DNA of 64,000 bases from Rhodopseudomonas palustris. Lineage in GTDB: Bacteria; Pseudomonadota; Alphaproteobacteria; Rhizobiales; Xanthobacteraceae. Position numbers and translations under genes: made by a program. This document shows positions 1 through 64,000 of this stretch, piece by piece (positions within the stretch are counted from its first letter, which is position 1; the number at the start of each line of letters is the position of its first letter). Location of the stretch: assembly GCF_013415845.1 (NCBI RefSeq), contig NZ_CP058907.1, forward strand, positions 4,278,001 through 4,342,000, read 5' to 3'. The notes below the pieces were generated by a model. That model made no database searches. It was not told the origin of the DNA and saw only the letters and a list, made by a program, of their open reading frames with translations.

Positions 1-49
1 ACAGCAGGCTGGCGGCGGTCGCCGCAGCCCTCAGCATCGCGCGTCGCAT
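1..49 (-). CDS. N-terminal fragment of a probable secreted protein (runs off the window)
   Basis: An ATG at 49-47 on the minus strand is preceded by AAGGAG at normal spacing. The 16 visible codons encode an Arg-rich start followed by an Ala/Leu-rich stretch, the beginning of a signal peptide or membrane anchor. The rest lies left of the window, so no function can be given. Confidence 0.6.
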   Translation of the reverse strand, partial: MRRAMLRAAATAASLL

Positions 50-239
50 GGCGTCTCCTTGCCGACCAATGACCGCTCTTGGTCGCAGCCTGGCAACAGC
101 GGGTTCAGGCGACGTGGCAAATCGACGCCGAAAGGCGGCGTGCGAGGAAAGCTGCGGTTAACATTGTCGGCAAATTGCCTCGTGGAACCAAGGTGATGTT
201 GGGAGTCGGCGGTTAGTCTCCTGGCCGTCGCGCCGGGGC

Positions 240-1439
240 TTGCTTCGGGCGCGCTTCGACAATGCAGGACCGAGAGCTTTGGCCGAGACGTTCCCCACCA
301 CGCCATTCGTACATCGCCGCGCCGGTGCCCTCGCCACGACGACCGCCGACCCCGGCGTGCTGCCCGGCGTCGCTGCGATCGACAAGGCAGCTTGGTGCGA
401 TCTGGCGACCCGGGTGATCGAGCCGAACGGTTACTACCTGCCGGAATGGGTGATGGCGGCGAACGGCGACGACGCGTCGCTGCGCGCTCTGACCGCGCAC
501 GATTCCGCCGGCCGTCTGATCGGACTCCTGCCGGTGATCTCGTGCTGGCGCGCGTTCCGCCTGCCGCTGCCGGCACTGGTATCGGCCGATCCGTTCCGCT
601 CGCTGGATACGCCGCTGCTTGACCGCGATGCAGCCAATGACGCCGCCGCCAAGATCATCGCGCAGGCGCGCGCCGCAGGCGCCCGCGCCTTGGTACTGCG
701 CGACGTCGCCCGCGAGGGCGAAGCCGTGGCTGCGTTCACACGCGTGCTCGCCGCCGAAGGCCTCAACCCGCGCCTGATCAACGGCTGGACCCGCGCCGGC
801 CTCGACGCCACCCGCGACGGCGAAGCCCTGCTGCGCCAGGATCTCGATACGAAGAAGCTGAAGAACCTGCGCCGTCTCGAGCGCCGTCTCGGTGAGCACG
901 GCGAGGTGCGCTTCACCGTCGCTCGTACCGCGGATGAGGCAGCGCGCGCGTTCGACGTGTTTCTGGCGCTGGAAGACAGCGGCTGGAAGGGCCGCCGCGG
1001 CAGCTCACTGAAGCGGCAGCCGGAGCTTGCCGCGCGGCTGCGCAGCGCCGCGGTCGCGCTCGCCTCGCGCGGCCAATGCGAGGTGATCACCCTGTCTGCC
1101 GGTGTGACGCCGGTCGCAGCCGGAATCGTGCTGCGCCACGCCGACCGCGCTTACTTCTTCAAGCTCGGCATCGACGAGAGCTTTGCGCGCTGCTCGCCCG
1201 GCGTGTTGCTGACAATGGCGCTGACCCGGCATCTGTGCGCCGACCCGGAGATCCGCTTCGCCGACTCCACCGCGAGCGCCCAACATCCAATGATCGACCC
1301 GCTGTGGCGCGGACGGTTCGCGGTCGGCGACCTGGTGCTGCCGCTGCGCAAGCGCGATCCGCTGTTCGCACCGATCGTCGCGGCACTGTCGGCGCGCGAC
1401 CGGCTGCGGCACCTCGCCAAGCGGCTGTTGAAGCGCTGA
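240..1439 (+). CDS. GNAT-type acyltransferase (BioF2-like/CelD-type, Acetyltransf_6)
   Basis: Up to 399 residues, cytoplasmic. The central part (about residues 190-340) has the look of the BioF2-like/CelD-type GNAT fold: a Lys/Arg-rich segment (DTKKLKNLRRLERRL), a short glycine-rich GWKGRRGSS motif, and the later IRFADSTAS strand. These proteins are often linked to polysaccharide or cell-envelope modification and transfer an acyl group from an acyl-CoA or acyl-tRNA; the substrate here cannot be told. The longest frame uses a TTG start at 240. A second TTG at 279 has AGGACCGAGAG in front and may be the true start, so the first 13 residues are uncertain. It converges on the DsbA-like gene with no gap between the stop codons. 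Confidence 0.7.
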   Translation: MLRARFDNAGPRALAETFPTTPFVHRRAGALATTTADPGVLPGVAAIDKAAWCDLATRVIEPNGYYLPEWVMAANGDDASLRALTAHDSAGRLIGLLPVISCWRAFRLPLPALVSADPFRSLDTPLLDRDAANDAAAKIIAQARAAGARALVLRDVAREGEAVAAFTRVLAAEGLNPRLINGWTRAGLDATRDGEALLRQDLDTKKLKNLRRLERRLGEHGEVRFTVARTADEAARAFDVFLALEDSGWKGRRGSSLKRQPELAARLRSAAVALASRGQCEVITLSAGVTPVAAGIVLRHADRAYFFKLGIDESFARCSPGVLLTMALTRHLCADPEIRFADSTASAQHPMIDPLWRGRFAVGDLVLPLRKRDPLFAPIVAALSARDRLRHLAKRLLKR

Positions 1440-2105
1440 TTATTCCGCGGCTTCCGCGTTCAGTTCCGCCGAAAGCTTGCGGATCGCGCGGGCGATCAGG
1501 GTCGGATCCTGTGCGCCGGACACCGCGTATTGGTGCATGAACACATAGGTCGGTACGCCGGAGATTCCCTTGTCGGCCGCCTCCTGCGCCTGCGCCGAAA
1601 CTTCCTCGACGTCCTGATCGGTGGCGAGCCTGGCGCGGATATCGGCGGCGTCGAGCCCGCATTCCACCGCGGCCTGTACCAGCACCTCAGGATCGGTGAG
1701 ATCACCGCCGTCCCGGAAATACAATTCCATCAGCCGCTGCTTCATCGCCGGGCCCCGCCCGATCGCACTCGCCCAATGGATCAGGCGATGGCAATCGATC
1801 GTGTTCGGCTGCCGCTGCACGCGCTCGGGATGATACTCCAGTCCCTCTTGCGCAGCAGTCTCGGCGATGCGGCCGGCGATTTCCTTGTAGCGCTCCGGCG
1901 ATCCGAACTTCTTGGTCAGATACTCGTCGCGGCTGATGCCCTCGCGCGGCACCCAGGGATTGAGGAAGAACGGCCGGTAGATCAGCTCGACCGGCACCTC
2001 CGGCGCCAGCGCGATGGCCTGCTCGATGCGCTTCTTGCCGATGTAGCACCAGGGACAGACCACGTCGGATACCACGTCGATCGTTAGCGGCTTCAGCGTG
2101 CTCAT
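1440..2105 (-). CDS. DsbA-family thiol-disulfide oxidoreductase (FrnE-like)
   Basis: 221 residues. A thioredoxin-fold active site CPWC is at residues 17-20 near the N-terminus, as in cytoplasmic FrnE/DsbA-like proteins and the related 2-hydroxychromene-2-carboxylate isomerases. A GVPTYVF strand with the cis-proline expected of the family lies in the C-terminal part. No signal peptide is seen, so it should act in the cytoplasm on protein or small-molecule disulfides. The ATG at 2105 is chosen because GAGGAG precedes it and family members start there; the frame is open further upstream. The XRE regulator ends 72 bases upstream on the same strand, so the two may be co-transcribed. Confidence 0.85.
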   Translation of the reverse strand: MSTLKPLTIDVVSDVVCPWCYIGKKRIEQAIALAPEVPVELIYRPFFLNPWVPREGISRDEYLTKKFGSPERYKEIAGRIAETAAQEGLEYHPERVQRQPNTIDCHRLIHWASAIGRGPAMKQRLMELYFRDGGDLTDPEVLVQAAVECGLDAADIRARLATDQDVEEVSAQAQEAADKGISGVPTYVFMHQYAVSGAQDPTLIARAIRKLSAELNAEAAE

Positions 2106-2177
2106 CGGCGCCTCCTCGTTGTCGTTGCCGGCACAGTCCCACACAGATGGGGCGCAGGCAACGCCGGACAAGGCGGA

Positions 2178-2999
2178 TCAGAGCCGCGCGGCCAGTTCGC
2201 GCAATCGCGTCCCCGTGATCGCATCGGCCGGAAAGAACGTCTCGATCGCGATTTCCGACAGGGTGACGTCGATCGGCGTGCCGAACACCATGGTGGTGGA
2301 GATGAAGCTCAGCACCTCGTCGCCGAGCTGCAGGCGAAACGGCACCGCGACCGCATCCGCTGCAATCGGCGCGGCGCGCGCCGGCACCGGATAGGTCTTC
2401 AGTTCTTCGTACAGCGCGATCAGCTTCGGATCGGCGCTGGTCTCGCACTGCCGGTGTAGTCGCTCCAGCAGATGCGCGCACCACTCGCCCAGATTGGCGG
2501 TGCGTGCCGCCAAACCTTCGGGATGAAACGACAGCCGCAGCACGTTGAGCGGCGGCGCAAGCAGATGCGGCGCGACGCCGTCGAGCATCGGCGGCACCAT
2601 GCGGTTGGCCGACACCAGGTTCCAGTGCCGATCGACCGCCAGCGCCGGGTTCGGCTCGTGCGCGGCAAGCACCTGATCGACCGCAGCCCGCACCGAGGCG
2701 AGCGCCGGGTCATCCAGCGAGCGCTGCGGGAATGCCGGCGCGAAGCCGGCCGCGACCAGCAGCACGTTGCGCTCACGGAGCGGAACGTCGAGCCGCTCGG
2801 CGAGCCGCAGCACCATCTCGCGCGACGGCGAGGCGCGTCCCGTCTCGACGAACGATAGATGCCGCGCCGAGATTTCCGCGTCGAGCGCGAGATCAAGCTG
2901 ACTGAGCCGGCGGCGCTGCCGCCACTGCCGCAAGTAATCACCGATCCGGACCGGCTGCGCGCCGGCGGCGGCATTGATCGAAGACACGTTGGTGTTCAT
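2178..2999 (-). CDS. XRE-family transcriptional regulator with MmyB-like ligand-binding domain
   Basis: 273 residues. Residues 20-80 are a helix-turn-helix domain of the lambda-repressor type (RRLSQLDLALDAEISARHLS, then SRE). The remainder, rich in small hydrophobics with a conserved NxxR/RLSFHPEGL-type segment, matches the MmyB-like ligand-binding domain found in many actinobacterial and proteobacterial regulators, some of which bind fatty acids. It is divergent from a small membrane protein. The 135-base gap contains two copies of an ACCT(C/G)C(C/G)AGGT palindrome, which are likely its operators for autoregulation and control of the neighbour. The ligand is unknown. Confidence 0.88.
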   Translation of the reverse strand: MNTNVSSINAAAGAQPVRIGDYLRQWRQRRRLSQLDLALDAEISARHLSFVETGRASPSREMVLRLAERLDVPLRERNVLLVAAGFAPAFPQRSLDDPALASVRAAVDQVLAAHEPNPALAVDRHWNLVSANRMVPPMLDGVAPHLLAPPLNVLRLSFHPEGLAARTANLGEWCAHLLERLHRQCETSADPKLIALYEELKTYPVPARAAPIAADAVAVPFRLQLGDEVLSFISTTMVFGTPIDVTLSEIAIETFFPADAITGTRLRELAARL

Positions 3000-3036
3000 G
3001 CGCGAAAGCTAGCACGCACACCGCACAGCATCCATG

Positions 3037-3070
3037 ACCTCCGAGGTAAAGCGTTTCTGACCTGCCAGGT
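3037..3070. promoter_or_regulatory. Paired palindromic operator in the xre/membrane-protein intergenic region
   Basis: Two 11-base palindromes, ACCTCCGAGGT at 3037-3047 and ACCTGCCAGGT at 3060-3070, each symmetric about a central C. Both are preceded by TG and followed by AA. Their centres are 23 bases apart, about two helical turns on the same face. They sit between the divergent XRE regulator and the 137-residue membrane protein, so they are the natural binding sites of that regulator. This is inferred, not shown. Confidence 0.7.
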
Positions 3071-3134
3071 AATCGAATTGCGTCGCGCATCCCGGCATCC
3101 TTCGGGGCATCACTGCAACCGAAGGAGATGTTCC

Positions 3135-3548
3135 ATGATCCAATCATCCATGACCACCCCCTCGACGCTGCTCCGCCGCGCCCTGCAGGCCGACGCTGTC
3201 GTCAGCGGCGCGATGGCGTTGCTGCTGAGCTTGGCGGCCGGCACGCTCTCGCGCCTGCTCGCCCTGCCGCAGCCGCTGCTGCTGGAGACCGGACTGTTCC
3301 TGATCGGTTACGCCGCCCTGGTCGGCTGGCTCGGTACCCGCAGCCTGCTGCCGCGGGCGCTGGTGCTGATCGTGATCGGCGGGAATGCACTATGGACGCT
3401 CGCGAGCGTCGCACTGCTGCTCAGCGGCGCAGTGACGCCAAACGCGCTCGGCATTGCTTTCGTGCTGATGCAGGCGACGGCGGTCGGGATCTTCGCCGAG
3501 CTGCAGTTCATCGGGTTGAAGCGGAGTGATGCGGCCTTGGCCAGTTAG
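3135..3548 (+). CDS. Small integral membrane protein, function unknown
   Basis: 137 residues, almost wholly hydrophobic, with about four predicted membrane spans (around residues 20-40, 45-65, 75-98 and 103-125) joined by very short loops. ATG at 3135 follows GAAGGAG at 3121-3127. The frame is open for a further 270 bases upstream, but that part overlaps the divergent regulator and is not used. Its position opposite the XRE/MmyB-like regulator, with paired operators between them, suggests it is that regulator's main target. I do not recognise a family with a known activity. Confidence 0.75.
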   Translation: MIQSSMTTPSTLLRRALQADAVVSGAMALLLSLAAGTLSRLLALPQPLLLETGLFLIGYAALVGWLGTRSLLPRALVLIVIGGNALWTLASVALLLSGAVTPNALGIAFVLMQATAVGIFAELQFIGLKRSDAALAS

Positions 3549-3564
3549 CACCAAAGCTTCCGCC

Positions 3565-3644
3565 GTCATTGCGAGCGAAGCGAAGCAATCCAGCTTCTTG
3601 CACGGATCTGGATTGCTTCGTCGGCTTCGCCTCCTCGCAATGAC
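3565..3644. repeat. Dispersed palindromic element, GTCATTGCGAG family
   Basis: Imperfect inverted repeat of about 80 bases. The left arm begins GTCATTGCGAGCGAAGCGAA; the right arm is its near complement and ends CTCGCAATGAC. Related copies lie at 19944-20022, 55955-56040 (inside a gene) and 59345-59430. It sits between the convergent membrane protein and SET-domain genes. Confidence 0.9.
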
Positions 3645-3667
3645 GCGACGAGAGGCTGCGACTACAA

Positions 3668-4408
3668 TCAGGCTACCTTGGATTTGCTCGCAGCAGCCGT
3701 CTTACGCGACGACGTGGTCTTCGCCGGCTTCGCCGCTTTGGTCTTGCCGGCCTTTGCCGTCACGACCTTCGTTTTCGCTGCCTTGCCGGCGCCCTTCGTC
3801 GTCGCCGCCGCTTTTGCCTTCACCGCTTTCGGCGCCTTCGACTTGGCGACCCTCTCGGGCTTCGAGGGCTTTTCCGGCTTGGCCTTACCGGCCGCCTTCG
3901 CGGCCTTGCGGGCGGCCTTCTCGGCTTCGGCTTGCGCCTTGCGCTCGGCCTTCAGCTTCAGCTTGGCTTTCTCAACCCGGGCTTCAGCGGCCTTCTTCTT
4001 GCGCTTCTTCTCGCAGGAGACGCACTTGCAGCCGATCGGCTTCAGATAGGCTTTGAAGTAATCGGTGCCGTAATCGTAGTTGATCTCTTCGCCCGGCTCG
4101 ATGTTCTTGATGGCGCGGATGATCACGCGCTTCTTGCGCGGATTGACGTCGGACTCAGCGTTCGGCTTGCAGGCGTGGTTGATGTAGCGCGCGACGTTCT
4201 TGCGCACCGAGCCGTCGATGGTCCAGCGCTTGTTCAGCTCGAACAGGTATTTGTTTTCGATGCCGTCGTGCTTCTTGTTGTGCGCGTCGAGCAGCGGCCC
4301 GAAATACCGGATGATCTTGGCGCCCTTCTTGATGGGCTTGACGGCAAACAGGCCGAGCCCGGTTTTGGAGCGGCCAACACGGTAATGGTCATTCGACAAC
4401 AGCGGCAT
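3668..4408 (-). CDS. SET-domain protein-lysine methyltransferase with histone-H1-like tail
   Basis: 246 residues in two parts. Residues 1-130 form a SET domain: GLGLFAVKPIKKGAKIIRY near the start, the cofactor/substrate signature NHACKPN (NHxCxPN) at about 77-83, the GEEINYDYG motif, and a post-SET-like GCKCVSC cysteine cluster that probably binds zinc with another cysteine. Residues 135-246 are almost only Lys, Ala, Pro, Thr and Ser, with AAKAAGKAKPEK-like repeats resembling the C-terminus of histone H1. The known activity is transfer of a methyl group from S-adenosylmethionine to a lysine side chain. The basic tail may bind DNA or be its own substrate. It is transcribed alone. Confidence 0.88.
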   Translation of the reverse strand: MPLLSNDHYRVGRSKTGLGLFAVKPIKKGAKIIRYFGPLLDAHNKKHDGIENKYLFELNKRWTIDGSVRKNVARYINHACKPNAESDVNPRKKRVIIRAIKNIEPGEEINYDYGTDYFKAYLKPIGCKCVSCEKKRKKKAAEARVEKAKLKLKAERKAQAEAEKAARKAAKAAGKAKPEKPSKPERVAKSKAPKAVKAKAAATTKGAGKAAKTKVVTAKAGKTKAAKPAKTTSSRKTAAASKSKVA

Positions 4409-4549
4409 GGTTCTTCGATTCGAACGCGGCTAAAGGACGGACACACGAAGGCGCCGTTCTAGAGCGATTCCGCCGCAAAGGGCAGTACCTGAGCGGAAAT
4501 TGCTCGAACCTTCCCCAGCCGGACGCCGACCGACAAAGGTTCCGCTGCG

Positions 4550-5179
4550 ATGCAAAGCCTGCCAATGCGACTGCTCCCTGCCCTCGCCGTGCTGCTCCCG
4601 CTCACTATTTCGGCCGCGTCCGTGGCGCCGGCCCGGGCTGACGGCGCCAGCAGCGTCTATAGTTCGACCGCTCCCCAGGCGTGCCGGGTCGCGCGGCCGG
4701 GCGGCGCGCCGGAAGACAGCGGCGAGTGGCTGTGCCCCGGCCAGGACGGGCTGGTGGTGGTCGTATCGGAGATGGACCTGCGCCAGAGCGTCAGCGTCGG
4801 CCGCAATTACAAGGATGCCAGCGCCCAGCCGGCGGCCAAAACCTCGTTCGGCCCGTTCAACTCCACCACCGATACGGTCGAATGGCGGCTCGACGGCGCC
4901 GGCAAGCCGTTCGCCATCATCCAGCGCTGGCACCTCGCCGACAACGACGATCTCGGCAAAGGCGGCCGGCCCAACACCAAGCAGATGCTGGTGGTGACGC
5001 GGCTGCCGCCCGGCGCGGTGTGCCATGTCGCCTATGTGGACGTCGCCGCCAACCGCAACGCCAACGAGGTGGCACGGCAGGCGGCCGACGAGCTGGCGCG
5101 CGGCTTCGCCTGCGGCAAGGACAAGCCCAAGCCATTCGGCAGCCCGGGGCGCGCCACCGCCCTGGCTGCGCCGAATTGA
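4550..5179 (+). CDS. Secreted protein of unknown function
   Basis: 209 residues. An N-terminal signal peptide (hydrophobic LLPALAVLLPLTISAASVAPARA, about residues 8-31) is followed by a mature domain of mixed alpha/beta appearance with four cysteines (QACRVA, WLCPG, GAVCHV, FACGK), which could form two disulfides in the periplasm. ATG at 4550 has AAAGG in front; a second ATG at 4565 is possible. It is a single gene, with the SET gene diverging from it. I do not recognise the family. A role at the cell envelope is the only safe inference. Confidence 0.7.
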   Translation: MQSLPMRLLPALAVLLPLTISAASVAPARADGASSVYSSTAPQACRVARPGGAPEDSGEWLCPGQDGLVVVVSEMDLRQSVSVGRNYKDASAQPAAKTSFGPFNSTTDTVEWRLDGAGKPFAIIQRWHLADNDDLGKGGRPNTKQMLVVTRLPPGAVCHVAYVDVAANRNANEVARQAADELARGFACGKDKPKPFGSPGRATALAAPN

Positions 5180-5332
5180 AGTGGTCTAAACTGATGCCTG
5201 CCTAAATTAGGTGCCCGGCCCTTGCCGCCGGGCTGCCGCGGTTTACTTCCCTCGAGGGGGCACGCACAATCGGGCGGGGCGACGGCGCTCCGCCGCGGTC
5301 CTCCGCAGGCGGCGACAGCGGAGAAACGTGCA

Positions 5333-5926
5333 ATGAAGGCGGTGTTCGCCAAGCTCGGCAGCGACTTCTTCTCCACCATCGTCTTCGTGGTGCTGTATTT
5401 CTCGACCGGCAACGTCGCGCTGGCGACGATCGTCGCCGTGCTCGGCGCGGTCGGGCAGTTCATCTACGCCAAAGTGAAGGGCCAACGGCTCGACGTGATG
5501 GCCTATGCCAGCGTCGCGCTGGTGGTGGTGCTCGGCGGCGCCACGCTGCTGACCAACGATCCGCGCTTCGTGCTGATCAAGCCCAGCGTCGGCCACATCG
5601 CCGTCGGGCTCCTGATGCTGCGCCGGGACTGGATGCTGCGCTACGTGCCGCCGATCGTCGGCGACACCATCCCGGACTATGTGCGGATCGCCGGCTACGC
5701 CTGGGCAGCGCTGATGCTGCTGCTCGGCGCCGGGGTGATCGCCGCGGCGCTGACCGGCGATATCAAGCTGTGGACGTTCTACGTGATGGTGATCGCGCCG
5801 GCGTTCAAAGTCGCAGCGTTCGCCGCGCAGTATCTGGTGTTTCGCTTCGCGATCCGAAGCCGGCGGCGGGCCGCAGCCGCGACAGCAGCGACGACCGCAG
5901 CGACGCCGATCACGGCCGAGCCTTAG
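5333..5926 (+). CDS. YciB/IspZ-like inner-membrane septation protein family
   Basis: 197 residues, with five or six hydrophobic segments and the family-like sequence LIKPSVGHIAVGLLMLRRDWMLRYVPP. YciB (IspZ) proteins are small inner-membrane proteins implicated in septation and envelope maintenance. The match is to the general membrane pattern and this motif, so the call is moderate. ATG at 5333 is chosen because the upstream open frame (from 5222) is not conserved-looking. The Ala/Thr-rich C-terminus is probably cytoplasmic. It converges with the Ig-like protein gene 7 bases away. Confidence 0.65.
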   Translation: MKAVFAKLGSDFFSTIVFVVLYFSTGNVALATIVAVLGAVGQFIYAKVKGQRLDVMAYASVALVVVLGGATLLTNDPRFVLIKPSVGHIAVGLLMLRRDWMLRYVPPIVGDTIPDYVRIAGYAWAALMLLLGAGVIAAALTGDIKLWTFYVMVIAPAFKVAAFAAQYLVFRFAIRSRRRAAAATAATTAATPITAEP

Positions 5927-5933
5927 CGGCGAC

Positions 5934-6644
5934 TTACATCCGCGGCGCGGCGGCGAGCGCCAGCGCGCGATCTTCGTTCGGTGCAAGCTGCGCAGTCGCC
6001 CGCGCGTAGTGCTGATCACCTTCGTACACCACCACGATGCCGCCGACGCCATTGTCGAGCGCCGAGGTGGTGAATGCCGCCAGTCCGGTGCGATCGAGCG
6101 GCACGTGCGCAGCGATCACCCGGTCGCCGTCGCGGAAGCTCACCGTGCCGGTCGGCAGGCCGTGCGGGCCGGTGACGGCGGCGGTCAGCGTCACCACCGC
6201 GCCGGGTGCCGGAGCAGCATCGGACGACGACAACGTCAGGCGCGGCTGAGCCAGGACATCGAGCGCGACCTCGGCCGACTGGCTCGGCAGCACGATCAGC
6301 GGCAGCCGGCTGGCGCTGCCGGCGTAATCGGCGCGCAGCAGATGCCGCCCCGGCTTGAGGCCGTCGACCGTGAGGCTCGGTTTGCCGGCATCGATCCAGC
6401 CCAGCACGGTGCTGGTCGACAGATCGTAGAACACCACCCGGCCGTCAGGGACGCCGGCGCCGTAACCGGTGCGGACGGTCGCGTTCAGTACGAATCTTCC
6501 GGGAACACTGGGCTCGGCGATGATATCCAGGCGGGTGACGGTCGTCTCGGACACCACCTCGACCTGCGCGGCGGCAGGGAGGCTGGTCAGTCCGGGCAGC
6601 AGCGCCGTAACGGCAAGCACGGCACTCACGTATGACAAACGCAT
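5934..6644 (-). CDS. Secreted bacterial Ig-like domain protein (Big_3_5-type)
   Basis: 236 residues. A signal peptide (residues 1-26, ending AAAQ) is followed by two Ig-like beta-sandwich repeats. The first spans about 35-125 (GVPDGRVVFYD ... LKPGRHLLRADYAGS), the second about 130-220 (GLPTGTVSFRDGDR ... VVYEGDQHYA). The PxGTVxFxDG...Y.GD.xYA pattern is typical of group 3 bacterial Ig repeats found in surface and adhesin-like proteins. No membrane anchor or sorting signal follows, so it is probably periplasmic or released. A TTAAC lies in the upstream region but is not a full CtrA-type box. Confidence 0.78.
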   Translation of the reverse strand: MRLSYVSAVLAVTALLPGLTSLPAAAQVEVVSETTVTRLDIIAEPSVPGRFVLNATVRTGYGAGVPDGRVVFYDLSTSTVLGWIDAGKPSLTVDGLKPGRHLLRADYAGSASRLPLIVLPSQSAEVALDVLAQPRLTLSSSDAAPAPGAVVTLTAAVTGPHGLPTGTVSFRDGDRVIAAHVPLDRTGLAAFTTSALDNGVGGIVVVYEGDQHYARATAQLAPNEDRALALAAAPRM

Positions 6645-6904
6645 GTCGGGTCTCCACCTTGAAGGCGTTGGAAACCTCGAGACGTCCTCCTAAGTTAACA
6701 TAGGATAGCACGACGCGTGCACTGCACCACAGGTATCTGCATGCGCGGCCGGCAGAGCAGGACACCGCCCGATTCACGATGACGGATTATCGCGGCCCCT
6801 GGCCGCAGCGGGGTGGCACGTTCGGGCTTGTTTGTCGCTCCCGCACCATACTAAGAGGGGCGGCCCGGTGAACTCACGAGGACCGGGACCAAGGGGAGAA
6901 ACAC

Positions 6905-7201
6905 ATGGCAGTCGACGGAAACTGGAAACTCACCATGAGCACGCCGATGGGCGAGCGGCAGGCCGACCTGACGCTGAAGGCCGACGGCTCGACGCTCACC
7001 GGCTCGCAATCCGCCGACGGCGATGCCGGCGAGATCTTCGACGGCACCGTGAACGGCGACGACGTCGCCTGGAAGCTGTCTATCACCAACCCGATGCCGC
7101 TGACGCTGAGCTACACCGGCAAAGTGAGCGGCGACAGCATCTCCGGCGAAATGGGCATCGGCCCGATGGGCTCGTTCCCGTTCACCGGCACCCGGGCGTA
7201 A
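6905..7201 (+). CDS. Small beta-rich conserved hypothetical protein
   Basis: 98 residues, alternating hydrophobic/polar beta-strand pattern throughout: DGNWKLTMSTPMGERQADLTL, then GTVNGDDVAWKLSI, then LSYTGKVSGDSISGEM. This resembles a half-barrel made of repeated GxxxGDxIxGxM hairpins. There is no signal peptide or cysteine. AAGGGGAG precedes the ATG at good spacing. The 260-base region upstream holds its promoter but no recognisable gene. Function is unknown; it could bind a small ligand. Confidence 0.7.
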   Translation: MAVDGNWKLTMSTPMGERQADLTLKADGSTLTGSQSADGDAGEIFDGTVNGDDVAWKLSITNPMPLTLSYTGKVSGDSISGEMGIGPMGSFPFTGTRA

Positions 7202-7248
7202 GGCTTCGACGTCGCGGCCGTTCCGCGGCAGCCGCAGTTACCAATGTC

Positions 7249-7370
7249 ATCACCGGGCCGGCGCGCAGCGCCGAGACCCGGTGATCCATCACTTGAAGAA
7301 GATGGATGGCCGGGCCTTCGCCGCGCCGAAGGGGCTTCGGCCCCGCAGGCGGGTCGCAGCCCGGCCATGA
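7249..7370. repeat. Two adjacent GC-rich inverted repeats
   Basis: An ATCACCGGG...CCCGGTGAT inverted repeat (7249-7285) is followed by a larger TGGCCGGGC...GCCCGGCCA one (7306-7368). They lie in the 341-base gene-free stretch between the small beta-rich protein and fumarase, just before a GTCATTCCGG-family element. They can form strong hairpins and may serve as transcript ends. Confidence 0.7.
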
Positions 7371-7390
7371 TTGTTTTGAGGACCTAGGCG

Positions 7391-7512
7391 GTCATTCCGG
7401 GGCGCGCGTGAAACGCGCGAACCCGGAATCTCGAGATGTTCTGCGTCAAGCCGTTCGGGCCCTGAACCTCGGGATTCCGGGTTCGCTCACTGCGTGAGCG
7501 CCCCGGAATGAC
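7391..7512. repeat. Dispersed palindromic element, GTCATTCCGG family
   Basis: Long imperfect inverted repeat beginning GTCATTCCGGGGCGCGCGTG and ending GCCCCGGAATGAC. Related copies lie at 12588-12689 and 23524-23628. It lies 30 bases beyond the fumarase stop and probably forms the 3' end of that transcript. Confidence 0.9.
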
Positions 7513-7542
7513 GGTGAGGTCTTTCGCGACTGAAGCTTCGCT

Positions 7543-9198
7543 TCAGCCCAGGTTCAGTTCCTTGAAGAAGTCGTTGCCCTTGTCATCGACGATGATGAAG
7601 GCCGGGAAGTCGACGACGTCGATCTTCCAGATCGCTTCCATACCGAGCTCGGGATATTCCAGCACCTCGACCTTCTTGATGCAGTGCTCGGCGAGGTTCG
7701 CCGCGGCGCCGCCGATCGAGCCGAGATAGAAGCCGCCATACTTCTTGCACGCCTCGCGCACCGCCGGCGCGCGGTTGCCCTTGGCGACCATCACCATCGA
7801 GCCGCCGGCCGCCTGGAACTGATCGACGAACGAGTCCATCCGGCCTGCGGTGGTCGGGCCGAACGCGCCGGAGGCGTAGCCGTCCGGGGTCTTGGCCGGG
7901 CCGGCGTAGTACACCGGATGGTTCTTGAAGTAATCCGGCAGCGGCTCGCCCTTCTCCAGCCGGTCGCGCAGCTTGGCATGCGCGGCGTCGCGCGCCACGA
8001 TCATGGTGCCGGTCAGCGACAGCCGGGTCTTGATCGGATGCTTGCTCAGCGTCGCGAGGATGTCCTTCATCGGCTGGTTGAGGTCGATCTTCACCACCTC
8101 GCCGCCGAGCGCCTGCTCGACTTCCGGCAAATACTGCGCCGGGTTGTGCTCGAGCTCCTCGAGATACACGCCGTCCTTGGTAATCTTGCCGAGCATCTGC
8201 CGGTCGGCCGAGCACGATACCCCGAGCCCGATCGGCAGGGAGGCGCCGTGGCGCGGCAGCCGGATGACGCGGACATCGTGGCAGAAATACTTGCCGCCGA
8301 ACTGCGCACCGACGCCGAGGCTCTGCGTCATCTTGTGGATTTCCTGCTCCATCTCGACGTCGCGGAACGCGTTGCCGAGTTCGGAGCCGTGCGTCGGCAG
8401 CGCATCGAGATAGCGCGCGGAGGCGAGCTTCACCGTCTTCATCGTGGTCTCGACCGAGGTGCCGCCGATCACGATCGCCAGGTGATAGGGCGGGCACGCC
8501 GCGGTGCCGAGCGTCATGATCTTCTCTTTCAGGAACGCCAGCAGCCGGTCGCGCGTCAGCAGCGACGGCGTCGCCTGGAACAGGAAGCTCTTGTTGGCCG
8601 AGCCGCCGCCCTTGGCCATGAACATGAACTTATAGGCATCATCGCCCTCGGCGTAGATCTCGCACTGCGCCGGCATGTTGTTGGCGGTGTTCTTCTCTTC
8701 GAACATCGACAGCGGCGCGACCTGCGAGTAGCGCAGGTTGCGGCGCAAGTAAGCGTCGCGCGCGCCTTCCGACAGCGCCGCTTCATCATCGCCGTCGGTG
8801 ATGACGTTCGCCCCCTTCTTGCCCATGATGATCGCGGTGCCGGTGTCCTGGCACATCGGCAGCACGCCGCCGGCGGCGATATTGGCGTTCTTCAGGAAGT
8901 CGAGCGCGACGAACTTGTCGTTCGGGCTCGCCTCCGGATCGTCCAGGATCTTGCGGAGCTGCTTGAGGTGGCCGGGCCGCAGATAATGGTTGATCTCGCC
9001 GAACGCCGCCTCCGACAGCGCCCGCAGCGCCTCGCGCTCCACCACCAGCATGTCGCGCCCGAGCACCTTCTCCACCCGAACACCGTCCGACGTGATCTTG
9101 CGATAGACGGTGTCGTCCTTGCCCAGCGGAAACAGCGGGGTGTGCTTATAGGGCGGAACCGGGGTGGCAGCAGACGGAATTGGGGTGGGAGCGTTCAT
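7543..9198 (-). CDS. fumA: Class I (iron-sulfur) fumarate hydratase
   Basis: 551 residues, the full length of single-chain class I fumarases. It interconverts fumarate and L-malate in the TCA cycle in the cytoplasm. The three cysteines that would hold the [4Fe-4S] cluster are at 116 (MCQDTGTA), 235 (AACPPYH) and 329 (GVSCSADR), with the spacing of characterised enzymes. The catalytic Thr/Asp region [12 protein letters not shown] and the C-terminal beta domain ([25 protein letters not shown]) are intact. It is transcribed alone with a palindromic element after its stop. The cluster makes it oxygen-sensitive. Confidence 0.95.
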
Positions 9199-9287
9199 GG
9201 ACAGGGCCTCGAATGGGGAAATTCGCGGCCCTGTCTAGGCGGTTTCGGCGGAGTTTTGAAGGGTTCAAAACGGGAGGGAGGGGAGCG

Positions 9288-10784
9288 TCATGGGACCTGC
9301 CGGGCCACGTGGTCGGCAACCGGAACAGGAGTATCTTCCAGCGGCGGCTCAACCGGAAGGCCACTTTCCGCGACTTCCACATCCGGCTCCGATTTCAGCA
9401 CGATGGGCTGGGCTACCAACGGCCGCTCTTGTGGTCCGGTCAGCTCCTGCTCTGCCGCATCGCGCATCGCTTCCGTATTCACGCTCGCAGGCTCAGCCTT
9501 GGCCTCCGGAAGACGCGGCGCAGTCCGCTGCCAGGCCCGTAGATGCTGCCCGGCTTGATCGTAAGCGAGCGGAACGATCGCCTCCAGTTCGGCAATGAAA
9601 TTCTTGCGCTGTGCGAACCGGGCGCCGATATCACGTACCATGATCACGTCGAACGAGGTCACCACCTGCCCCGCCCTCTCATCGACCGCTTGATCTATAT
9701 TTTCTCGCAGCGATGCAAGCGGTCGCTGAGTGCTGCTGGTTCGTCCCGGCCAATATAGGCGGATATGCCAATTCTCGTTCGTCGTGAGCGGAAACTGGCG
9801 CAGCAGCCAGTTCAGCCTCGCCTTTGTCCCCTTCTTGTCGTCGGGCGCCCTCAGATGCATCGAGACCGCGAGCGATCTGGTCTTGATATCCGCCGTCACC
9901 TCCAAAGGAGATGCTGCGTCCGGCACGATCAACGTGGCGGACAGCGCATGCTGCTCGCATAGGTAACAGCTGTCAGCCTTAGCCCGCGCATCGAGATCGC
10001 GAAGATGTTCCCTCGGGATTCGCGGCGACACTTCTACGCCGAGTTGCCGGCTCATCGTCAGCGATAGGTCGCGCACGACTTGGTGCCATGCCCCGACGAT
10101 CTCGCGCGTCGCAGCAGAGTTCGAGGACGGCATTGCCCCGGCTTGGACAGAAGCCACTAAATCGGTCCAGCACGCGGGCATCTGATCGAAGCCCTTCACA
10201 CCCGCGCTCGTGTGGGTCAGAAAACGAACCATTTCGTTGAGGACGAATCTCTGATCCCGATCCAGGATTTCATCGTTGGCGAGGAGAAGGCTTGCCTCGG
10301 TAAGCACGTGCATCCACGACCAGTGAAACAGCTCGATTTTGCGCCGCGCTGAGGGTGAAACCTGCAGGGGGTGAACCGCCGGAACAGCAGCGAACTGGTT
10401 GGAGATCGTAATCAGCGCGTCGATGTCGTTCTCGCGTGCAAGCGCCAAGTAACTCTCGACCTGCCCGACTTCCAGTTCGGAATTCCCGACCTTGGCCTCC
10501 ACCAGCGCGCGCCACTGGCGATTGCCCGTGGTGAGCACGATCAGGCCGTCCGGCCTCATTCTGTCGGTCTGAGACGAGAAGCAGACTTCGGTGAACGTCT
10601 CGATCTTGGTTCGGGGGCCAGCTCGTTGGCCCACCGTATTCATCATCGAGCGACCGAACTCGTCCACGTTGGCGAGACACGCCAACAGGATCGAGGCCGT
10701 CCGACCTTCCTTTGAAGTATCGGCTAGAACCGGAAAAAGCCGAGCGCGCTCACCGCGACTTAAATAACTTGGAATATCCAACAT
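9288..10784 (-). CDS. Hypothetical protein with PD-(D/E)XK (RecB-like) nuclease core
   Basis: 498 residues from the ATG at 10784, which follows AGGGGG. Residues 75-115 have the pattern of a restriction-endonuclease-like core: RPDG with D79, ALVEAKVG with E96 and K98, and the downstream Q108-x3-Y112 pair seen in RecB-like nucleases, followed by a DALITISNQF strand. The rest is not recognised; the last ~90 residues are acidic and Pro-rich and probably disordered. Base composition looks less GC-rich than its neighbours and it has no operon partner, so it may have been acquired by transfer. DNA cleavage is an inference from these residues only. Confidence 0.6.
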   Translation of the reverse strand: MLDIPSYLSRGERARLFPVLADTSKEGRTASILLACLANVDEFGRSMMNTVGQRAGPRTKIETFTEVCFSSQTDRMRPDGLIVLTTGNRQWRALVEAKVGNSELEVGQVESYLALARENDIDALITISNQFAAVPAVHPLQVSPSARRKIELFHWSWMHVLTEASLLLANDEILDRDQRFVLNEMVRFLTHTSAGVKGFDQMPACWTDLVASVQAGAMPSSNSAATREIVGAWHQVVRDLSLTMSRQLGVEVSPRIPREHLRDLDARAKADSCYLCEQHALSATLIVPDAASPLEVTADIKTRSLAVSMHLRAPDDKKGTKARLNWLLRQFPLTTNENWHIRLYWPGRTSSTQRPLASLRENIDQAVDERAGQVVTSFDVIMVRDIGARFAQRKNFIAELEAIVPLAYDQAGQHLRAWQRTAPRLPEAKAEPASVNTEAMRDAAEQELTGPQERPLVAQPIVLKSEPDVEVAESGLPVEPPLEDTPVPVADHVARQVP

Positions 10785-11210
10785 CGGGCCCCCTAAAATA
10801 CAACCCAGAGTCGCAATACTGCAGCAGATTCCCTCCGACCGGAAGCTGGGAAATTCGCGTCGAGTCCGTATGGAAAACGCAAAGATAAGCTCCATGCGGA
10901 GGCCTTGTGCGTCACCACCCTAGTCAGGATACCGCCTGTTCTTCCGCCTCCCGCACAGGGGTGACCAGTGCGCGCGCGGCTAGCGACGAGTTCTGGTTGG
11001 GAGCGGCGCGCTCGAAGAAATCTGCCGAACCTTGCAGCGGACTGAGCATCCCGCGGGCTGATCTCCAGACAAGTACGCGATCCAGGGAGACTCTGGATCT
11101 CCTGATTGTCCCTCGGCAATATCCACGCTGATGAGTGACCGCGAACCTGGTCCTCTTGCATCTGGCTTCGGCGCAAGCTTCAGTACGATCGGGGACTGAG
11201 GAGAAGACTG
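10785..11210. other. 426-base intergenic region
   Basis: Between the divergent nuclease-like gene and a secreted-protein gene. Short open frames exist (for example 10907-11131 on plus) but have no ribosome site and no coding character. It presumably holds two promoters; I see no repeat, RNA gene or clear operator. Confidence 0.5.
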
Positions 11211-11675
11211 ATGCTGAGCCGCCTGCCCTATCTCATTGCCACCGCTGCTATCGCCGTCACGTTCGCCGCCTCCCCCGCCCGTGCGGATCGCTGCGATGAT
11301 CTTGCCAAGCAGCTCAAGGCGCAGATCGATGGGATCGGCATCGGTAAGACCGCGGCTAATATGATCTACCTGTCGCATCCGGCCGCGAAGGCGCTGCGGC
11401 TGGGGTGTCCGAGCCGCACGGTGAAGAACGAGATCTACGGCCAGGCGTCGGCGCGAAAACCGTCGCCGGAATTTCAGGACCTGATCGCCAGCGCCGCGGC
11501 GATCGTGTTCACGATCCCGAAGCCGGACACGCTGCGCGGCGTCAAGCGCTGCTTCGGCCGGGTCGGTATCCTGCGCGGCAACGACATCAAGACCCGCTTC
11601 CGTCGGCTCGACATGCGCTGCACCCGGACCAAGACCGACGCGTCGATCTCGATCACCCGCGACAGCAGCGAGTAG
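11211..11675 (+). CDS. Small secreted protein of unknown function
   Basis: 154 residues. A clear signal peptide (residues 1-25, LPYLIATAAIAVTFAASPARA) precedes a basic mature domain with four cysteines (RCDDLAK, LGCPSR, KRCFGR, MRCTR), compatible with two disulfides in the periplasm. The start at 11211 is preceded by GAGGAGAAG. It stands alone on the plus strand. I do not recognise the family. Confidence 0.7.
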   Translation: MLSRLPYLIATAAIAVTFAASPARADRCDDLAKQLKAQIDGIGIGKTAANMIYLSHPAAKALRLGCPSRTVKNEIYGQASARKPSPEFQDLIASAAAIVFTIPKPDTLRGVKRCFGRVGILRGNDIKTRFRRLDMRCTRTKTDASISITRDSSE

Positions 11676-11892
11676 CTGCGCGGCCGCCGCTGGCGGCGCG
11701 CCTTCCCCTCGTCCCATCCCCCAGTCCAAAGCCCGGCATTTGAAGCAAATGCCGGCGCAGGGGTGCGCGCAAAGTTCACCGGACGGCGCGATCATCGCCC
11801 GTGATCCGATGCCTACCCGGGCGCGACCGATGGCAAGCCGCCACCACCGCACCATCTGATCGGGGGACGTTGGCCAACACGAGGAAAGACTG

Positions 11893-12063
11893 ATGAGCAG
11901 CATTTCGAACGTGTCGTCGACACCGGCGGCCAAACCGACGACGCAGGCGAGCCCGCCGCCACCACCTCCGCCGCCGAAAGACGACAAGGACACCACCAGC
12001 ATCCAGCCGCCGAAAGCGGCGCTGCCGCCCGGACAGGGCGCTCGCGTCGACCAGATCGCGTAA
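11893..12063 (+). CDS. Short proline-rich protein
   Basis: 56 residues. The ATG at 11893 follows GAGGAAAGA at good spacing. The product is Ser/Thr-rich at the start, has a run of eight prolines at residues 21-28, then KDDKD and a Pro/Ala/Gln-rich end. There are no membrane or signal features, so it is probably disordered and cytoplasmic. A strong hairpin terminator follows 35 bases after the stop, which supports it being a real transcription unit. Function is unknown. Confidence 0.6.
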   Translation: MSSISNVSSTPAAKPTTQASPPPPPPPPKDDKDTTSIQPPKAALPPGQGARVDQIA

Positions 12064-12097
12064 GCGCGACGGCATAGCACCTTCCGAACGACGACTG

Positions 12098-12120
12098 GCC
12101 CCGCCTTGCGCGGGGCTTTG
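12098..12120 (+). terminator. Intrinsic terminator after the proline-rich gene
   Basis: GCCCCGC (12098-12104), a five-base loop, then GCGGGGC (12110-12116) followed by TTT. Perfect seven-pair GC stem downstream of the stop at 12063. Confidence 0.8.
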
Positions 12121-12206
12121 GCGTTTGTGCTGCGCAACGTGCGCCGCTATCGCGCGCAAGGCGCGGTCTGCTAGACTCCGCCGGCACGACCAGCGGAGTG
12201 CCCCTG

Positions 12207-12566
12207 ATGAGCGACGTCAAAGTCCTGACCGGCGGCTGCCATTGCGGCCTGGTGCGGTTCGAATGCACCACCGACCTGACGATGGTGACGGCGTGTAACT
12301 GCTCGATCTGCACCAAGAAGGGGCTGCACTTCACCTTCCTGCCGCCGAAGAGCTTTCAGCTCCGCGCCGGGCAGGAGAGCCTGAAGGAATATTTGTTCAA
12401 CAAGCGCGCCATCAGCCACCAGCTCTGCGGCGAATGCGGCGTCGAGGTGTTCGCCCGTGGCGCCAAGCCCGACGGCACCGAAGTGGTGGCGCTGAACGTG
12501 GCCTGCATCGACGGCATCGAGCTGTCGCAGCTTAAAATGACGCCGATCGACGGGCGGCATCGGTAG
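12207..12566 (+). CDS. GFA/CENP-V-fold zinc-binding protein
   Basis: 119 residues. It has the zinc-ligand layout of the glutathione-dependent formaldehyde-activating (GFA) family: GGCHCG near residue 11, CNCSIC in the middle and LCGECG toward the end. Many family members are not formaldehyde enzymes, so only the fold and zinc binding are secure. ATG at 12207 is preferred over an in-frame GTG at 12198 because CGGAG lies about ten bases upstream. It is a single gene followed by a palindromic element. Confidence 0.85.
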   Translation: MSDVKVLTGGCHCGLVRFECTTDLTMVTACNCSICTKKGLHFTFLPPKSFQLRAGQESLKEYLFNKRAISHQLCGECGVEVFARGAKPDGTEVVALNVACIDGIELSQLKMTPIDGRHR

Positions 12567-12587
12567 GCTACGCGCAAGTCCACCAGC

Positions 12588-12689
12588 GTCATTCCGGGGA
12601 GCGCGTGAAACCCGCGAACCGGAATCTCGAAGTGGTATGCTCGGATCAGATTCCGGGTTCGCGAGCTTTCGCTCGCGCCCAGGAATGAC
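12588..12689. repeat. Dispersed palindromic element, GTCATTCCGG family
   Basis: Imperfect inverted repeat starting GTCATTCCGGGGAGCGCGTG and ending CCCAGGAATGAC, between the convergent GFA and glutathione-transferase genes. Same family as 7391-7512 and 23524-23628. Confidence 0.9.
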
Positions 12690-12723
12690 CCCGGAGAGAG
12701 GTCGAGCGCCACCGGACAAGCTG

Positions 12724-13434
12724 TTACTTATCCAGCTCCTTGTAGTGCCGGAAGATGCCTTCTTGGTTGAGCGGGATGCGGCGGTCGCTGGCCAGATAGG
12801 CGGCGATGTTCGGGCGTTCGGCGACGCGGTCGTGCAGCGCGACCAGCTTGGGAATGTCGCGCTCGAATTTTTTCATGTGCTTCGGAAACGCGTAGCGCAG
12901 GCCCTCGACGATCTGAAACAGCGACAGGTCCGCATAGGTCGGCTTGCGCCCGGTCAGATAAGCGCCGCCACCGCCGGCGATCAGCCGTTCGAAATAGCCG
13001 AGGAATTTCGGCGCACGATTGTCCCAGAACTCGTCGGTGCGCTTTTTCGCCGGCTTCCGCTGGTCTTCGTAGTACAGCATGGTGCCGATCGGATGGTGAG
13101 TGTCGTGCACCTCCTGCACCAGGTCCGCGATCGTGAGCTGCAGCTGATGCACCCACAGCCGGCCGGCTTCGCTGGCGGGCGCAAGGCGATGGCGACTGCC
13201 GACATACAGCAGGATGTTGGCGGTCTGGCCGATGATCAGCTTGCCGGATTTGAGAAACGGCGGCGCGAACGGCGGCGTGCCTTGTTCCGCCTGCATCAGC
13301 TTCATCATCGTCGACATGCCGGCCTTGTTGCGGCGCGCGGCATCGACATAGTCGGCGCCGGCCTCTTCCAGCGCCAGCCGCACGAATTCGCCGCGGCCCT
13401 GAATGGTCGGCCAGTAGTACAGTTCGTAGGACAT
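12724..13434 (-). CDS. Glutathione S-transferase family protein
   Basis: 236 residues. The N-terminal thioredoxin-like domain starts MSYELYYWPTIQGRGEFVRLAL, where the Tyr and the Gly-Arg-Gly segment resemble sigma/alpha-type transferases. A GQTANILLYVG region corresponds to the gamma-glutamyl-binding loop. The all-helical C-terminal domain contains TYADLSLFQIVEGL. It should conjugate or bind glutathione in the cytoplasm; the substrate is unknown. ATG at 13434 is chosen over the upstream open frame because the family begins there. The Tim44-like gene lies upstream on the same strand, but a terminator separates them. Confidence 0.88.
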   Translation of the reverse strand: MSYELYYWPTIQGRGEFVRLALEEAGADYVDAARRNKAGMSTMMKLMQAEQGTPPFAPPFLKSGKLIIGQTANILLYVGSRHRLAPASEAGRLWVHQLQLTIADLVQEVHDTHHPIGTMLYYEDQRKPAKKRTDEFWDNRAPKFLGYFERLIAGGGGAYLTGRKPTYADLSLFQIVEGLRYAFPKHMKKFERDIPKLVALHDRVAERPNIAAYLASDRRIPLNQEGIFRHYKELDK

Positions 13435-13496
13435 CGGTTCGGCCCCTGTGCTGATCGCCGCGGCTCTGCCCACGCGCCGTCAACGCAGAGCCTAAC

Positions 13497-13525
13497 AAAA
13501 AAGCGCCGCGGAAGGTCCGCGGCGC
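13497..13525 (-). terminator. Intrinsic terminator of the Tim44-like gene
   Basis: On the minus strand, a perfect ten-pair stem (GCGCCGCGGA with its complement, 13503-13525) around a three-base loop, followed by six T residues (13502-13497). It lies 30 bases past the stop at 13555. Confidence 0.88.
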
Positions 13526-13554
13526 TTCGATGCTGGATCGCTCGGGAAAGAGCG

Positions 13555-14568
13555 TCAGTTGGTCTGCTGGATCGCGGCCAGTTCCCAGCTCGCGCCGGGG
13601 CGCCGGGTGAAGGTCCAGATCTCCGTGACCTCGATCGGCGTTTCGCTGCCGGCGACCAGACGATTGGTGCCGCGCTCCAGGGTCTTGTCGACCAGCGAGA
13701 ACCGCATCGCCACGGTGGCGTAGTCGCTTTCGCCCTCACGCCAGGCTTCGGCGAGATCGCCCTGCAGCAGCTTCACGTCCGACACCTTGTTGATGTCGTT
13801 GGCGGCCTTGTTCTCCTCGAGATCCTTGGCGAAATACGATGCCATCTCCGGAGTGGCGAGCTGGCGCAGGCGATCGATGTCTTCGTTCGACCAGGCAGCC
13901 TGGATGTCACCCAGCAGCCGCTCGAACGCTTCATAGTCCTCCGGCTTGATCTCCAGCGGCCGGTCGTTGCTGGCACCGCCACCGAAACCGAAGCCGGTGC
14001 GATAGGCCGCCTGCGGACCCGGGCTCTGGGGGCCCTGGTTCATCGGCTGCGGACCCTGACCGGGCGCCTGCCCCGCCGCATAAGCCGGCTGCGGGTTATT
14101 GCGACGCTGCCACCAGCCCCAGGCCAGACGCGCCAGGATCACGACCAGCGCGACCTGCAGCACCAAGCCGATGATCGAGGCGAAGCTGCCGAGACCCGAC
14201 AGGAAGCCGCCGCCGAACAGCATGCCGAGCAGGCCGGCGCCGAGGAAGCCGGCTGCAAGACCACCGAGCATGCCCATGCCCGGGCGGTTGAAGAAGCCGC
14301 CCTTGTTGGCTGCGGCGCCAGCGGCCGGACCGCTCATGCCGGGGCTGCCCGGCTGGCTATAGGTGCGGTTGAACGGCTGAGCGGCACCCGGAGCGGTGCT
14401 GGTGCTCGGCGGCGCCGAGAAGGTGCGCGAGCCGCGCGAACCGGAGCTCGAGCCGCCGCCGATGCGCGCGTCGGCCGCCGACGTCAGCGCCAACGACAGC
14501 GGCATCGCGAGCGACATCGCCACAGCAAGAGCGGTCACAAAGCCGCGGGTGCGGTGAAAGAAATTCAT
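13555..14568 (-). CDS. Tim44-like domain membrane protein
   Basis: 337 residues. A signal/anchor segment (residues 10-33) leads to a Ser/Gly/Pro-rich linker. Next comes a strongly hydrophobic glycine-rich region (about 95-150) with two membrane spans ending RLAWGWWQRR, then a Gly/Pro/Gln-rich linker. The C-terminal Tim44-type domain (about 195-337) has EAFERLLGDIQAAWSNEDIDRLRQLATPEM near its start. The mitochondrial relative anchors the import motor. Bacterial members are inner-membrane proteins of poorly defined role in envelope or cytochrome biogenesis. It is transcribed alone, ending at a strong terminator. Confidence 0.85.
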   Translation of the reverse strand: MNFFHRTRGFVTALAVAMSLAMPLSLALTSAADARIGGGSSSGSRGSRTFSAPPSTSTAPGAAQPFNRTYSQPGSPGMSGPAAGAAANKGGFFNRPGMGMLGGLAAGFLGAGLLGMLFGGGFLSGLGSFASIIGLVLQVALVVILARLAWGWWQRRNNPQPAYAAGQAPGQGPQPMNQGPQSPGPQAAYRTGFGFGGGASNDRPLEIKPEDYEAFERLLGDIQAAWSNEDIDRLRQLATPEMASYFAKDLEENKAANDINKVSDVKLLQGDLAEAWREGESDYATVAMRFSLVDKTLERGTNRLVAGSETPIEVTEIWTFTRRPGASWELAAIQQTN

Positions 14569-14903
14569 CTGACTCCCTCAATCCCCGGCAGGGGGAAGCT
14601 CCGTAGAAATGGGCACCGGCCTCCAAAAAGGAAGCGGGCGCGTCGTCGCACACCTGCGGCCCTCGGTCGCGGGGAGTACAGTGAACCTGACGAAGCGTTA
14701 AGGAACCGCCGCAGCGCTGCAACTGATCCGCAGCTGCGATCTGGCATCGCCGTAAGCCCTCGTCCTGCGCGGCCTTACGCCGGGCACCGCGTGTTGCGGT
14801 CGATCAGCGAGAAAGACGTCACGGGCAAGACGAAATCCGGCCATGACATCGTTGAGAAGAACGAAAGAAGCGAGCTGGCAGTGGCTCGCGTCCTGCCGCC
14901 CCC
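14569..14903. other. 335-base intergenic region upstream of the Tim44-like gene
   Basis: Lies between cckA (which ends at 14904) and the Tim44-like gene, both on minus. It must hold the Tim44-like promoter. No convincing small gene, RNA or repeat is seen. Confidence 0.5.
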
Positions 14904-17468
14904 TCAACTTGCGCCCATCGTCTCCTTCACCTTCGCGACCAGCGCGCTGAGCGCGAACGGTTTGGCCAGGAAGGCGAACTGTTCGTTTTCCGGCAGGCTC
15001 TTTTCGAAGGCGTCCTCGGCATAGCCGGAGACGAAGATGATCTTCAGGTCCGGATTACGGCCGCGCATCGCTTTCAGCAGCGACGGGCCGTCCATCTCCG
15101 GCATCACCACGTCCGACACCACAAGATCGACCTCGCCGCTCACGGCGTCGAACTCCTCCAGCGCCTCAACGCCGTTGGAGGCTTCGATCACCTGATAGCC
15201 GCGCGAGCGCAGGCCGCGGGCGTTGAGCGACCGCAGGCCTTCTTCGTCTTCGACCAGCAGGATGGTGCCCTGCCCGGTCATGTCGGCGCGCGGCTTGGGA
15301 GCCGTCGGCGCCGGCTCGGGCGCGGCGGCGCTGACTGCAGGCGCTTCGGGCTGTGGTTCGGTCGCCGCGTCGTGGCGCGGCAGGTAGATGCGGAAAGTCG
15401 TGCCCTTGCCGATTTCGGAATCGACGTACACGAAGCCGCCGGTCTGCTTGATGATGCCGTACACTGTCGACAGCCCAAGCCCGGTGCCCTTGCCGACTTC
15501 CTTGGTCGAGAAGAACGGCTCGAAGATCTTGTCGACGATCTCCGGCGGGATACCGGTGCCGGTGTCCGAAACTTCGACGCAGACATAGTCCGCCGCCGGC
15601 ATGCCGTTGTGGCCGAGCTGCGCGGCCTCGGAGGCGGTGACGTTGGCGGTGCGGATCGTCAGCTTGCCGCCGTCAGGCATCGCATCGCGAGCATTGACGG
15701 CGAGATTGACGATCACCTGCTCGAATTGCGAGACGTCGGCCTTGGTCCGCCACAGATCGCGGCCGTGCTGCATCTCCAGCGAGATCTTCTCGCCGATCAG
15801 CCGCTTCAAGAGGCGATCGATATCGGTCAGCGCCTCGCCGAGATCGAGCACCTGCGGGCGCAGTGTTTGTTTGCGCGAGAACGCCAGCAGCTGCCGCACC
15901 AGCGTCGCGGCGCGGGTGGCGTTCTGCTTGATCTGCATGATGTCCTGGAACGACGGATCGGTCGGCTTGTGCGCGTTCAGCAGGAAATCGTTGGCCATCA
16001 TGATGGCCGACAGCACGTTGTTGAAGTCGTGCGCGATGCCACCGGCGAGCTGGCCGATGGTGTCCATTTTCTGCGCCTGGTTGACCTGGTTCTCCAACGC
16101 GCGGCGCTCGGTCGTTTCGAGCATGTGAACGATCGCCGCTTCGTTGTCGGTCTCGTCGCTGACAGCGGTCACGAAGAACTGGCCCCAGCGCTCCTTGGCG
16201 CTGGCGAGCATCACCTCGACCGGGGCGATGTCGGCCTGCCCCTTGGCGGCCTGCTCGATCGCACCCGCCAGCACCGCGCGATCGCGCGCCGAAGCCGCGG
16301 CGAGGATCGACTTCGACGCCACCGCGCCGGCCGGATCGAGGCTCTGCGCCAGCTTGGCAAGCCGCGCATTGGCCCGCACCACCGCCCCCGTTTTGTCGAC
16401 GGTGGCGATCGCCATCGGGGTCTGGTCGAAGAACCGCATGAAGCGGATTTCGGCGGCGCGCTGCGGATCGAGCCGGTCGTCGCGGGCGCGGCTGATCACC
16501 AGCGTGCGCGACGGGCCGGGGGTGCCGTCGACGCCGAAGGCGAGCTTGTGATACAGCCGCACCGGCACGGTCTGGCCGCCGCGCTTTTTCAGGTCGATGT
16601 CGAAGACTTCGGTCTTTACCTCGCCCGGCTCGGGCACGATCGAGGTCAGCAGCGCGGCGCCGTCGCCGGACACGACGTCAGACAGCTTCAGGCCGCCGGA
16701 GCCGATCTCGGCGAGGTCGTGGTCGAGCCAGTTGGCCAGCGTGGCGTTGACGTAGACGAGGTTGCCGGCCGGATTGACCGAGAAGAACCCGCAAGGTGCA
16801 TGATCGAGATATTCGATCGCATGCTGCAGGGTCTGGAACACGTCCTCCTGGCGCTCACGGTCGCGGGTGATGTCGGCGATCGACCACACCGTCTGCCGCG
16901 CCTCGCGCTTGCTGGTGCCCAGCGGGCGAACCCGCAGCCGCATCCAGCGGCCCTGGGTGCCGTCGGCGCCGGCGACCCGCACTTCCTCCTGCAACCGCCG
17001 TCCCTCGCGCGCCGCCTTGAGCAGCCGGAACACCGCCTCGGAGACGTCGGGATTGCCGATGAACACCCGCTCGACCGGCCGGACATCCTGCATTGTCGCG
17101 GCGCCGGTCAGCGCCAGATAGGTCGAGTTGGCATAGACGACGTGGCCGCCGGCGTCGGTCACCGCGATGCCGTCGAAAGCGTTTTCGGGAATCGCCCGCA
17201 GGATCGGATCTTCGGCGGCACGGTCGGCGAAGCCGATGATACCGGCCGCGAACGCGAACAGCATGAACAGACCGACCATCGCCAGCAGCGCCAGCAAGCC
17301 GAGAATGTAAGGCTGGGCGCCGGCTCGGCCGAGCGTCATGAATGCGACGGCCGCCGCCACGATGGCGCCGGCCAGCAGCAGCACCAGCGCAATACTGCCG
17401 CCGCGGCGGGCCGGCTCCGGCGACGCCGGACGCGGCTCGGGCGAAGCTTGTTGATCGTTGATGGTCAT
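14904..17468 (-). CDS. cckA: Cell-cycle hybrid histidine kinase CckA
   Basis: 854 residues. Two membrane spans (about 26-48 and 53-77) are followed by PAS-type sensory domains (about 90-205, 215-330, 350-460), a HisKA domain with the phospho-acceptor motif GGIAHDFNNVL, an HATPase domain (NLAVNARDAMPDGG, DTGTGIPPE, GTGLGLSTVYG), and a C-terminal receiver with the acceptor Asp in VVSDVVMPEMDGP. In Caulobacter and relatives CckA phosphorylates CtrA and CpdR through ChpT at the cell pole. The ATG at 17468 gives the usual length. Its place beside flhB fits the CtrA-type boxes found in front of several flagellar genes in this window. Confidence 0.93.
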   Translation of the reverse strand: MTINDQQASPEPRPASPEPARRGGSIALVLLLAGAIVAAAVAFMTLGRAGAQPYILGLLALLAMVGLFMLFAFAAGIIGFADRAAEDPILRAIPENAFDGIAVTDAGGHVVYANSTYLALTGAATMQDVRPVERVFIGNPDVSEAVFRLLKAAREGRRLQEEVRVAGADGTQGRWMRLRVRPLGTSKREARQTVWSIADITRDRERQEDVFQTLQHAIEYLDHAPCGFFSVNPAGNLVYVNATLANWLDHDLAEIGSGGLKLSDVVSGDGAALLTSIVPEPGEVKTEVFDIDLKKRGGQTVPVRLYHKLAFGVDGTPGPSRTLVISRARDDRLDPQRAAEIRFMRFFDQTPMAIATVDKTGAVVRANARLAKLAQSLDPAGAVASKSILAAASARDRAVLAGAIEQAAKGQADIAPVEVMLASAKERWGQFFVTAVSDETDNEAAIVHMLETTERRALENQVNQAQKMDTIGQLAGGIAHDFNNVLSAIMMANDFLLNAHKPTDPSFQDIMQIKQNATRAATLVRQLLAFSRKQTLRPQVLDLGEALTDIDRLLKRLIGEKISLEMQHGRDLWRTKADVSQFEQVIVNLAVNARDAMPDGGKLTIRTANVTASEAAQLGHNGMPAADYVCVEVSDTGTGIPPEIVDKIFEPFFSTKEVGKGTGLGLSTVYGIIKQTGGFVYVDSEIGKGTTFRIYLPRHDAATEPQPEAPAVSAAAPEPAPTAPKPRADMTGQGTILLVEDEEGLRSLNARGLRSRGYQVIEASNGVEALEEFDAVSGEVDLVVSDVVMPEMDGPSLLKAMRGRNPDLKIIFVSGYAEDAFEKSLPENEQFAFLAKPFALSALVAKVKETMGAS

Positions 17469-17655
17469 GGTCACCGAACCGGTCCCTTGCCCGCCGGGCA
17501 CGCGGCGGCGCGGCTCCAACTGCCTGAATCGCGGCCGGAAACGCAAGACCATCCTCCGGCCCTTTCGCAGGCCTTCAAGGACAATCCGCTTCGGCCTTCC
17601 GCGCTAGGGCGGCGCGCCGCCCGCCCCGCTCCTCGCTGCGGATGCATCGCCCCGC

Positions 17656-18729
17656 TCAATTACTGCGGCCGGACCACGCCCGCTTCAGGTTCATGACGTA
17701 ACCGATCACCTCGGCGACCGCCTGGTAGTGTTCGACCGGGATCTCATCGTCGATCTCCACCGTGGCGTACAACGCGCGCGCCAGCGGCACGTTCTCGACG
17801 ATCGGCACGTCGTGTTCCTTGGCGACTTCGCGGATCTTGAACGCCACCGCGTCGACGCCCTTGGCGACGCAGATCGGCGCCGACATGCCGCGCTCGTATT
17901 TCAGCGCCACCGAGAAGTGGGTCGGGTTGGTGATAACCACCGACGCGTTCGGCACTTCGGCCATCATCCGCTTCTTCATCCGCTGGTAGCGGAGCTGCCG
18001 CAACCGGCCCTTGATGTGCGGATCACCTTCCGACTGCTTGAACTCTTCCTTGATCTCCTGCAGCGACATCTTCTGCTTCTCGTGCCACTGCCGATACTGG
18101 AAGAAGTAATCGCCGACCGCCACGAAGGCGAGCATCGCCACCACCGCGCCGAGCAGCTTCAGCGTCAACGCCACGGTGACGCCGAGCAGCGCGGAGACGT
18201 CCATCTTCAGCAGCGCGTCGAGCCGGTCGTGCTCGGGATACAGCACCGCCACCATCACGATGCCGAGCGCCACAATCTTGAACAGGCCCTTGAGGAAGTT
18301 GGCCATCGCCTGCTTGCCGAACAGCCGCTTGGCGCCTTCGAGCGGCGACAGCTTGCTGAATTTAGGCGTCAAAGCCTCGGCGGAAAACACCAGCCGGTGC
18401 TGGATCATATTGCTGGCGATCGCCACGATCACCAGCATCAACAGCGGAATGCCGATCGCCGCCAGCGTCGCGTAGGACAGGCTCTTGGCGAGCGCGATCA
18501 GCCCGTCGCCATCGACGCGCAGCATCCAGGACTTTTCGATCAGATTGCGCATCGGTGCGAGAATGCCGGTGCCGATCGACTCGTGAAACGAGGACAGCAC
18601 CAGCGTCGCGCCAGCGATCAGGAACCAGGTATTGACCTCCTGGCTCTTGACGACGTCGCCGCGCTTCAATGCATCGTCGAGACGTTTTTGTGTCGGCTCT
18701 TCTGTTTTCTCGTCACTGTCCTCGGACAT
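17656..18729 (-). CDS. flhB: Flagellar export apparatus protein FlhB
   Basis: 357 residues. Four membrane spans in the N-terminal half are followed by a cytoplasmic domain with the self-cleaving motif NPTH at residues 268-271. The family cuts itself between Asn and Pro to switch export from rod/hook to filament substrates. The N-terminus DEKTEEPTQKRLDDALKRGDV is the typical FlhB signature. It ends the minus-strand run flgB-flgC-fliE-fliQ-fliR-flhB and lies 26 bases after fliR. Confidence 0.97.
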   Translation of the reverse strand: MSEDSDEKTEEPTQKRLDDALKRGDVVKSQEVNTWFLIAGATLVLSSFHESIGTGILAPMRNLIEKSWMLRVDGDGLIALAKSLSYATLAAIGIPLLMLVIVAIASNMIQHRLVFSAEALTPKFSKLSPLEGAKRLFGKQAMANFLKGLFKIVALGIVMVAVLYPEHDRLDALLKMDVSALLGVTVALTLKLLGAVVAMLAFVAVGDYFFQYRQWHEKQKMSLQEIKEEFKQSEGDPHIKGRLRQLRYQRMKKRMMAEVPNASVVITNPTHFSVALKYERGMSAPICVAKGVDAVAFKIREVAKEHDVPIVENVPLARALYATVEIDDEIPVEHYQAVAEVIGYVMNLKRAWSGRSN

Positions 18730-18755
18730 CGTTCAGCTCCGAACGACGCCGGGCG

Positions 18756-19523
18756 TCAGCGTGGCATCAGATCGTGCATCACGCCGCCGAAATAGCCGAG
18801 GAAGGCGCCCATCATCGTGGTCAGCACCACCGCAAGCACGATGAAGCCGATCACGATCGAAAGCGGCACGCCGACGAAATACACCTGCATCTGCGGCATC
18901 AGCCGCGCCAGCACGCCGAGCCCAATGTTGAACACCAGGCCGAACACCAGGAACGGTGCCGATAATTGCAGGCCGAGCTTGAACGCAGCCGCAAACGCCT
19001 TGGTGGCCAGCGCCGCAACGTCGCCGGTGTGCAGCAGTTCGCCCGGCGCGAACACCTTGTAGCTGTCGCTCAGCGCCTGGATCACCAGATAGTGCATGTC
19101 GGTGGCGAACAGCAGCGTGACGCCGAGCATCGTCAGAAAGTTGCCGACCACCACGCCCTGCTGGCCCTGCGTCGGATCGACCGCCGAGACGAAGCCGAGC
19201 CCGAGCTGCTGGGCGATCACCGCGCCCGCGACCTGCAGCGCCGACAGCGTCACCCTTGCGGTGGCGCCGAGCACGATGCCAACCGCAATCTCCTGCAGCA
19301 TCAGCACCAATAGCGGCGTCAGCGACGACATATCGATCTGATAGGCCGAGCGATGCAGCGGCAGCATGATCAGCGTCAGCAATAGCGCGATCGACAGCTT
19401 CACCCGCGTCGGGATGTTGCTCTCGCCGAACGTCGGCATCAGCATCACCATCGCGCCGATGCGTGCGAACACCAGCATGAAGGTGGCGGCGAGCGCCGGC
19501 AGGAAGGTCAGGTCGATGCGCAT
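18756..19523 (-). CDS. fliR: Flagellar export gate protein FliR
   Basis: 255 residues with about six membrane spans and the conserved FliR features: an N-terminal RIDLTFLPALAATFMLVFARIGAM and a later GLVFNIGLGVLARLMPQMQVYF. It forms the FliPQR export gate in the inner membrane inside the MS ring. It is in the flagellar run between fliQ (106 bases upstream) and flhB (26 bases downstream). Confidence 0.96.
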   Translation of the reverse strand: MRIDLTFLPALAATFMLVFARIGAMVMLMPTFGESNIPTRVKLSIALLLTLIMLPLHRSAYQIDMSSLTPLLVLMLQEIAVGIVLGATARVTLSALQVAGAVIAQQLGLGFVSAVDPTQGQQGVVVGNFLTMLGVTLLFATDMHYLVIQALSDSYKVFAPGELLHTGDVAALATKAFAAAFKLGLQLSAPFLVFGLVFNIGLGVLARLMPQMQVYFVGVPLSIVIGFIVLAVVLTTMMGAFLGYFGGVMHDLMPR

Positions 19524-19629
19524 CGCAGCCGTCTGATTCGGAGCGCGCGTCAGCCGGTCGTGCGCCCCGGCCGCGCGATGCGGCTACGGCGGATGCGACC
19601 AGCGAAGCGGCGCGGGCTCCGATCATGCG

Positions 19630-19893
19630 TCAACCGCCGATGATTCGCGATGAGATCCGCATCATCTGCGAGTGCAGCGCGTCGGCCATGAAGGGCAGCG
19701 CCAGCACCAGCGTGACGAACATCGCCAGGATTTTCGGCACGAACACCAGCGTCTGTTCCTGGATCTGGGTCAGCGCCTGGACCAGCGACACCGCGACGCC
19801 GACCACCAGGCCAACCACCATCAGCGGCGCCGATACCACGACGATGGTCCAGATCGCGTCACGGGCGACGTCGAGAGTTTCGGGGCCGGTCAT
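19630..19893 (-). CDS. fliQ: Flagellar export gate protein FliQ
   Basis: 87 residues, two membrane hairpin helices. The family signature VSLVQALTQIQEQTLVFVPK lies between them. It is part of the FliP5Q4R1 export gate. In this operon it is separated from fliE, upstream, by a 157-base gap containing a palindromic element, and from fliR by 106 bases. Confidence 0.96.
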   Translation of the reverse strand: MTGPETLDVARDAIWTIVVVSAPLMVVGLVVGVAVSLVQALTQIQEQTLVFVPKILAMFVTLVLALPFMADALHSQMMRISSRIIGG

Positions 19894-19943
19894 GAGAAAA
19901 TCCTTGTATCGAGCATTTGCTGCAGTGGTCCGGAGTACCGTCC

Positions 19944-20022
19944 GTCATTGCGAGCGAAGCGACGAAGCAATCCAGGATCTCTATGCAGAGGGCGCTGGGG
20001 TGCTTCGCTTCGCTCGCAATGA
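19944..20022. repeat. Dispersed palindromic element between fliE and fliQ
   Basis: Imperfect inverted repeat starting GTCATTGCGAGCGAAGCGA, with a right arm containing TTCGCTCGCAATGA. It is a degenerate copy of the element at 3565-3644 and sits inside the flagellar transcription unit, where a hairpin in the mRNA could change the relative amounts of upstream and downstream products. Confidence 0.8.
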
Positions 20023-20050
20023 AGATGCGCTTTCAATCGGCAAGCCGCCG

Positions 20051-20356
20051 TCAGATCGGCATCCGCATGATTTCTTCGTAGGACTGGATCACCCGGTCGC
20101 GCACCGACACCAGCGTCGACACCGCGACGTCGGTTTCGGCGACCGCGGTCACCACATCCATCACGTTGGATTTGCCCGAGGCCATCGCCATCGACTGCGC
20201 GTCGGACTTGCGACCGGCGTCGAGCACGCTGCCCATCGCCTGCTTGACTAGATTGCCGAATGACGGAGCGTCTTCGCCCCCCTTGTCGGCGCCGGCCGGC
20301 TTGGCCAGACGGGCAAGGCTCGCATAGGCATTCGCTGCTGAAATCGGGGAGGCCAT
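20051..20356 (-). CDS. fliE: Flagellar hook-basal body complex protein FliE
   Basis: 101 residues. The C-terminal region (MDVVTAVAETDVAVSTLVSVRDRVIQSYEEIMRMPI) is the conserved FliE part that joins the MS ring to the proximal rod. It is exported by the flagellar system without a cleaved signal. It lies 35 bases after flgC in the same run. Confidence 0.95.
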   Translation of the reverse strand: MASPISAANAYASLARLAKPAGADKGGEDAPSFGNLVKQAMGSVLDAGRKSDAQSMAMASGKSNVMDVVTAVAETDVAVSTLVSVRDRVIQSYEEIMRMPI

Positions 20357-20391
20357 GGGTCAGTGTCCTGGTGCGATGCTGATGAAGCGGA

Positions 20392-20817
20392 TCAGGCTTT
20401 GAGAATGTCGAGCGTGCGCTGGATCATCCGGCGGGTGGCGCTGATGACGTTGAGGTTGGCCTCGTAGGACCGCTGCGCGTCGCGCATGTCGGTCATTTCG
20501 ATCACCGGATTGACGTTGGGGTACTTGACGTTGCCGTTGGCGTCGGCAGCCGGATTGGTCGGCTCATATTTGACGCGGAACGCCGAGGTGTCCGGCTTGA
20601 CCCGGCCGAGCGCCACGACGCGGGCATCGAGCGTGCGGTCCAGCGCCGACGTGAAGGTCGGCACTTTGCGGCGATACGGATCGCCGCCGGGGTTCTGCGC
20701 CGTGGAGTCGGCGTTGGCGACGTTTTCCGAAATCACCCGCATCCGGCCCGCCTGCGCGCGCAGGCCGGAAGTGGCGATGCCCATCGAGCGGGCGAAGTCG
20801 TTGCCGTCGTCTGCCAT
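20392..20817 (-). CDS. flgC: Proximal rod protein FlgC
   Basis: 141 residues. The N-terminal rod signature GLRAQAGRMRVISENVANADST and the C-terminal coiled segment MTDMRDAQRSYEANLNVISATRRMIQRTLDIL are both intact. It builds the proximal rod with FlgB and FlgF. It starts 21 bases after the flgB stop. Confidence 0.97.
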   Translation of the reverse strand: MADDGNDFARSMGIATSGLRAQAGRMRVISENVANADSTAQNPGGDPYRRKVPTFTSALDRTLDARVVALGRVKPDTSAFRVKYEPTNPAADANGNVKYPNVNPVIEMTDMRDAQRSYEANLNVISATRRMIQRTLDILKA

Positions 20818-20838
20818 GGTCTAGCCTCCCGGCGCTTC

Positions 20839-21246
20839 TCAGCGCTTGCCGATTGCGGTCTTGAGCAGGCCGAGACTGCGGCTGTAGAGCGAGGTCACGG
20901 CGGCGTAGTCCATCTGGTTGGACGAGACCTTCAGCATCTCGTCCTCGAGGTTCACGGCGTTGCCGGCCGGACGGGTCTGGAAGCCGCCGTTGTTGTTGGT
21001 GGAGAAGCTCGGCGAACCGCCCGGCGGGGTTAGATGCGACGCGCTGGTGCGCATCAGCGGCAGCGATCCGCCCGGACCGCCGGCGGCCTGGCCTTCCGGG
21101 GTGAATTTCGGCTCCACCAGATCCCGCGGCCGGAAGTTCGGCGTGTCGGAATTGGAGATATTTTCGGCAAGCACCTTCTGGCGCTCCTGATGCCACTGCA
21201 TCTTGGTGCGCAACGCGTTCAGCTCGGGGAGATCGTTGATCGGCAT
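20839..21246 (-). CDS. flgB: Proximal rod protein FlgB
   Basis: 135 residues. It carries the rod motif KVLAENISNSDTPNFRPRDL and the C-terminal MLKVSSNQMDYAAVTSLYSRSLGLLKTAIG. ATG at 21246 has GGAGG before it and gives the usual length; a longer frame from 21345 would overlap the probable CtrA box and is rejected. First gene of the minus-strand flagellar run. A site matching TTAA-N7-TTAACCAT lies 65 bases upstream of this ATG. Confidence 0.95.
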   Translation of the reverse strand: MPINDLPELNALRTKMQWHQERQKVLAENISNSDTPNFRPRDLVEPKFTPEGQAAGGPGGSLPLMRTSASHLTPPGGSPSFSTNNNGGFQTRPAGNAVNLEDEMLKVSSNQMDYAAVTSLYSRSLGLLKTAIGKR

Positions 21247-21565
21247 AGCCGCCTCCGCCCCGGTCTTGCCGCCACGCGATTCCGCCGGGTAGGCAGAATT
21301 TGCCGCCCCTATGGTTAACGACTGGTTAAGAGGTTCGAGCTGCATGCCGGACGCAGTGGTAACTGCGGCGAAAACGGCACCAAACGCGGCCTGCCCGGCA
21401 TGATTGGTGGATTATGAGAAGAAACGGATGGCAGTTCTTGCCGGGGATTATTAAGAAGGGAAGAGGCGGGCCGCCGCGCGTCACCGGAACTGGTCGCGTT
21501 CGCAATCCGGAATGGGCGCTTCCGGAAAGCGCCAGGGCGCCAGCGTTGTTTGCCGGGGATACAGC
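21247..21565. other. 319-base divergent intergenic region flgB/fliO
   Basis: Holds the CtrA-like site at 21311-21329 close to flgB. The rest, toward fliO, shows no clear sigma-54 site or repeat. Antisense open frames here are shadows of fliO. Confidence 0.5.
21311..21329 (-). promoter_or_regulatory. Probable CtrA box upstream of flgB
   Basis: Minus strand reads TTAA, seven bases, TTAACCAT: a full match to the CtrA recognition sequence described in Caulobacter (TTAA-N7-TTAA, with TTAACCAT as the extended half). It points toward flgB, 65 bases before its ATG. Confidence 0.72.
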
Positions 21566-22720
21566 ATGTCATCGCAGCCATTGATGTTTTTTCTCGCATT
21601 TCTGGCCGTTCTGGCGCTGATCGGCGCCGCCGCCTGGCTGGTACGCCGCTTCGCCGGCAATCGGCTCGGCACCAATGCCAGCCGCGGCCGGATGCCGAGG
21701 CTCGCCGTGATCGACGCCGCCGCCGTCGATGGCCGCCGCCGTCTGGTTCTGGTCCGGCGCGACAATGTCGAGCATCTGCTGATGATCGGCGGGCCGAGCG
21801 ACATCGTGATCGAGCCCAACATCGTCCGCGCCACCCCGGCGCGCGATCCGCTGCCGACCCGCGCGGGCGTCGAGCCGCGCCTGACTGCGCCGGAGCCCGG
21901 CCAGTGGGAGGCCGATACCGCCGCCGAACTGCCGGAGCCGGAACTGCCGCCGCTGCCGACGCGACCGTTGCGCCCGGCGTTGGCAGAGGAGCCGCGTCGC
22001 GCGCCGCCCCCAATGCCGGAGCGCCGTCCGGCCGATCCGTTCGCCAGCCTGGTGCCTGAACCAATCGCCCGCCCCGAACCGCCGCTGCAGCCCCTGCCGC
22101 GTACCGAGCCGCCGATGCCGCGCGTCGAAGCACCAATCATGCGGGCTGAACCTCCGATCATGCGGGCGGACCCGCCGATCCTGCGGCCCGAGCCGCCGAT
22201 CACGCGCCCTGAGCCCCCGGTATTGCGCCCCGAACCTCCCGTTCTGCGCCCGGAACCGCCGGTGCTGCGTCCAGAGCCGCCGCGCCCCGAGCCTCGAATG
22301 GAGCCGGCACCCCGTCCGCGCGCCGAGCCAGCAATGCCGCGCCCGCCGCGTCCCGAACCGAAGCCCGCCCCCGGCCCACTACGCACAGAGCGCCCGGCGC
22401 CGCCGCCCGCCCCCCCAGCCCCGCCGCCCACTCCCGCTGCGCCCGTCGCCGCAGCGCTTGCCACCGCGGACCAAAATCTCGCCGAGATGGCCAACCGCCT
22501 GGAAGCCGCGCTGCGCCGGCCGCCCAATGCGCCCGCAGAGCCCGCTCCGCCGGTCGCGCCGGAACCGCCAGCACGTCCCAATCCGCCGGCACCGCGCGCC
22601 GCCGAGCCTGCCACGGAAGAGCCGACCGCGGACACGTCTCCGGCCGCCGGCAAGACCGGGTTCGAGAGCCTCGAAGACGAAATGGCCGCGCTGCTCGGCC
22701 GCCCGAAGTCGCCTACGTGA
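21566..22720 (+). CDS. fliO: FliO-like flagellar protein with long Pro-rich repeat tail
   Basis: 384 residues. One membrane span (residues 6-25) precedes a small domain (about 30-80: GRMPRLAVIDAAAVDGRRRLVLVRRDNVEHLLMIGG) that fits the cytoplasmic FliO domain. FliO helps assemble the FliP ring. The remaining ~300 residues are Pro/Glu/Arg-rich and disordered, with seven tandem copies of a seven-residue unit close to RPEPPVL. The last 25 residues (GFESLEDEMAALLGR) look like a short helix. Usual FliO proteins are far shorter. Its stop overlaps the GTG start of fliP by four bases, so translation is coupled. Confidence 0.8.
   Translation: MSSQPLMFFLAFLAVLALIGAAAWLVRRFAGNRLGTNASRGRMPRLAVIDAAAVDGRRRLVLVRRDNVEHLLMIGGPSDIVIEPNIVRATPARDPLPTRAGVEPRLTAPEPGQWEADTAAELPEPELPPLPTRPLRPALAEEPRRAPPPMPERRPADPFASLVPEPIARPEPPLQPLPRTEPPMPRVEAPIMRAEPPIMRADPPILRPEPPITRPEPPVLRPEPPVLRPEPPVLRPEPPRPEPRMEPAPRPRAEPAMPRPPRPEPKPAPGPLRTERPAPPPAPPAPPPTPAAPVAAALATADQNLAEMANRLEAALRRPPNAPAEPAPPVAPEPPARPNPPAPRAAEPATEEPTADTSPAAGKTGFESLEDEMAALLGRPKSPT
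22142..22288 (+). repeat. Seven tandem 21-base units inside fliO
   Basis: In-frame 21-base repeats encode RAEPPIM, RADPPIL, RPEPPIT, then three RPEPPVL and a diverging RPEPPRP. The nucleotide copies differ mostly at third positions, so the peptide seems to be kept by selection rather than being a fresh slippage expansion. Confidence 0.85.
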
Positions 22721-23481
22721 GCGCCTCGACCGGCCCGCGTAGAGTTTTCATCAGTTCATCGGTTCTGATCATCGCGGTTCTCGCGATGATCGCGCCTGCG
22801 CAGGCCCAAGACATCAGCATCAATCTCGGCGGCAATAGCCCCGGCGTCACCGAGCGCGCGATCCAGCTGATCGCGCTGCTGACGGTGCTGTCGATCGCGC
22901 CGTCGATCCTGGTGATGATGACATCGTTCACCCGCATCGTCGTGGTGCTGTCGCTGCTGCGCACCGCGCTCGGCACCGCGACCGCACCGCCGAATGCGGT
23001 GATCATTGCGCTGGCGCTGTTCCTCACCGCGTTCGTGATGGGACCGACGCTGCAAAAATCTTATGACGAGGGCATCAAGCCGCTGATCGCCAACGAGATC
23101 GGCGTCGACGACGCGATGGTGCGGGCGTCCGGACCGCTGCGGATCTTCATGCAGAAGAACGTCCGCGAGAAGGATCTCAAGCTGTTCCTCGATCTGTCGG
23201 GCGAACCGCCGCCGGCGACGCCCGAAGATCTCTCGCTGCGCATCTTGATGCCGGCGTTCCTGATCTCGGAGCTGAAGCGCGCCTTCGAGATCGGCTTCCT
23301 GCTGTTCCTGCCCTTCCTGATCATCGACCTGGTCGTCGCATCGATCCTGATGTCGATGGGCATGATGATGTTGCCGCCCGTCGTGGTGTCGCTGCCGTTC
23401 AAGCTGATCTTCTTCGTCCTTGTCGACGGCTGGTCTCTGGTCGCCGGCAGCTTGGTGCAAAGCTACACCGGCGGCGGATAG
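22717..23481 (+). CDS. fliP: Flagellar export gate protein FliP
   Basis: 254 residues from a GTG at 22717 that overlaps the fliO stop (GTGA). A cleavable N-terminal signal (to about AQA at 28) is followed by four membrane spans. Family signatures include LLTVLSIAPSILVMMTSFTRI, the central loop, and IDLVVASILMSMGMMMLPP. It nucleates the FliPQR export gate. Followed by a palindromic element. Confidence 0.96.
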   Translation: MSASTGPRRVFISSSVLIIAVLAMIAPAQAQDISINLGGNSPGVTERAIQLIALLTVLSIAPSILVMMTSFTRIVVVLSLLRTALGTATAPPNAVIIALALFLTAFVMGPTLQKSYDEGIKPLIANEIGVDDAMVRASGPLRIFMQKNVREKDLKLFLDLSGEPPPATPEDLSLRILMPAFLISELKRAFEIGFLLFLPFLIIDLVVASILMSMGMMMLPPVVVSLPFKLIFFVLVDGWSLVAGSLVQSYTGGG

Positions 23482-23523
23482 TCTCGCCGAGATCGCCGCT
23501 GCTGATATCGCCTGCTCTCCCGG

Positions 23524-23628
23524 GTCATTCCGGCGCACGCGCAAAAGCGTGTGAACCCGAGCGCTCAGCTGCGCACAACAACCTCCAGATTCCGGGTTCG
23601 CTCGCTTGCGCGAGCGCCCCGGAATGAC
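23524..23628. repeat. Dispersed palindromic element, GTCATTCCGG family
   Basis: Imperfect inverted repeat starting GTCATTCCGGCGCACGCGC and ending GCGCCCCGGAATGAC, between the convergent fliP and the TPR-protein gene. Confidence 0.9.
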
Positions 23629-23650
23629 AGTGGGGACGGCGAAGGAAGCG

Positions 23651-26600
23651 CTACCGCGTCGCCTGAATGGCGCGGATCTTTGGCGGCACCTGGGGCAGCG
23701 TGCCGGTGGCGGTGAGATCGGCGCCCGGCGGCGGGTTGGCGCGGGCGCTGGCGTCGGGGAAGCGCTGCTTCATCTCGCGCAGGAAGCCTTCGAGCGTATC
23801 GACGCCGGCGGCCATCTTGGCGATCGCGGCAAACGCAGCGCTGTTGCCGGCGCTCGGCTGGCTCGCAATGTCGAAGGCCGCGCGATCGGCCGGATCGGTC
23901 ATCAGCGGCGCAAATTTCTCGCGGAAGCGATCGAGGCCGAGTGCGTCTTCGGCCAGCGCATAGCCGACTACGGCGCGGATCACGTCGCTCTTCTCGGCGG
24001 CCGACAGCGGCGTGAAGTCCTTCCAGCGGTCACCGAGATACAGTTCAATCTGCTCGGAGGATTCGCGCCAGCGCCGCGCCGCCCAGTAGATGTCGGAGCG
24101 CAGCCGGATCGCTTCGCGCCCACTGATGTTGCTGATAATGTCGAGCGCCAGATCGTGGCGGCCGATGTCGCTCTGCGCACGCGCCTCGAGTAACAGCCGC
24201 TGCTGACGCAATTCACCGGCGAGATCGGCGATGCGCGAGGAATGCAGCGCACCGATGGCGCGATCCGGTTTGCGGTTCATCAGGTAGATCATCGCCAGCT
24301 TGGCGGCGACCTGCGCGCGCGCCGCGCCTTCGAGACGCTTGTCAACCTGGTACTGCAACAGCTCACTGGCCTGATCGAGCAGATCGACGGCAACCAAACG
24401 GTCGGCAAGCCGGCGGATCATCTCGTCGCCGCGCCGGCCGATCGGCGTCAGCTCGCGATACTCGTAGAACATCGCCAGCGCTTCGATCGGCGGCAAGTCG
24501 TCGCCCTTGCTTCCAAGGAAGATCTGCGCGAACAGCGCGCGGGCATCGTCCTGCGCCTTGCGGGCAGCTTCCGAATTCGGCGCAAGCTGGGTCGCAACCC
24601 GGGCCGCCTGCAGCGAATCCTGATAGCGGCCAGCGTCGGCGTACATCTTGGTCAGCAGTTGCTGAGTGTTCACTTCGAGCTGGTCGCCGCGCCAGTTCAC
24701 CGACAGTCGCTCCAGATCTGGCAGAGCTTCCGCAGGCGTCAATTCTTCGCGCTTCAGCCGCAGCACGATCTCGCGAAACCGCGCTTCGGCGGCGGCCTGA
24801 CGGTCGGGCGAAGCCATCGCGTCCTTGTACTTCTTCAGCGCTTCCGGCTCGCGGCCCAGCGCTTCGTCGAGCCAGCCGCGCATCACTGCGACCTGCGGCT
24901 TGATCTCCGGCGGGATGCCGACCAGATCAAAATCGGTGCTGAGCTTGGCGGCGCCCGAATAGTCACGCACTTCGAGCGAGGCACGCATCGCCGCGGCGAG
25001 CACTGCACGCTGGATATCGAGCGGCAGCGCCGTGATGGCGAACTGCACGCTCTTCAGCTTCTCGCGCGCCTCGGCCCATTTGCCTTGCCGCGCCAGCGCC
25101 ACGCCCTTCCACATCTGCGCGTCGTAGGTCGAAGCGATCGCCGGGTTAGCGACGTCCTTCAACGTCTGCTCCGGCCGCTGCATCAGCGCGCTCGCGGCCG
25201 CATGGCCGAGCATCGTGGCGGCATCTTCCTGGCCGGGCTTGATGGCGGACAGCGCGAGATCGAGCACGCCCTTGGCTTCGGGGTAGAGGCCGCGCGCCAT
25301 GTAGAACCGCGCAAGATCGAGCCGCGCCGGCAGCTTGTCGTCGCCGCCGGCAACCGACGCGGCATTGAGACGCTCGTCGAGCATGTCCTTGAAGCTGCCA
25401 GTCTGATCCTTGGCCCACTGCCGGACATCGAAGAACGGCTTCTCGGACGCAGCATCACCGCCGGTCTCTGCGGCGGAGGACAGCGTCAGGCCACCAGGCC
25501 GCGTCAGCAGAACGGCGTCGGGGGTGGTCTCGACGGTGACGTCATCGGACTTCAGCTCGACAACAACGCCGTGGATCGATTCCAGCAGATTGAACTCGAC
25601 GAAGTTCTGCCGCTTGATGAAGCCGCGCGGCGGCGGCAGCGCGGTAACCACCGTCAGCGTATCGCCGGCGTCGGGATCGGCCAGCTTCTGCACTTGGCCT
25701 AGCGCAGGCAACGACACCGAAACGCTGGCGCGTGTCGGATCGGCAATGTTGCGCACCGCGGACAGCGGCTGCGAAGCCGCGCGGCCGGCATCGGCAAGCG
25801 TCACAGTCCAACCTTTGCCCGCACCGTCGTCTTCAGTGAGCGTCGCGATCTGCGGGCGGCTGAGCCGGATGCGAATTGCTTGTCCGTTGGCGAGCGGGAC
25901 GCGGCTGGCGTCGCTGACCACCGCACTGCCCTCACGGCGGATGGCCGACAGATCAAACGCCGCGGTGTTGTCGAGGACCAGCCACAACACGTCGCCGCGC
26001 CGGAACAGCGCCGCCGGCGTTGGAGCCGAAAATGCAAAGCTGAGGCGCAGCCCATCGGTGTTCATTCGCACTTCGACCGGCCGTCCCTCGTTCGAGACTG
26101 GCTTCGCGGCTGCTGCGGGCGGAGGCGTGGGAGCCTGAGGCACAGCCGGAGCGGTCTGCGGCGGTGCGATGGTGGGCGCAGCAGGCCCTGCTGGCGCGGC
26201 AGCGACTTCGCCACCTTTGGCAGGCGGACCGGCCGGCGACGGCGTCGCCGAGGGGCCCGCCACAGACGGAGACGGCGCAGCAGCAGGTGCAGGCTGCGGG
26301 CCGGCCGGCGTCGCCGGCTTCATGGCCTTGGCTTCCGACGGAGCCGGCGCGGGCTTGGCTTCCGGCTTGTGATCGGCCTCCTTGGCGTCTGCCTTGTGGC
26401 CTGAATCCTTGGCGTCGGGCTTGTGGCCGTTCTCAGCCTTGGGCTCCTGCTTCTGGATCTCCGCCTGCAGCGCCTTCGGATCGAGCTTGCCGATCTCAGG
26501 CAGCTTCAGCGCCTGCGGCCCCATGGTCTGGCCCGACTCGGCGCCGCCCGGCTGGAAGCCGACATCGATGATGAAGTTCTTCTCTTCGCGGAACGAATGC

Positions 26601-27379
26601 ACATCAGCGCCGCCGATCAGCGTGAAGTCGACGGTGGAATTGCCGCCGTCCATGTTCTGCGCGATCGAAGCGACACTCGGCGGCGAGGCGAGCTGCGCGT
26701 CGGCGAGGTCGAAGGTCAGCGGAGTGTTGAATTGCACCGACAGCTTGCGGTCGGTCAGCGTCGACGCCACCCGCACGTCGGACGGCACTTCGAAGACGTA
26801 GCGCACGAAGGTCGGCTGCACCGAGGTCCGCACCCGGATCGGTGGTCGCTTCTTCACTTCGGCGGTAGCACGCTGGGCCTTCAGCGCGCGCTCGGCGGCG
26901 CGGGCACGTTCGGCCAGTTCCTTGACGACGTCTTGCGGCAGTCCGGGCGGCGCGCCCGTCCAGTTCTCCGGCAACAGGTCGACGAACAGCCGTTCTCCGG
27001 CTGCCATCGCATTGACAGTGAGCTTGCGCGTCAGTGCCAAGCGGAGCGCATAACCGTCCGGATCGAGGCGCGCCGAACCGATATAGCCGGGCGCGGAATC
27101 GGCGAGCTTGTCGACCGGAATGTCGATCGGTCGCTTGAAGCGGATCACCACGATCAGGCCTGCTGTGGCGACGTCGGACTCGACGTCCTCGGCCATCTTG
27201 AGCAGCAGCCGCCCGTATCCGCCTTTCGCTTCGAAGCTGGCTTCGCCGCGGACCTGCGCGGCCGCGGGCGCAACGGTCAGCGCGGCCGCGATCAGCAACA
27301 ATAGGCCGGCAAGGCAGAGTCGTACGACGCGCCTGACCAGCGCCTGTGACCAAACTCCAGCGGCAGCCATCCGCGCCAT
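23651..27379 (-). CDS. Large secreted beta/TPR-like protein in the flagellar region
   Basis: 1242 residues. A signal peptide (about 15-42, ending APAAAQ) is followed by a beta-rich domain (45-135) and a charged helix (150-178). A second beta-rich domain (180-275) precedes a disordered Pro/Ala/Lys linker (295-430) with HKPDAK/HKADAK/HKPEAK repeats. A third beta domain (432-635) leads into a helical region to the end with many TPR-like helix pairs (for example LARFYMARGLYPEAKGVLDLAL). It should act in the periplasm as a scaffold. The beta domains somewhat resemble AMIN-type peptidoglycan-binding modules, but I cannot confirm that. It lies between fliOP and other flagellar blocks, and a perfect CtrA-like box lies 146 bases upstream. 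Function unknown. Confidence 0.75.
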   Translation of the reverse strand: MARMAAAGVWSQALVRRVVRLCLAGLLLLIAAALTVAPAAAQVRGEASFEAKGGYGRLLLKMAEDVESDVATAGLIVVIRFKRPIDIPVDKLADSAPGYIGSARLDPDGYALRLALTRKLTVNAMAAGERLFVDLLPENWTGAPPGLPQDVVKELAERARAAERALKAQRATAEVKKRPPIRVRTSVQPTFVRYVFEVPSDVRVASTLTDRKLSVQFNTPLTFDLADAQLASPPSVASIAQNMDGGNSTVDFTLIGGADVHSFREEKNFIIDVGFQPGGAESGQTMGPQALKLPEIGKLDPKALQAEIQKQEPKAENGHKPDAKDSGHKADAKEADHKPEAKPAPAPSEAKAMKPATPAGPQPAPAAAPSPSVAGPSATPSPAGPPAKGGEVAAAPAGPAAPTIAPPQTAPAVPQAPTPPPAAAAKPVSNEGRPVEVRMNTDGLRLSFAFSAPTPAALFRRGDVLWLVLDNTAAFDLSAIRREGSAVVSDASRVPLANGQAIRIRLSRPQIATLTEDDGAGKGWTVTLADAGRAASQPLSAVRNIADPTRASVSVSLPALGQVQKLADPDAGDTLTVVTALPPPRGFIKRQNFVEFNLLESIHGVVVELKSDDVTVETTPDAVLLTRPGGLTLSSAAETGGDAASEKPFFDVRQWAKDQTGSFKDMLDERLNAASVAGGDDKLPARLDLARFYMARGLYPEAKGVLDLALSAIKPGQEDAATMLGHAAASALMQRPEQTLKDVANPAIASTYDAQMWKGVALARQGKWAEAREKLKSVQFAITALPLDIQRAVLAAAMRASLEVRDYSGAAKLSTDFDLVGIPPEIKPQVAVMRGWLDEALGREPEALKKYKDAMASPDRQAAAEARFREIVLRLKREELTPAEALPDLERLSVNWRGDQLEVNTQQLLTKMYADAGRYQDSLQAARVATQLAPNSEAARKAQDDARALFAQIFLGSKGDDLPPIEALAMFYEYRELTPIGRRGDEMIRRLADRLVAVDLLDQASELLQYQVDKRLEGAARAQVAAKLAMIYLMNRKPDRAIGALHSSRIADLAGELRQQRLLLEARAQSDIGRHDLALDIISNISGREAIRLRSDIYWAARRWRESSEQIELYLGDRWKDFTPLSAAEKSDVIRAVVGYALAEDALGLDRFREKFAPLMTDPADRAAFDIASQPSAGNSAAFAAIAKMAAGVDTLEGFLREMKQRFPDASARANPPPGADLTATGTLPQVPPKIRAIQATR

Positions 27380-27855
27380 CCGTCGTGTCTTTCAGTCAAC
27401 GACTCTGTCGTCTGCCGGTCCTAGGCGGCTTCGCCGCCAACAATGATACTGCGCTTCACGCATGCGCGTCGGCGCGGCGGAAGCGCGCAGAACCGCAGCC
27501 TGCCCCACTAGGGCACAAAAGCCGTTAACGGTGGTTTAACCATCGTCGACTGCGGCAGGCTTGCCTGCCTCGGCTCGGCATCGCGCGTTCACAATCAGAG
27601 ATTTAGATTGTCGAGGTAAACACGTTTTTGATAGTGATGCAGAAGGCGGGGAGCGCAACCGCCTGAACCATCCTTTCGTGTGACCGCGATCGCCGTGCCC
27701 TGCCCGCCACGCCGTTGTCGGCCGTCCTAACGGACGCCAACGACGCGTCGACGCTCCGGACCGGCTCCCGCCAACAACGGAACGTGAACGATCGAAGCTG
27801 CGCGCGCCGCCGATCTGGCGCTCACACGTCACTGGGAATTGGACTGACGACCGCC
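27380..27855. other. 476-base divergent intergenic region
   Basis: Between the TPR-protein gene and the GrlR-like gene. It contains the CtrA-like site at 27525-27543 and a GGCAGGC-TT-GCCTGCC palindrome at 27554-27569. Open frames extending the GrlR-like gene upstream are not supported. Confidence 0.5.
27525..27543 (+). promoter_or_regulatory. Probable CtrA box between the TPR-protein and GrlR-like genes
   Basis: TTAA at 27525-27528, seven bases, then TTAACCAT at 27536-27543: a perfect TTAA-N7-TTAACCAT. It is 146 bases from the TPR-protein ATG and 313 from the GrlR-like ATG; either or both could be controlled. Confidence 0.72.
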
Positions 27856-28185
27856 ATGCTGCTGAAGGGTCTCTACAAGGTCGAATTCGAAACACCGCGG
27901 CGCAAAGCCGTCGGCGTGATTTTCGCATCCGATGGCCGTCTGCACGGCGGCAGTTCGGCATTCGCCTATATCGGCGCATACGAGCAGCAAGGCCAAACCA
28001 TCCAAGGCACCATCACGGCGCGCCGGCACACCAGCGATCCGGCGATCCAGTCGGTGTTCGGCGTCGACGAGGTGCGGGTCGACTTCCACGGCTCAACGAT
28101 CGGCGACTACGCGCAGGTCGAAGGCATGGCGGCAGAAGCCCCGTCGCTCGGCTTCAAGGCGTTGCTGACAAGGATCAGCCAATAG
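27856..28185 (+). CDS. GrlR-like small protein
   Basis: 109 residues. The pattern LLKGLYKVEFETPRRKAVGVIFASDGRLHGGSSAFAYIGAY, then ITARRHTSDPAIQSVFGVDEVRVDF, matches the GrlR family, a small beta-barrel first known as the negative regulator of the enteropathogenic type III secretion locus. No type III secretion genes other than the flagellar ones are in this window, and GrlA-like partners are absent, so its role here is open. ATG at 27856 is chosen because conservation starts there. It is a single gene facing away from the TPR gene. Confidence 0.75.
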   Translation: MLLKGLYKVEFETPRRKAVGVIFASDGRLHGGSSAFAYIGAYEQQGQTIQGTITARRHTSDPAIQSVFGVDEVRVDFHGSTIGDYAQVEGMAAEAPSLGFKALLTRISQ

Positions 28186-28214
28186 CTCGAGAACGCATGA
28201 TCGTGCCCTGCACG

Positions 28215-29738
28215 TCAGGTCACGACGAACTCGCCCCACGCCAACCGGCGATCGCGTCGGGGGTCAGCCTGCTCGCGGTCGGCATGATCGAAGATCCGCG
28301 TCATGCGCCGGTCGAGATCGTAGGTTGACCAGCTCGGCCGGGCACCGCGGACGAAACCGAGAAGGTCGCTCTGAAAGCGGCCGCTCATCTCTCGCGAGGC
28401 CCTTTTCCTGAACAGGTCCAGCTTTCCCAAATCGCCCTCACCGGTTGTTCCGAACAACATCGGTAAATCGAGGCCGTGGGTGGCAGCGCCGAAGATCAAC
28501 CGCGTCAACGGCGTCGCATAGTCGAACCGATAGGCCCAGCAGGGTGCTACCCGAGCGTGGCCCTCCGCAATCAGCACAGATGGATGCCAGAAGGTGAAGT
28601 CGCCTCCGACATCGATCGCCGCGCGCTTGGACGGATAGCCACGATAGACCGACGCGATCCGTTCGCGGACGGCCCAATCGGCTCGCTTGAACATGTCCTC
28701 CAGCCGATTTGGTCGGGTGGCGATCACCGTAAGCACCTTGTCCAGAATAGCTCCCTCGCGCGACATCGTGCCGATCACGAGCGGTACTGGATGCGCCTTC
28801 CCCAGACGAATCGCATCAATCGGGGAGAAAGGTAGGAAGTCGCCGTCCACCACCGGCGAAGTGGGCAGCATTCCGGCAATGGCATCCGGCGCCACGTCGT
28901 AGAAGAAGCGGCTGGACGCCTCGCAAAGCGTCTCGGCCGAAAGCTGCTTCAATGCATGGGAGACTGCGGCCTTGTCGTCCGGATCGAGCCCCAGCAGTTT
29001 AACAATCTCTGCGGCCCAGGCTCGATGCCTCTCTGGCCCAAAAGCCGACCCCGCGTTCGGACTCATCGCAATGGCCCGGTGGAAGAGCCCAGCGGCGGAT
29101 GGAATACACATCAAGGTGACGACGGACATCGCTCCCGCCGACTGTCCGACGATCGTCACGCGATCCGGGTCGCCGCCGAAGGCTGATATGTTGCGCTTGA
29201 TCCATCCGAGCGCTGTGACCTGATCACGCAAGCCCGGATTGCTCTGGATCGGGCTTTCCGGCGTCGACCACGCGGAGAAATCGGAGAAGCCGAAGACGCC
29301 GACGCGATAATTGAAACTCACGTAGATCACGTCGCCGGATTTCACCAGCCCATCGCCGCGGTACAGCGGAGCTCGGGTGCCACCGACCGAAAAGCCGCCG
29401 CCGTAGATCCAGACGACAACGGGGCGAAGGTTGCCGCTCGGTTGGAGCGGCGCCGAAACATTGACGGTCAGACAGTCCTCTGAGATCGGCGTCGTCTTTC
29501 CGGCTCCGCCGATCGCCTCGTATCCCCTTTTCTGCATCGGGATCGGACCGAACTTGGAAGCGTCGCGCACGCCTTGCCAAGCATTGGGAGGCTGCGCCGC
29601 GTTGAAGCGCAGTGCACCAGCAGGCGCGGCAGCGAACGGAATACCGCGCCACGTCCTCACGCCATCGGCGACGATCCCACGAATGGAGCCGCATTCAGTC
29701 TCAACGAGTAGGTCACTGTCTTGATGATGATCGGACAT
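28215..29738 (-). CDS. Type B carboxylesterase
   Basis: 507 residues, the usual length of the alpha/beta-hydrolase carboxylesterase/lipase type B family. The oxyanion-hole segment is VWIYGGGFSVGG; the nucleophile Ser lies in GQSAGAMS; SEDCLTVNVSAP is the second family signature. It hydrolyses carboxylic esters; the substrate is unknown. There is no signal peptide, so it is cytoplasmic. It follows a TetR-type regulator by 25 bases on the same strand and is probably induced through the palindromic operator in front of that gene. Confidence 0.92.
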   Translation of the reverse strand: MSDHHQDSDLLVETECGSIRGIVADGVRTWRGIPFAAAPAGALRFNAAQPPNAWQGVRDASKFGPIPMQKRGYEAIGGAGKTTPISEDCLTVNVSAPLQPSGNLRPVVVWIYGGGFSVGGTRAPLYRGDGLVKSGDVIYVSFNYRVGVFGFSDFSAWSTPESPIQSNPGLRDQVTALGWIKRNISAFGGDPDRVTIVGQSAGAMSVVTLMCIPSAAGLFHRAIAMSPNAGSAFGPERHRAWAAEIVKLLGLDPDDKAAVSHALKQLSAETLCEASSRFFYDVAPDAIAGMLPTSPVVDGDFLPFSPIDAIRLGKAHPVPLVIGTMSREGAILDKVLTVIATRPNRLEDMFKRADWAVRERIASVYRGYPSKRAAIDVGGDFTFWHPSVLIAEGHARVAPCWAYRFDYATPLTRLIFGAATHGLDLPMLFGTTGEGDLGKLDLFRKRASREMSGRFQSDLLGFVRGARPSWSTYDLDRRMTRIFDHADREQADPRRDRRLAWGEFVVT

Positions 29739-29763
29739 TCGAGACCTCGTGTGATCAGCAACG

Positions 29764-30387
29764 TCATCGTGAGTTGGAGCAGCTTGATGGTTCGCGGCGC
29801 GCCGCTAAGAACAGCGCGATCCGCTGACGAGCGAGCGCCAAGGCCTCATCCGTAACGGCGCACGGACAGAGCCCCAGGGCCGCCGCCCGCATGCGGGGGC
29901 CGACCACCAGATCCCAGAGGATCTGTGCATCAACCTCCGGGTCAGCACCGATCGAGCTCAGCACGGCATCAAGCCGGCTCATCGCGCGAAGCCGCACATC
30001 CTCCAGCACCGGGACGATTTGCGGAAACCGCACCGCCTCCGCGAGGAACCTGCGTTCCATGGCGATGATATCGGGGTGCAGGAAGTAGTTGAGAAGAACG
30101 ACACAGATATCGAACAACTGCTCCGCGGGCGGACGATCGTCCGGCTCCACCGGTGGAAGCGCGTCGATCCTGGATGCCGCGTAGTTGTTCGCAGCCGCTC
30201 GGAACAACTCCGCCTTGGATGGAAAGCGGCTGTAGAGACTGCGCTTGGCAACGCCCAGCCGCACGGCCAATTCGTCAATCGTCGTTTCGGCAAAGCCCTT
30301 TTCGAGAAACATCTCGATCGCCACCGCGATAATGCGCTCCGTCAGTTCTTCCGACTGCTCGAGCGTTGGACGTCCACGCCGGCTCAT
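29764..30387 (-). CDS. TetR/AcrR-family repressor of the carboxylesterase operon
   Basis: 207 residues. The N-terminal helix-turn-helix (about 12-58) has the family pattern FLEKGFAETTIDELAVRLGVAKRSLYSRFPSKAEL. The C-terminal part is the helical ligand-binding and dimer domain. It is the first gene of a two-gene unit with the carboxylesterase. A strong inverted repeat lies about 50 bases upstream of its ATG, so it probably represses its own operon until an ester or related compound binds. Confidence 0.92.
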   Translation of the reverse strand: MSRRGRPTLEQSEELTERIIAVAIEMFLEKGFAETTIDELAVRLGVAKRSLYSRFPSKAELFRAAANNYAASRIDALPPVEPDDRPPAEQLFDICVVLLNYFLHPDIIAMERRFLAEAVRFPQIVPVLEDVRLRAMSRLDAVLSSIGADPEVDAQILWDLVVGPRMRAAALGLCPCAVTDEALALARQRIALFLAARREPSSCSNSR

Positions 30388-30436
30388 TCCACCTCACGAC
30401 CATTGCCCGAACGATCCTATGGAGCAGATCAGCCAT

Positions 30437-30460
30437 TAATGCAACGATACCGTTGCATTA
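30437..30460. promoter_or_regulatory. TetR operator upstream of the esterase operon
   Basis: Perfect ten-base arms TAATGCAACG and CGTTGCATTA around a four-base centre, located 50-73 bases upstream of the tetR ATG. This is the size and place expected of an autoregulatory TetR site. Confidence 0.8.
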
Positions 30461-30564
30461 AATTTCGACAAACCAAATCGGCTGGTGGCTGGCGCAGCAT
30501 CCAGCGGTCCAGGCAAATTTTGCGAATGATCCAAGCGGCTTAGGTGCGGTTCGAAACAGATAGC

Positions 30565-31329
30565 CTACTGCCGGGGCGTTGGGCGGCCTTCGATCTTCGG
30601 CAGCACCGCAACCGATGCCGACACCGACGCCTTCCCGGTGGCGCGCCGCGCCATTTCAACGGTGAGCTTCTCGGCGGCTTCGGCCGACATCAGGCCGAGG
30701 ATGTCGGACATCTTCCGCGGCGCGATCTGGGTGGCGATCTCGATCAGCACCGGCATTTCCAGACGATCGAAGATTTTCGCCGCATCCTTCGGCTTCATCG
30801 ACTCGTACATCGTGACGATGCCCTTGAAACGCGCAGCTTCGGCTTCCGATTTCTCCTCGGTCGCCTTGCCGATCTGGCCCTCGGTCTCCTTCATCTCCTG
30901 GACCTTGGACTCGATCCGCTTTTCCGCGGCCTTGAGCAGGCTCTCGCGGATCTCGACTTCGCGGGCACGCGCTTCCAGCTCCTGGCGGCGCGCCTGCAGC
31001 CGCTCGAGGATCGCACGTTCGGACGCGGAGATCGCCGGTGTCTCGGGCTCGGTCTCGGCTGGCTTGGTCTGTTCCGGCGGCGCGACCGCGGGCTTCTCTT
31101 CTTCCTTCTTCTTCGGCTCGCCATGCACCGAGCCGGTGATGTCGGGATCGATCGGCTTCCGTCCGGGGAAGTTCAGGTTCTCCTGGGCCCATGACGGCTT
31201 GGTCGCGTTCGGATCGTAATCGAACACGTAGCCGCCATCGAGCACCAGTCCGGCGATCTTCAGCACAGCAAGGCCGAAGACCGCGACCAGAACCACCGGA
31301 AGGATGCGGATATCCCGAAGTGCGTTCAT
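30565..31329 (-). CDS. motE: MotE-type flagellar motility protein (MgtE N-domain-like)
   Basis: 254 residues. One membrane span (residues 9-28) and a Lys/Glu/Pro-rich linker lead to a long coiled coil (about 100-165). The C-terminal domain (MYESMKPKDAAKIFDRLEMPVLIEIATQIAPRKMSDILGLMS) resembles the MgtE intracellular N-domain and FliG. In rhizobia MotE is a periplasmic/inner-membrane protein needed for motility. Its ATG overlaps the preceding DUF6468-type gene (ATGA), and it ends the fliL-fliM-DUF6468-motE run. Confidence 0.82.
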   Translation of the reverse strand: MNALRDIRILPVVLVAVFGLAVLKIAGLVLDGGYVFDYDPNATKPSWAQENLNFPGRKPIDPDITGSVHGEPKKKEEEKPAVAPPEQTKPAETEPETPAISASERAILERLQARRQELEARAREVEIRESLLKAAEKRIESKVQEMKETEGQIGKATEEKSEAEAARFKGIVTMYESMKPKDAAKIFDRLEMPVLIEIATQIAPRKMSDILGLMSAEAAEKLTVEMARRATGKASVSASVAVLPKIEGRPTPRQ

Positions 31330-31754
31330 GCAGCCAAGCCGTTATGTCGCCTGCGTTCCGCAAAAGCCTGCGCCGCCGCCGCATTGGCCTGCGCCGCCGA
31401 CACCGCCGCCGGCTGCTCGCCCCCGGGGCGCGCCGCCGCGACGATTTTTGACAAGCGCCGCAGCACATTGTCGCCTTCACCGAGCTGCTTCTTGAGCTGG
31501 TCGGACAGCGCGGACGCGGCGGCGATGTCGCGGCCGAGGTTTTCGTTGACCTCGCGCACCGTGAGCTTGAGGCCGCCGATCGCACGCTCGGCGATTTCGG
31601 TGACGGTGATCAGCTCGCCGATCGTCGCCTTCAACGATTGCTCGTCGGCCTTCAGCCGCAGCAGCCGCTTGTTGAGCAGCCAGCAATAACCGACGGTGAC
31701 AAGGAGCAGAACGGCGACCAGGCTTTCGATCACGATTGCGAAAATGTGGCTCAT
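31326..31754 (-). CDS. DUF6468-like membrane protein of the fliLM operon
   Basis: 142 residues. An N-terminal membrane span (residues 6-26) is followed by a coiled-coil region (LKADEQSLKATIGELITVTEIAERAIGGLKLTVREVNENLG) and an Ala/Gln-rich tail. It is found beside fliM in alphaproteobacterial flagellar clusters. The ATG at 31754 overlaps the fliM stop and its stop overlaps motE, so it is tightly coupled to both. The link to the motor is inferred from this context; biochemical function is unknown. Confidence 0.72.
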   Translation of the reverse strand: MSHIFAIVIESLVAVLLLVTVGYCWLLNKRLLRLKADEQSLKATIGELITVTEIAERAIGGLKLTVREVNENLGRDIAAASALSDQLKKQLGEGDNVLRRLSKIVAAARPGGEQPAAVSAAQANAAAAQAFAERRRHNGLAA

Positions 31755-32953
31755 TGTGCCTCCATCATTTTGCTCTGCTCGTCGGTGCGTTCGAACATGG
31801 CGTAGGTGGTGAGCGGCTTGCGCAGCGGTTTGGTGACGCGAATGGCGACGCGGTCGCCGACCCGGCCCATCCGGCCTTCGGTGAGCACGACGCTGCCGCA
31901 CCGCACCGCCACCGTGGCGTCGGCGCGCAGCTCCAGCGGCAGGGTGTCGCCGACCTGCAGCGCCATTAATTGCCGCAGCGGCAATTCGGCTTCGTACAGC
32001 ACGGCGTCGACCGAAATATCGGCCTGCACGATCTCGGTGGCGAGGTGGCCTTCCCAGACCTGATCACGGCCGAACTTTTCGCCCATGAACATCTGCATCA
32101 GCACGCCGCGGATCGGTTCGATCGTGGCGTAGGGCAGCAGCAACTCGATGTTGCCGCCGCGGTCTTCCATGTCGATGTGCAGGCGGACCAGGATCGCGGC
32201 GTTGGCAGGCCGGCTGATCGCGGCGAAGCGCGGATTGGTCTCGAGCCGGTCGATGCTGAACGACACCGGCGACAGCGGCCGGAAAGCCTGTTCGGCGTCG
32301 GCGAGCACCACTTCGAGCAGCCGCTTCACCAGATTGGTCTCGATCGTGGTGTAGGGCCGACCTTCGATGCGCAGCGCGGCCTGACCGCGGCGGCCGCCGA
32401 GCAGCACGTCGATCATCGAATAGATCAGGCTGGAGTCGACGGTGGCGAGCCCGAAGTTCTGCCACTCCTCGGCCTTGAACACGCACAGCACCGCGGGCAG
32501 CGGGATCGAGTTCATGTAGTCGCCGAACCGGACCGAAGTGATGCGGTCGAGCGAGACTTCGACGTTGTCCGAGGTGAAGTTGCGCAAGCTGGTCGTCATC
32601 AACCGCACCAGGCGGTCGAAGACGATTTCGAGCATCGGCAGACGCTCGTAGGAGACCATCGCGGAATCGATGATCGCGCGGATGCCGGAGTTCTCGTCGA
32701 GGTGCACCTCGCCGACGCTGAAGCCGAGGAGATTGTCGATCTCCTCCTGCGACAGCACCCGCTCGCCGCCGTTCTTGCCGCCGCCGAGATCGCGGCCGCC
32801 ATCCTCGACCATGGCGGCCCATTGCTCCGCCATCGTCCCGGTAAGTTCGTTCTCCGCTGCCGCCTTTGCCGCGGCCTCGGGATCCTCCGACGCCATGGAG
32901 GCTTCCCATTGGGCGGCAATTGCGTCCTGGTCGAGTTGGTCCTGGCCGGCCAT
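31751..32953 (-). CDS. fliM: Flagellar motor switch protein FliM
   Basis: 400 residues. The N-terminal ~75 residues are Glu/Ala-rich; LSQEEIDNLLGF is the conserved start of the switch region. The middle CheC-like domain (MISYERLP-like VSYERLPMLEIVFDRLVRLMTTSLRNF) and the C-terminal SpoA domain (LPLRQLMALQVGDTLPLEL) are complete. It forms part of the C ring and binds CheY-P. It is 6 bases after fliL and overlaps the next gene by four bases. Confidence 0.95.
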   Translation of the reverse strand: MAGQDQLDQDAIAAQWEASMASEDPEAAAKAAAENELTGTMAEQWAAMVEDGGRDLGGGKNGGERVLSQEEIDNLLGFSVGEVHLDENSGIRAIIDSAMVSYERLPMLEIVFDRLVRLMTTSLRNFTSDNVEVSLDRITSVRFGDYMNSIPLPAVLCVFKAEEWQNFGLATVDSSLIYSMIDVLLGGRRGQAALRIEGRPYTTIETNLVKRLLEVVLADAEQAFRPLSPVSFSIDRLETNPRFAAISRPANAAILVRLHIDMEDRGGNIELLLPYATIEPIRGVLMQMFMGEKFGRDQVWEGHLATEIVQADISVDAVLYEAELPLRQLMALQVGDTLPLELRADATVAVRCGSVVLTEGRMGRVGDRVAIRVTKPLRKPLTTYAMFERTDEQSKMMEAQ

Positions 32954-32959
32954 GTCAGC

Positions 32960-33460
32960 TCACTGCACCAGTACTTCCTTGAACAACACGGCCGACACCT
33001 GCGCGGGCGCGATCGCCATATTGACGCGCCGGGTCAGCTCTTCCTTCATCCGAAACATCCCGACCGAACCGTTGAGGTCGCCCGAGCGCAGCTCACGCAA
33101 GTAGGTCTGAAACAGGTCAGTGATCCGCGGCATGTTCGGCTTGATCTGCTCGGCAAGCTTCTCGTCCTTCACCTCGAGCACGACCTTGGCCTTGAGATAT
33201 TGTACCCGCTCGCCCGGCGTGCCGGCGAGGTTGACCATGATCTCCGGCACTTCGACGAAGTTCGGCGGCTTCACTTCCTTGGCGGCTTCGGCCTGATGCG
33301 CGTCTTCGCCGTGGCCGGCGAACAGGAAGAAATAAGCGCCACCGCCGCCCAGCAGCAGCACGGCCGCCGCGGCGATGATGATGATCAGCTTCTTCTTGCT
33401 CTTTGGCGCCCCGCCTTCGGCGGCCTCGGCGCCTTCTTCCGGTTTCTCTGCGTCCGCCAT
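32960..33460 (-). CDS. fliL: Flagellar basal-body associated protein FliL
   Basis: 166 residues. A Lys-rich N-terminus is followed by one membrane span (about 28-48) and a periplasmic domain with the FliL pattern VEVPEIMVNLAGTPGERVQYLKAKVVLEV and ITDLFQTYLRELRSGDL. It surrounds the stator at the basal body. ATG at 33460 gives the family length. First gene of the fliL-fliM-DUF6468-motE unit; a TTAACCAT half-box lies about 110 bases upstream. Confidence 0.93.
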   Translation of the reverse strand: MADAEKPEEGAEAAEGGAPKSKKKLIIIIAAAAVLLLGGGGAYFFLFAGHGEDAHQAEAAKEVKPPNFVEVPEIMVNLAGTPGERVQYLKAKVVLEVKDEKLAEQIKPNMPRITDLFQTYLRELRSGDLNGSVGMFRMKEELTRRVNMAIAPAQVSAVLFKEVLVQ

Positions 33461-33569
33461 CGGCCGAATCGCCCATATCCCAAAAAGCGAGCCGCAGCCG
33501 AGGCGAACCGTAAACGCGAGACTAACGCCGCCAGCGCCCAAGGCTCTGATGACACGACGCTATGGGGCA

Positions 33570-33588
33570 ATGGTTAACGGAACCTTTC
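33570..33588 (-). promoter_or_regulatory. CtrA-like half-box upstream of fliL
   Basis: The minus strand has TTAACCAT at 33577-33570. The second TTAA of the full site is replaced by GAAA, so this is a half-match. It is about 110 bases before the fliL ATG. Confidence 0.5.
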
Positions 33589-33704
33589 TACGGCGGTGGC
33601 GGGTAGGAAGATTTTGCCGGCCGGTATGGTCAACAAGTCCTTTATTGCCGGCCCCGCCGCTCCTCGAAAATTAGCAAGATACTGATTTGAATGATTTTTT
33701 TGAG

Positions 33705-33721
33705 TTGGCACGAGCTTCGCT
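33705..33721 (+). promoter_or_regulatory. Candidate sigma-54 promoter of flgF-flgG-flgA-flgH
   Basis: TTGGCACG, four bases, TCGCT: the GG and GC doublets are exactly ten bases apart, as RpoN promoters require. One mismatch to TTGC in the -12 element. It lies about 104 bases before the flgF ATG. Confidence 0.6.
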
Positions 33722-33824
33722 AGGTGTCTGGTGAGCCGCGCGCTTGGGAGAGCGCCTGCGGTTCGCACGATCCGCCACCGGTCTGGGAGGGCTTGGCGGC
33801 GGGTCATTCAAGGGAGAACCACCG

Positions 33825-34586
33825 ATGGAGAATGCTCTTCTCGTCGGACTGTCACGGCAGGTCGTGCTCGAACGGCAGATGGATGTCGTCGCGAACAACC
33901 TCGCCAATCTCAACACCAACGGCTTCAAGGCGGAGCGGTCGGTGTTCCAGGAATTTCTGAATACCGGCGCGCACGAGGACAATTTTGCGCGGCCGGACCG
34001 GCGCGTCAGCTTCGTGCAGGACCGCGCCACCTACCACGACCTGTCGACCGGCGCCCTGCAAGAGACCAAGAACCCGCTCGACGTCGCGATCGACGGCAAG
34101 GGCTTTCTGGTGGTGCAGACCCCGCAGGGCGAGCGCTTCACCCGCGACGGATCGCTGACGATCAATGCCCAGGGCCAGCTCGTGAACGGCTCCGGCTTCC
34201 CGGTGCTCGGCACCGGCGGCCCGATCGTGATCCAGCCGACCGACAAGGAACTGTCGATCTCGCCCGACGGCCGCGTCAGCGTGGTGGAAGGCACATCGAT
34301 CATCGACTCGCTGCGCGGCAAGCTGCGCGTGGTGACGTTCGACCGGCCGCAGAGCCTGATCAAGCAGGGCGGCAATCTGTTCGCAGCCACGTCCGACCAG
34401 GGCACGCCCGACACCAAGTCGATGGTGCGCCAGGGCTATGTCGAGAAGTCGAACGTCAACTCGGTCCTCGAAATGACCAGGATGATCGACGTCACCCGAA
34501 CCTACACCCAGATCTCGGCGATGCTGCAGCAGGAAAGCGAGCTGCGCAAAACCGCGATCGAGAAACTCGCCGAAGTTCCGGCCTAA
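33825..34586 (+). CDS. flgF: Rod protein FlgF
   Basis: 253 residues. The N-terminal rod motif LERQMDVVANNLANLNTNGFKAERSVF, the FlgF/FlgG core (VAIDGKGFLVVQTPQGERFTRDGSLTIN) and the C-terminal coiled segment VNSVLEMTRMIDVTRTYTQISAMLQQE are present. It builds the proximal rod. ATG at 33825 is used because the family starts there. First of four genes flgF-flgG-flgA-flgH; 12 bases separate it from flgG. Confidence 0.96.
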   Translation: MENALLVGLSRQVVLERQMDVVANNLANLNTNGFKAERSVFQEFLNTGAHEDNFARPDRRVSFVQDRATYHDLSTGALQETKNPLDVAIDGKGFLVVQTPQGERFTRDGSLTINAQGQLVNGSGFPVLGTGGPIVIQPTDKELSISPDGRVSVVEGTSIIDSLRGKLRVVTFDRPQSLIKQGGNLFAATSDQGTPDTKSMVRQGYVEKSNVNSVLEMTRMIDVTRTYTQISAMLQQESELRKTAIEKLAEVPA

Positions 34587-34598
34587 CGGAGACTGACC

Positions 34599-35387
34599 AT
34601 GCGCGCACTCTACACTGCGGCGACCGGGATGGCGGCCCAGGAGCTCAACGTTCAGGTGATCTCCAACAACATCGCCAACATGCGCACCACCGGCTTCAAG
34701 AAGCAGACGGCGCAGTTTCAGGACCTGATCTACGACCACGTCCGCCGCGTCGGCGCGCAGGCGTCGGACCAGGGCACGATCCTGCCGGTCGGTGTCGACA
34801 TCGGCGGCGGCGTCAAGACCGTCGGCACCCCGCGGCTGATGACCCAGGGCACGTTGTCGCCCACCGGCAACGATCTCGACCTCGCGGTTCGCGGCGAAGG
34901 CTTCTTCAAGATCCAGATGCCGGACGGCACCTTCGCCTACACCCGCGACGGTTCGTTCACCAAGGACAACACCGGCCGCATGGTCACCGCCAACGGCAAC
35001 CCGGTGCAGCCGACCATCACCGTTCCGAACGGCGCCACCAGCATCACCGTCGCCGCCAACGGCCAGGTGTCGGTGACGATCTCCGGCTCGACCACGCCCA
35101 CCGTGATCGGCCAGATCGGCCTCACCCGTTTCATCAACAAGGCCGGCCTGCAGCCGCAGGGCGACAACCTGTTCATCGAAACGCCCGCGTCCGGCACACC
35201 GCAGGACGGCATCGCCTCGGCCGACGGTCTCGGTGACATCATGCAGAAGACGCTGGAGATGGCGAACGTCGAAGTGGTGACGGAAATCTCCGATCTGATC
35301 TCGGCGCAGCGCGCCTACGAAATGAACGCCAAGGTCGTCAGCTCCGCCGACCAGATGCTGCAATCCACCTCCAACATGTTCCGCTGA
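34599..35387 (+). CDS. flgG: Distal rod protein FlgG
   Basis: 262 residues, the standard length. Signatures: MRALYTAATGMAAQELNVQV, NNIANMRTTGFKKQ, LAVRGEGFFKIQMPDGTFAYTRDGSF and the C-terminal VVTEISDLISAQRAYEMNAKV. It forms the distal rod that crosses the periplasm. Lies between flgF and flgA. Confidence 0.98.
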   Translation: MRALYTAATGMAAQELNVQVISNNIANMRTTGFKKQTAQFQDLIYDHVRRVGAQASDQGTILPVGVDIGGGVKTVGTPRLMTQGTLSPTGNDLDLAVRGEGFFKIQMPDGTFAYTRDGSFTKDNTGRMVTANGNPVQPTITVPNGATSITVAANGQVSVTISGSTTPTVIGQIGLTRFINKAGLQPQGDNLFIETPASGTPQDGIASADGLGDIMQKTLEMANVEVVTEISDLISAQRAYEMNAKVVSSADQMLQSTSNMFR

Positions 35388-35399
35388 GGGAGACGGCTG

Positions 35400-36428
35400 A
35401 TGATCCGCGCTCTCCTCCTCGCATCCACCCTGATCGCCGCCGCCGGCAGCGGCGCGATCGGACAGACCGCAGCGCCTACCGCCCAGTCCCAGGGCGAACT
35501 GCGCCCGAGCGACGTGCTGAAGTCGCCAGTGCTGCGCCCGCATGTCGAAGTCACCGGCGAGCTGGTCCGGATCGGCGACGTGATCGAGAACGCCGGCGCC
35601 GCAGCCGGCATCGCGATCTATCGCTCGCCCGACCTCGGCACCACCGGCGCGTTGCCGACCGCCACCGTGCTCGCAGCGTTGCGCGCCCATCAGGTGATCG
35701 GCGTCGACACCCGCGACATCACCGAAGTTACGGTGACCCGGCTCGCGCGCACCCTGGCCGCGAAGGAAATCGAGCAGCAGGTGGTTCAGACCCTGCAGCA
35801 GCGCCACGGCCTCGGTGAGCCCGAAGACCTGACGGTGAATTTCGACCGCGACGTCGAGGCGAAGACGCTGCCGGCGAACTACGCCGGCAAACTGCAGGTC
35901 GTCAGCGAGAAATTCGACGTGCGCAGCGGCCGGTTCGACATCAGCTACGAGATCAGCGGTGGCGAAGGCACGGCGCCAGCCCGGCTGCGGGTCACCGGCA
36001 CCGCGATCGAGACCGTTGTGGCCACCGTGCTGACCCGGCCGGTGCAGCGTAACGAAGTCATCAAGGTGTCCGACATCGTCATCGAGCGCCGTCCAAAGAG
36101 CGAAGTCGCGTCCGACGCGGCGAGCCGGGACGCCGCTATCGGCATGCAGGCGCGCCAGACGCTGCGCAGCGGCCAGGTGCTGCGCAGCGCCGACCTCGCC
36201 AAGCCGGACCTCGTGACCCGCGACCAGGGCGTCACGCTGATCTATCGCGCCGCCGGCATCTATCTCACCGCGCGCGGCAAGGCCCTCGACACTGGCGCCG
36301 AGGGCGACGTCGTCAACGTGCTCAACCTGCAGTCCAAGCGCACCATTACCGGCACGGTGATCGGCCGCGGCCAGGTCGCGATCACCGTCATCTCTCCGCG
36401 CGTCGTGGCCGACGCGAAAACCGAGTAA
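35400..36428 (+). CDS. flgA: P-ring assembly chaperone FlgA
   Basis: 342 residues. A signal peptide (about 1-22) is followed by a SAF-type C-terminal domain with the FlgA pattern VLTRPVQRNEVIKVSDIVIERRP and RQTLRSGQVLRSADLAKPDLVTRDQGVTLIYRAAGIYLTARGKALDTGAEGDVVNVLNLQSKRTI. It is a periplasmic chaperone for FlgI polymerisation into the P ring. The N-terminal half is longer than in enteric FlgA. It is 12 bases after flgG and 5 before flgH. Confidence 0.94.
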   Translation: MIRALLLASTLIAAAGSGAIGQTAAPTAQSQGELRPSDVLKSPVLRPHVEVTGELVRIGDVIENAGAAAGIAIYRSPDLGTTGALPTATVLAALRAHQVIGVDTRDITEVTVTRLARTLAAKEIEQQVVQTLQQRHGLGEPEDLTVNFDRDVEAKTLPANYAGKLQVVSEKFDVRSGRFDISYEISGGEGTAPARLRVTGTAIETVVATVLTRPVQRNEVIKVSDIVIERRPKSEVASDAASRDAAIGMQARQTLRSGQVLRSADLAKPDLVTRDQGVTLIYRAAGIYLTARGKALDTGAEGDVVNVLNLQSKRTITGTVIGRGQVAITVISPRVVADAKTE

Positions 36429-36433
36429 CGTTC

Positions 36434-37192
36434 ATGTCGAAGTCAGTGCCGTTGCAACGCATCGTTCTGGTCGCCGCCCTGATGGCGACGGGCGGACTCG
36501 CCGGGGGCTGCTCCTCGATCGATCGTCTCGCCGCGATCGGCGAACGGCCGGCGCTCACCCCGATCGAAAACCCGACCACGCAGCCCGGCTACAAGCCGGT
36601 GCAGATGCCGATGCCGAAGCCGGAAGTGGCCTCCTATAACGCCAACTCGCTGTGGCGGAACGGCAGCCGCGCGTTCTTCAAGGATCAGCGCGCCGCCAAG
36701 GTCGGCGACATTCTCACCGTGACGGTGAACTTCACCGACAAGGCCAACATCGCCAACGAGACCCAGCGCAGCCGCACCAGCAAGGAAGACTCCGGCATCA
36801 CCGACTTCATCGGCAGCAAGACGATCACGACGCCCGCGACCGCGGTGCTGCCGGGCCGGATCCTGACCACCGATTCCACCTCGTCATCCGACGGCAAGGG
36901 CTCGGTGCAGCGGCAGGAAGCGTTGCAAACCAACGTCGCCGCGGTGGTGACCCAGGTGCTGCCGAACGGCAATCTGGTGGTCGAAGGCAAGCAGGAGATC
37001 CGGGTCAACTTCGAGATCCGCGAACTGATCGTCGCCGGCATCGTGCGGCCCGAGGACATCCAGAGCGACAACACCATCGACTCGAGCAAGATCGCGCAGG
37101 CCCGCATCGCCTATGGCGGCCGCGGCCAGATCACCGACGTGCAGCAGCCGCGCTACGGCCAGCAGGTGATGGACGTGCTGCTCCCGTTCTGA
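36434..37192 (+). CDS. flgH: L-ring lipoprotein FlgH
   Basis: 252 residues. A lipoprotein signal has the lipobox LAGGC with the acylated Cys at 26. The conserved SLWRNGSRAFFKDQRAAKVGDILTV and VLPNGNLVVEGKQEIRVNFEIRELIVAGIVRPEDI are both present. It forms the outer-membrane L ring. Last gene of the flgF-G-A-H unit. Confidence 0.97.
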   Translation: MSKSVPLQRIVLVAALMATGGLAGGCSSIDRLAAIGERPALTPIENPTTQPGYKPVQMPMPKPEVASYNANSLWRNGSRAFFKDQRAAKVGDILTVTVNFTDKANIANETQRSRTSKEDSGITDFIGSKTITTPATAVLPGRILTTDSTSSSDGKGSVQRQEALQTNVAAVVTQVLPNGNLVVEGKQEIRVNFEIRELIVAGIVRPEDIQSDNTIDSSKIAQARIAYGGRGQITDVQQPRYGQQVMDVLLPF

Positions 37193-37321
37193 TCGTCATG
37201 TGACAAAGAGCTCCCACACCCGGCCGCGAACCTAGGCGCGGTCAGGTGTTCCAACGCGGCCTCCTCCGGCTCTCCCTCCGGACGGAGGCCGCGGCCTTCT
37301 TAAAAGCGACTTACCAAAACG

Positions 37322-37350
37322 TGGATGCCCGGGACGAGCCCGAGCATCCA
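37322..37350. repeat. Inverted repeat between convergent flgH and efflux genes
   Basis: TGGATGCCCGGG (37322-37333) and CCCGAGCATCCA (37339-37350) pair with one mismatch around a five-base loop. It could end transcription from both sides, although no T run follows on either strand. Confidence 0.6.
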
Positions 37351-37364
37351 GGAGCTCACAGCAC

Positions 37365-40300
37365 CTACGATCGCGCAACCGGTTTCGCTTGCGGCTCGCC
37401 CTTGCCTGTCGCGCTCTTGCTGCCTGCCGCCTTCCGCTGCTCCACTTTCTGCAGCACGAAGACGTAGAACACCGGCACGAACAACACTGCCAGCACGGTG
37501 GCGGACAGCATGCCGCCGAACACGCCGGTGCCGATCGCGTTCTGGCTGCCGGCGCTGACGCCGCTCGCAAACGCCAGCGGCGTGACGCCGAGGATGAAGG
37601 CGAGCGAGGTCATGATGATCGGGCGGAAGCGGACCGCAGCCGCCTCGATCGCTGCCTCGCGCAGCGACTTTCCTTCGACATGCAGGTCCTTGGCGAACTC
37701 GACGATCAGGATCGCATTCTTGGCGGACAGGCCGATGATCGCGATCAGGCCAACCTTGAAGTAGATGTCGTTCGGCATGTCGCGGAGCATCACCGCCAAC
37801 AGCGCGCCGATCACGCCGAGGGGCACGACCAACATCACCGACAGCGGGATCGACCAGCTTTCGTACAGCGCCGCGAGCAGCAGGAACACGAACAGCACGC
37901 TCAGTCCGAGCAGGAACGGCGCCTGATTGCCGGACTTGATTTCCTGCAACGACTGCCCAGCCCATTCGAAGCCGAAACCGCTCGGCAACTGCTTGGCCAG
38001 CCGTTCCATCTCGGCGATGGCTTCACCCGAGGAATGCCCAGGTGCGGCGTCACCGGCAAAACGCACCGAAGGATAGCCGTTGAAGCCGATCACCTGGATC
38101 AGCCCCTTCGACCATTCGGTCCGCGCGAATGCCGACAGCGGCACCATCCGTCCACTGGCGTTGCGGACGTTGAGCTTGAGCAGATCGTCCGTCTGCATGC
38201 GGCGATCGTCCTGCGCCTGGATAGTGACGCGCTGCATCCGGCCGGCGTTGGGGAAGTCGTTGACATAGGCAGAGCCGAGGCTGCCAGTGATGGTGGCGTT
38301 GATGTCGGCAAAGGACACGCCGAGCGCGTTCGCCTTCTCACGGTCGATCACCAGATGCAGCTGCACCGAATTCGCCAGCCCCTCGACCCGCACGCCGGTC
38401 AGCACCGGACTGGCGCCGCCGGCCGCAGTCAGGCGCGTCGCGGCATCGTCGAGTGCAGCGGTGCCACGGCTGCCACGATCCTGCAGGCGGAAGGTGAAGC
38501 CGGTGAAATTGCCGAGTCCGTCGATCGGCGGCGGCTCGAACGCCATCACCGCAGCGTCGCCGATCTTCGCCAGTTCGACATTGGCGCGCCGGGCGATCGC
38601 ACCTGCGCTGTCGTGGCCGCGCTCGCTCCAATCCTTCAACGTCACAAACGCCACCGCTGCGCTCTGCGAGTTACCGGAGAAGCTGAAACCCGAGACGGTG
38701 AACACCTGCGAAACGCTGGGATCGGCGAGGAACACCTTCTCGGCCTGCTCGATCGACGTCATCGCGCGGGTCTGCGTCGCTTCGGTCGGCGCCTGCATGT
38801 CGACAATCAGATATCCCTGATCCTCGGTCGGCAGGAATGACGCGGGCAGCCGCAAGTAAGCCCAGCCGAGCCCCGCCAGCAGCGCCAGGTATACCACCAT
38901 CAGCCGCCCGGTCCGTCCGGTCGCCCAGCCGACGCCATTGCGATAGCGGCCCGCGATGCGTGCGAAAGTCCGGTTGAACCAGCCGAAGAAGCCGCCCTTC
39001 TCGTGGTGATCGTCGGGTACCGGCTTCAAGAACGTCGCACACAGCGCCGGCGTCAGGGTCAGCGCCAGGAAGCTCGAGAACAGGATCGACACCACCATCG
39101 TCAGACTGAACTGCCGATAGATGATACCGACCGCGCCGGGGAAGAACGCCATCGGCAGGAACACCGCCGTCAGCACCAGCGTGATGCCGACGATCGCGCC
39201 CTTGATCTGCTTCATCGCCTTGATGGTCGCCTCGCGCGGCGACAGGCCCTCGGTCGCCATCAGGCGCTCGACGTTTTCGACCACCACGATGGCGTCGTCG
39301 ACCAGGATGCCAATCGCCAGCACCATCGCGAACATCGTCAGCACGTTGATCGAGAAGCCGGTGGCGAACATCACCGCACAGGTGCCGAGCAGCGCGATCG
39401 GCACCACCAGGGTCGGGATCAGGGTGTAGCGGATGTTCTGCAGGAACAGGAACATCACCACGAACACCAGCGCGATCGCTTCGGCGAGCGTGTACAGTAC
39501 CTTCTCGATCGACGCCTTGATGAACGGGGTGGTGTCGTAAGGAATCTCGTAGGTCATCCCTTTCGGGAAATACTGCGAGAGCTCCTTCATCTTTGCAGTG
39601 ACGGCCCTGGAGGTAGCGCGCGCATTGGCAGTCGCCGACAACTGAACGCCGATCGAGGCGGCGGGCTGGCCGTTCAGCCGACTCTCCGAATTGTAATCCT
39701 CGCCGCCGACCTCGACCCGAGCGACGTCGCGCAGCCGCACCGACGAGCCATCGCGATTGGCGCGCAGCACGATGGCGCCGAATTCCTCAGGCGTGCCCAG
39801 CTGGCCCTTGACCAGGACCGGCGCGGTGACTTCCTGCGACACCGGATTGGGCGTCGCGCCGATTCGACCGGCTGCGACCTGCGCGTTCTGCGCGGCGATC
39901 GCCGCAGAGACGTCGCTGACGGTCAGGCCGACGCCGAACAGCTTGTCCGGATCGATCCACACCCGCATCGACCGCTGGGTTCCGAACAACTGCGCCTTGC
40001 CAACGCCCTCGACCCGCCGGATCTCGCTGATGATATTACGGGTGATGTAGTCGCCGACCGCGATGCTATCGAGCGAGCCGTCGGTGGTCTGCACCGAGAT
40101 GAACATCAGGAAGGTGCTGGAGGCTTCGTCGACCAGAATGCCGCGCTGTGTCACGGCGCTGGGCAGCCGCGACTCCACCCGGCGGATGCGGTTCTGCACA
40201 TCCACCGTCGCCTGCGCCAGCGACGTCCCCGGCTGGAACGACACCTCGATCGAGATCTGGCCGGTCGCGTCCGTGGTCGACTCGAAGTACATCAAGCCGG

Positions 40301-40517
40301 GAATGCCGGCGAGCTGATCTTCGATCAGCCGGACGACGCCCTGGTAGATTTCTTCGGATGACGCACCCGGATAGTTCGCAGTGACCGAGATCTTGGCCGG
40401 CGCGATGTTGGGATATTGCGCCACCGGCAGAAACGGAATCGCCAACGCGCCGGCGATCATAATGAAGATGGCAACGACCCATGCGAACACGGGCCGCGCG
40501 ATAAAGAAATCGGGCAT
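37365..40517 (-). CDS. RND efflux pump inner-membrane transporter (HAE1 family, AcrB/MexB-like)
   Basis: 1050 residues with twelve membrane spans and two large periplasmic loops. The proton-relay Asp pair is in GILVDDAIVVVENVERLM. N-terminus MPDFFIARPVFAWVVAIFIMIAGALAIPFLPVAQYPNIAPA is typical of hydrophobic/amphiphilic efflux transporters. It is driven by the proton gradient and works as a trimer with the adaptor encoded 12 bases upstream. No outer-membrane TolC-type gene is present in the window. Expression is likely controlled by the divergent TetR gene. Confidence 0.95.
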   Translation of the reverse strand: MPDFFIARPVFAWVVAIFIMIAGALAIPFLPVAQYPNIAPAKISVTANYPGASSEEIYQGVVRLIEDQLAGIPGLMYFESTTDATGQISIEVSFQPGTSLAQATVDVQNRIRRVESRLPSAVTQRGILVDEASSTFLMFISVQTTDGSLDSIAVGDYITRNIISEIRRVEGVGKAQLFGTQRSMRVWIDPDKLFGVGLTVSDVSAAIAAQNAQVAAGRIGATPNPVSQEVTAPVLVKGQLGTPEEFGAIVLRANRDGSSVRLRDVARVEVGGEDYNSESRLNGQPAASIGVQLSATANARATSRAVTAKMKELSQYFPKGMTYEIPYDTTPFIKASIEKVLYTLAEAIALVFVVMFLFLQNIRYTLIPTLVVPIALLGTCAVMFATGFSINVLTMFAMVLAIGILVDDAIVVVENVERLMATEGLSPREATIKAMKQIKGAIVGITLVLTAVFLPMAFFPGAVGIIYRQFSLTMVVSILFSSFLALTLTPALCATFLKPVPDDHHEKGGFFGWFNRTFARIAGRYRNGVGWATGRTGRLMVVYLALLAGLGWAYLRLPASFLPTEDQGYLIVDMQAPTEATQTRAMTSIEQAEKVFLADPSVSQVFTVSGFSFSGNSQSAAVAFVTLKDWSERGHDSAGAIARRANVELAKIGDAAVMAFEPPPIDGLGNFTGFTFRLQDRGSRGTAALDDAATRLTAAGGASPVLTGVRVEGLANSVQLHLVIDREKANALGVSFADINATITGSLGSAYVNDFPNAGRMQRVTIQAQDDRRMQTDDLLKLNVRNASGRMVPLSAFARTEWSKGLIQVIGFNGYPSVRFAGDAAPGHSSGEAIAEMERLAKQLPSGFGFEWAGQSLQEIKSGNQAPFLLGLSVLFVFLLLAALYESWSIPLSVMLVVPLGVIGALLAVMLRDMPNDIYFKVGLIAIIGLSAKNAILIVEFAKDLHVEGKSLREAAIEAAAVRFRPIIMTSLAFILGVTPLAFASGVSAGSQNAIGTGVFGGMLSATVLAVLFVPVFYVFVLQKVEQRKAAGSKSATGKGEPQAKPVARS

Positions 40518-40529
40518 GACCGCCGAGCC

Positions 40530-41714
40530 TCACTTCGCCTGCGAGGTGGCGCTGGTCGCGCCAGCCGCCGCGTTCGGCCATGGCTTCGGATCGACCGTCG
40601 CCCCCGGCGACAGCGCCTGGAAGCCTTGAACGACCACGGCGTCGCCGGGATGAAGACCGCTGGCGATAATCCAGCGACCGTCGACCAGCCGCGACGGCGT
40701 CACCGGCCGCAATTCGGCTTTGCGATCGGCCGAGACGACGTAGAGCTGTGCCTGCCCACCCGGGTCGCGGCGTAGCGCGCGCTCCGGCACGGCCAGCGCG
40801 TTGACCTGCTCGCCCTGTACCAGCTGCACGCGGACATACATGCCGGGCAGCAGATCGCCGTCCGGATTGGGAAACTCGCCGCGCAGTGTGACCTGCCCGG
40901 TGGTGGCATCGACTGAAGCTTCAGAGAACAGCAGCCGCCCGCGATGCGCGTAGCTCGCGCCATCATCGAAACGCAAGCGGACTTCGGCTTCGATCGCATC
41001 TCCAGCTTTGGCCGACTGTTGCGCGGCCCGCTTCAACGCCAATAGCTCGTTGGCGGATTGCGTGAAGTCGGCATAAACCGGGTCGAGCTGCTGGATGGTC
41101 GCCAGGCTTTCACTGCCACCGACGGTGAACAGCGCGCCTTCGGTGATCAGCGCCCGCCCGATGCGGCCGGTGATCGGCGCGCGGACTTCGGTGTATTGCA
41201 GATCGAGCTCTGCGGCCTGCAGGCCGGCGCGTGCGGAGGCCTCATCCGCCTCGGCCTGCGCCAATTCGGCAACCGCCTTGTCGTAGAGTTGAACGGTGGT
41301 GACGTCGCGATCCTTCAGCCGGGTCTGGCGCTCAGCCTGCTGCGCCGCCAGCGTGCGCGTCGCCTCGGCACGCTGCAGCGTCGCCTTGGCGCTGGCGACG
41401 CGAACCTGGAACGGCGCCGGATCGAGCCGGTACAACACGTCGCCTTGCTTGACGATGGTACCTTGTTGGAACACCCGCTCGATGATGATGCCGGAGACCC
41501 GCGGCCGCACTTCCGCGATCCGCGTCGGCGCGATGCGGCCGGGCAGGTCGCTGACGATGCGCAGCGTTTCAGGCACGACAGTAACCACGCTCACCACGAC
41601 CGGCGGCGCCTGCTTGTCGGCTCCCGCTTGTTTACCGTCACCGCAGCCGGCCAGACTTACCACCACGCCAAACGCGCAAGCGGCCCGGAGGGCGGCCTTC
41701 GTCTTCGTTGTCAC
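40530..41714 (-). CDS. RND efflux pump periplasmic adaptor lipoprotein
   Basis: 394 residues from a GTG at 41714 preceded by AAAGGTGAG. The signal peptide ends in a lipobox (SLAGC), so it is a lipoprotein like AcrA/MexA. Adaptor features follow: RIAEVRPRVSGIIIERVFQQGTIVKQGDVLYRLDP (lipoyl half), a helical hairpin (about 100-170), the second lipoyl half with ITGRIGRALITEGALFT, and beta-barrel and membrane-proximal domains. It connects the transporter to an outer-membrane channel. First gene of the pump operon. Confidence 0.94.
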   Translation of the reverse strand: MTTKTKAALRAACAFGVVVSLAGCGDGKQAGADKQAPPVVVSVVTVVPETLRIVSDLPGRIAPTRIAEVRPRVSGIIIERVFQQGTIVKQGDVLYRLDPAPFQVRVASAKATLQRAEATRTLAAQQAERQTRLKDRDVTTVQLYDKAVAELAQAEADEASARAGLQAAELDLQYTEVRAPITGRIGRALITEGALFTVGGSESLATIQQLDPVYADFTQSANELLALKRAAQQSAKAGDAIEAEVRLRFDDGASYAHRGRLLFSEASVDATTGQVTLRGEFPNPDGDLLPGMYVRVQLVQGEQVNALAVPERALRRDPGGQAQLYVVSADRKAELRPVTPSRLVDGRWIIASGLHPGDAVVVQGFQALSPGATVDPKPWPNAAAGATSATSQAK

Positions 41715-41775
41715 GCAACTCACCTTTGCTTGTCGCGGACGCGGGGCCCCCCAGCCACACCGCAGCCGCGTAAAG

Positions 41776-41793
41776 ATACCATCTGGTTGGTAT
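41776..41793. promoter_or_regulatory. TetR operator between the efflux operon and its regulator
   Basis: ATACCA (41776-41781) and TGGTAT (41788-41793) form an inverted repeat with a six-base centre. It is midway between the GTG of the adaptor gene and the ATG of the TetR gene, about 62 and 77 bases away. Confidence 0.72.
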
Positions 41794-41869
41794 ATTACAT
41801 TCTTGACAATGACAACGGGGCGACGCCAGGATTCACCCAAAACCCTCTACAGAGAGTTGTCTCGCCGCG

Positions 41870-42433
41870 ATGAGCAGCGCCCATGAGCGAAAGAAACAAC
41901 CGGAAGTCGTCCGTCGCGCCCTGATTGATTGTGCCGCCGCCCTGGCGATGGAGCGCGGTCTGCAAGCGGTAACGGTGCAGGCCGTTGCCGCGGCCGCCGG
42001 CGTTACCAAAGGTGGCCTGTTTCATCATTTTGCGACCAAAGAGAAGCTGATCGAGGCGGTATTCGACGCCCAGCTCGACATATTCGGCGCCGCTGTCGAC
42101 GAGGCGCTGCGGGACGATCATTCAAGTTACGGCTGCTTCACCCGCGCCTATGTCCGGGCGACCTTCAATCTCAGCGACCAGGACGACAGCCAATGCGGCG
42201 GCGCTTTGGCGGTGTCGATGATGACCGACCCGCTACTACGGCCGCGCTGGTCGGCCAGGATGCGGGCATGGCTGACGAAGTATAAAAAGACCGACTCGGC
42301 GCCGGCATTGGAAATCGTGCGACTCGCCGCCGACGGTGCTTGGCTCGCCGACCTCGCTCACCTCGCCCCGGATCTCCGGATGGATCGCAAGAAGCTGTTG
42401 GCGCGGCTGCTGGCGATGGCTCAGAAAGACTGA
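41870..42433 (+). CDS. TetR/AcrR-family repressor of the RND pump
   Basis: 187 residues. The N-terminal helix-turn-helix (about 12-58) has the family pattern LIDCAAALAMERGLQAVTVQAVAAAAGVTKGGLFHHFATKEKLIEAVFDAQLD. The C-terminal part fits the TetR_C ligand-binding domain. It is divergent from the pump operon with an inverted repeat between, the classical arrangement of AcrR/MexR-like local repressors relieved by pump substrates. Confidence 0.92.
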   Translation: MSSAHERKKQPEVVRRALIDCAAALAMERGLQAVTVQAVAAAAGVTKGGLFHHFATKEKLIEAVFDAQLDIFGAAVDEALRDDHSSYGCFTRAYVRATFNLSDQDDSQCGGALAVSMMTDPLLRPRWSARMRAWLTKYKKTDSAPALEIVRLAADGAWLADLAHLAPDLRMDRKKLLARLLAMAQKD

Positions 42434-42629
42434 ACGGCCAAGCAGAGTCGCGCCGCACGCACACGCCGCATCACGGCCGATCACAACTCACTTGCCCAGA
42501 CATCCACTGACATGATCCGGCGCATCGACGGCATCCCGCGATCGTAGTTGTATCGCGTCCGGGGGACGCTACGTTCCGCCGTGTTCGGCGATTCCTGCGA
42601 GGAATGGCCGGGCCCAATGGAGAGATCAG

Positions 42630-42905
42630 ATGACCAAGACCGGCGCCGCGTTGCTCGCGGCAGCGACCATCCTCACCCTGGCGGCGGCTCCGGCCTCGGC
42701 CCGCGATTTCCCCTACTGCCTGCAAGGCGGCGAATGGGGCTATCCGGGTAACTGCCAGTTCGACTCGTACCAGCAGTGCATGGTGACGGCTTCCGGCACC
42801 CGCGCCTACTGCGACATTAATCCGGTCGTCGCGTTCAGTGCACGTCAGCAGGCCGCTGAGCCGCAGGACGTTCCACCGCAGCAGCTGCGCAAGCGCCGGC
42901 ACTAA
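42630..42905 (+). CDS. DUF3551-type small secreted protein
   Basis: 91 residues. A signal peptide (1-24, AAAPASA) precedes a Cys-rich core: FPYCLQGGEWGYPGNCQFDSYQQCMVTASGTRAYCDINP, with four cysteines at conserved spacing, and a Gln/Pro/Arg tail. This core is typical of DUF3551 proteins, which occur in many paralogues in Bradyrhizobium and Rhodopseudomonas and have no known role. Probably periplasmic with two disulfides. Confidence 0.82.
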   Translation: MTKTGAALLAAATILTLAAAPASARDFPYCLQGGEWGYPGNCQFDSYQQCMVTASGTRAYCDINPVVAFSARQQAAEPQDVPPQQLRKRRH

Positions 42906-42952
42906 TCAGAGACGCTTGTTCGCGCGCGTCACGGCACACAACGCCAGCTACC

Positions 42953-42990
42953 AAAAACAACGGCGCCGCTTCCTCTCGGAAGCGACGCCG
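42953..42990 (-). terminator. Intrinsic terminator of dksA
   Basis: On the minus strand, a 13-pair stem (one mismatch, 42990-42961) around a four-base loop is followed by TTGTTTTT. It lies 25 bases beyond the dksA stop. Confidence 0.85.
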
Positions 42991-43014
42991 TAAAACTTCG
43001 ATCAGGCCACCGAC

Positions 43015-43443
43015 CTATTCGTCGCGATACACCTTTTCGCGCTTCTCATGGCGCTCCTGGGCTTCGACCGAGAGCGTCGCAATCGGGCGCGCCTCGAGCC
43101 GCTTGAGAGAGATCGGCTCGCCGGTCTCTTCGCAATAGCCGTAGGTGTTATCTTCGATACGTTGCAGCGCTGCGTCGATCTTGGCGATCAGCTTGCGTTG
43201 ACGGTCGCGAGCGCGCAGCTCAATTGCGCGGTCGGTTTCGGAGGAGGCGCGATCAGCCAAGTCGGGATGATTGACGTTCTCTTCCTGTAGTGCCTGGAGC
43301 GTGAGTTTGGCTTCACGCAGGATCTCGTCCTTCCAAGCCAACAATTTGGCGCGAAAATACTCGCGCTGCCGCTCGTTCATGAACGGCTCTTTCTCGGATG
43401 GTCGATAGTCTTTCAACTTTTCCAAGGGCAATCCATGATCCAC
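43015..43443 (-). CDS. dksA: RNA-polymerase-binding transcription factor DksA
   Basis: 142 residues. The coiled-coil domain (FRAKLLAWKDEILREAKLTLQALQEE, then ELRARDRQRKLIAKIDAALQRIEDNTYG) is followed by the TraR/DksA-type globular part YCEETGEPISLKRLEARPIATLSVEAQERHE. Of the four zinc-finger cysteines of E. coli DksA only the first (YGYC) remains, which is usual in alphaproteobacterial DksA. It binds the polymerase secondary channel and acts with ppGpp in the stringent response. Transcribed alone and ended by a strong terminator. Confidence 0.93.
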   Translation of the reverse strand: MDHGLPLEKLKDYRPSEKEPFMNERQREYFRAKLLAWKDEILREAKLTLQALQEENVNHPDLADRASSETDRAIELRARDRQRKLIAKIDAALQRIEDNTYGYCEETGEPISLKRLEARPIATLSVEAQERHEKREKVYRDE

Positions 43444-43563
43444 ATCAGGCGGTAAACACCCCGCCTGCGCGGCAGCTTATATAGCGCTGGGTTGTGACAG
43501 ACAATATCGTCCGCGCCGATCGCACCGGATCGGCGGAATAGCTGGGGAACACGAATCGCAGAC

Positions 43564-43974
43564 TTAGGCTTGGCCGGCTTTGGCGAGTTCGACCTCGACT
43601 CGCAGCTCGATCTCCGCCAGCACCGCGTCGAGGCCGGGATCGCCGGAGGAGTTCTTCAATTCGGCCGCAGCTGCCCGCAGCCGCGCCACCGTGGCACCGT
43701 CCAGCATGCCGGACAGCAGACCGATCTTCAGATCATCGAGCGCATCCAGCGCCGTCCGTCCGCGCTGCACTGAGCGCTTGCGGCGTTCGGTGGCGTCCTC
43801 CACCCCCTGCATGGCGAGCAGGGCGTCCAGCGCAGCCGGCGGCCGCGGCGCGCTGATCGGCTTGGCTTCCGATTGAGTCGGGGCAGTGGGCAGCGAAAAC
43901 GTGCTCGATCCGGAGCGCCGGACAGTGCCGGAGCCGGTCGATGTGGTGGTGCCGTTCGGACCGTAAATGCGCAT
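43564..43974 (-). CDS. fliX: Flagellar assembly regulator FliX
   Basis: 136 residues. It has the FliX layout: an N-terminal MRIYGPNGTTT, a Ser/Thr-rich stretch and a helical domain (LDALLAMQGVEDATERRKRSVQRGRTALDALDDLKIGLLSG). In Caulobacter FliX couples completion of early flagellar assembly to the sigma-54 activator FlbD. ATG at 43974 is chosen over an upstream open frame. It diverges from flgI; a CtrA-like box lies about 93 bases upstream. Confidence 0.88.
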   Translation of the reverse strand: MRIYGPNGTTTSTGSGTVRRSGSSTFSLPTAPTQSEAKPISAPRPPAALDALLAMQGVEDATERRKRSVQRGRTALDALDDLKIGLLSGMLDGATVARLRAAAAELKNSSGDPGLDAVLAEIELRVEVELAKAGQA

Positions 43975-44066
43975 TGTGTCTCTCGCCGTGTCCAGGCTCG
44001 CCGCGGAACAGCTTACACCCAGGGCGGCAATAGGGCTGAGGCCCCCGACCCGCAGCAAACCGGTTT

Positions 44067-44085
44067 ATGGTTAACGATGGGTAAA
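44067..44085 (-). promoter_or_regulatory. CtrA-like box upstream of fliX
   Basis: The minus strand reads TTTA, seven bases, TTAACCAT: one mismatch to the full CtrA consensus. About 93 bases before the fliX ATG; also in the flgI upstream region. Confidence 0.62.
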
Positions 44086-44199
44086 CAGCTCGGCAAGAAT
44101 TGCCGGTGACGGCAGTTTCGCCGCGGCGGGAACCCGAACGGAACTCTTCAGAGAGGAACTTACCCTCGGAAAATCAACAAGTTGCCTCAGATTCGCGGG

Positions 44200-44215
44200 T
44201 GGCACAGGACTGGCA
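44200..44215 (+). promoter_or_regulatory. Candidate sigma-54 promoter of flgI
   Basis: TGGCACAGGACTGGCA has GG and GC doublets ten bases apart; the -24 element TGGCAC is perfect and the -12 element is TGGC instead of TTGC. It is about 58 bases before the flgI ATG. Confidence 0.58.
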
Positions 44216-44272
44216 AGGAAAGACTGACCGCATCGTCCGCGACAAGCGGCGATGGATCGACAGGAGCCGACA

Positions 44273-45394
44273 ATGCCGCGCGTATCGACCCACTTTGTGA
44301 AACTGGCCGCGGCGGCCCTGTGCGCGCTGCTGCTGTCAGCCGTCGCAGCGAGCGCGACCTCGCGGATCAAGGACCTCGCCAACATCGAAGGTATTCGCCA
44401 GAACCAGCTGATCGGCTACGGCCTGGTGGTCGGCCTTAACGGCACCGGCGATACCCTCAACAACATCCCGTTCACCAAGCAGTCGCTGCAGGCGATGCTG
44501 GAACGCATGGGCGTCAACATCCGCGGCGCCACCATCCGGACCGGCAACGTCGCCGCCGTGATGGTCACCGGCAATCTGCCGCCGTTTGCCACCCAGGGCA
44601 CCCGGATGGATGTGACCGTGTCGGCGCTGGGCGACGCCAAGAACCTGCAGGGCGGCACCCTGCTGGTCACCCCCCTCCTCGGCGCCGACGGGAATGTCTA
44701 TGCGGTCGCGCAGGGCTCGCTGGCGATCGGCGGCTTCCAAGCGGAGGGCGAGGCCGCCAAGATCACCCGCGGCGTGCCCACGGTCGGCCGGATCGCCAAC
44801 GGCGCCATCATCGAGCGCGAGATCGAGTTCGCGCTGAACCGGCTGCCGAACGTGCGGCTGGCGCTGCGCAATGCCGACTTCACCACCGCAAAGCGGATCG
44901 CCGCCGCCGTCAACGACTACCTCGGCACCAAATGCGCCGAGCCCCTCGACCCGTCGACTGTCCAGCTCTCTATCCCGGGCGAGTTCAAGGGCAATGCGGT
45001 GGCGCTGCTTACCGAGATCGAGCAGTTGCAGGTCGAACCGGACCAGGCTGCCAAGATCGTGATCGACGAGCGTAGCGGTATCATAGTCATGGGGCGCGAC
45101 GTCCGAGTCGCCACCGTGGCGGTGGCCCAGGGCAACCTGACGGTGTCGATTTCCGAAAGCCCGCAGGTAAGCCAGCCGAATCCACTCGGAGGCGGCCGCA
45201 CCGTGGTCACGCCGAACTCCCGGATCGGGGTCACCGAAGATGGCAAGAAGCTCGCCGTGGTCAAGGACGGGGTGTCGCTGCAGCAGCTCGTCGACGGCCT
45301 CAACAGCTTGGGCATCGGCCCGCGCGACCTGATCGGCATCCTGCAGGCGATCAAGGCCGCCGGGGCCATCGAAGCCGACATCGAGGTGATGTGA
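44273..45394 (+). CDS. flgI: Flagellar P-ring protein FlgI
   Basis: 373 residues. A signal peptide (about 1-25, ending ASA) leads into the mature start TSRIKDLANIEGIRQNQLIGYGLVVGLNGTGDTL, and further conserved blocks follow (GNVAAVMVTGNLPPFATQGTRMDVTVSALGDAKNLQGGTLLVTPL; VVIDERSG-like IVIDERSGIIVMG). It polymerises into the periplasmic P ring. ATG at 44273 is chosen because CAGGAG lies at good spacing; an ATG at 44252 is less likely. The stop overlaps the next gene. Confidence 0.97.
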   Translation: MPRVSTHFVKLAAAALCALLLSAVAASATSRIKDLANIEGIRQNQLIGYGLVVGLNGTGDTLNNIPFTKQSLQAMLERMGVNIRGATIRTGNVAAVMVTGNLPPFATQGTRMDVTVSALGDAKNLQGGTLLVTPLLGADGNVYAVAQGSLAIGGFQAEGEAAKITRGVPTVGRIANGAIIEREIEFALNRLPNVRLALRNADFTTAKRIAAAVNDYLGTKCAEPLDPSTVQLSIPGEFKGNAVALLTEIEQLQVEPDQAAKIVIDERSGIIVMGRDVRVATVAVAQGNLTVSISESPQVSQPNPLGGGRTVVTPNSRIGVTEDGKKLAVVKDGVSLQQLVDGLNSLGIGPRDLIGILQAIKAAGAIEADIEVM

Positions 45395-45729
45395 TGACAG
45401 TCGCCACGACCTACGGGCCGACCATGCCGACCTACAATGGGCGGCCCGACTTTGCCCTCGCCGAAGCGCTGTCGAAGGTGCCGGCGCAGATGCAGGACAA
45501 GACCCGAAAGACCGCCAAGGACTTCGAGGCGATGTTCCTCAACACCATGTTCTCGCAGATGACCTCCGGGCTGAAGGGCGAAGGACCATTCGGCGACACC
45601 GTCGGGACCGGCGTTTGGCGTTCGATGCTGACCGAACAGCATTCGCAGATGGTCGCCAAGGCCGGCGGCGTCGGCATCGCCACCGACGTGTACCGCTCCC
45701 TGATCCTCCAGCAGGCAGCCCGCTCCTAA
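45394..45729 (+). CDS. Rod-binding protein (FlgJ N-domain/ChpL-like)
   Basis: 111 residues. The core AKDFEAMFLNTMFSQMTSGLKGEGPFGDTVGTGVWRSMLTEQHSQMVAKAGGVGIATDVYRSLI matches the rod-capping N-terminal domain of FlgJ. The muramidase domain of enteric FlgJ is absent, as is usual in alphaproteobacteria, so another enzyme must open the peptidoglycan. ATG at 45394 overlaps the flgI stop (TGATG); a GTG three bases earlier is possible. Confidence 0.88.
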   Translation: MTVATTYGPTMPTYNGRPDFALAEALSKVPAQMQDKTRKTAKDFEAMFLNTMFSQMTSGLKGEGPFGDTVGTGVWRSMLTEQHSQMVAKAGGVGIATDVYRSLILQQAARS

Positions 45730-45746
45730 GCGCAAAGGACGACGCC

Positions 45747-46238
45747 ATGACCGCGATGCAACGCCCGCAAGCCCATCCCACCGCCGTTCAACCGGTGGCA
45801 ACGCCCGCAGACGCACGTAAGCTCGCCGATGGCCTGATCACGGTGATGGATTCGTTGCTGAAGGTGATCGAACACGAGACCGAGTTGGTCCGCGCCGGCA
45901 AGATCGCCGAGGCGATGCGGCTCGAGGCCAACAAGTCCGAAGGCACAAAGCGCTACATCACCGCGATCACGCTGGTGCGCGCCAGCCAGCCCTACATGTC
46001 CAAGGCGACGCCCGACCTGCTTGCGACGCTACATCGGCATCACGAAGTGTTCCGCGCGATGCTGCAGGTCAACCTGACGGTGCTGGCGACCGCGCATGCA
46101 GTGTCGGAAGGCATCGTGCGCGGCGTCAACGCCGAAGTGCAGAAGCGCAACGCGCCGCAGACCTACACCGCCTATGGCCGCCATACCGGTCCGAGCCCGC
46201 GCCAGCTGACGCCCATCGCGGTCAGCCGCTCGCTGTAA
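45747..46238 (+). CDS. FlgN-type flagellar export chaperone (probable)
   Basis: 163 residues, mostly helical. The segment ADARKLADGLITVMDSLLKVIEHETELVRAGKIAEAMRLEANKSEGTKRYITAITL has the long amphipathic helix pattern of FlgN-like chaperones for hook-associated proteins. It follows flgI and the rod-binding gene by 17 bases, which supports a flagellar role. Sequence similarity across this family is weak, so the name is provisional. Confidence 0.68.
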   Translation: MTAMQRPQAHPTAVQPVATPADARKLADGLITVMDSLLKVIEHETELVRAGKIAEAMRLEANKSEGTKRYITAITLVRASQPYMSKATPDLLATLHRHHEVFRAMLQVNLTVLATAHAVSEGIVRGVNAEVQKRNAPQTYTAYGRHTGPSPRQLTPIAVSRSL

Positions 46239-46418
46239 CGCTTCGCCTCACAACGACCTTGCAGGCGTCGACGCGCATTGGCGCGCGAATTCGCACGCCT
46301 GGGCGATGCAGAGCTTTCGATTCAAATCATCGGAGTCTTTGCAGGAGGAATTTCAGAACTGTTTGCCACGATGCTGGAGGAGGTGTGGGATTGACCTGAT
46401 GGAGGCCAGGAGGCTGAC

Positions 46419-46790
46419 ATGAGTATCGATTTCACCATCAAGCCGGTGGGGACGCCGGTGATTACGCCGATCCTCAGGCCGGAGCCTGAGGCGGCGCAAG
46501 CGGCCGTACCGACCGATCTGCCGGCGCCACAGAGCGTCACCGCGGCAGACGGCGGATCGGCGACGACTGCCACCAAGACCGGAAGCAACTCTGCATCTTC
46601 GATCTCCCGCCAGGTGATCTTCGATCAGGCTGCTGCCGAGATGGTCTACGTAGCAGTCGATCAGAACACGCAGTCGGTGATCAGCCAGTATCCTGACTCC
46701 TGGCAGCTCAAGGCACGCGCCTACTTCCGCGAACTCGATCAATCGAAGCCTCAGCGCATCGGATCGCTCGCAACCGACCGCGTCGCCTGA
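46419..46790 (+). CDS. Possible FlaG-like flagellar protein
   Basis: 123 residues. The N-terminal 70 residues are Pro/Ala/Thr-rich and probably disordered. The C-terminal part AEMVYVAVDQNTQSVISQYPDSWQLKARAYFREL resembles the FlaG pattern in which a VxVxDxxTxxVIxQxP strand pair is followed by a helix. It starts after AGGAGG. It converges on flaF and is close to flagellar genes on both sides. The role, perhaps in filament length or flagellin handling, is an inference. Confidence 0.55.
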   Translation: MSIDFTIKPVGTPVITPILRPEPEAAQAAVPTDLPAPQSVTAADGGSATTATKTGSNSASSISRQVIFDQAAAEMVYVAVDQNTQSVISQYPDSWQLKARAYFRELDQSKPQRIGSLATDRVA

Positions 46791-46906
46791 CGCCGAGTTG
46801 GAATGAGACCGGATCTCCCGGCCCGTCGGTTGCGGGCGCGGGCGCTTCGTGCTGGGCAAAGAAAAAGTTGGAGGCGCACTAACGCAACATCACGACGTTG
46901 GTCGTG

Positions 46907-47275
46907 TCACGGACGGCCGCTGAGACCCGCGGCGATGTTGCGATTGATGTCGATCAGCGCCTGCAGGCGTTCGACTTCCGGCTTGATCTGCAAGGCGCTG
47001 GACTGGCTCATCACGAACACGCCGATGTTGGCGATGTTCTGCCGGATCTCGATCGACTGCGGATTGTCGTCGCGCATCGCCTCGGTGACGAAGATCGACC
47101 AAAGTTTGCGATTGAACAACAGCGCTTCCTGAAGTCCGATCGCGCCCTTCTCTTCCCAGTTTGTGACGACGTCCTGCAGTTGCTTAGCCGCCTTCAGCAG
47201 CGCCTGCGCTTCGATCTCGCGGGGAGATGCAGTTCTCTGCGCCGTTCTGGCGTAAGCTTGCGCGGCACTCGACAT
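46907..47275 (-). CDS. flaF: Flagellin synthesis regulator FlaF
   Basis: 122 residues, helical. The pattern AYARTAQRTASPREIEAQALLKAAKQLQDV and NRKLWSIFVTEAMRDDNPQSIEIRQNIANIGVFVMSQ is the FlaF family. In Caulobacter FlaF promotes flagellin secretion or translation in opposition to FlbT. It starts 3 bases after flbT and follows the flagellin on the same strand. Confidence 0.93.
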   Translation of the reverse strand: MSSAAQAYARTAQRTASPREIEAQALLKAAKQLQDVVTNWEEKGAIGLQEALLFNRKLWSIFVTEAMRDDNPQSIEIRQNIANIGVFVMSQSSALQIKPEVERLQALIDINRNIAAGLSGRP

Positions 47276-47278
47276 CGG

Positions 47279-47659
47279 CTACCTCGACAACAATTCTTCT
47301 TCACGCTTGATGAGGGGGCGCAGCTCTCTGAGTGCCTTATAGAGATTGCCGCTTAAGATATGATTACTGGTTGCTTCGATCGTTTCGCGGAAGCTCGGCA
47401 CCGCCTCGATCAACTCTTTGATGAAACCTAGATACAAATCCTGATAAGCCGGGATGTCGTTCTGCAGATACATCATCTGCACGCACAGATAGATGCGCTT
47501 CACCGGCGTATTGGCCGTCTCCGCGGTGAGAATGTCTTTCTCACGAAGGATCGGCGCATCACCGTCGATCAGAAATGTGGTGCGGGTGTCGGAGTTGGTG
47601 ATCACGCTCTGGCCGATCACGATCCGCTCGAACGGCTTCAATTCGACTCGCAGAGGCAT
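47279..47659 (-). CDS. flbT: Flagellin post-transcriptional repressor FlbT
   Basis: 126 residues. Begins MPLRVELKPFERIVIGQSVITNSDTRTTFLIDG, and the later YLCVQMMYLQNDIPAYQDLYLGFIKELIEAVPS is characteristic of FlbT. In Caulobacter it binds the 5' leader of flagellin mRNA and promotes its decay. Here it sits between the flagellin (216 bases upstream) and flaF, and the flagellin does have a long leader for it to act on. Confidence 0.95.
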   Translation of the reverse strand: MPLRVELKPFERIVIGQSVITNSDTRTTFLIDGDAPILREKDILTAETANTPVKRIYLCVQMMYLQNDIPAYQDLYLGFIKELIEAVPSFRETIEATSNHILSGNLYKALRELRPLIKREEELLSR

Positions 47660-47845
47660 CGCTTCTCCCTTCGCATATGGTCACGGGACCGAGATCGACT
47701 CATCCTCCAGCCCTTTTTCCTTATGCGCAGGGTTTGCGAATCGATCCAGTACAAACGCGCCGTACTTTCAGGGGAAAAATGCAACGGGAGATTGCGCGGC
47801 GCCGAATCGCGCCGCCGCCCGGGACGTGGCCGCCCCGCGATCGCC

Positions 47846-47866
47846 GCCCCGGCGCGAAGCCGGGGC
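47846..47866 (-). terminator. GC-rich hairpin just after the flagellin gene
   Basis: GCCCCGGC and GCCGGGGC (eight perfect pairs) around a five-base loop, nine bases beyond the flagellin stop on the minus strand. No T run follows, so it may act as an mRNA 3'-end stabiliser or partial terminator before flbT-flaF rather than a full terminator. Confidence 0.5.
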
Positions 47867-47874
47867 CGCCGCGA

Positions 47875-50535
47875 TTAACGCAGCAGCTGCAGGACGCTCT
47901 GCTGCGACTGGTTTGCCAGCGACAGCGCCGACACCGCGATCGATTGCCGCGTCGACAGCGCCTGACTGTTGGCCGCTTCTTCGTTGGTATCGGCGAGCGT
48001 CAGGTTCGCCGAGCCGGTCTGCAGCACGTTGATCAGACTCTTGGCGAAGTTCTGGCGGATCTGCACGATCGACAGATTGGAACCGTACGACGACGCCTGC
48101 GACCGCAGCGTGGTCGATGCGGTGTTGAGCGCAGCCAGCGTCTTGTTGGTGGCTGCGTTGTCGATGAAGTCCGTGCCGGCCACCAGCGTCGGCAGGCCGA
48201 GCGCAGCGGGCGTCAGCGCCGTGCCGACGATGGTCAGCGTCGACTTGCCGGTTTCGTTGAATACCAGCTTCAGCGTGTCGCCGTTCAGCAGGTTCACGCC
48301 GTTGAACGAAGCGTCCTGCGACGTGGTGGTGATCTGCGCGATGACGTTGTTGTACTGCTCGACCAGCTTGGCGCGCGCTGCCTGCGAATTGAGGTCGGCG
48401 ACCGGCGGGTTCGGCGTGGTGAAGGTCAGCGTCGAGGTGATCGAGCCACCAAGCACGCCGCCGTCCGCGACCGAGCCGAGCGTCGACGACGCGTAGTCGT
48501 TGCTCGCCGAGATCATCAGCACGCCGTTGGCATCGACCTGCGCGGTCAGGTTGTTCGGCGCGAGCGCGGCGTTGAGCTGCGCCAGCGTCTTCACCGTGCC
48601 GCCGGTGCCATCGCCGAAGGTGACGCTGACCGGCGAGCCGCCCTTGAACGAGGTGAAGGTCATGGTCTTGCCGGAGACGCCGCCGGCGCCGGAGGCGCGC
48701 GACGCCTGAAACACCGTCGAGGTGCCGGTGTTGCCGGCGAGGCCGAGCGCCAGCATCGCATTGCCGGTGCCGCTGATGGTGAGGTCGGAAGCGCTGCCGG
48801 TCGAGATCTTCAGCGAACCGCTCGACAGCGACGAATTGGCGGAGCCGAGCTGGGTCGTCAGCGTCGCACCGGTCTGGGACAGCGTCGCGGTCTGCACGCC
48901 GGTGGCAAGGTCGATCGCCTTCAGCACGTCGGCGACGGTGCCGCCCTGCAGATAGACCGTCGAATTGCCGAGACCGTCGGTCTCGACGTGACCACTCACG
49001 CCGGTGTGGGTCGCCGAGGCGAGCGGCACCGGGGCGTTCTTGAAGGTGATAGTCTTGCCGTTGACGGTGAGGATCGAGCCGTCGTCGATCAGCGTGCCGA
49101 TCGTGTTTGCACCGGTGATGCGCGGAACGTCGAGCGTGGTCGGGCCGGAGCCGGTCGAGGTGGTGAGGTTCAGCGACTTCAGGAAGTCGGCAGGACCGGT
49201 GACGTGGAGATCGGCGCCGGTCGAAGAGTTCAACGTCACCACGCCGGCGCCGCTGATCGAAGACGCCGTGCCGTTGGCCGTGAAGGTCGCAATGCCGCCC
49301 GAGATCGTCGCCGACTTCACGCCGCTGGCGAGATCGATCGACGTCAGCACGTCGCCGACGGTGGCATTGGTGAAGGTATTGCTGGTGCCGAGATAGATCG
49401 TCGAGTTGCCCTGCGAGTCGGCAACAATGTTGCCGAGCACGCCCGAGCCGACCAACAGGCCGGCCGGCGACGGCGGATCGGACGCCTTGAAGGTGATGGT
49501 CTTGCCGTTCACCGTCAGCGTCGTGCCGTCGGCGATCGCCGCACCCAGGCCGCCCACGGTGTTGAACAGCTTGGTGCTGGCGGTGATCGGCGCCGAGGCG
49601 CCGGTGCCGAGCGACGTCGAAACCGGGGCGCTGAAGCCGAGCTTGGCCAGCACGGTGCCGCCCGAGGTGTCGGAGACCGACAGCGCGCGGTTGGTGCCGG
49701 TATGGAGCTCAAGGTGGCCGCTGGAGTTGACCACCGACGGGTTGCTGGTGTTGCCGTTGATGGTGTCGACCGTGGCGAGCAGTGCGTTGATCGGCTGGTT
49801 GACGCCGATCGTATAGTTGCCATTGCTGTCGATGGTCGGGGTGCCGGTGGCGGTGAAGGTGATGGTCTTGCCATCGACCACCAGCACGTCGCCGGCCTGC
49901 GGGCCGGTCGGGGTCGTGGTCGAACCATTGGTCAGCGACGAAATCAGGTCGGTGCCGGTCGCAGTCGCCGTCGCGGTGCCGGTATAGAGCACTGAGCCGG
50001 TCGAGGTCGCGTCGGTCGGCACGTTCTTGGTGACCGCGGTGCCGACCAGCGAGCCGATGCCGCCGCCCAGCGTATCGGTCAACGACACGCCGCTGGTGCC
50101 GCCGGCGGTGCCGTCATAGATCACGTTGCTGGTCGCGATCGCGCTGGCGAAGGTCTGAGTGCCGCGCAGATCGTTCGGCGTGGCGCCCGCGATGGTCGCC
50201 GCAACGTTGGATTTGGTCGAGTAGCCGACGTTCGATTGCAGCGCCTGGTTGGCGATCGATTTGGCGGTGTCGATCAGCTTGTTCAGCGAGGTGATGCCGG
50301 TGTTGGCCGCCTGAAGGATCTGGACGCCGTTGCCGATGCCGTCGAGCAGGTTGTTGATGTCGCTAGCGCGGCTGTCGAGCCCTGCTGCGGTGAAGAAGTT
50401 GGTCGGATTGTCGAGCGCGGTGTTGACCTTCTTGCCGGAAGCAAGACGGTTCTGCGTCGTCGCCAACAGATCGGCAGTCGACTGCAGCGATAGCAGATTC
50501 TGGCGAACCGCTGCCGAGAGAACCACATCAGCCAT
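47875..50535 (-). CDS. fliC: Giant flagellin with repeated central modules
   Basis: 886 residues, roughly twice the usual size. The conserved ends are present: N-terminal D0/D1 (1-105: LLSLQSTADLLATTQNRLASGKKVNTALDNP) and C-terminal D1/D0 (about 715-886: NNVIAQITTTSQDASFNGVNLLNGD ... VSALSLANQSQQSVLQLLR). Between them lie four related modules (about 213-309, 336-464, 484-609, 614-705). Each opens with a V(N/D)GKTITF or SGKTMTF strand and most close with a TG..DL.V.G....L..LGL pattern, so they arose by internal duplication. The modules would be exposed on the filament surface and are Ser/Thr-rich, good targets for O-glycosylation. Similar modules in Bradyrhizobium flagellins are, to my recollection, annotated as DUF1522. 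Confidence 0.93.
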   Translation of the reverse strand: MADVVLSAAVRQNLLSLQSTADLLATTQNRLASGKKVNTALDNPTNFFTAAGLDSRASDINNLLDGIGNGVQILQAANTGITSLNKLIDTAKSIANQALQSNVGYSTKSNVAATIAGATPNDLRGTQTFASAIATSNVIYDGTAGGTSGVSLTDTLGGGIGSLVGTAVTKNVPTDATSTGSVLYTGTATATATGTDLISSLTNGSTTTPTGPQAGDVLVVDGKTITFTATGTPTIDSNGNYTIGVNQPINALLATVDTINGNTSNPSVVNSSGHLELHTGTNRALSVSDTSGGTVLAKLGFSAPVSTSLGTGASAPITASTKLFNTVGGLGAAIADGTTLTVNGKTITFKASDPPSPAGLLVGSGVLGNIVADSQGNSTIYLGTSNTFTNATVGDVLTSIDLASGVKSATISGGIATFTANGTASSISGAGVVTLNSSTGADLHVTGPADFLKSLNLTTSTGSGPTTLDVPRITGANTIGTLIDDGSILTVNGKTITFKNAPVPLASATHTGVSGHVETDGLGNSTVYLQGGTVADVLKAIDLATGVQTATLSQTGATLTTQLGSANSSLSSGSLKISTGSASDLTISGTGNAMLALGLAGNTGTSTVFQASRASGAGGVSGKTMTFTSFKGGSPVSVTFGDGTGGTVKTLAQLNAALAPNNLTAQVDANGVLMISASNDYASSTLGSVADGGVLGGSITSTLTFTTPNPPVADLNSQAARAKLVEQYNNVIAQITTTSQDASFNGVNLLNGDTLKLVFNETGKSTLTIVGTALTPAALGLPTLVAGTDFIDNAATNKTLAALNTASTTLRSQASSYGSNLSIVQIRQNFAKSLINVLQTGSANLTLADTNEEAANSQALSTRQSIAVSALSLANQSQQSVLQLLR

Positions 50536-50758
50536 GGTGCAAACCTTCCTGATCCGCGCTGGACGTCGACCTTCAGTCGCACGTCGCTGCTCGCGTCGAA
50601 CGGTCGTTGCCGCTGCGACACTTGCCGGTTGTGTTTAGACGCCTGTTCTGGAGAGGGACCTCGGCTGCACGACACACGTGCGCACCGGATCAACGCGGCC
50701 GATTCTCGACCTACCTTCTTCCTGAGCACCCGGGACTATGGCGGGGGCCATTTAAAAT

Positions 50759-50777
50759 ATGGTTAACAGCGTCTTAA
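50759..50777 (-). promoter_or_regulatory. Probable CtrA box upstream of the flagellin
   Basis: Minus strand reads TTAA, seven bases, TTAACCAT: a full match to the CtrA consensus. It points toward the flagellin gene, 224 bases before its ATG. Confidence 0.7.
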
Positions 50778-51018
50778 GGGGAAAAAAGTCAATTAAATCA
50801 ACAGACCTGGTGTTTGCCCGCGATTGCTCCTGCCGGGTCAGCAACCAATTTATTAACTGATTCGCTCATTTGGGCACCGGCGATCCGCCCCCACCGGCCG
50901 CTCGCTGTGACGCGATGGCGTTTATTGGGCCGGGCCGCTATGGTTTATGAATTATTTACAGCCGCTGGCGCAGGATCCAGCTGCCCTACGGGTCTCTCTG
51001 AGGTGCGTCACAGGACCT

Positions 51019-51032
51019 GAGGAGCTACCATC
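51019..51032 (+). promoter_or_regulatory. Ribosome site in front of an in-frame ATC
   Basis: GAGGAG at 51019-51024 is followed five bases later by ATC (51030-51032), which is in frame with the glycosyltransferase ATG at 51057. The ATG itself has no comparable site. The frame is closed by TGA at 51018-51020. Confidence 0.45.
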
Positions 51033-51056
51033 ACTCCGTCGGATTCGGATCCTGAG

Positions 51057-53204
51057 ATGCAGCCCGGACGCAGCAAGGCCATTCCCTCCCGCAATGCCTC
51101 TGACAAGGCTTACGAGCCCGCTGTGCTGCTGATGCGTGCGCGTGTGCTCCATCAGCAGGGCCAGCTCGACGAGGCGCGCTCCGCCTATAAGAAGGTGCTG
51201 AAGAAGGCGCCGGACAATTTCATGGCGCTGCACTTCTACGCACTCGCCGAATATCAGAGCGGCAACGCTGAACTGGGCATCAAGACGCTGAAGCGTGCGC
51301 TACTGGCCGATCCGAAATCGGCGCAGGCGCAGTCCGACATGGGCAGCATGCTGATCGCGGTCGGCCGCTTCGCGGACTCTCTGGCGTCGTGCGACAAAGC
51401 GATCGCGATCGATCCGACACTGATGCTGGCTTACGCCAATCGCGGCCTCGCCCTCTCCGCTCTCGCCCGCTACGAAGACGCGATCGCCAGCTTCGACAAG
51501 GCGATCGAACTGATGCCGGATCGCGCCGATACCTGGAACGATCGCGGCAACGCGCTGCATAAGCTAGGACGCTACACCGAAGCGCTGGAGAGCTACGACA
51601 AGGCGATCGAGATCGATCCTCTCAGCGACGTCGCCTTCATGAACCGCGCCGGCACCTACAAGGATCTGAAGCAGCTCGACAAGGCCCTGGCGAGTTACGA
51701 CCGCGCGCTGTCGATCGGCAAGCGGCCGGTCCAAGCCGGCCTCGCCCGCGCCGAAACCCTGCTGTTCATGCGCAACGTCAAGGACGCGATGGCGACCTGC
51801 ACCGCGGTGCTGAAGGTCGAGCCGAACTCGGCAATCGCGCTTACGCTGCTCGGCAACTGCATGGCGTCGCTCGGCGATGCCGAGACCGCAATCGCCTTGC
51901 ACAGCCGCGCCCTGGAGCTGATGCCGAACTACGAAGCGGCAATCTCCAGCAAGATCTTTTCGATGGACTTCTGCGCAGGCTCCAACGTCGAGGCGCAGCA
52001 GGCAGTTCGCAGCAGCTGGTGGACACAGATCGGCGCGCCGATCTACCGCGCCTGCGCCACTCCGCCGACCAACGACCGCGATCCCGATCGGCGCCTGGTT
52101 GTCGGCTACGTCTCGGCCGACTTCCGTGCGCATTCGGCGGCGTTCTCGTTCCGCCCGGTGATCGAGCATCACGACCACAGCCAGTTCGAAGTGGTGCTCT
52201 ATTCGGGCGTGGTGGTGCCCGACGATTCCACTCGAGCCTTCGAAGCGATCGCGGACAAATGGCGCGACGCGACGCTGATGAGCGACCAGGGGCTCGCCGA
52301 CCAGATTAAGGAAGACAAAGTCGATATTCTGGTTGACCTGTCCGGCCACTCCAACGGCAACCGGCTACGCGTGTTCGCCCGCAAGCCTGCTCCGGTGCAG
52401 GTCACCGCCTGGGGCCACGCCACCGGCACAGGCCTTCCGGTAATGGACTATCTGCTCGGAGACCCGGTGGCGATCCCGGTCGAAGATCGTCACTTTTATG
52501 CCGAAGCGGTCTATGACCTGCCGTCGATCGTCATCATCGAGCCGGTGCCGCAGCAATGGCGCTCTCTCGAACTACCGTTCGACCGCAATGGCTACCTGAC
52601 CTACGGCTCGCTGAACCGCATTTCGAAAATCTCGGACGCGGCGATCGAGGTGTGGTCGCAGGTGCTCGCCGCGTCGCCAACGTCGCGGCTGATCCTGAAA
52701 GACCATCAGATCGACGACCCCGCGGTGCGGCAGACGCTACTGGAGAAATTCGGCGCGCGCGGCGTCGCAGCCAGCCGCATTACCTTGCTGGGCTCGAGCT
52801 CGCGCCAGGATCACCTGGAAACGCTGAAGCAGATCGATCTCTGCCTCGATCCGTTCCCGCAGGCTGGCGGCGTCTCCACCTGGGAAGCTCTGCATATGGG
52901 CGTTCCGGTGGTCAGCCGGCTCGGCCACACCGTGCCCAGCCGGGTCGGCTGTGCGGTGCTCGCCGCCGCCGGGCTGCCGGATTTCATCGCGCCCAATGAC
53001 GCGCGCTACATCGAAATCGCCAGCAAGCCGGACCTTGAGCGGCTACGTTCGATCCGCCGCGGGCTGCGCGATTTCATCCTGCAGCGCTGCGGCCCGGCCG
53101 CCTACACCCGCGCGGTCGAAGACGCCTACCGGACGATGTGGAAGCGCTGGTGCGCCGCCCCGTTCGATGAAGCCAAGGACCGGGCCCTGCGCCGCGGGCG
53201 CTGA
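51057..53204 (+). CDS. TPR/GT41 (SPINDLY/OGT-like) glycosyltransferase, probable flagellin glycosylase
   Basis: 715 residues. The first ~330 are about eight TPR units (for example YANRGLALSALARYEDAIASFDKAIELMP, WNDRGNALHKLGRYTEALESYDKAIEIDP). Residues 345-700 are an O-GlcNAc-transferase-type catalytic region: VGYVSADFRAHSAAFSFRPVIEHHD, DILVDLSGHSNGNRLRVFARKPAPVQVTAWGHATGTGLPVMDY, and the nucleotide-sugar site DLCLDPFPQAGGVSTWEALHMGVPVVSR. GT41 enzymes attach sugars to Ser/Thr of cytoplasmic proteins. Its place opposite the flagellin makes filament protein the likely substrate. The start is uncertain: ATG at 51057 lacks a ribosome site, while an ATC nine codons earlier has one. Confidence 0.88.
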   Translation: MQPGRSKAIPSRNASDKAYEPAVLLMRARVLHQQGQLDEARSAYKKVLKKAPDNFMALHFYALAEYQSGNAELGIKTLKRALLADPKSAQAQSDMGSMLIAVGRFADSLASCDKAIAIDPTLMLAYANRGLALSALARYEDAIASFDKAIELMPDRADTWNDRGNALHKLGRYTEALESYDKAIEIDPLSDVAFMNRAGTYKDLKQLDKALASYDRALSIGKRPVQAGLARAETLLFMRNVKDAMATCTAVLKVEPNSAIALTLLGNCMASLGDAETAIALHSRALELMPNYEAAISSKIFSMDFCAGSNVEAQQAVRSSWWTQIGAPIYRACATPPTNDRDPDRRLVVGYVSADFRAHSAAFSFRPVIEHHDHSQFEVVLYSGVVVPDDSTRAFEAIADKWRDATLMSDQGLADQIKEDKVDILVDLSGHSNGNRLRVFARKPAPVQVTAWGHATGTGLPVMDYLLGDPVAIPVEDRHFYAEAVYDLPSIVIIEPVPQQWRSLELPFDRNGYLTYGSLNRISKISDAAIEVWSQVLAASPTSRLILKDHQIDDPAVRQTLLEKFGARGVAASRITLLGSSSRQDHLETLKQIDLCLDPFPQAGGVSTWEALHMGVPVVSRLGHTVPSRVGCAVLAAAGLPDFIAPNDARYIEIASKPDLERLRSIRRGLRDFILQRCGPAAYTRAVEDAYRTMWKRWCAAPFDEAKDRALRRGR

Positions 53205-53216
53205 GCCCCGTTCCCG

Positions 53217-55019
53217 CTATACGCCAGCGCCGCCGCTGTGCTTTGGCGCGGAGCCAGGGACGAACGGCGCGATCAGCATTTCGCGCTTGATCAGCTCATC
53301 GTCGATCGACGGCAGCTGACTCTCCAGCGGCGCGCCGAACTTCAGCACCGGGTACAATTTCTGCGCCGGGTTGATTTCGACGTTGCAGAACACCGGGCCT
53401 CTGCGCGCATAGACATCGCGGAGCTGGCCGGCAATGTCGGCGCTGCGGCTGATCGTGACCACTGGCAGATCCATCGCCTCGGCAACTTTCCGGAAGTCGA
53501 CGAACGACAGGCCGCTCGGCGCATCGACGCCGACATAGTGGCCATCGAGCCAGGTCTCCAGCGTCTGCTTCTGGATGCCATGGCCGTGATTATTGAACAG
53601 CATCAGCCGCACCGGCAGTTCGTGCCGCTTGAGCAGCGCCAACTCACCCAGCGACAGCATGAGGCCGCCGTCGCCGACGATGCAGGTGACACCGCCCCTC
53701 GCCTGCACCGCAGCGCCGATCGCCGCCGCCAGCGCGTAGCCCATCGCGGTGTTGTTCCAGTCCGAGATCAGCCGTTGCCCGCGTTTGATGCGGAAGCCGT
53801 TGCAGGTCCAGGTTAGGTTGCCGCCGGTGTCGACATAGAGCAGTTCGTCGGCGGGCGCAGCGTCGCTCAACTTGTCGATGAAGTCGTAGGCGTCGACGAA
53901 GCCGGCATTGTCGGGCGCGGGGCCAGGCCGATCATCCGGCAACGCGCTGCGCCAATGCCCGATGGTGTTCAGCCAAGCCTCGCGCGGCGGGGCCGCCTCG
54001 ATCGCGGCGAGCAGCTTCGGCACGAAGGCGTCGAGCCGCGCTGCGATCCGCGTCGCGATGCGGATACCGCGGTCGTCGAACTTGTCCATCTCGCCGCGGC
54101 TGGCGTCGACCATCACGATCGTCGCCTCGCGTGCGAACGACGGCAGGATGCCGCCGGTGACGTTCTGCGACAGCCGGCTGCCGAGGCACAGGATCAGGTC
54201 GGCGTTCTGCACCGTGAAGTTACCGAGCCGCGGCCCATAGACGCCGAACGGCCCGACCCGCAGCGGATGGTCGGCTGCGATCAGATCAGTCGCCGCCCAG
54301 GTGGTCAGCACCGGCATGCCGAGGCGGCCGACGAGGTGATCCAGCATCGACCCGATCCGCGGCGTCGACAGCCCGCCGCCGAGCACCAGCACCGGCCGCT
54401 TGGCCCGCGCAATCAGCGGCAGCAGCGCCGCGATCTCGGCGTCGAGATCATTCGATGCGGCCTCTGGCTCCGGCATGAAGCCCGGCAACGCGTCGGGATC
54501 GATCTCGGCCCGTTGCAGATCGTCCGGCAGATCGATCAGCACCGAACCGGGCCGCCCCTCGAACGCGAGATGGTACGCCTTCTCCAGATGATAGCGGATC
54601 GTGGTCGGATCGGAGATCTGCACCGCGTATTTAGTCACGGTGGCGAAGATCGACGTCACGTCGGTCTCCTGAAACCCGAGCTGACGGATCTGGTTCTTGC
54701 CCTTCAGCCGATGGGTCGCGACCTGCCCGGTGATCATCAGCGTCGGCACGGAGTCGTAGTAGGCGCAGCACACCCCGGTCAGCAGATTGGTGGCGCCGGG
54801 ACCCGAGGTGGTGATGGCAACGCCGAGCCTGCCGGTGGCGCGCGCGTAGCCGTCGGCAGCGATCGCGGCAGCCTGCTCGTGCTGGGGAAAGATCGGAGTG
54901 ACGTCAGGGTGACGCTGGGCGGAGTCGAACATGTGTACCGCGGCGCCGCCGGAAATGCCGAACACATGGGTGACGCCGCGCCGCGCCAGAAAATCGATGA
55001 CGTAGTCGGAGAGCTTCAC
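53217..55019 (-). CDS. Acetolactate-synthase-like thiamine-diphosphate enzyme
   Basis: 600 residues from a GTG at 55019 preceded by AAGGAGG. The N-terminal PYR domain has the cofactor-activating Glu in FPQHEQAAAIAADGYARATGR. The middle domain has VLVLGGGLSTPR. The C-terminal PP domain has the ThDP/Mg motif VGDGGLMLSLGELALLKRHELP...FNN. True acetolactate synthase would be with its small subunit or ilv genes; none is here. Instead it is the last gene of a nucleotide-sugar operon, where related enzymes such as YerE add a two-carbon unit to a keto sugar. The donor and acceptor here are unknown. Confidence 0.85.
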   Translation of the reverse strand: MKLSDYVIDFLARRGVTHVFGISGGAAVHMFDSAQRHPDVTPIFPQHEQAAAIAADGYARATGRLGVAITTSGPGATNLLTGVCCAYYDSVPTLMITGQVATHRLKGKNQIRQLGFQETDVTSIFATVTKYAVQISDPTTIRYHLEKAYHLAFEGRPGSVLIDLPDDLQRAEIDPDALPGFMPEPEAASNDLDAEIAALLPLIARAKRPVLVLGGGLSTPRIGSMLDHLVGRLGMPVLTTWAATDLIAADHPLRVGPFGVYGPRLGNFTVQNADLILCLGSRLSQNVTGGILPSFAREATIVMVDASRGEMDKFDDRGIRIATRIAARLDAFVPKLLAAIEAAPPREAWLNTIGHWRSALPDDRPGPAPDNAGFVDAYDFIDKLSDAAPADELLYVDTGGNLTWTCNGFRIKRGQRLISDWNNTAMGYALAAAIGAAVQARGGVTCIVGDGGLMLSLGELALLKRHELPVRLMLFNNHGHGIQKQTLETWLDGHYVGVDAPSGLSFVDFRKVAEAMDLPVVTISRSADIAGQLRDVYARRGPVFCNVEINPAQKLYPVLKFGAPLESQLPSIDDELIKREMLIAPFVPGSAPKHSGGAGV

Positions 55020-55042
55020 GCGGATCCTCCTTGCGCGGCCGG

Positions 55043-55849
55043 TCAATTGCCGTGCCGGCGCAGCTTGTAGATGTTCGGATCGGTGGCGAGCCGTTCGGTC
55101 AGCGCCGCGCCGCCGCCTCGCCAGGCATCGTGTACCACCGAAAAATTACGTCCGCCGGTCGCGGCGCTGCCCGCTTCGAACGCCCATTCGATGCAACCAA
55201 AGATGTCTTCGTAAGACGTGCCCTGCACGCCGCTGTCGAGAAATTCCAACGTGCGGCGCAGATTGACGCCGGCGTCGTCACCGGCCTCGACGGTCTGACG
55301 ATGGATCTTGGTGTTGACCCAGCCGGTACCGACCGCGATCGCGTGTACGTCTTGATACTCGTCGTCGAGCAGCTCGCACAGCTTCACCAGCATTACTTTG
55401 CCGAGGCAATAGGCCGAGTAGTTGCGGAACGGGCCGTTGATGCCGCCGCCTACCAGGAATGCGACCTTCGCGGTCGATGCTTGCGCACGCAACGGATACA
55501 GCGCATGCAGCAGCCGCATCTGCGCGACCGAATTCAGCGACAGCGACGCAGCCCACTCGTCGAAATTACGCCCGAAGAAATCTCCGATCGGCGACAATTG
55601 TCCCGCAGCGCTGATCAGCCGCTCCCAGGGCTTGCCGAGCGCCGCGATCTCCGTGGCTGCGCTGCGCACGCTGCCGGCATCGGTCAGATCGCAATGCACC
55701 AGATGGATGCCGGCATCGGCCTTCAGCTCGTCCAAATTCTCGCTGGAGCGATAGGTGCCGATGACCTCATAGCCCTGCGCCCGATACAGCTGCGCCAGCC
55801 TGACACCGATATCGCTGGAGATCGCCGCGATGATGACGCCGCCGCTCAT
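55043..55849 (-). CDS. Short-chain dehydrogenase/reductase
   Basis: 268 residues, Rossmann fold. The cofactor loop is AAISSDIGVRLAQLYRAQGYEVIGTYRSSENLDEL, a variant of TGxxxGIG in which Gly is replaced by Ser-Asp. ISAAGQL stands for the NNAG block, and the catalytic motif is YSAYCLGK (Tyr-x3-Lys). It should reduce or oxidise a sugar carbonyl with NAD(P). Its ATG overlaps the stop of the nucleotidyltransferase (ATGA) and it ends 23 bases before the acetolactate-synthase-like gene. Confidence 0.87.
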   Translation of the reverse strand: MSGGVIIAAISSDIGVRLAQLYRAQGYEVIGTYRSSENLDELKADAGIHLVHCDLTDAGSVRSAATEIAALGKPWERLISAAGQLSPIGDFFGRNFDEWAASLSLNSVAQMRLLHALYPLRAQASTAKVAFLVGGGINGPFRNYSAYCLGKVMLVKLCELLDDEYQDVHAIAVGTGWVNTKIHRQTVEAGDDAGVNLRRTLEFLDSGVQGTSYEDIFGCIEWAFEAGSAATGGRNFSVVHDAWRGGGAALTERLATDPNIYKLRRHGN

Positions 55850-56766
55850 CGCTGGGCCCCATAGGTCTTTGCCGCAGCCTGGGCGAAGGCTCGCGCTAGA
55901 GCGCCGTTCTTGTCGGTCATCAGGCCATACCAGGGATCGTCGTTATTGGTCTCCGTCATTGCGAGCCTAAGGCGAAGCAATTCAGGGGCCCCGTGCACCA
56001 GGCTGGATTGCTTCGCAGGCTGCACCTCCTCGTAAGGACGCGGAGAGGCGAGCACGGCCAGCGGATAGTCGAGCTGCGCCAGCGCCAGGCTCGACGGATT
56101 GCCGATGTCGCGGTGATAGCTGCCGTTGTGGAACGAGAAGATCCGCCCCATGAACACCGGCAGCACTTCGGTCGAGAAATCGACCACCGGTTTGCCGAGC
56201 GAGGCGATGAAGTCGATCACCTCGGGCTCGACGATATACACCGCCGCGTTGGCAAGATTGCCCTTGGGATGCTGCGGCTTCTCGTCCATCTCCAGGACGC
56301 GGCCGGCGGGATCGAGGGTGAGGATGCCGCAGCTCTGGGGATGATCGGTGACGAAACTCATCATCGTCATCGCCGTATCGGGCGGCCGCCCCGCATGGGC
56401 CGCGAGGAAGGCGCGCGGATCGAACAGGCTGAGATTGTCGGCATGGGCGAACAGCGTCGGCCCATCCGCGAAGTGCGCGCGATGCCGCAGCAGCGTGCCG
56501 GCGGTGCCGAGCAGCGTCGTTTCGGGTGCGAGGATCACCCGTTCTACCCACGGGCTGCGGCGGACGTACTCGCTCACGAGATCCGCATGGTGATGCAGAT
56601 TGACGACGATCTCCGAGAACCCTGCCTCGCTCAGCATCTGCAGCCACAATCCAAGCAGCGGGCGCCCGGCGATCGGCATCAGGCATTTCGGCAGCACATC
56701 TGTGAGCGGGGCGAGCCGCGTGCCGAGGCCGGCCGCGACCAGCAGCGCCTTGGCGCCTCCGCTCAT
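55846..56766 (-). CDS. Sugar-1-phosphate nucleotidyltransferase with palindromic-repeat insert
   Basis: 306 residues. The N-terminus LLVAAGLGTRLAPLTDVLPKCLMPIAGRPLL is the nucleotidyltransferase signature; HADNLSLFD holds the metal-binding Asp; MDEKPQHPKG and VDFSTEVLPVFMG are further conserved blocks. It makes an NDP-sugar from a sugar 1-phosphate and NTP, like HddC or mannose-1-phosphate guanylyltransferases. Residues of about 242-271 are encoded by a dispersed palindromic element that keeps the frame and adds a segment near the C-terminus. Overlaps the kinase fusion upstream and the SDR downstream by four bases each. Confidence 0.87.
   Translation of the reverse strand: MSGGAKALLVAAGLGTRLAPLTDVLPKCLMPIAGRPLLGLWLQMLSEAGFSEIVVNLHHHADLVSEYVRRSPWVERVILAPETTLLGTAGTLLRHRAHFADGPTLFAHADNLSLFDPRAFLAAHAGRPPDTAMTMMSFVTDHPQSCGILTLDPAGRVLEMDEKPQHPKGNLANAAVYIVEPEVIDFIASLGKPVVDFSTEVLPVFMGRIFSFHNGSYHRDIGNPSSLALAQLDYPLAVLASPRPYEEVQPAKQSSLVHGAPELLRLRLAMTETNNDDPWYGLMTDKNGALARAFAQAAAKTYGAQR
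55955..56040. repeat. Palindromic element inserted within a coding region
   Basis: Same family as 3565-3644: the left arm starts GTCATTGCGAG and the right arm contains CTGGATTGCTTCGCAGG and ends CTCCTCGTAAGGACG. It lies wholly inside the nucleotidyltransferase gene and contains no stop in that frame. Confidence 0.88.
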
Positions 56767-58247
56767 GTGTCGAGTTCCCGGATGATGTCACGCGCGGTGA
56801 CCGGGATGTTGCCGATCCGGCCGACCTGGCAGGCCGCAGCGATCGAGGCCAGATAGGCGCTGCGCCAGATGTCGGTGCCGATCGCCAGCGCCAGCGCCGC
56901 ACAGACGAAGAACGAGTCACCGGCGCCCGCCGCGTCTTTCGGCGCGGTGTTGAACGCCGGCAGCCGGTCGGTCACCACGGTGCCGGCGCTGCCGGTTTCG
57001 GCGTGGACCAAGAGGCCCTCGGCTGCCAGCGTCAGGATTACGTTCTTGGCGCGCGCCTTTTCACGCAAGGCTTCGACCAGCACGACAAGACCGGAGTCGA
57101 AATCGCGCATCGCCAGCCGCGCTTCGCGCTCGGTCGGCTTGATCAGCAGCATCTCGGCGAAGCGTGAGATATCACCGACCTGCGACGACGACTGGCTGTC
57201 GGCGACCATCGGAACGCCGCGAGCGCGGCACGCCTGCCCGATCGCCTCGACCAGCCGGGTCGGCAGGCAGCCGTAATTGAAGTCGGAAAACACCACCAGA
57301 TCGGTGCTCGGCAGCCGGTGCTCGATCGTCTCCAGCATCCGCGTCTGCAGATCGGCATCGACGTCGTGCTGCTTGAGATGACTGACGCGCAGCAGCGTCT
57401 TGTTGCCGGCGCGAAACCGCTGCTTGGTGGTGGTCGGCCGGCTCTCGTCGGTGAGGATGGTGGCGTCGACGTTGTAGGAGGCCAGCCGCTCCCGTGCAAA
57501 GTCCGCCATCGCGTCGCCGCCGCCGACGGTGAGCAGGCCGACCTGCGCGCCCATGCCGGCCGCATGACCGGCGACGATGCCAGCACCGCCGACGAACAGC
57601 TCGCGCAGCACTGGCGTCACCACGATGGTCGGGTCTTCCTGCGACAGGCCGAGCGGATCGCAGGCGATGTACTCATCGACGATCAGGTCGCCGAGCACCA
57701 GCACGCGCAGCTTGGGAAATCCCGCCAGCACGTTCTTCAGTTCAAGCAACTCGAAGCGGTGCCGCCGCGGATAGTCCAGCGGCTTGACGATCGACGACGG
57801 ATTGAACTCGCGAAACTCGCGCTTGATCAGATCGAGCGACGAGAACGCGACCTCGCCCGAGGAGAACACCAGCCGGCCGCCATAGCCGTCGAGCACCGCC
57901 TTCTCCGGATTGTCGGCGCCCTCGTGCTCCTTGCCCTTCACCACCACACTCGGCTGTAGCGCAGCGATGAAATCCTCCGGCGCATCGTGCAGCAGGAAGG
58001 CGTGATCGACCACGCCGATCGCGCGCACGCCTTCGAGCCGCAGCTCGGCCGGCAGCATCCAGTCGTAACCTGGATCGGCGGTGACGCCGACCACCAGATA
58101 GTCGCCGCAATCGGCCGCGAACTTCAACAGCCGGAGATGGCCGGGATGGACGATATTGAAATTGCCTGCGACGAAAACGATGCTGCGCCGGCGTCCGGCT
58201 TTTTTCCTGATATCCGCGAGCTCGGTGCTGGTTTCGGGATGCAGCAT
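56763..58247 (-). CDS. Cytidylyltransferase-PfkB kinase fusion (HldE-like, reversed order)
   Basis: 494 residues from ATG at 58247 preceded by GAGGTGA. Residues 20-165 are a nucleotidyltransferase with the HxGH motif (GNFNIVHPGHLRLLKFAADCGDYLVVGV). Residues 185-490 are a PfkB-type sugar kinase: VGGAGIVAGHAAGMGAQV, DFNYGCLP, and the catalytic DAAGAGDSFF near the end. HldE/RfaE of LPS heptose synthesis has the same two activities, but kinase first. Here the order is reversed. It likely phosphorylates a sugar or sugar phosphate and activates it as a nucleotide derivative. Overlaps the next gene by four bases. Confidence 0.86.
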   Translation of the reverse strand: MLHPETSTELADIRKKAGRRRSIVFVAGNFNIVHPGHLRLLKFAADCGDYLVVGVTADPGYDWMLPAELRLEGVRAIGVVDHAFLLHDAPEDFIAALQPSVVVKGKEHEGADNPEKAVLDGYGGRLVFSSGEVAFSSLDLIKREFREFNPSSIVKPLDYPRRHRFELLELKNVLAGFPKLRVLVLGDLIVDEYIACDPLGLSQEDPTIVVTPVLRELFVGGAGIVAGHAAGMGAQVGLLTVGGGDAMADFARERLASYNVDATILTDESRPTTTKQRFRAGNKTLLRVSHLKQHDVDADLQTRMLETIEHRLPSTDLVVFSDFNYGCLPTRLVEAIGQACRARGVPMVADSQSSSQVGDISRFAEMLLIKPTEREARLAMRDFDSGLVVLVEALREKARAKNVILTLAAEGLLVHAETGSAGTVVTDRLPAFNTAPKDAAGAGDSFFVCAALALAIGTDIWRSAYLASIAAACQVGRIGNIPVTARDIIRELDT

Positions 58248-58252
58248 CGGCG

Positions 58253-59308
58253 TCACCTCAGCGACGGATCGATTTCGATCAGCGGGCGCACGCTGCGGCG
58301 TTGCTCCAGATCGTCCAGCGCCTCGTTGATCTCGTCGAGCTTGTAGCGGCGGGTGAACATCGCATCGAGCGGCAGCTTGCCGTCGCGGTACAGCCCCGCC
58401 AGCAGTTCGATGTCGCGTTCCGGCTTGCTGTCGCCTCCCCAGGTGCCGAGGATTCGCTTGCCGCAGATCAGTTCGAACGGATCGAGCGCGATCTTCTCGC
58501 CGCTCCGCGGGTGCGAGGCGAACACGCATAGCCCGCCGAACCGCCGCGTGGCGTCGAACGCCTGCTCGATCACGCGGGTGAGGCCGGCAGATTCGATTGC
58601 GTAGTCGACACCGAGGCCGCCGGTGAGCTTTCGGATCTCCTCGACCGGATCACTGCGCGAGGCGTCGATCACCGTCGTGGCGCCGAGCTCGGTCGCCATT
58701 TTCAGCTTGGCGGCTTCGACATCGACAGCAATCACCTGCTTACAGGCAAACAGCTTGCAGGCCATCAGCGCCGCGAGCCCGATGCCGCCGAGGCCGAAGA
58801 TCGCCAGCGTCGCGCCCGGCTGCGGTTTGGCGATGTTGATGACGATGCCGGCGCCGACCGGCAGCGCGCAGCCGAACAGCACCGCAACGTCCATCGGCAG
58901 TCCGGCCGGCAGCGGCGTGACTCGGTTCTCCGCGACGACGGCATATTCGTTGAACGTGGTCACCGCGCCGGCGTTGATAACACGCTCCCCGCTGGCGTAG
59001 CGCACCCCCTGGGTGTCGGCGCCCTGCCCCTTGATCCAGCCGAGAATGACATGATCGCCGCGCTTGACCTTGGTGACCCCGCCACCGATCTCGACGACGA
59101 CGCCGGAGCCTTCGTGCCCGAGCATGTGCGGCAGATAGCGATCCGGCCCGCGCCCGCCCCGCGCTTCCATCACCTGACTATGGCAGACGCCGGAATAGGC
59201 GAGCTTGACCAGCACCTGCCCCGCCGCGAGCGGTGGCGCCTCGACCGTCTCGATCGAGAGCAGCTGATTGAGTTCATGCAGCACCGCAGCGCGGAAGGTC
59301 ACGGACAT
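58253..59308 (-). CDS. Medium-chain dehydrogenase/reductase (zinc alcohol dehydrogenase family)
   Basis: 351 residues. The catalytic zinc ligands are in GVCHSQ and MLGHEGSGVVVEIGGGV. The Rossmann motif is IFGLGGIGLAALMACK, followed by AVDVEAAKL, suited to NAD. The structural-zinc lobe has no four-cysteine cluster. It oxidises an alcohol or reduces a carbonyl, here presumably on a sugar intermediate. ATG at 59308 is used; further upstream the frame reads into a palindromic repeat. It ends 5 bases before the kinase-fusion start. Confidence 0.9.
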   Translation of the reverse strand: MSVTFRAAVLHELNQLLSIETVEAPPLAAGQVLVKLAYSGVCHSQVMEARGGRGPDRYLPHMLGHEGSGVVVEIGGGVTKVKRGDHVILGWIKGQGADTQGVRYASGERVINAGAVTTFNEYAVVAENRVTPLPAGLPMDVAVLFGCALPVGAGIVINIAKPQPGATLAIFGLGGIGLAALMACKLFACKQVIAVDVEAAKLKMATELGATTVIDASRSDPVEEIRKLTGGLGVDYAIESAGLTRVIEQAFDATRRFGGLCVFASHPRSGEKIALDPFELICGKRILGTWGGDSKPERDIELLAGLYRDGKLPLDAMFTRRYKLDEINEALDDLEQRRSVRPLIEIDPSLR

Positions 59309-59344
59309 GACGACCTCCGCGCACTCGAGTCCTGCCCTCGCCCC

Positions 59345-59430
59345 GTCATGACGAGCGAAGCGAAGCAATCGAGGGGCTCCGGGCACTGAGCCCCTCGATT
59401 GCTTCGCCGGCTTCGCCTCCTTGCAATGAC
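59345..59430. repeat. Dispersed palindromic element, GTCATTGCGAG family
   Basis: Inverted repeat starting GTCATGACGAGCGAAGCGA and ending CTCCTTGCAATGAC, in the 150-base gap between the E1-beta and MDR genes of the sugar operon. It is the only large gap in this operon and may set a boundary in the transcript. Confidence 0.9.
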
Positions 59431-59458
59431 GGTGAAAGGTTGTGCCATCATCGCCCCC

Positions 59459-60511
59459 TCAAAACGGCCCCGAGAACCACGTACCCGGCACGTCGTGCGG
59501 GAAGGTCCGCTGAGCGACCAGCGAGGCGATTTCGACCTCGCGGCCGAGCATCCGGCCGACAGCCTCAGCGATGTGTTCGGCGCGGACATGATAATTTTTG
59601 GTCAGCGCCGGGCTGGTGGCCTCAGGGACGTCCGGCGCGGCGAGGCGCTGCGGCGCGCTTTTGAGGCTCGCGAAGTGATCGGTCGCGACGCGCGCGACGA
59701 TTTCGCCGGCGACACCGCCGGTCAGATGCCCACTGTCCAGCGCCAGCAGACGCCCGGTTTTCTGCACCGATGCGATAACAGCCGGCCAGTCCAGCGGACG
59801 AATGCTGCGCAGGTCGATCAGATCGCAGGCGATGCCTTGCGTGGCGAGATGATCGACGGCATGCAGCGCTTCCACCGTCATGTAGCTCATCGCCACGATG
59901 GTCACCGCATCGCCCTGGCGCACGATGCGGGCCTTGCCGAGAGGGCTGCGGACATCGCCCGCCGGCACCTCGCCCTTCATGTTGTGCAGCCAGCGGTGCT
60001 CCAGGAAGATCACCGGATCGTCGTCGAAGATCGCGCCAAGCAGCAGCCCCTTGGCATCCTCGGCGGTGGTCGGCATCACCACCTTCAGCCCCGGGATATG
60101 CGCGAACCAGGATTGCAGGCTCTGCGAATGCGTCGGACCCTGGCCCCAGCCGCGGCCAATGATCATCCGGATGGTGATCGGCACGCCGCGCTTGCCGCCG
60201 AACATGAAGCGCCATTTGGCGGCGTTGTTGACGAGCTGATCGAGCGACAGCAGCGCGAAGTCGAGCCGCTGATGCGTCATCACCGGCCGCATCCCGTTCA
60301 GCGCCGCGCCGATCGCAAAGCCGGTCATCGCCGCTTCCGAGGTCGGCATGTCGAACACACGGTCGGAGCCGAACTGTTTGTGCAGGTCGAGCGTGGTGCC
60401 GAACACGCCCTTGGGGTCGTCGGTGCCTAGGCCGAAGCAGATCACATCGTCGTCGACCGCAAGCGCGGTGGCGAGCCCATCCCGGATGGCTGCGGCGAAG
60501 GTGGTTGCCAT
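59459..60511 (-). CDS. Dehydrogenase E1 component beta subunit (transketolase-like)
   Basis: 350 residues from ATG at 60511 after GGAGGG. The pyrimidine-binding domain (TSEAAMTGFAIGAALNGMRPVMTHQRLDF with the ThDP-activating Glu) and the C-terminal transketolase domain (VAMSYMTVEALHAVDHLATQGIACDLIDLRSIRPLD) are both present. It pairs with the alpha subunit 11 bases upstream. No E2 acyltransferase or E3 gene follows, so this pair probably does not form a classical 2-oxoacid dehydrogenase complex. It may instead transfer a ThDP-bound two- or three-carbon unit to a sugar. Confidence 0.9.
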   Translation of the reverse strand: MATTFAAAIRDGLATALAVDDDVICFGLGTDDPKGVFGTTLDLHKQFGSDRVFDMPTSEAAMTGFAIGAALNGMRPVMTHQRLDFALLSLDQLVNNAAKWRFMFGGKRGVPITIRMIIGRGWGQGPTHSQSLQSWFAHIPGLKVVMPTTAEDAKGLLLGAIFDDDPVIFLEHRWLHNMKGEVPAGDVRSPLGKARIVRQGDAVTIVAMSYMTVEALHAVDHLATQGIACDLIDLRSIRPLDWPAVIASVQKTGRLLALDSGHLTGGVAGEIVARVATDHFASLKSAPQRLAAPDVPEATSPALTKNYHVRAEHIAEAVGRMLGREVEIASLVAQRTFPHDVPGTWFSGPF

Positions 60512-60522
60512 TTTCGCCCTCC

Positions 60523-61500
60523 CTAGCCTGCTGCTGACGCATAGACGTCGGTGAAGGCGTCTTCGGGCGGCGGAAACGGCGAGCTTTCTGCGAAGGCGAA
60601 CGCCTCCTCGATCTCGGCATCGATCTCCGCCTGCATGTCGGCGACGTCGGCGGCGGTCACGATAGCTTCGGTGATCAGCGCACGCTGCAACGCCGGCACC
60701 GGATCGCGTAGCTTCCACGCCTCGAATTCGGCCATCGTGCGATAGCCGAGGTCGTTGTCGTACATCGGGCCGCAATGCTCGCGCCAGCGATAGGTCTCGA
60801 ATTCGTAGAACCGCGGCCCCTCGCCGGCCCGGATCGCCGCAACGCCTTCGCTCAGCGCGGCATACACGGCGCGCGCATCATTGCCGTCGCCGTGATGCGT
60901 CTTGAGGCCGAAGCCGGCGACAAGCTCGTACAGCTTGCGGCCGGGCGGCTGCCGCACCGACAGCGGCGAATACACCGAGTAGCCGTTGTTCTCGCACAGG
61001 AACAACACCGGGAGCTGCTTCACGACCGCGAAGTTCACCGACTCGAAGAACACGCCGGTTTCCGGAACCGCGTCGCCAAGAAACACGCAGGAAATCTGAC
61101 CCGTCTGATTCAGCTTCATCGGATACGACAGCCCGACGCCGACGGGCACCGTTCCGCCGACGATCGCGGTCGAGCCCATGAAGCCGACGCTCTCGTCGAC
61201 CAGATGCATCGAGCCGCCTTTGCCGCGGGCGCAGCCGGTGACCTTGCCGTAGATCTCGGCGATCATCGCCTTCAGTGATCCGCCCTTAGCAAGATAGTGC
61301 GCGTGGGCGCGATGACCGCTGACTGCAAGATCGGTCGGCCTCAGCACCGCTCCGGCCGCCGCAGAGACGGCCTCCTGCCCGACCGAGAGATGCGTCGGGC
61401 AGCGCATCTTCTGCTCGCCGTAGCGCGCCGCGATGGTCTCCTCCACGCTGCGGATCCGCAGCATGTCGAACAACAGGCGGCGCGAGGTCTCGGGATTCAT
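60523..61500 (-). CDS. Dehydrogenase E1 component alpha subunit
   Basis: 325 residues. The ThDP motif is LGDAVPETGVFFESVNFAVVKQLPVLFLCENN (GDx...NN). MHLVDESVGFMGSTAIVGGTVPVGVGLSY and TYRWREHCGP are typical of E1-alpha. Its ATG at 61500 overlaps the methyltransferase stop (ATGA). Together with the beta subunit it forms a ThDP heterotetramer; the absence of E2/E3 genes and the sugar-gene context argue against housekeeping pyruvate or branched-chain oxidation. Confidence 0.9.
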   Translation of the reverse strand: MNPETSRRLLFDMLRIRSVEETIAARYGEQKMRCPTHLSVGQEAVSAAAGAVLRPTDLAVSGHRAHAHYLAKGGSLKAMIAEIYGKVTGCARGKGGSMHLVDESVGFMGSTAIVGGTVPVGVGLSYPMKLNQTGQISCVFLGDAVPETGVFFESVNFAVVKQLPVLFLCENNGYSVYSPLSVRQPPGRKLYELVAGFGLKTHHGDGNDARAVYAALSEGVAAIRAGEGPRFYEFETYRWREHCGPMYDNDLGYRTMAEFEAWKLRDPVPALQRALITEAIVTAADVADMQAEIDAEIEEAFAFAESSPFPPPEDAFTDVYASAAG

Positions 61501-62156
61501 GGGATGAACCAGTAGTAATCGCCGGTGTAGCCGATCTGGGCGAAGAAGGCCTTCCACTCGTCGACATGCATGATGGTCTGAGCGGTCAGATTCCACGCCA
61601 TCATCCTGCGTTTCTCCTCGTCGTCGCGATAGGCATCGACGGTGATGAACGCGCCCTTGCGCGCCACCCGCTCGATCTCGCGCAGCGCAGCCGCACAGTC
61701 GTCACGGACGAGGTTGTGCACCGTGTTGACCGAGATCACCACGTCGAACGACTTATCGGCGAACGGCAGCTTCACCGCGCTGGCGACGCTGAGGTGGGGC
61801 TTCATGTCGTCGATCGCATGCGCGATCGCGTAATCCGAGACGTCGACGCCCTTCACGGTGATGCCGGGGATCAGCTCGGCCATATCGTGCAGCATGAAGC
61901 CTTTGGCGCAGCCGACATCGAGCACCGACGACGAGGCATCGAGGCCGAAATGCTGCTGGAAGGTCGGGATCACCGGCTGCCAGAACCGCGGCAAATAGTT
62001 GAAGCCGCCATAGCCGTGGCGGCGGTCGCCGTCGAAAAACTCCTTGCCGAAGCGCCGCGCAATCGCGCGATCCTCTTCGGACTTGGTTTGGCCGCGCTCG
62101 TCGACATTGCGCTTGGTGCGCGGATAGTTGACGAGCAGATCGATTTCCTGACCCAT
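61497..62156 (-). CDS. Class I SAM-dependent methyltransferase
   Basis: 219 residues from ATG at 62156, which follows TTGAGG. Motif I VLDVGCAKGFMLHDM, the acidic end of strand 2 (VKGVDVSDYAI) and motif IV-like SFDVVISVNTVHNL are present. It should methylate a small molecule, in this operon most likely a sugar. Overlaps E1-alpha by four bases; the upstream epimerase stop lies 8 bases before this ATG. Confidence 0.9.
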   Translation of the reverse strand: MGQEIDLLVNYPRTKRNVDERGQTKSEEDRAIARRFGKEFFDGDRRHGYGGFNYLPRFWQPVIPTFQQHFGLDASSSVLDVGCAKGFMLHDMAELIPGITVKGVDVSDYAIAHAIDDMKPHLSVASAVKLPFADKSFDVVISVNTVHNLVRDDCAAALREIERVARKGAFITVDAYRDDEEKRRMMAWNLTAQTIMHVDEWKAFFAQIGYTGDYYWFIP

Positions 62157-62164
62157 TGCGGTCC

Positions 62165-63202
62165 TCAAGGCTTGTGCGCGTAGTCGAACGGCTGGCTCTT
62201 CAGTTCTTCGAACCAGCGATCGATCCAGGCGATCGTCTGTTCGATGCCCTGCTCCAGCGTGATCTGGTCGCTCCAGCCGAGTTCGCTGCGCAATTTGCTG
62301 CTGTCGAGCTTGTAGGCGGCGTCCTTGCCGAGCCGCTCGCCAACGATCTCGACCTGATCCTCGAACCGCACGCCCATCATCGCGCAGATCATCTCCACCA
62401 GGGCGCGGATGGTGACGATCCGGTCGGTGGAGATGTGATAGCTGTCGCCAAGCTTGCCGTTGCAGGCGATCCGCCTGGTGGCGTCGGCGACATCGGCCGC
62501 ATGGATGAACGAGCGCTCCGAGGTTCCGCCGCCGTGCAGCTGCAGCTTGCGGCCGAGCTTGATGAACAGGATGGTGCGCGGCACGATCCGATACAGCCGC
62601 TGCCCGGGGCCATAGACATTGGCCGCACGGGTGAACAGCACGGGAAAGCCGTAGGCGCGGAAATACGATCGTAAGCTCATGTCGCCGGCGGCGCGCGACA
62701 CCGCATAGGGCGTCGATGGATCGAACACCGCATCCTCGGTCAGCGTGCCGGTGGCGTTGCCGTACACTTCCGGCGTGGTGACGTGGACGTAGCGCTCGAG
62801 GAAGTCACAAATCCGCAGACGCTCGTGCAGCCGCACCGTCGACACCACATTGGTCATGAACCAATGGTCCGGATTGGCCCAGCTCTCGCCGACCATGCTC
62901 TGCGCGGCAAAATTGATGATGCAGGGAAACCGCTCGGCGGTCACCAGTTGCATGATCGCGTCGAGATCGTGGTTGAGGTCGAGCTTCTGAAACCGGAAGC
63001 GATCGGCCTTCTTCCAGCGATACGGCAGGAATGCCGGATGCGGCTCGTCGGAGCGGCTGATGCCGACGACGTCGGCACCCTGGTCGAGCAGATAGCTGAC
63101 CATCGAGGCACCGGTAAACGAATTCGAACCGATCACCAGATATTTGTCGAAGCCCGCGCGGGCCATCGCACACGGCGCGGACGCGGGAACGATACCGGTC
63201 AC
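62165..63202 (-). CDS. NAD-dependent epimerase/dehydratase with Arg in the catalytic motif
   Basis: 345 residues from a GTG at 63202 that overlaps the upstream gene's stop; an ATG at 63166 is an alternative. The fold fits extended SDRs that act on NDP-sugars: VIGSNSFTGASMVSYLL cofactor loop, IINFAAQSMVGESWANP, TTPEVYGN, RAANVYGPGQR. The catalytic Tyr-x3-Lys reads YAVSR, with Arg in place of Lys, and the glycine loop is a GSNSFTG variant. It most resembles the GDP-mannose 4,6-dehydratase/GDP-6-deoxy-lyxo-hexose group. Its substrate is an NDP-sugar of unknown type. Confidence 0.88.
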   Translation of the reverse strand: MTGIVPASAPCAMARAGFDKYLVIGSNSFTGASMVSYLLDQGADVVGISRSDEPHPAFLPYRWKKADRFRFQKLDLNHDLDAIMQLVTAERFPCIINFAAQSMVGESWANPDHWFMTNVVSTVRLHERLRICDFLERYVHVTTPEVYGNATGTLTEDAVFDPSTPYAVSRAAGDMSLRSYFRAYGFPVLFTRAANVYGPGQRLYRIVPRTILFIKLGRKLQLHGGGTSERSFIHAADVADATRRIACNGKLGDSYHISTDRIVTIRALVEMICAMMGVRFEDQVEIVGERLGKDAAYKLDSSKLRSELGWSDQITLEQGIEQTIAWIDRWFEELKSQPFDYAHKP

Positions 63203-64000
63203 GCCTGTAGGCTCCGCTGCATCCAGCGCAGATTGTAGTGGCGGTCCTCGTTCTTCAATTCGCCGCGCTGGAATTTGACGATGATCTCGCGGATCGCGTC
63301 GTTCACCGTCTTCTTCGGCTTGAAGCCGGTCGCCAGCAGCTTGTCGGAATTGATCCGGTAGGAGCGCGGATCGTTCGAGGCGGTGACGGTGATCTTGGTC
63401 GGCACCTGGGCGTCGACCATCTTGGCGATGTCGAGGATCGAGATGTTCTCGAAACCGGCATTATAGATGCCGCGCAGCTCGGGCCGGTCGAGCAGCATCA
63501 GGTACAGATCGGTGATGTCGTCGATGTGGATGTTGGGACGGACCTGATTGCCGCCGAACACAGTAATCTCACCGTTGGTCAGCGCCTGCATGGTCAGCAT
63601 GTTGACCGAGACATCGAGCCGCATTCGCGGCGAGGGCCCGCACACCGTCGCCGGGCGTACGATCTGCACCGCCATGTCGCCGGCGTAGCTGAGCATCACC
63701 CGCTCGGCCACCATCTTGGTCTTGTTGTATTCGGAGATCGGCTCCAACGTCAGGTCCTCGGTGACCTGCTCTTCGTCCTTGATGCCGTAGACGCTGCCGG
63801 ACGACGCGTAGACGAAGCGCTGGATGCCGGCGCGCGCGGCGCGGTCGGCGAGCTGCATGGTGGCGAGTGCGCTGATCTCCCAGGTCAGCTTGGGATCGAG
63901 ATCGCCGCACGGATCGTTGGCCACCGAAGCCAGATGCACGATCGCGTCGATCCCGGAGAGGTCGATCGAGCTGGTATCGCGAACGTCGCCACGTATCACG
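63199..64000 (-). CDS. NAD-dependent epimerase/dehydratase (5' end outside the window)
   Basis: 267 visible residues; the N-terminal NAD-binding loop is beyond the right edge. Visible extended-SDR features: IVHLASVANDP, YASSGSVYG, catalytic YNKTK (Tyr-x3-Lys), RPATVCGPSPRMRLDV, FGGNQVRPNIHIDDITDLYLMLL. It epimerises or dehydrates an NDP-sugar. Its stop overlaps the GTG of the second epimerase, so the operon extends to the right of this window. Confidence 0.9.
   Translation of the reverse strand, partial: VIRGDVRDTSSIDLSGIDAIVHLASVANDPCGDLDPKLTWEISALATMQLADRAARAGIQRFVYASSGSVYGIKDEEQVTEDLTLEPISEYNKTKMVAERVMLSYAGDMAVQIVRPATVCGPSPRMRLDVSVNMLTMQALTNGEITVFGGNQVRPNIHIDDITDLYLMLLDRPELRGIYNAGFENISILDIAKMVDAQVPTKITVTASNDPRSYRINSDKLLATGFKPKKTVNDAIREIIVKFQRGELKNEDRHYNLRWMQRSLQA

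What the first reader, a model, noticed from the sequence alone, without database searches (positions are those of the whole stretch)
53217..64000. Sugar operon with three ThDP-enzyme subunits (ALS-like plus E1-alpha/E1-beta) and no E2/E3
Seen: a tightly packed minus-strand operon, mostly four-base overlaps, joins two NDP-sugar epimerase/dehydratases, a methyltransferase, an E1-alpha/E1-beta pair, an MDR, a nucleotidyltransferase-kinase fusion, a sugar-1-phosphate nucleotidyltransferase, an SDR and an acetolactate-synthase-like protein. Known: ThDP enzymes such as YerE attach two-carbon units to keto sugars to give branched sugars, and transketolase-type enzymes move ketol units to lengthen sugars. 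Inferred: two separate ThDP steps suggest a carbon-extended or branched surface sugar whose pathway I do not recognise. Relatives in the photosynthetic Bradyrhizobium group carry the decose bradyrhizose in their O-antigen; whether this operon is connected is not shown.
Basis: partly seen in the sequence, partly recalled or inferred. Interest (0 to 1): 0.8.

Follow-up and report, generated by a model that had tools for sequence, protein, structure and literature searches.

The report
Bradyrhizose-like sugar operon beside flagellin genes
A Rhodopseudomonas gene island set between two flagellin genes appears to build an unusual branched higher-carbon sugar with relatives of the genes linked to the rare plant-symbiont sugar bradyrhizose, and probably attaches it to the flagellum.

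Summary
The operon is real and larger than reported: twelve minus-strand genes (53217 to 65990, running past the window edge) plus a facing TPR/GT41 glycosyltransferase (51057-53204). The island lies between two flagellin genes, with the same gene order in the 10 of 16 Rhodopseudomonas genomes that carry it; in 4 of the 6 non-carriers the two flagellin genes sit about 0.4 kb apart. The ALS-like protein resembles YerE-like, ketone-accepting carboligases; the E1 pair is not the housekeeping pyruvate dehydrogenase. That eleven-gene cluster shares seven gene families with this operon but has a split transketolase where this one has E1-alpha/beta, and a tree needs at least three changes of ThDP enzyme. 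I read it as a variant, flagellin-directed, bradyrhizose-type pathway: activated sugar, ketone, ThDP two-carbon addition, second carboligation, methylation, transfer to flagellin. Homology and location are shown; chemistry, product and target are inferred.

The parts
47875..50535 (-). flagellin 1 (Flagellin_N, DUF1522, Flagellin_C), one flank of the island
51057..53204 (+). OGT: TPR repeats plus glycosyltransferase family 41 domain, facing the operon; proposed flagellin transferase
   Evidence: Glyco_transf_41 136.5 bits; FlmG precedent PMC7591256
53217..55019 (-). ALS: YerE-like ThDP carboligase (GTG start 55019)
55043..55849 (-). SDR reductase; present in 16 of the 17 long named loci that have ALS
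55846..56766 (-). NTP: sugar-1-phosphate nucleotidyltransferase
56763..58247 (-). CTK: cytidylyltransferase-like domain fused to PfkB kinase (order reverse of HldE); GTG 58256 possible
58253..59308 (-). MDR: zinc-type alcohol dehydrogenase family
59459..60511 (-). E1-beta (Transket_pyr + Transketolase_C)
60523..61500 (-). E1-alpha (E1_dh)
61497..62156 (-). MT: class I methyltransferase next to E1-alpha (TTG 62168 possible)
62165..63166 (-). DH2: dehydratase-like SDR, orthologue of Bradyrhizobium gdh, motif VTTPEVYG
63199..64000 (-). DH1: NDP-sugar epimerase/reductase-like; whole gene runs to 64137, outside the window

Best explanation
A flagellin-glycosylation island. Its operon builds a nucleotide-activated, ThDP-extended branched higher-carbon sugar by a variant of the pathway that makes bradyrhizose. 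Proposed order: SIS isomerises a ketose phosphate (possibly sedoheptulose 7-phosphate); CTK phosphorylates it and, with NTP, activates it; DH2 and DH1 make and set a ketosugar; E1-alpha/beta decarboxylates pyruvate and adds a two-carbon acetyl unit to the ketone, giving a tertiary alcohol; MDR oxidises an alcohol of the product; ALS adds a second acyl unit that the SDR reduces; MT and FkbM methylate; OGT moves the sugar to serine or threonine of the adjacent flagellins in the cytoplasm. Shown: gene content, order, homology to the gdh cluster, position between flagellins, exchange of the ThDP enzyme. Inferred: every catalytic step, the substrate and the target.
For: Both published ORS285 gdh primers match L113 exactly, spanning 381 bp inside the DH2 orthologue; gdh mutant LPS lacks bradyrhizose (PMC4743980, sections and passages). 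L113-L116 hold CTK-NTP-DH1-SIS-DH2-TKn-TKc-MDR-HAD-APH-MT; seven of these eleven are homologous here, 34-76% identical. DH2 tree of 72 rows: TK-only (6 rows) against E1 (66 rows) needs at least 3 changes on well-supported branches. In the 48 named loci of 20 kb or more, all found with E1-alpha: DH1 42, DH2 44, SIS 43, MT 42, MDR 36, CTK 36, NTP 22. ALS best solved relative 8rph (335 bits) shows the CDG motif described for JanthE. Island between flagellin 2 and OGT plus flagellin 1 in the window and in the 9 other carriers; tandem flagellins 406-418 bases apart in 4 of 6 non-carriers. A TPR plus GT protein, FlmG, glycosylates flagellin in Caulobacter (PMC7591256, passages).
Against: No product structure for this strain. 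Outside Rhodopseudomonas the module is not flagellar: no flagellin was found beside it in the 75 other named loci, within the DNA held. The heptose assignment is weak: SIS and CTK score below the curated GmhA and HldE cut-offs (98.5 against 209.45; 181.2 against 345), and 61 of the 62 SIS proteins with a readable motif (68 examined) have Asp where GmhA has Glu. No phosphatase gene was recognised in the operon. G223 keeps OGT without the sugar operon, so OGT may use other sugars. The authors of the gdh study did not exclude polar effects. The MT fold does not tell O- from C-methylation.
Confidence: 0.62

Rival explanations
1. The operon makes the O-antigen (or exopolysaccharide) sugar: a C4-branched monosaccharide like that of Rhodopseudomonas palustris CGA009, with ALS being the enzyme called RhopE, and its place between flagellins is incidental or dual-use.
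For: R. palustris CGA009 O-antigen is a C4-branched monosaccharide (PMC9912281, passages) and a review assumes a YerE-like RhopE (PMC12247030). Each of the 10 carrier genomes has a single ALS match at E<=1e-80, the one in this island. In the other named loci the module has no flagellin beside it.
Against: Position between tandem flagellins with a GT41 transferase; no polymerase, flippase or ligase was recognised among the island genes. CGA009 could not be identified among the genomes held. A 6-deoxy sugar would call for a working 4,6-dehydratase, and DH2 has an altered motif (that the CGA009 sugar is 6-deoxy is an inference from its likeness to erwiniose).
Confidence: 0.2
2. Two pathways share one operon: the E1-type core makes one sugar and ALS-SDR-FkbM decorates or makes another, so no single sugar carries both branches.
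For: ALS, SDR and FkbM travel together (SDR in 16 and FkbM in 13 of 17 long loci with ALS); 31 of 48 long loci have no ALS at my 36% identity threshold; in L018, L021, L068 and L071 ALS and SDR are on the strand opposite E1.
Against: In the 10 carriers the twelve genes are one co-oriented set in fixed order; ALS was not seen in the six TK-only loci examined.
Confidence: 0.3
3. E1-alpha/beta and ALS are metabolic enzymes (pyruvate or acetoin dehydrogenase, acetolactate synthase) that merely lie here.
For: Their families are those of PDH E1 and acetolactate synthase.
Against: Scores below the curated PDH E1 and acetolactate synthase cut-offs shown; no E2/E3 among the island genes; other copies of both families exist in the genome; sugar-enzyme neighbours in loci of many phyla.
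Confidence: 0.04

Closest known systems
Bradyrhizose (gdh) cluster of photosynthetic Bradyrhizobium (PMC4743980)
   Same: Seven homologous genes: CTK, NTP, DH1 (75-76%), SIS, DH2/gdh (62-63%), MDR, MT; same VTTPEVYG motif
   Different: Split transketolase instead of E1-alpha/beta; has HAD-like and APH-family genes; lacks ALS, SDR and FkbM within the DNA examined; described as an LPS locus, not flagellar
YerE-like carboligases (YerE, ErwE, JanthE)
   Same: ALS: same enzyme family; best PDB match has the JanthE CDG motif; beside a reductase in a sugar operon
   Different: GDG motif here; a second ThDP enzyme in the operon; substrate unknown
alpha-KADH2 branching enzymes of antibiotic clusters (aldgamycin, kibdelomycin)
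   Same: E1-alpha/beta pair without E2/E3 among sugar genes (precedent)
   Different: Flagellar sugar operon with kinase, isomerase and nucleotidyltransferases; sequences were not compared
FlmG flagellin glycosyltransferase of Caulobacter (PMC7591256)
   Same: N-terminal TPR plus C-terminal glycosyltransferase domain
   Different: FlmG uses pseudaminic acid; no sequence comparison with FlmG was made
HldE/GmhA heptose pathway
   Same: PfkB kinase and nucleotidyltransferase domains, SIS isomerase
   Different: Domain order reversed; below curated cut-offs; GmhA Glu replaced by Asp

Membership tests
Bradyrhizose (gdh) cluster | orthologue of gdh in the same DH1-SIS-DH2 setting | tested here: met
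   primer match, 62-63% identity, shared neighbours
Bradyrhizose (gdh) cluster | split transketolase, HAD-like and APH genes | tested here: not met
   not in the operon; E1-alpha/beta present instead
Bradyrhizose (gdh) cluster | makes bradyrhizose | not testable with these tools
   no glycan data
YerE-like carboligase | ThDP decarboxylase domains with GDG-NN motif | tested here: met
YerE-like carboligase | nearer to YerE-like enzymes than to acetolactate synthases | tested here: inconclusive
   8rph 335 bits, 5ahk 278, 6lpi (isozyme 1) 257, own next paralogue 225; 8rph is taken as JanthE from its CDG motif, and no tree with YerE was built
YerE-like carboligase | accepts ketosugars | not testable with these tools
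   needs assay
Pyruvate dehydrogenase complex | E2 and E3 partners; curated E1 score | tested here: not met
   none among island genes; 283.2 of 393.85 and 279.8 of 454 bits
alpha-KADH2 sugar-branching enzyme | E1 pair among sugar genes without E2/E3 | tested here: met
alpha-KADH2 sugar-branching enzyme | sequence kinship with the known antibiotic enzymes; activity | not tested
   no reference sequences were fetched
GmhA/HldE heptose enzymes | curated scores; GmhA catalytic Glu (role recalled) | tested here: not met
NDP-sugar 4,6-dehydratase | Asp-Glu pair of the TDEVYG motif (recalled) | tested here: not met
   PEVYG in at least 59 of 65 DH2 rows and in L113-L116
Sugar methyltransferase | fold shared with sugar-nucleotide or sugar methyltransferases | tested here: inconclusive
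FlmG-type flagellin transferase | TPR domain plus GT domain beside flagellin | tested here: met
FlmG-type flagellin transferase | glycosylates flagellin | not testable with these tools
   needs mass spectrometry

The most novel reading that the evidence does not exclude
The DH1-SIS-DH2-MT-MDR-CTK-NTP set is a widespread pathway, not described in anything I could find, for branched, perhaps carbocyclic, higher-carbon sugars, in which the ThDP enzyme is an exchangeable part: a split transketolase gives bradyrhizose (carbon count 7 from a heptose + 2 from the ThDP enzyme + 1 from the methyltransferase = 10, with the C4-C9 bond made by acyl addition to a 4-ketone), E1-alpha/beta gives an acetyl-branched analogue, and ALS adds a second branch. 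In Rhodopseudomonas the product decorates flagellin.
Probability: 0.4. Interest if true: 0.88.

Novelty: new variant of a known kind. Interest (0 to 1): 0.72.

Why it matters
The authors of the gdh study wrote that the genes for bradyrhizose synthesis were unknown before their mutants. Comparing this operon with their cluster suggests a definite, testable route, names the ThDP enzyme as the step that makes the C4 branch, and shows that a similar gene set occurs in many phyla with different ThDP enzymes. If right, it would also mean a flagellin carrying a ThDP-extended sugar, and a source of new carboligases that accept ketones.

Tried and rejected
Housekeeping role of E1 and ALS: rejected on scores, context and other genomic copies. 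Plain 4,6-dehydratase role for DH2: doubted because of the PEVYG motif. Simple HldE/GmhA heptose assignment: kept only as a lead. Foreign base composition of the island: not seen (operon 65.2% G+C, flanks 64.2-65.4%). Promoter-like site upstream of the operon: none found in L009 1900-3200. Terminator-like site at the ALS/OGT junction: none. MT fold: a confident model (mean pLDDT 95.3) matched many class I methyltransferases with tied scores, both O-, N- and C-methylating, so the site of methylation stays open.

Literature: searches listed no paper that I recognised as describing this operon; for 12, 80 and 81 I saw listings only. That library lacks most subscription journals; Steitz 2022 (PMC9306805) is not held, and Krug 2024 and Marchetti 2018 were seen only as references. 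RhopE could not be equated with ALS. Samples by CTK (5 of 398 phylum genomes, own included) and by DH2 (5 of 385 class genomes, own included) gave few loci. In the first version of the DH2 tree 62 rows were left out of the label count; one search counts all 72 and gives the same minimum of 3.
Full report
WHAT IS THERE. The window is bases 4278001-4342000 of a 5.32-Mb single-contig genome. Its genus is taken as Rhodopseudomonas from the named relatives of E1-alpha and because genome G108 of the same genus has the contig length listed there for R. palustris HaA2. Reading on into the same genome adds the start of DH1 (to 64137), a SIS-domain protein (64279-64962) and an FkbM-type methyltransferase (65070-65990), then flagellin 2 and, from the order in related genomes, FlgL and FlgK. 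A terminator-like hairpin follows flagellin 2 at window 66121-66090 (a consensus match, with 4 such sites found in the stretch against 0.8 expected). On the other side ALS meets OGT (51057-53204), a TPR protein with a glycosyltransferase family 41 domain, tail to tail, followed by flagellin 1.

THE ISLAND AND THE FLAGELLINS. E1-alpha is found in 10 of 16 genomes of the genus (E<=1e-80; 17 of 391 family genomes in all), and ALS in the same 10 of 16. In the 9 other carriers the order is that of the window: FliC2-FkbM-SIS-DH1-DH2-MT-E1a-E1b-MDR-CTK-NTP-SDR-ALS-OGT, and flagellin 1 lies beyond OGT in 9 of 9. Of the 6 non-carriers, G141, G156, G067 and G089 have the two flagellins 406-418 bases apart. 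FlgL lies beside them in G141, G156 and G089; in G067 about 6.6 kb with ordinary regulatory and transport-like genes separates them from the FlgL match. G223 has OGT between flagellin pieces but not the operon, and G190 ends at a contig edge there and is uninformative. Base composition does not set the island apart. The simplest reading is a gain or loss of the whole island at a site between tandem flagellins. [quoted passage not shown] I did not align the two.

THE THDP ENZYMES. E1-alpha and E1-beta score below the curated PDH E1 cut-offs (283.2 of 393.85; 279.8 of 454), and the genome has another, better-scoring E1-alpha-family gene. ALS has no close copy in the genome: the next match is 31% identical. 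Its best solved relatives are 8rph (335 bits) and 5ahk (278 bits), ahead of the isozyme-1, chloroplast and mitochondrial acetolactate synthases. The 8rph chain shows C-D-G at the ThDP motif, which a review gives as the mark of the YerE-like enzyme JanthE (PMC12247030, section 2 read); that 5ahk is the enzyme called PpYerE is recalled. The same review describes three classes that add, or are proposed to add, carbon branches to keto sugars: YerE-like decarboxylases, alpha-KADH2 E1 pairs and split transketolases. This operon holds the first two kinds.

THE LINK TO BRADYRHIZOSE. In Bradyrhizobium ORS285, insertion in gdh, annotated dTDP-glucose 4,6-dehydratase and part of an eleven-gene cluster, gives LPS without bradyrhizose; polar effects were not excluded (PMC4743980, sections and passages). 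The forward primer printed there matched 4 of 391 family genomes within 2 mismatches, all of one genus, which I take as Bradyrhizobium. In L113 both primers match exactly and span 381 bp, inside a gene 63% identical to DH2. Around it lie CTK, NTP, DH1, SIS, DH2, transketolase N and C parts, MDR, a HAD-like protein, an APH-family protein and a methyltransferase: eleven genes. Identities to the window: CTK 55, NTP 52, DH1 76, SIS 34, DH2 63, MDR 47, MT 43 percent. The transketolase C part is only 26-27% identical to E1-beta, and no E1-alpha was found in L113-L116. So seven of eleven genes are shared, two are replaced by a different ThDP pair and two (HAD, APH) are missing; the window adds ALS, SDR and FkbM. 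Loci L114-L116 show the same eleven genes.

HOW GENERAL. Eighty named loci retrieved with E1-alpha (the best 80 of 542; E1 is present by construction) come from many phyla, many of them metagenome bins. Of the 48 that are at least 20 kb, DH1 is in 42, DH2 44, SIS 43, MT 42, MDR 36, CTK 36, NTP 22, ALS 17, SDR 18, FkbM 17; ALS with SDR in 16 and with FkbM in 13 (loose identity thresholds; the other 32 loci are shorter and were not counted; three long loci also hold a transketolase C part). Loci found by other queries include E1-type (L195-L197) and TK-only (L198, L199) forms; L198 is cut at the transketolase end, so an E1 pair beyond it is not excluded. In a DH2 tree of 72 rows the Bradyrhizobium rows lie with E1-type alphaproteobacterial rows L195 and L073 on well-supported branches, L198 and L199 lie elsewhere, and TK-only against E1 needs at least 3 changes. 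Outside Rhodopseudomonas no flagellin was found beside the module in the 75 other named loci, within the DNA held.

MECHANISM (INFERRED). DH2 keeps the dehydratase family but has PEVYG where RmlB has DEVYG (recalled), in at least 59 of 65 rows and in L113-L116, so it may oxidise without dehydrating. SIS is GmhA-like but has Asp in place of the catalytic Glu (role recalled) in 61 of the 62 proteins with a readable motif, of 68 examined, and falls below the GmhA cut-off; CTK falls below the HldE cut-offs and has reversed domains. A heptose start is therefore a lead, not a result. Bradyrhizose is a ten-carbon bicyclic sugar that can close rings through O4, O5 or O9 (PMC9912281, passages), which implies a C4-C9 bond, as expected from acyl addition to a 4-ketone. 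A heptose plus two ThDP carbons plus one methyl carbon would give ten; that bradyrhizose bears a methyl group is recalled, and the fold of MT does not tell whether it methylates carbon or oxygen. For the window the corresponding sugar would carry an acetyl-derived branch from E1-alpha/beta and a second from ALS, reduced by the SDR and methylated.

VERDICT. The new points are the gene-level tie to the bradyrhizose cluster, the exchangeable ThDP slot, and the placement between flagellin genes.

Noticed in passing
window 59324-59407: The 150-base gap between MDR and E1-beta holds a perfect 20-base inverted repeat and a weaker palindrome, like the dispersed palindromic elements of this group (that likeness is recalled).
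   Followed up: partly
window 47875-50535 and L009 3146-5866: Both flagellins are long (886 and 888-906 aa, by start) with DUF1522 between the flagellin ends; a possible site of glycosylation.
   Followed up: no
L203-L206, and 17 of 48 long named loci: A related form of the module carries DegT/DnrJ-type aminotransferases near E1-alpha/beta, suggesting amino-sugar versions of the product.
   Followed up: partly
L074 11899-13299 and 12 other loci (13 in all): A recurrent methyltransferase family near the module; the L074 member has a weak Methyltransf_13 match below the Pfam cut-off (24.4 of 31.3 bits), a domain recalled from sugar C-methyltransferases.
   Followed up: no
L189 1045-3138 (G223): A non-carrier genome keeps OGT between flagellin pieces without the sugar operon; the transferase may be older at this site than the operon.
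   Followed up: no
L058, L079: E1-alpha/beta relatives in contigs assigned to archaeal bins (Naiadarchaeum, Nanoarchaeota); could be binning errors.
   Followed up: no
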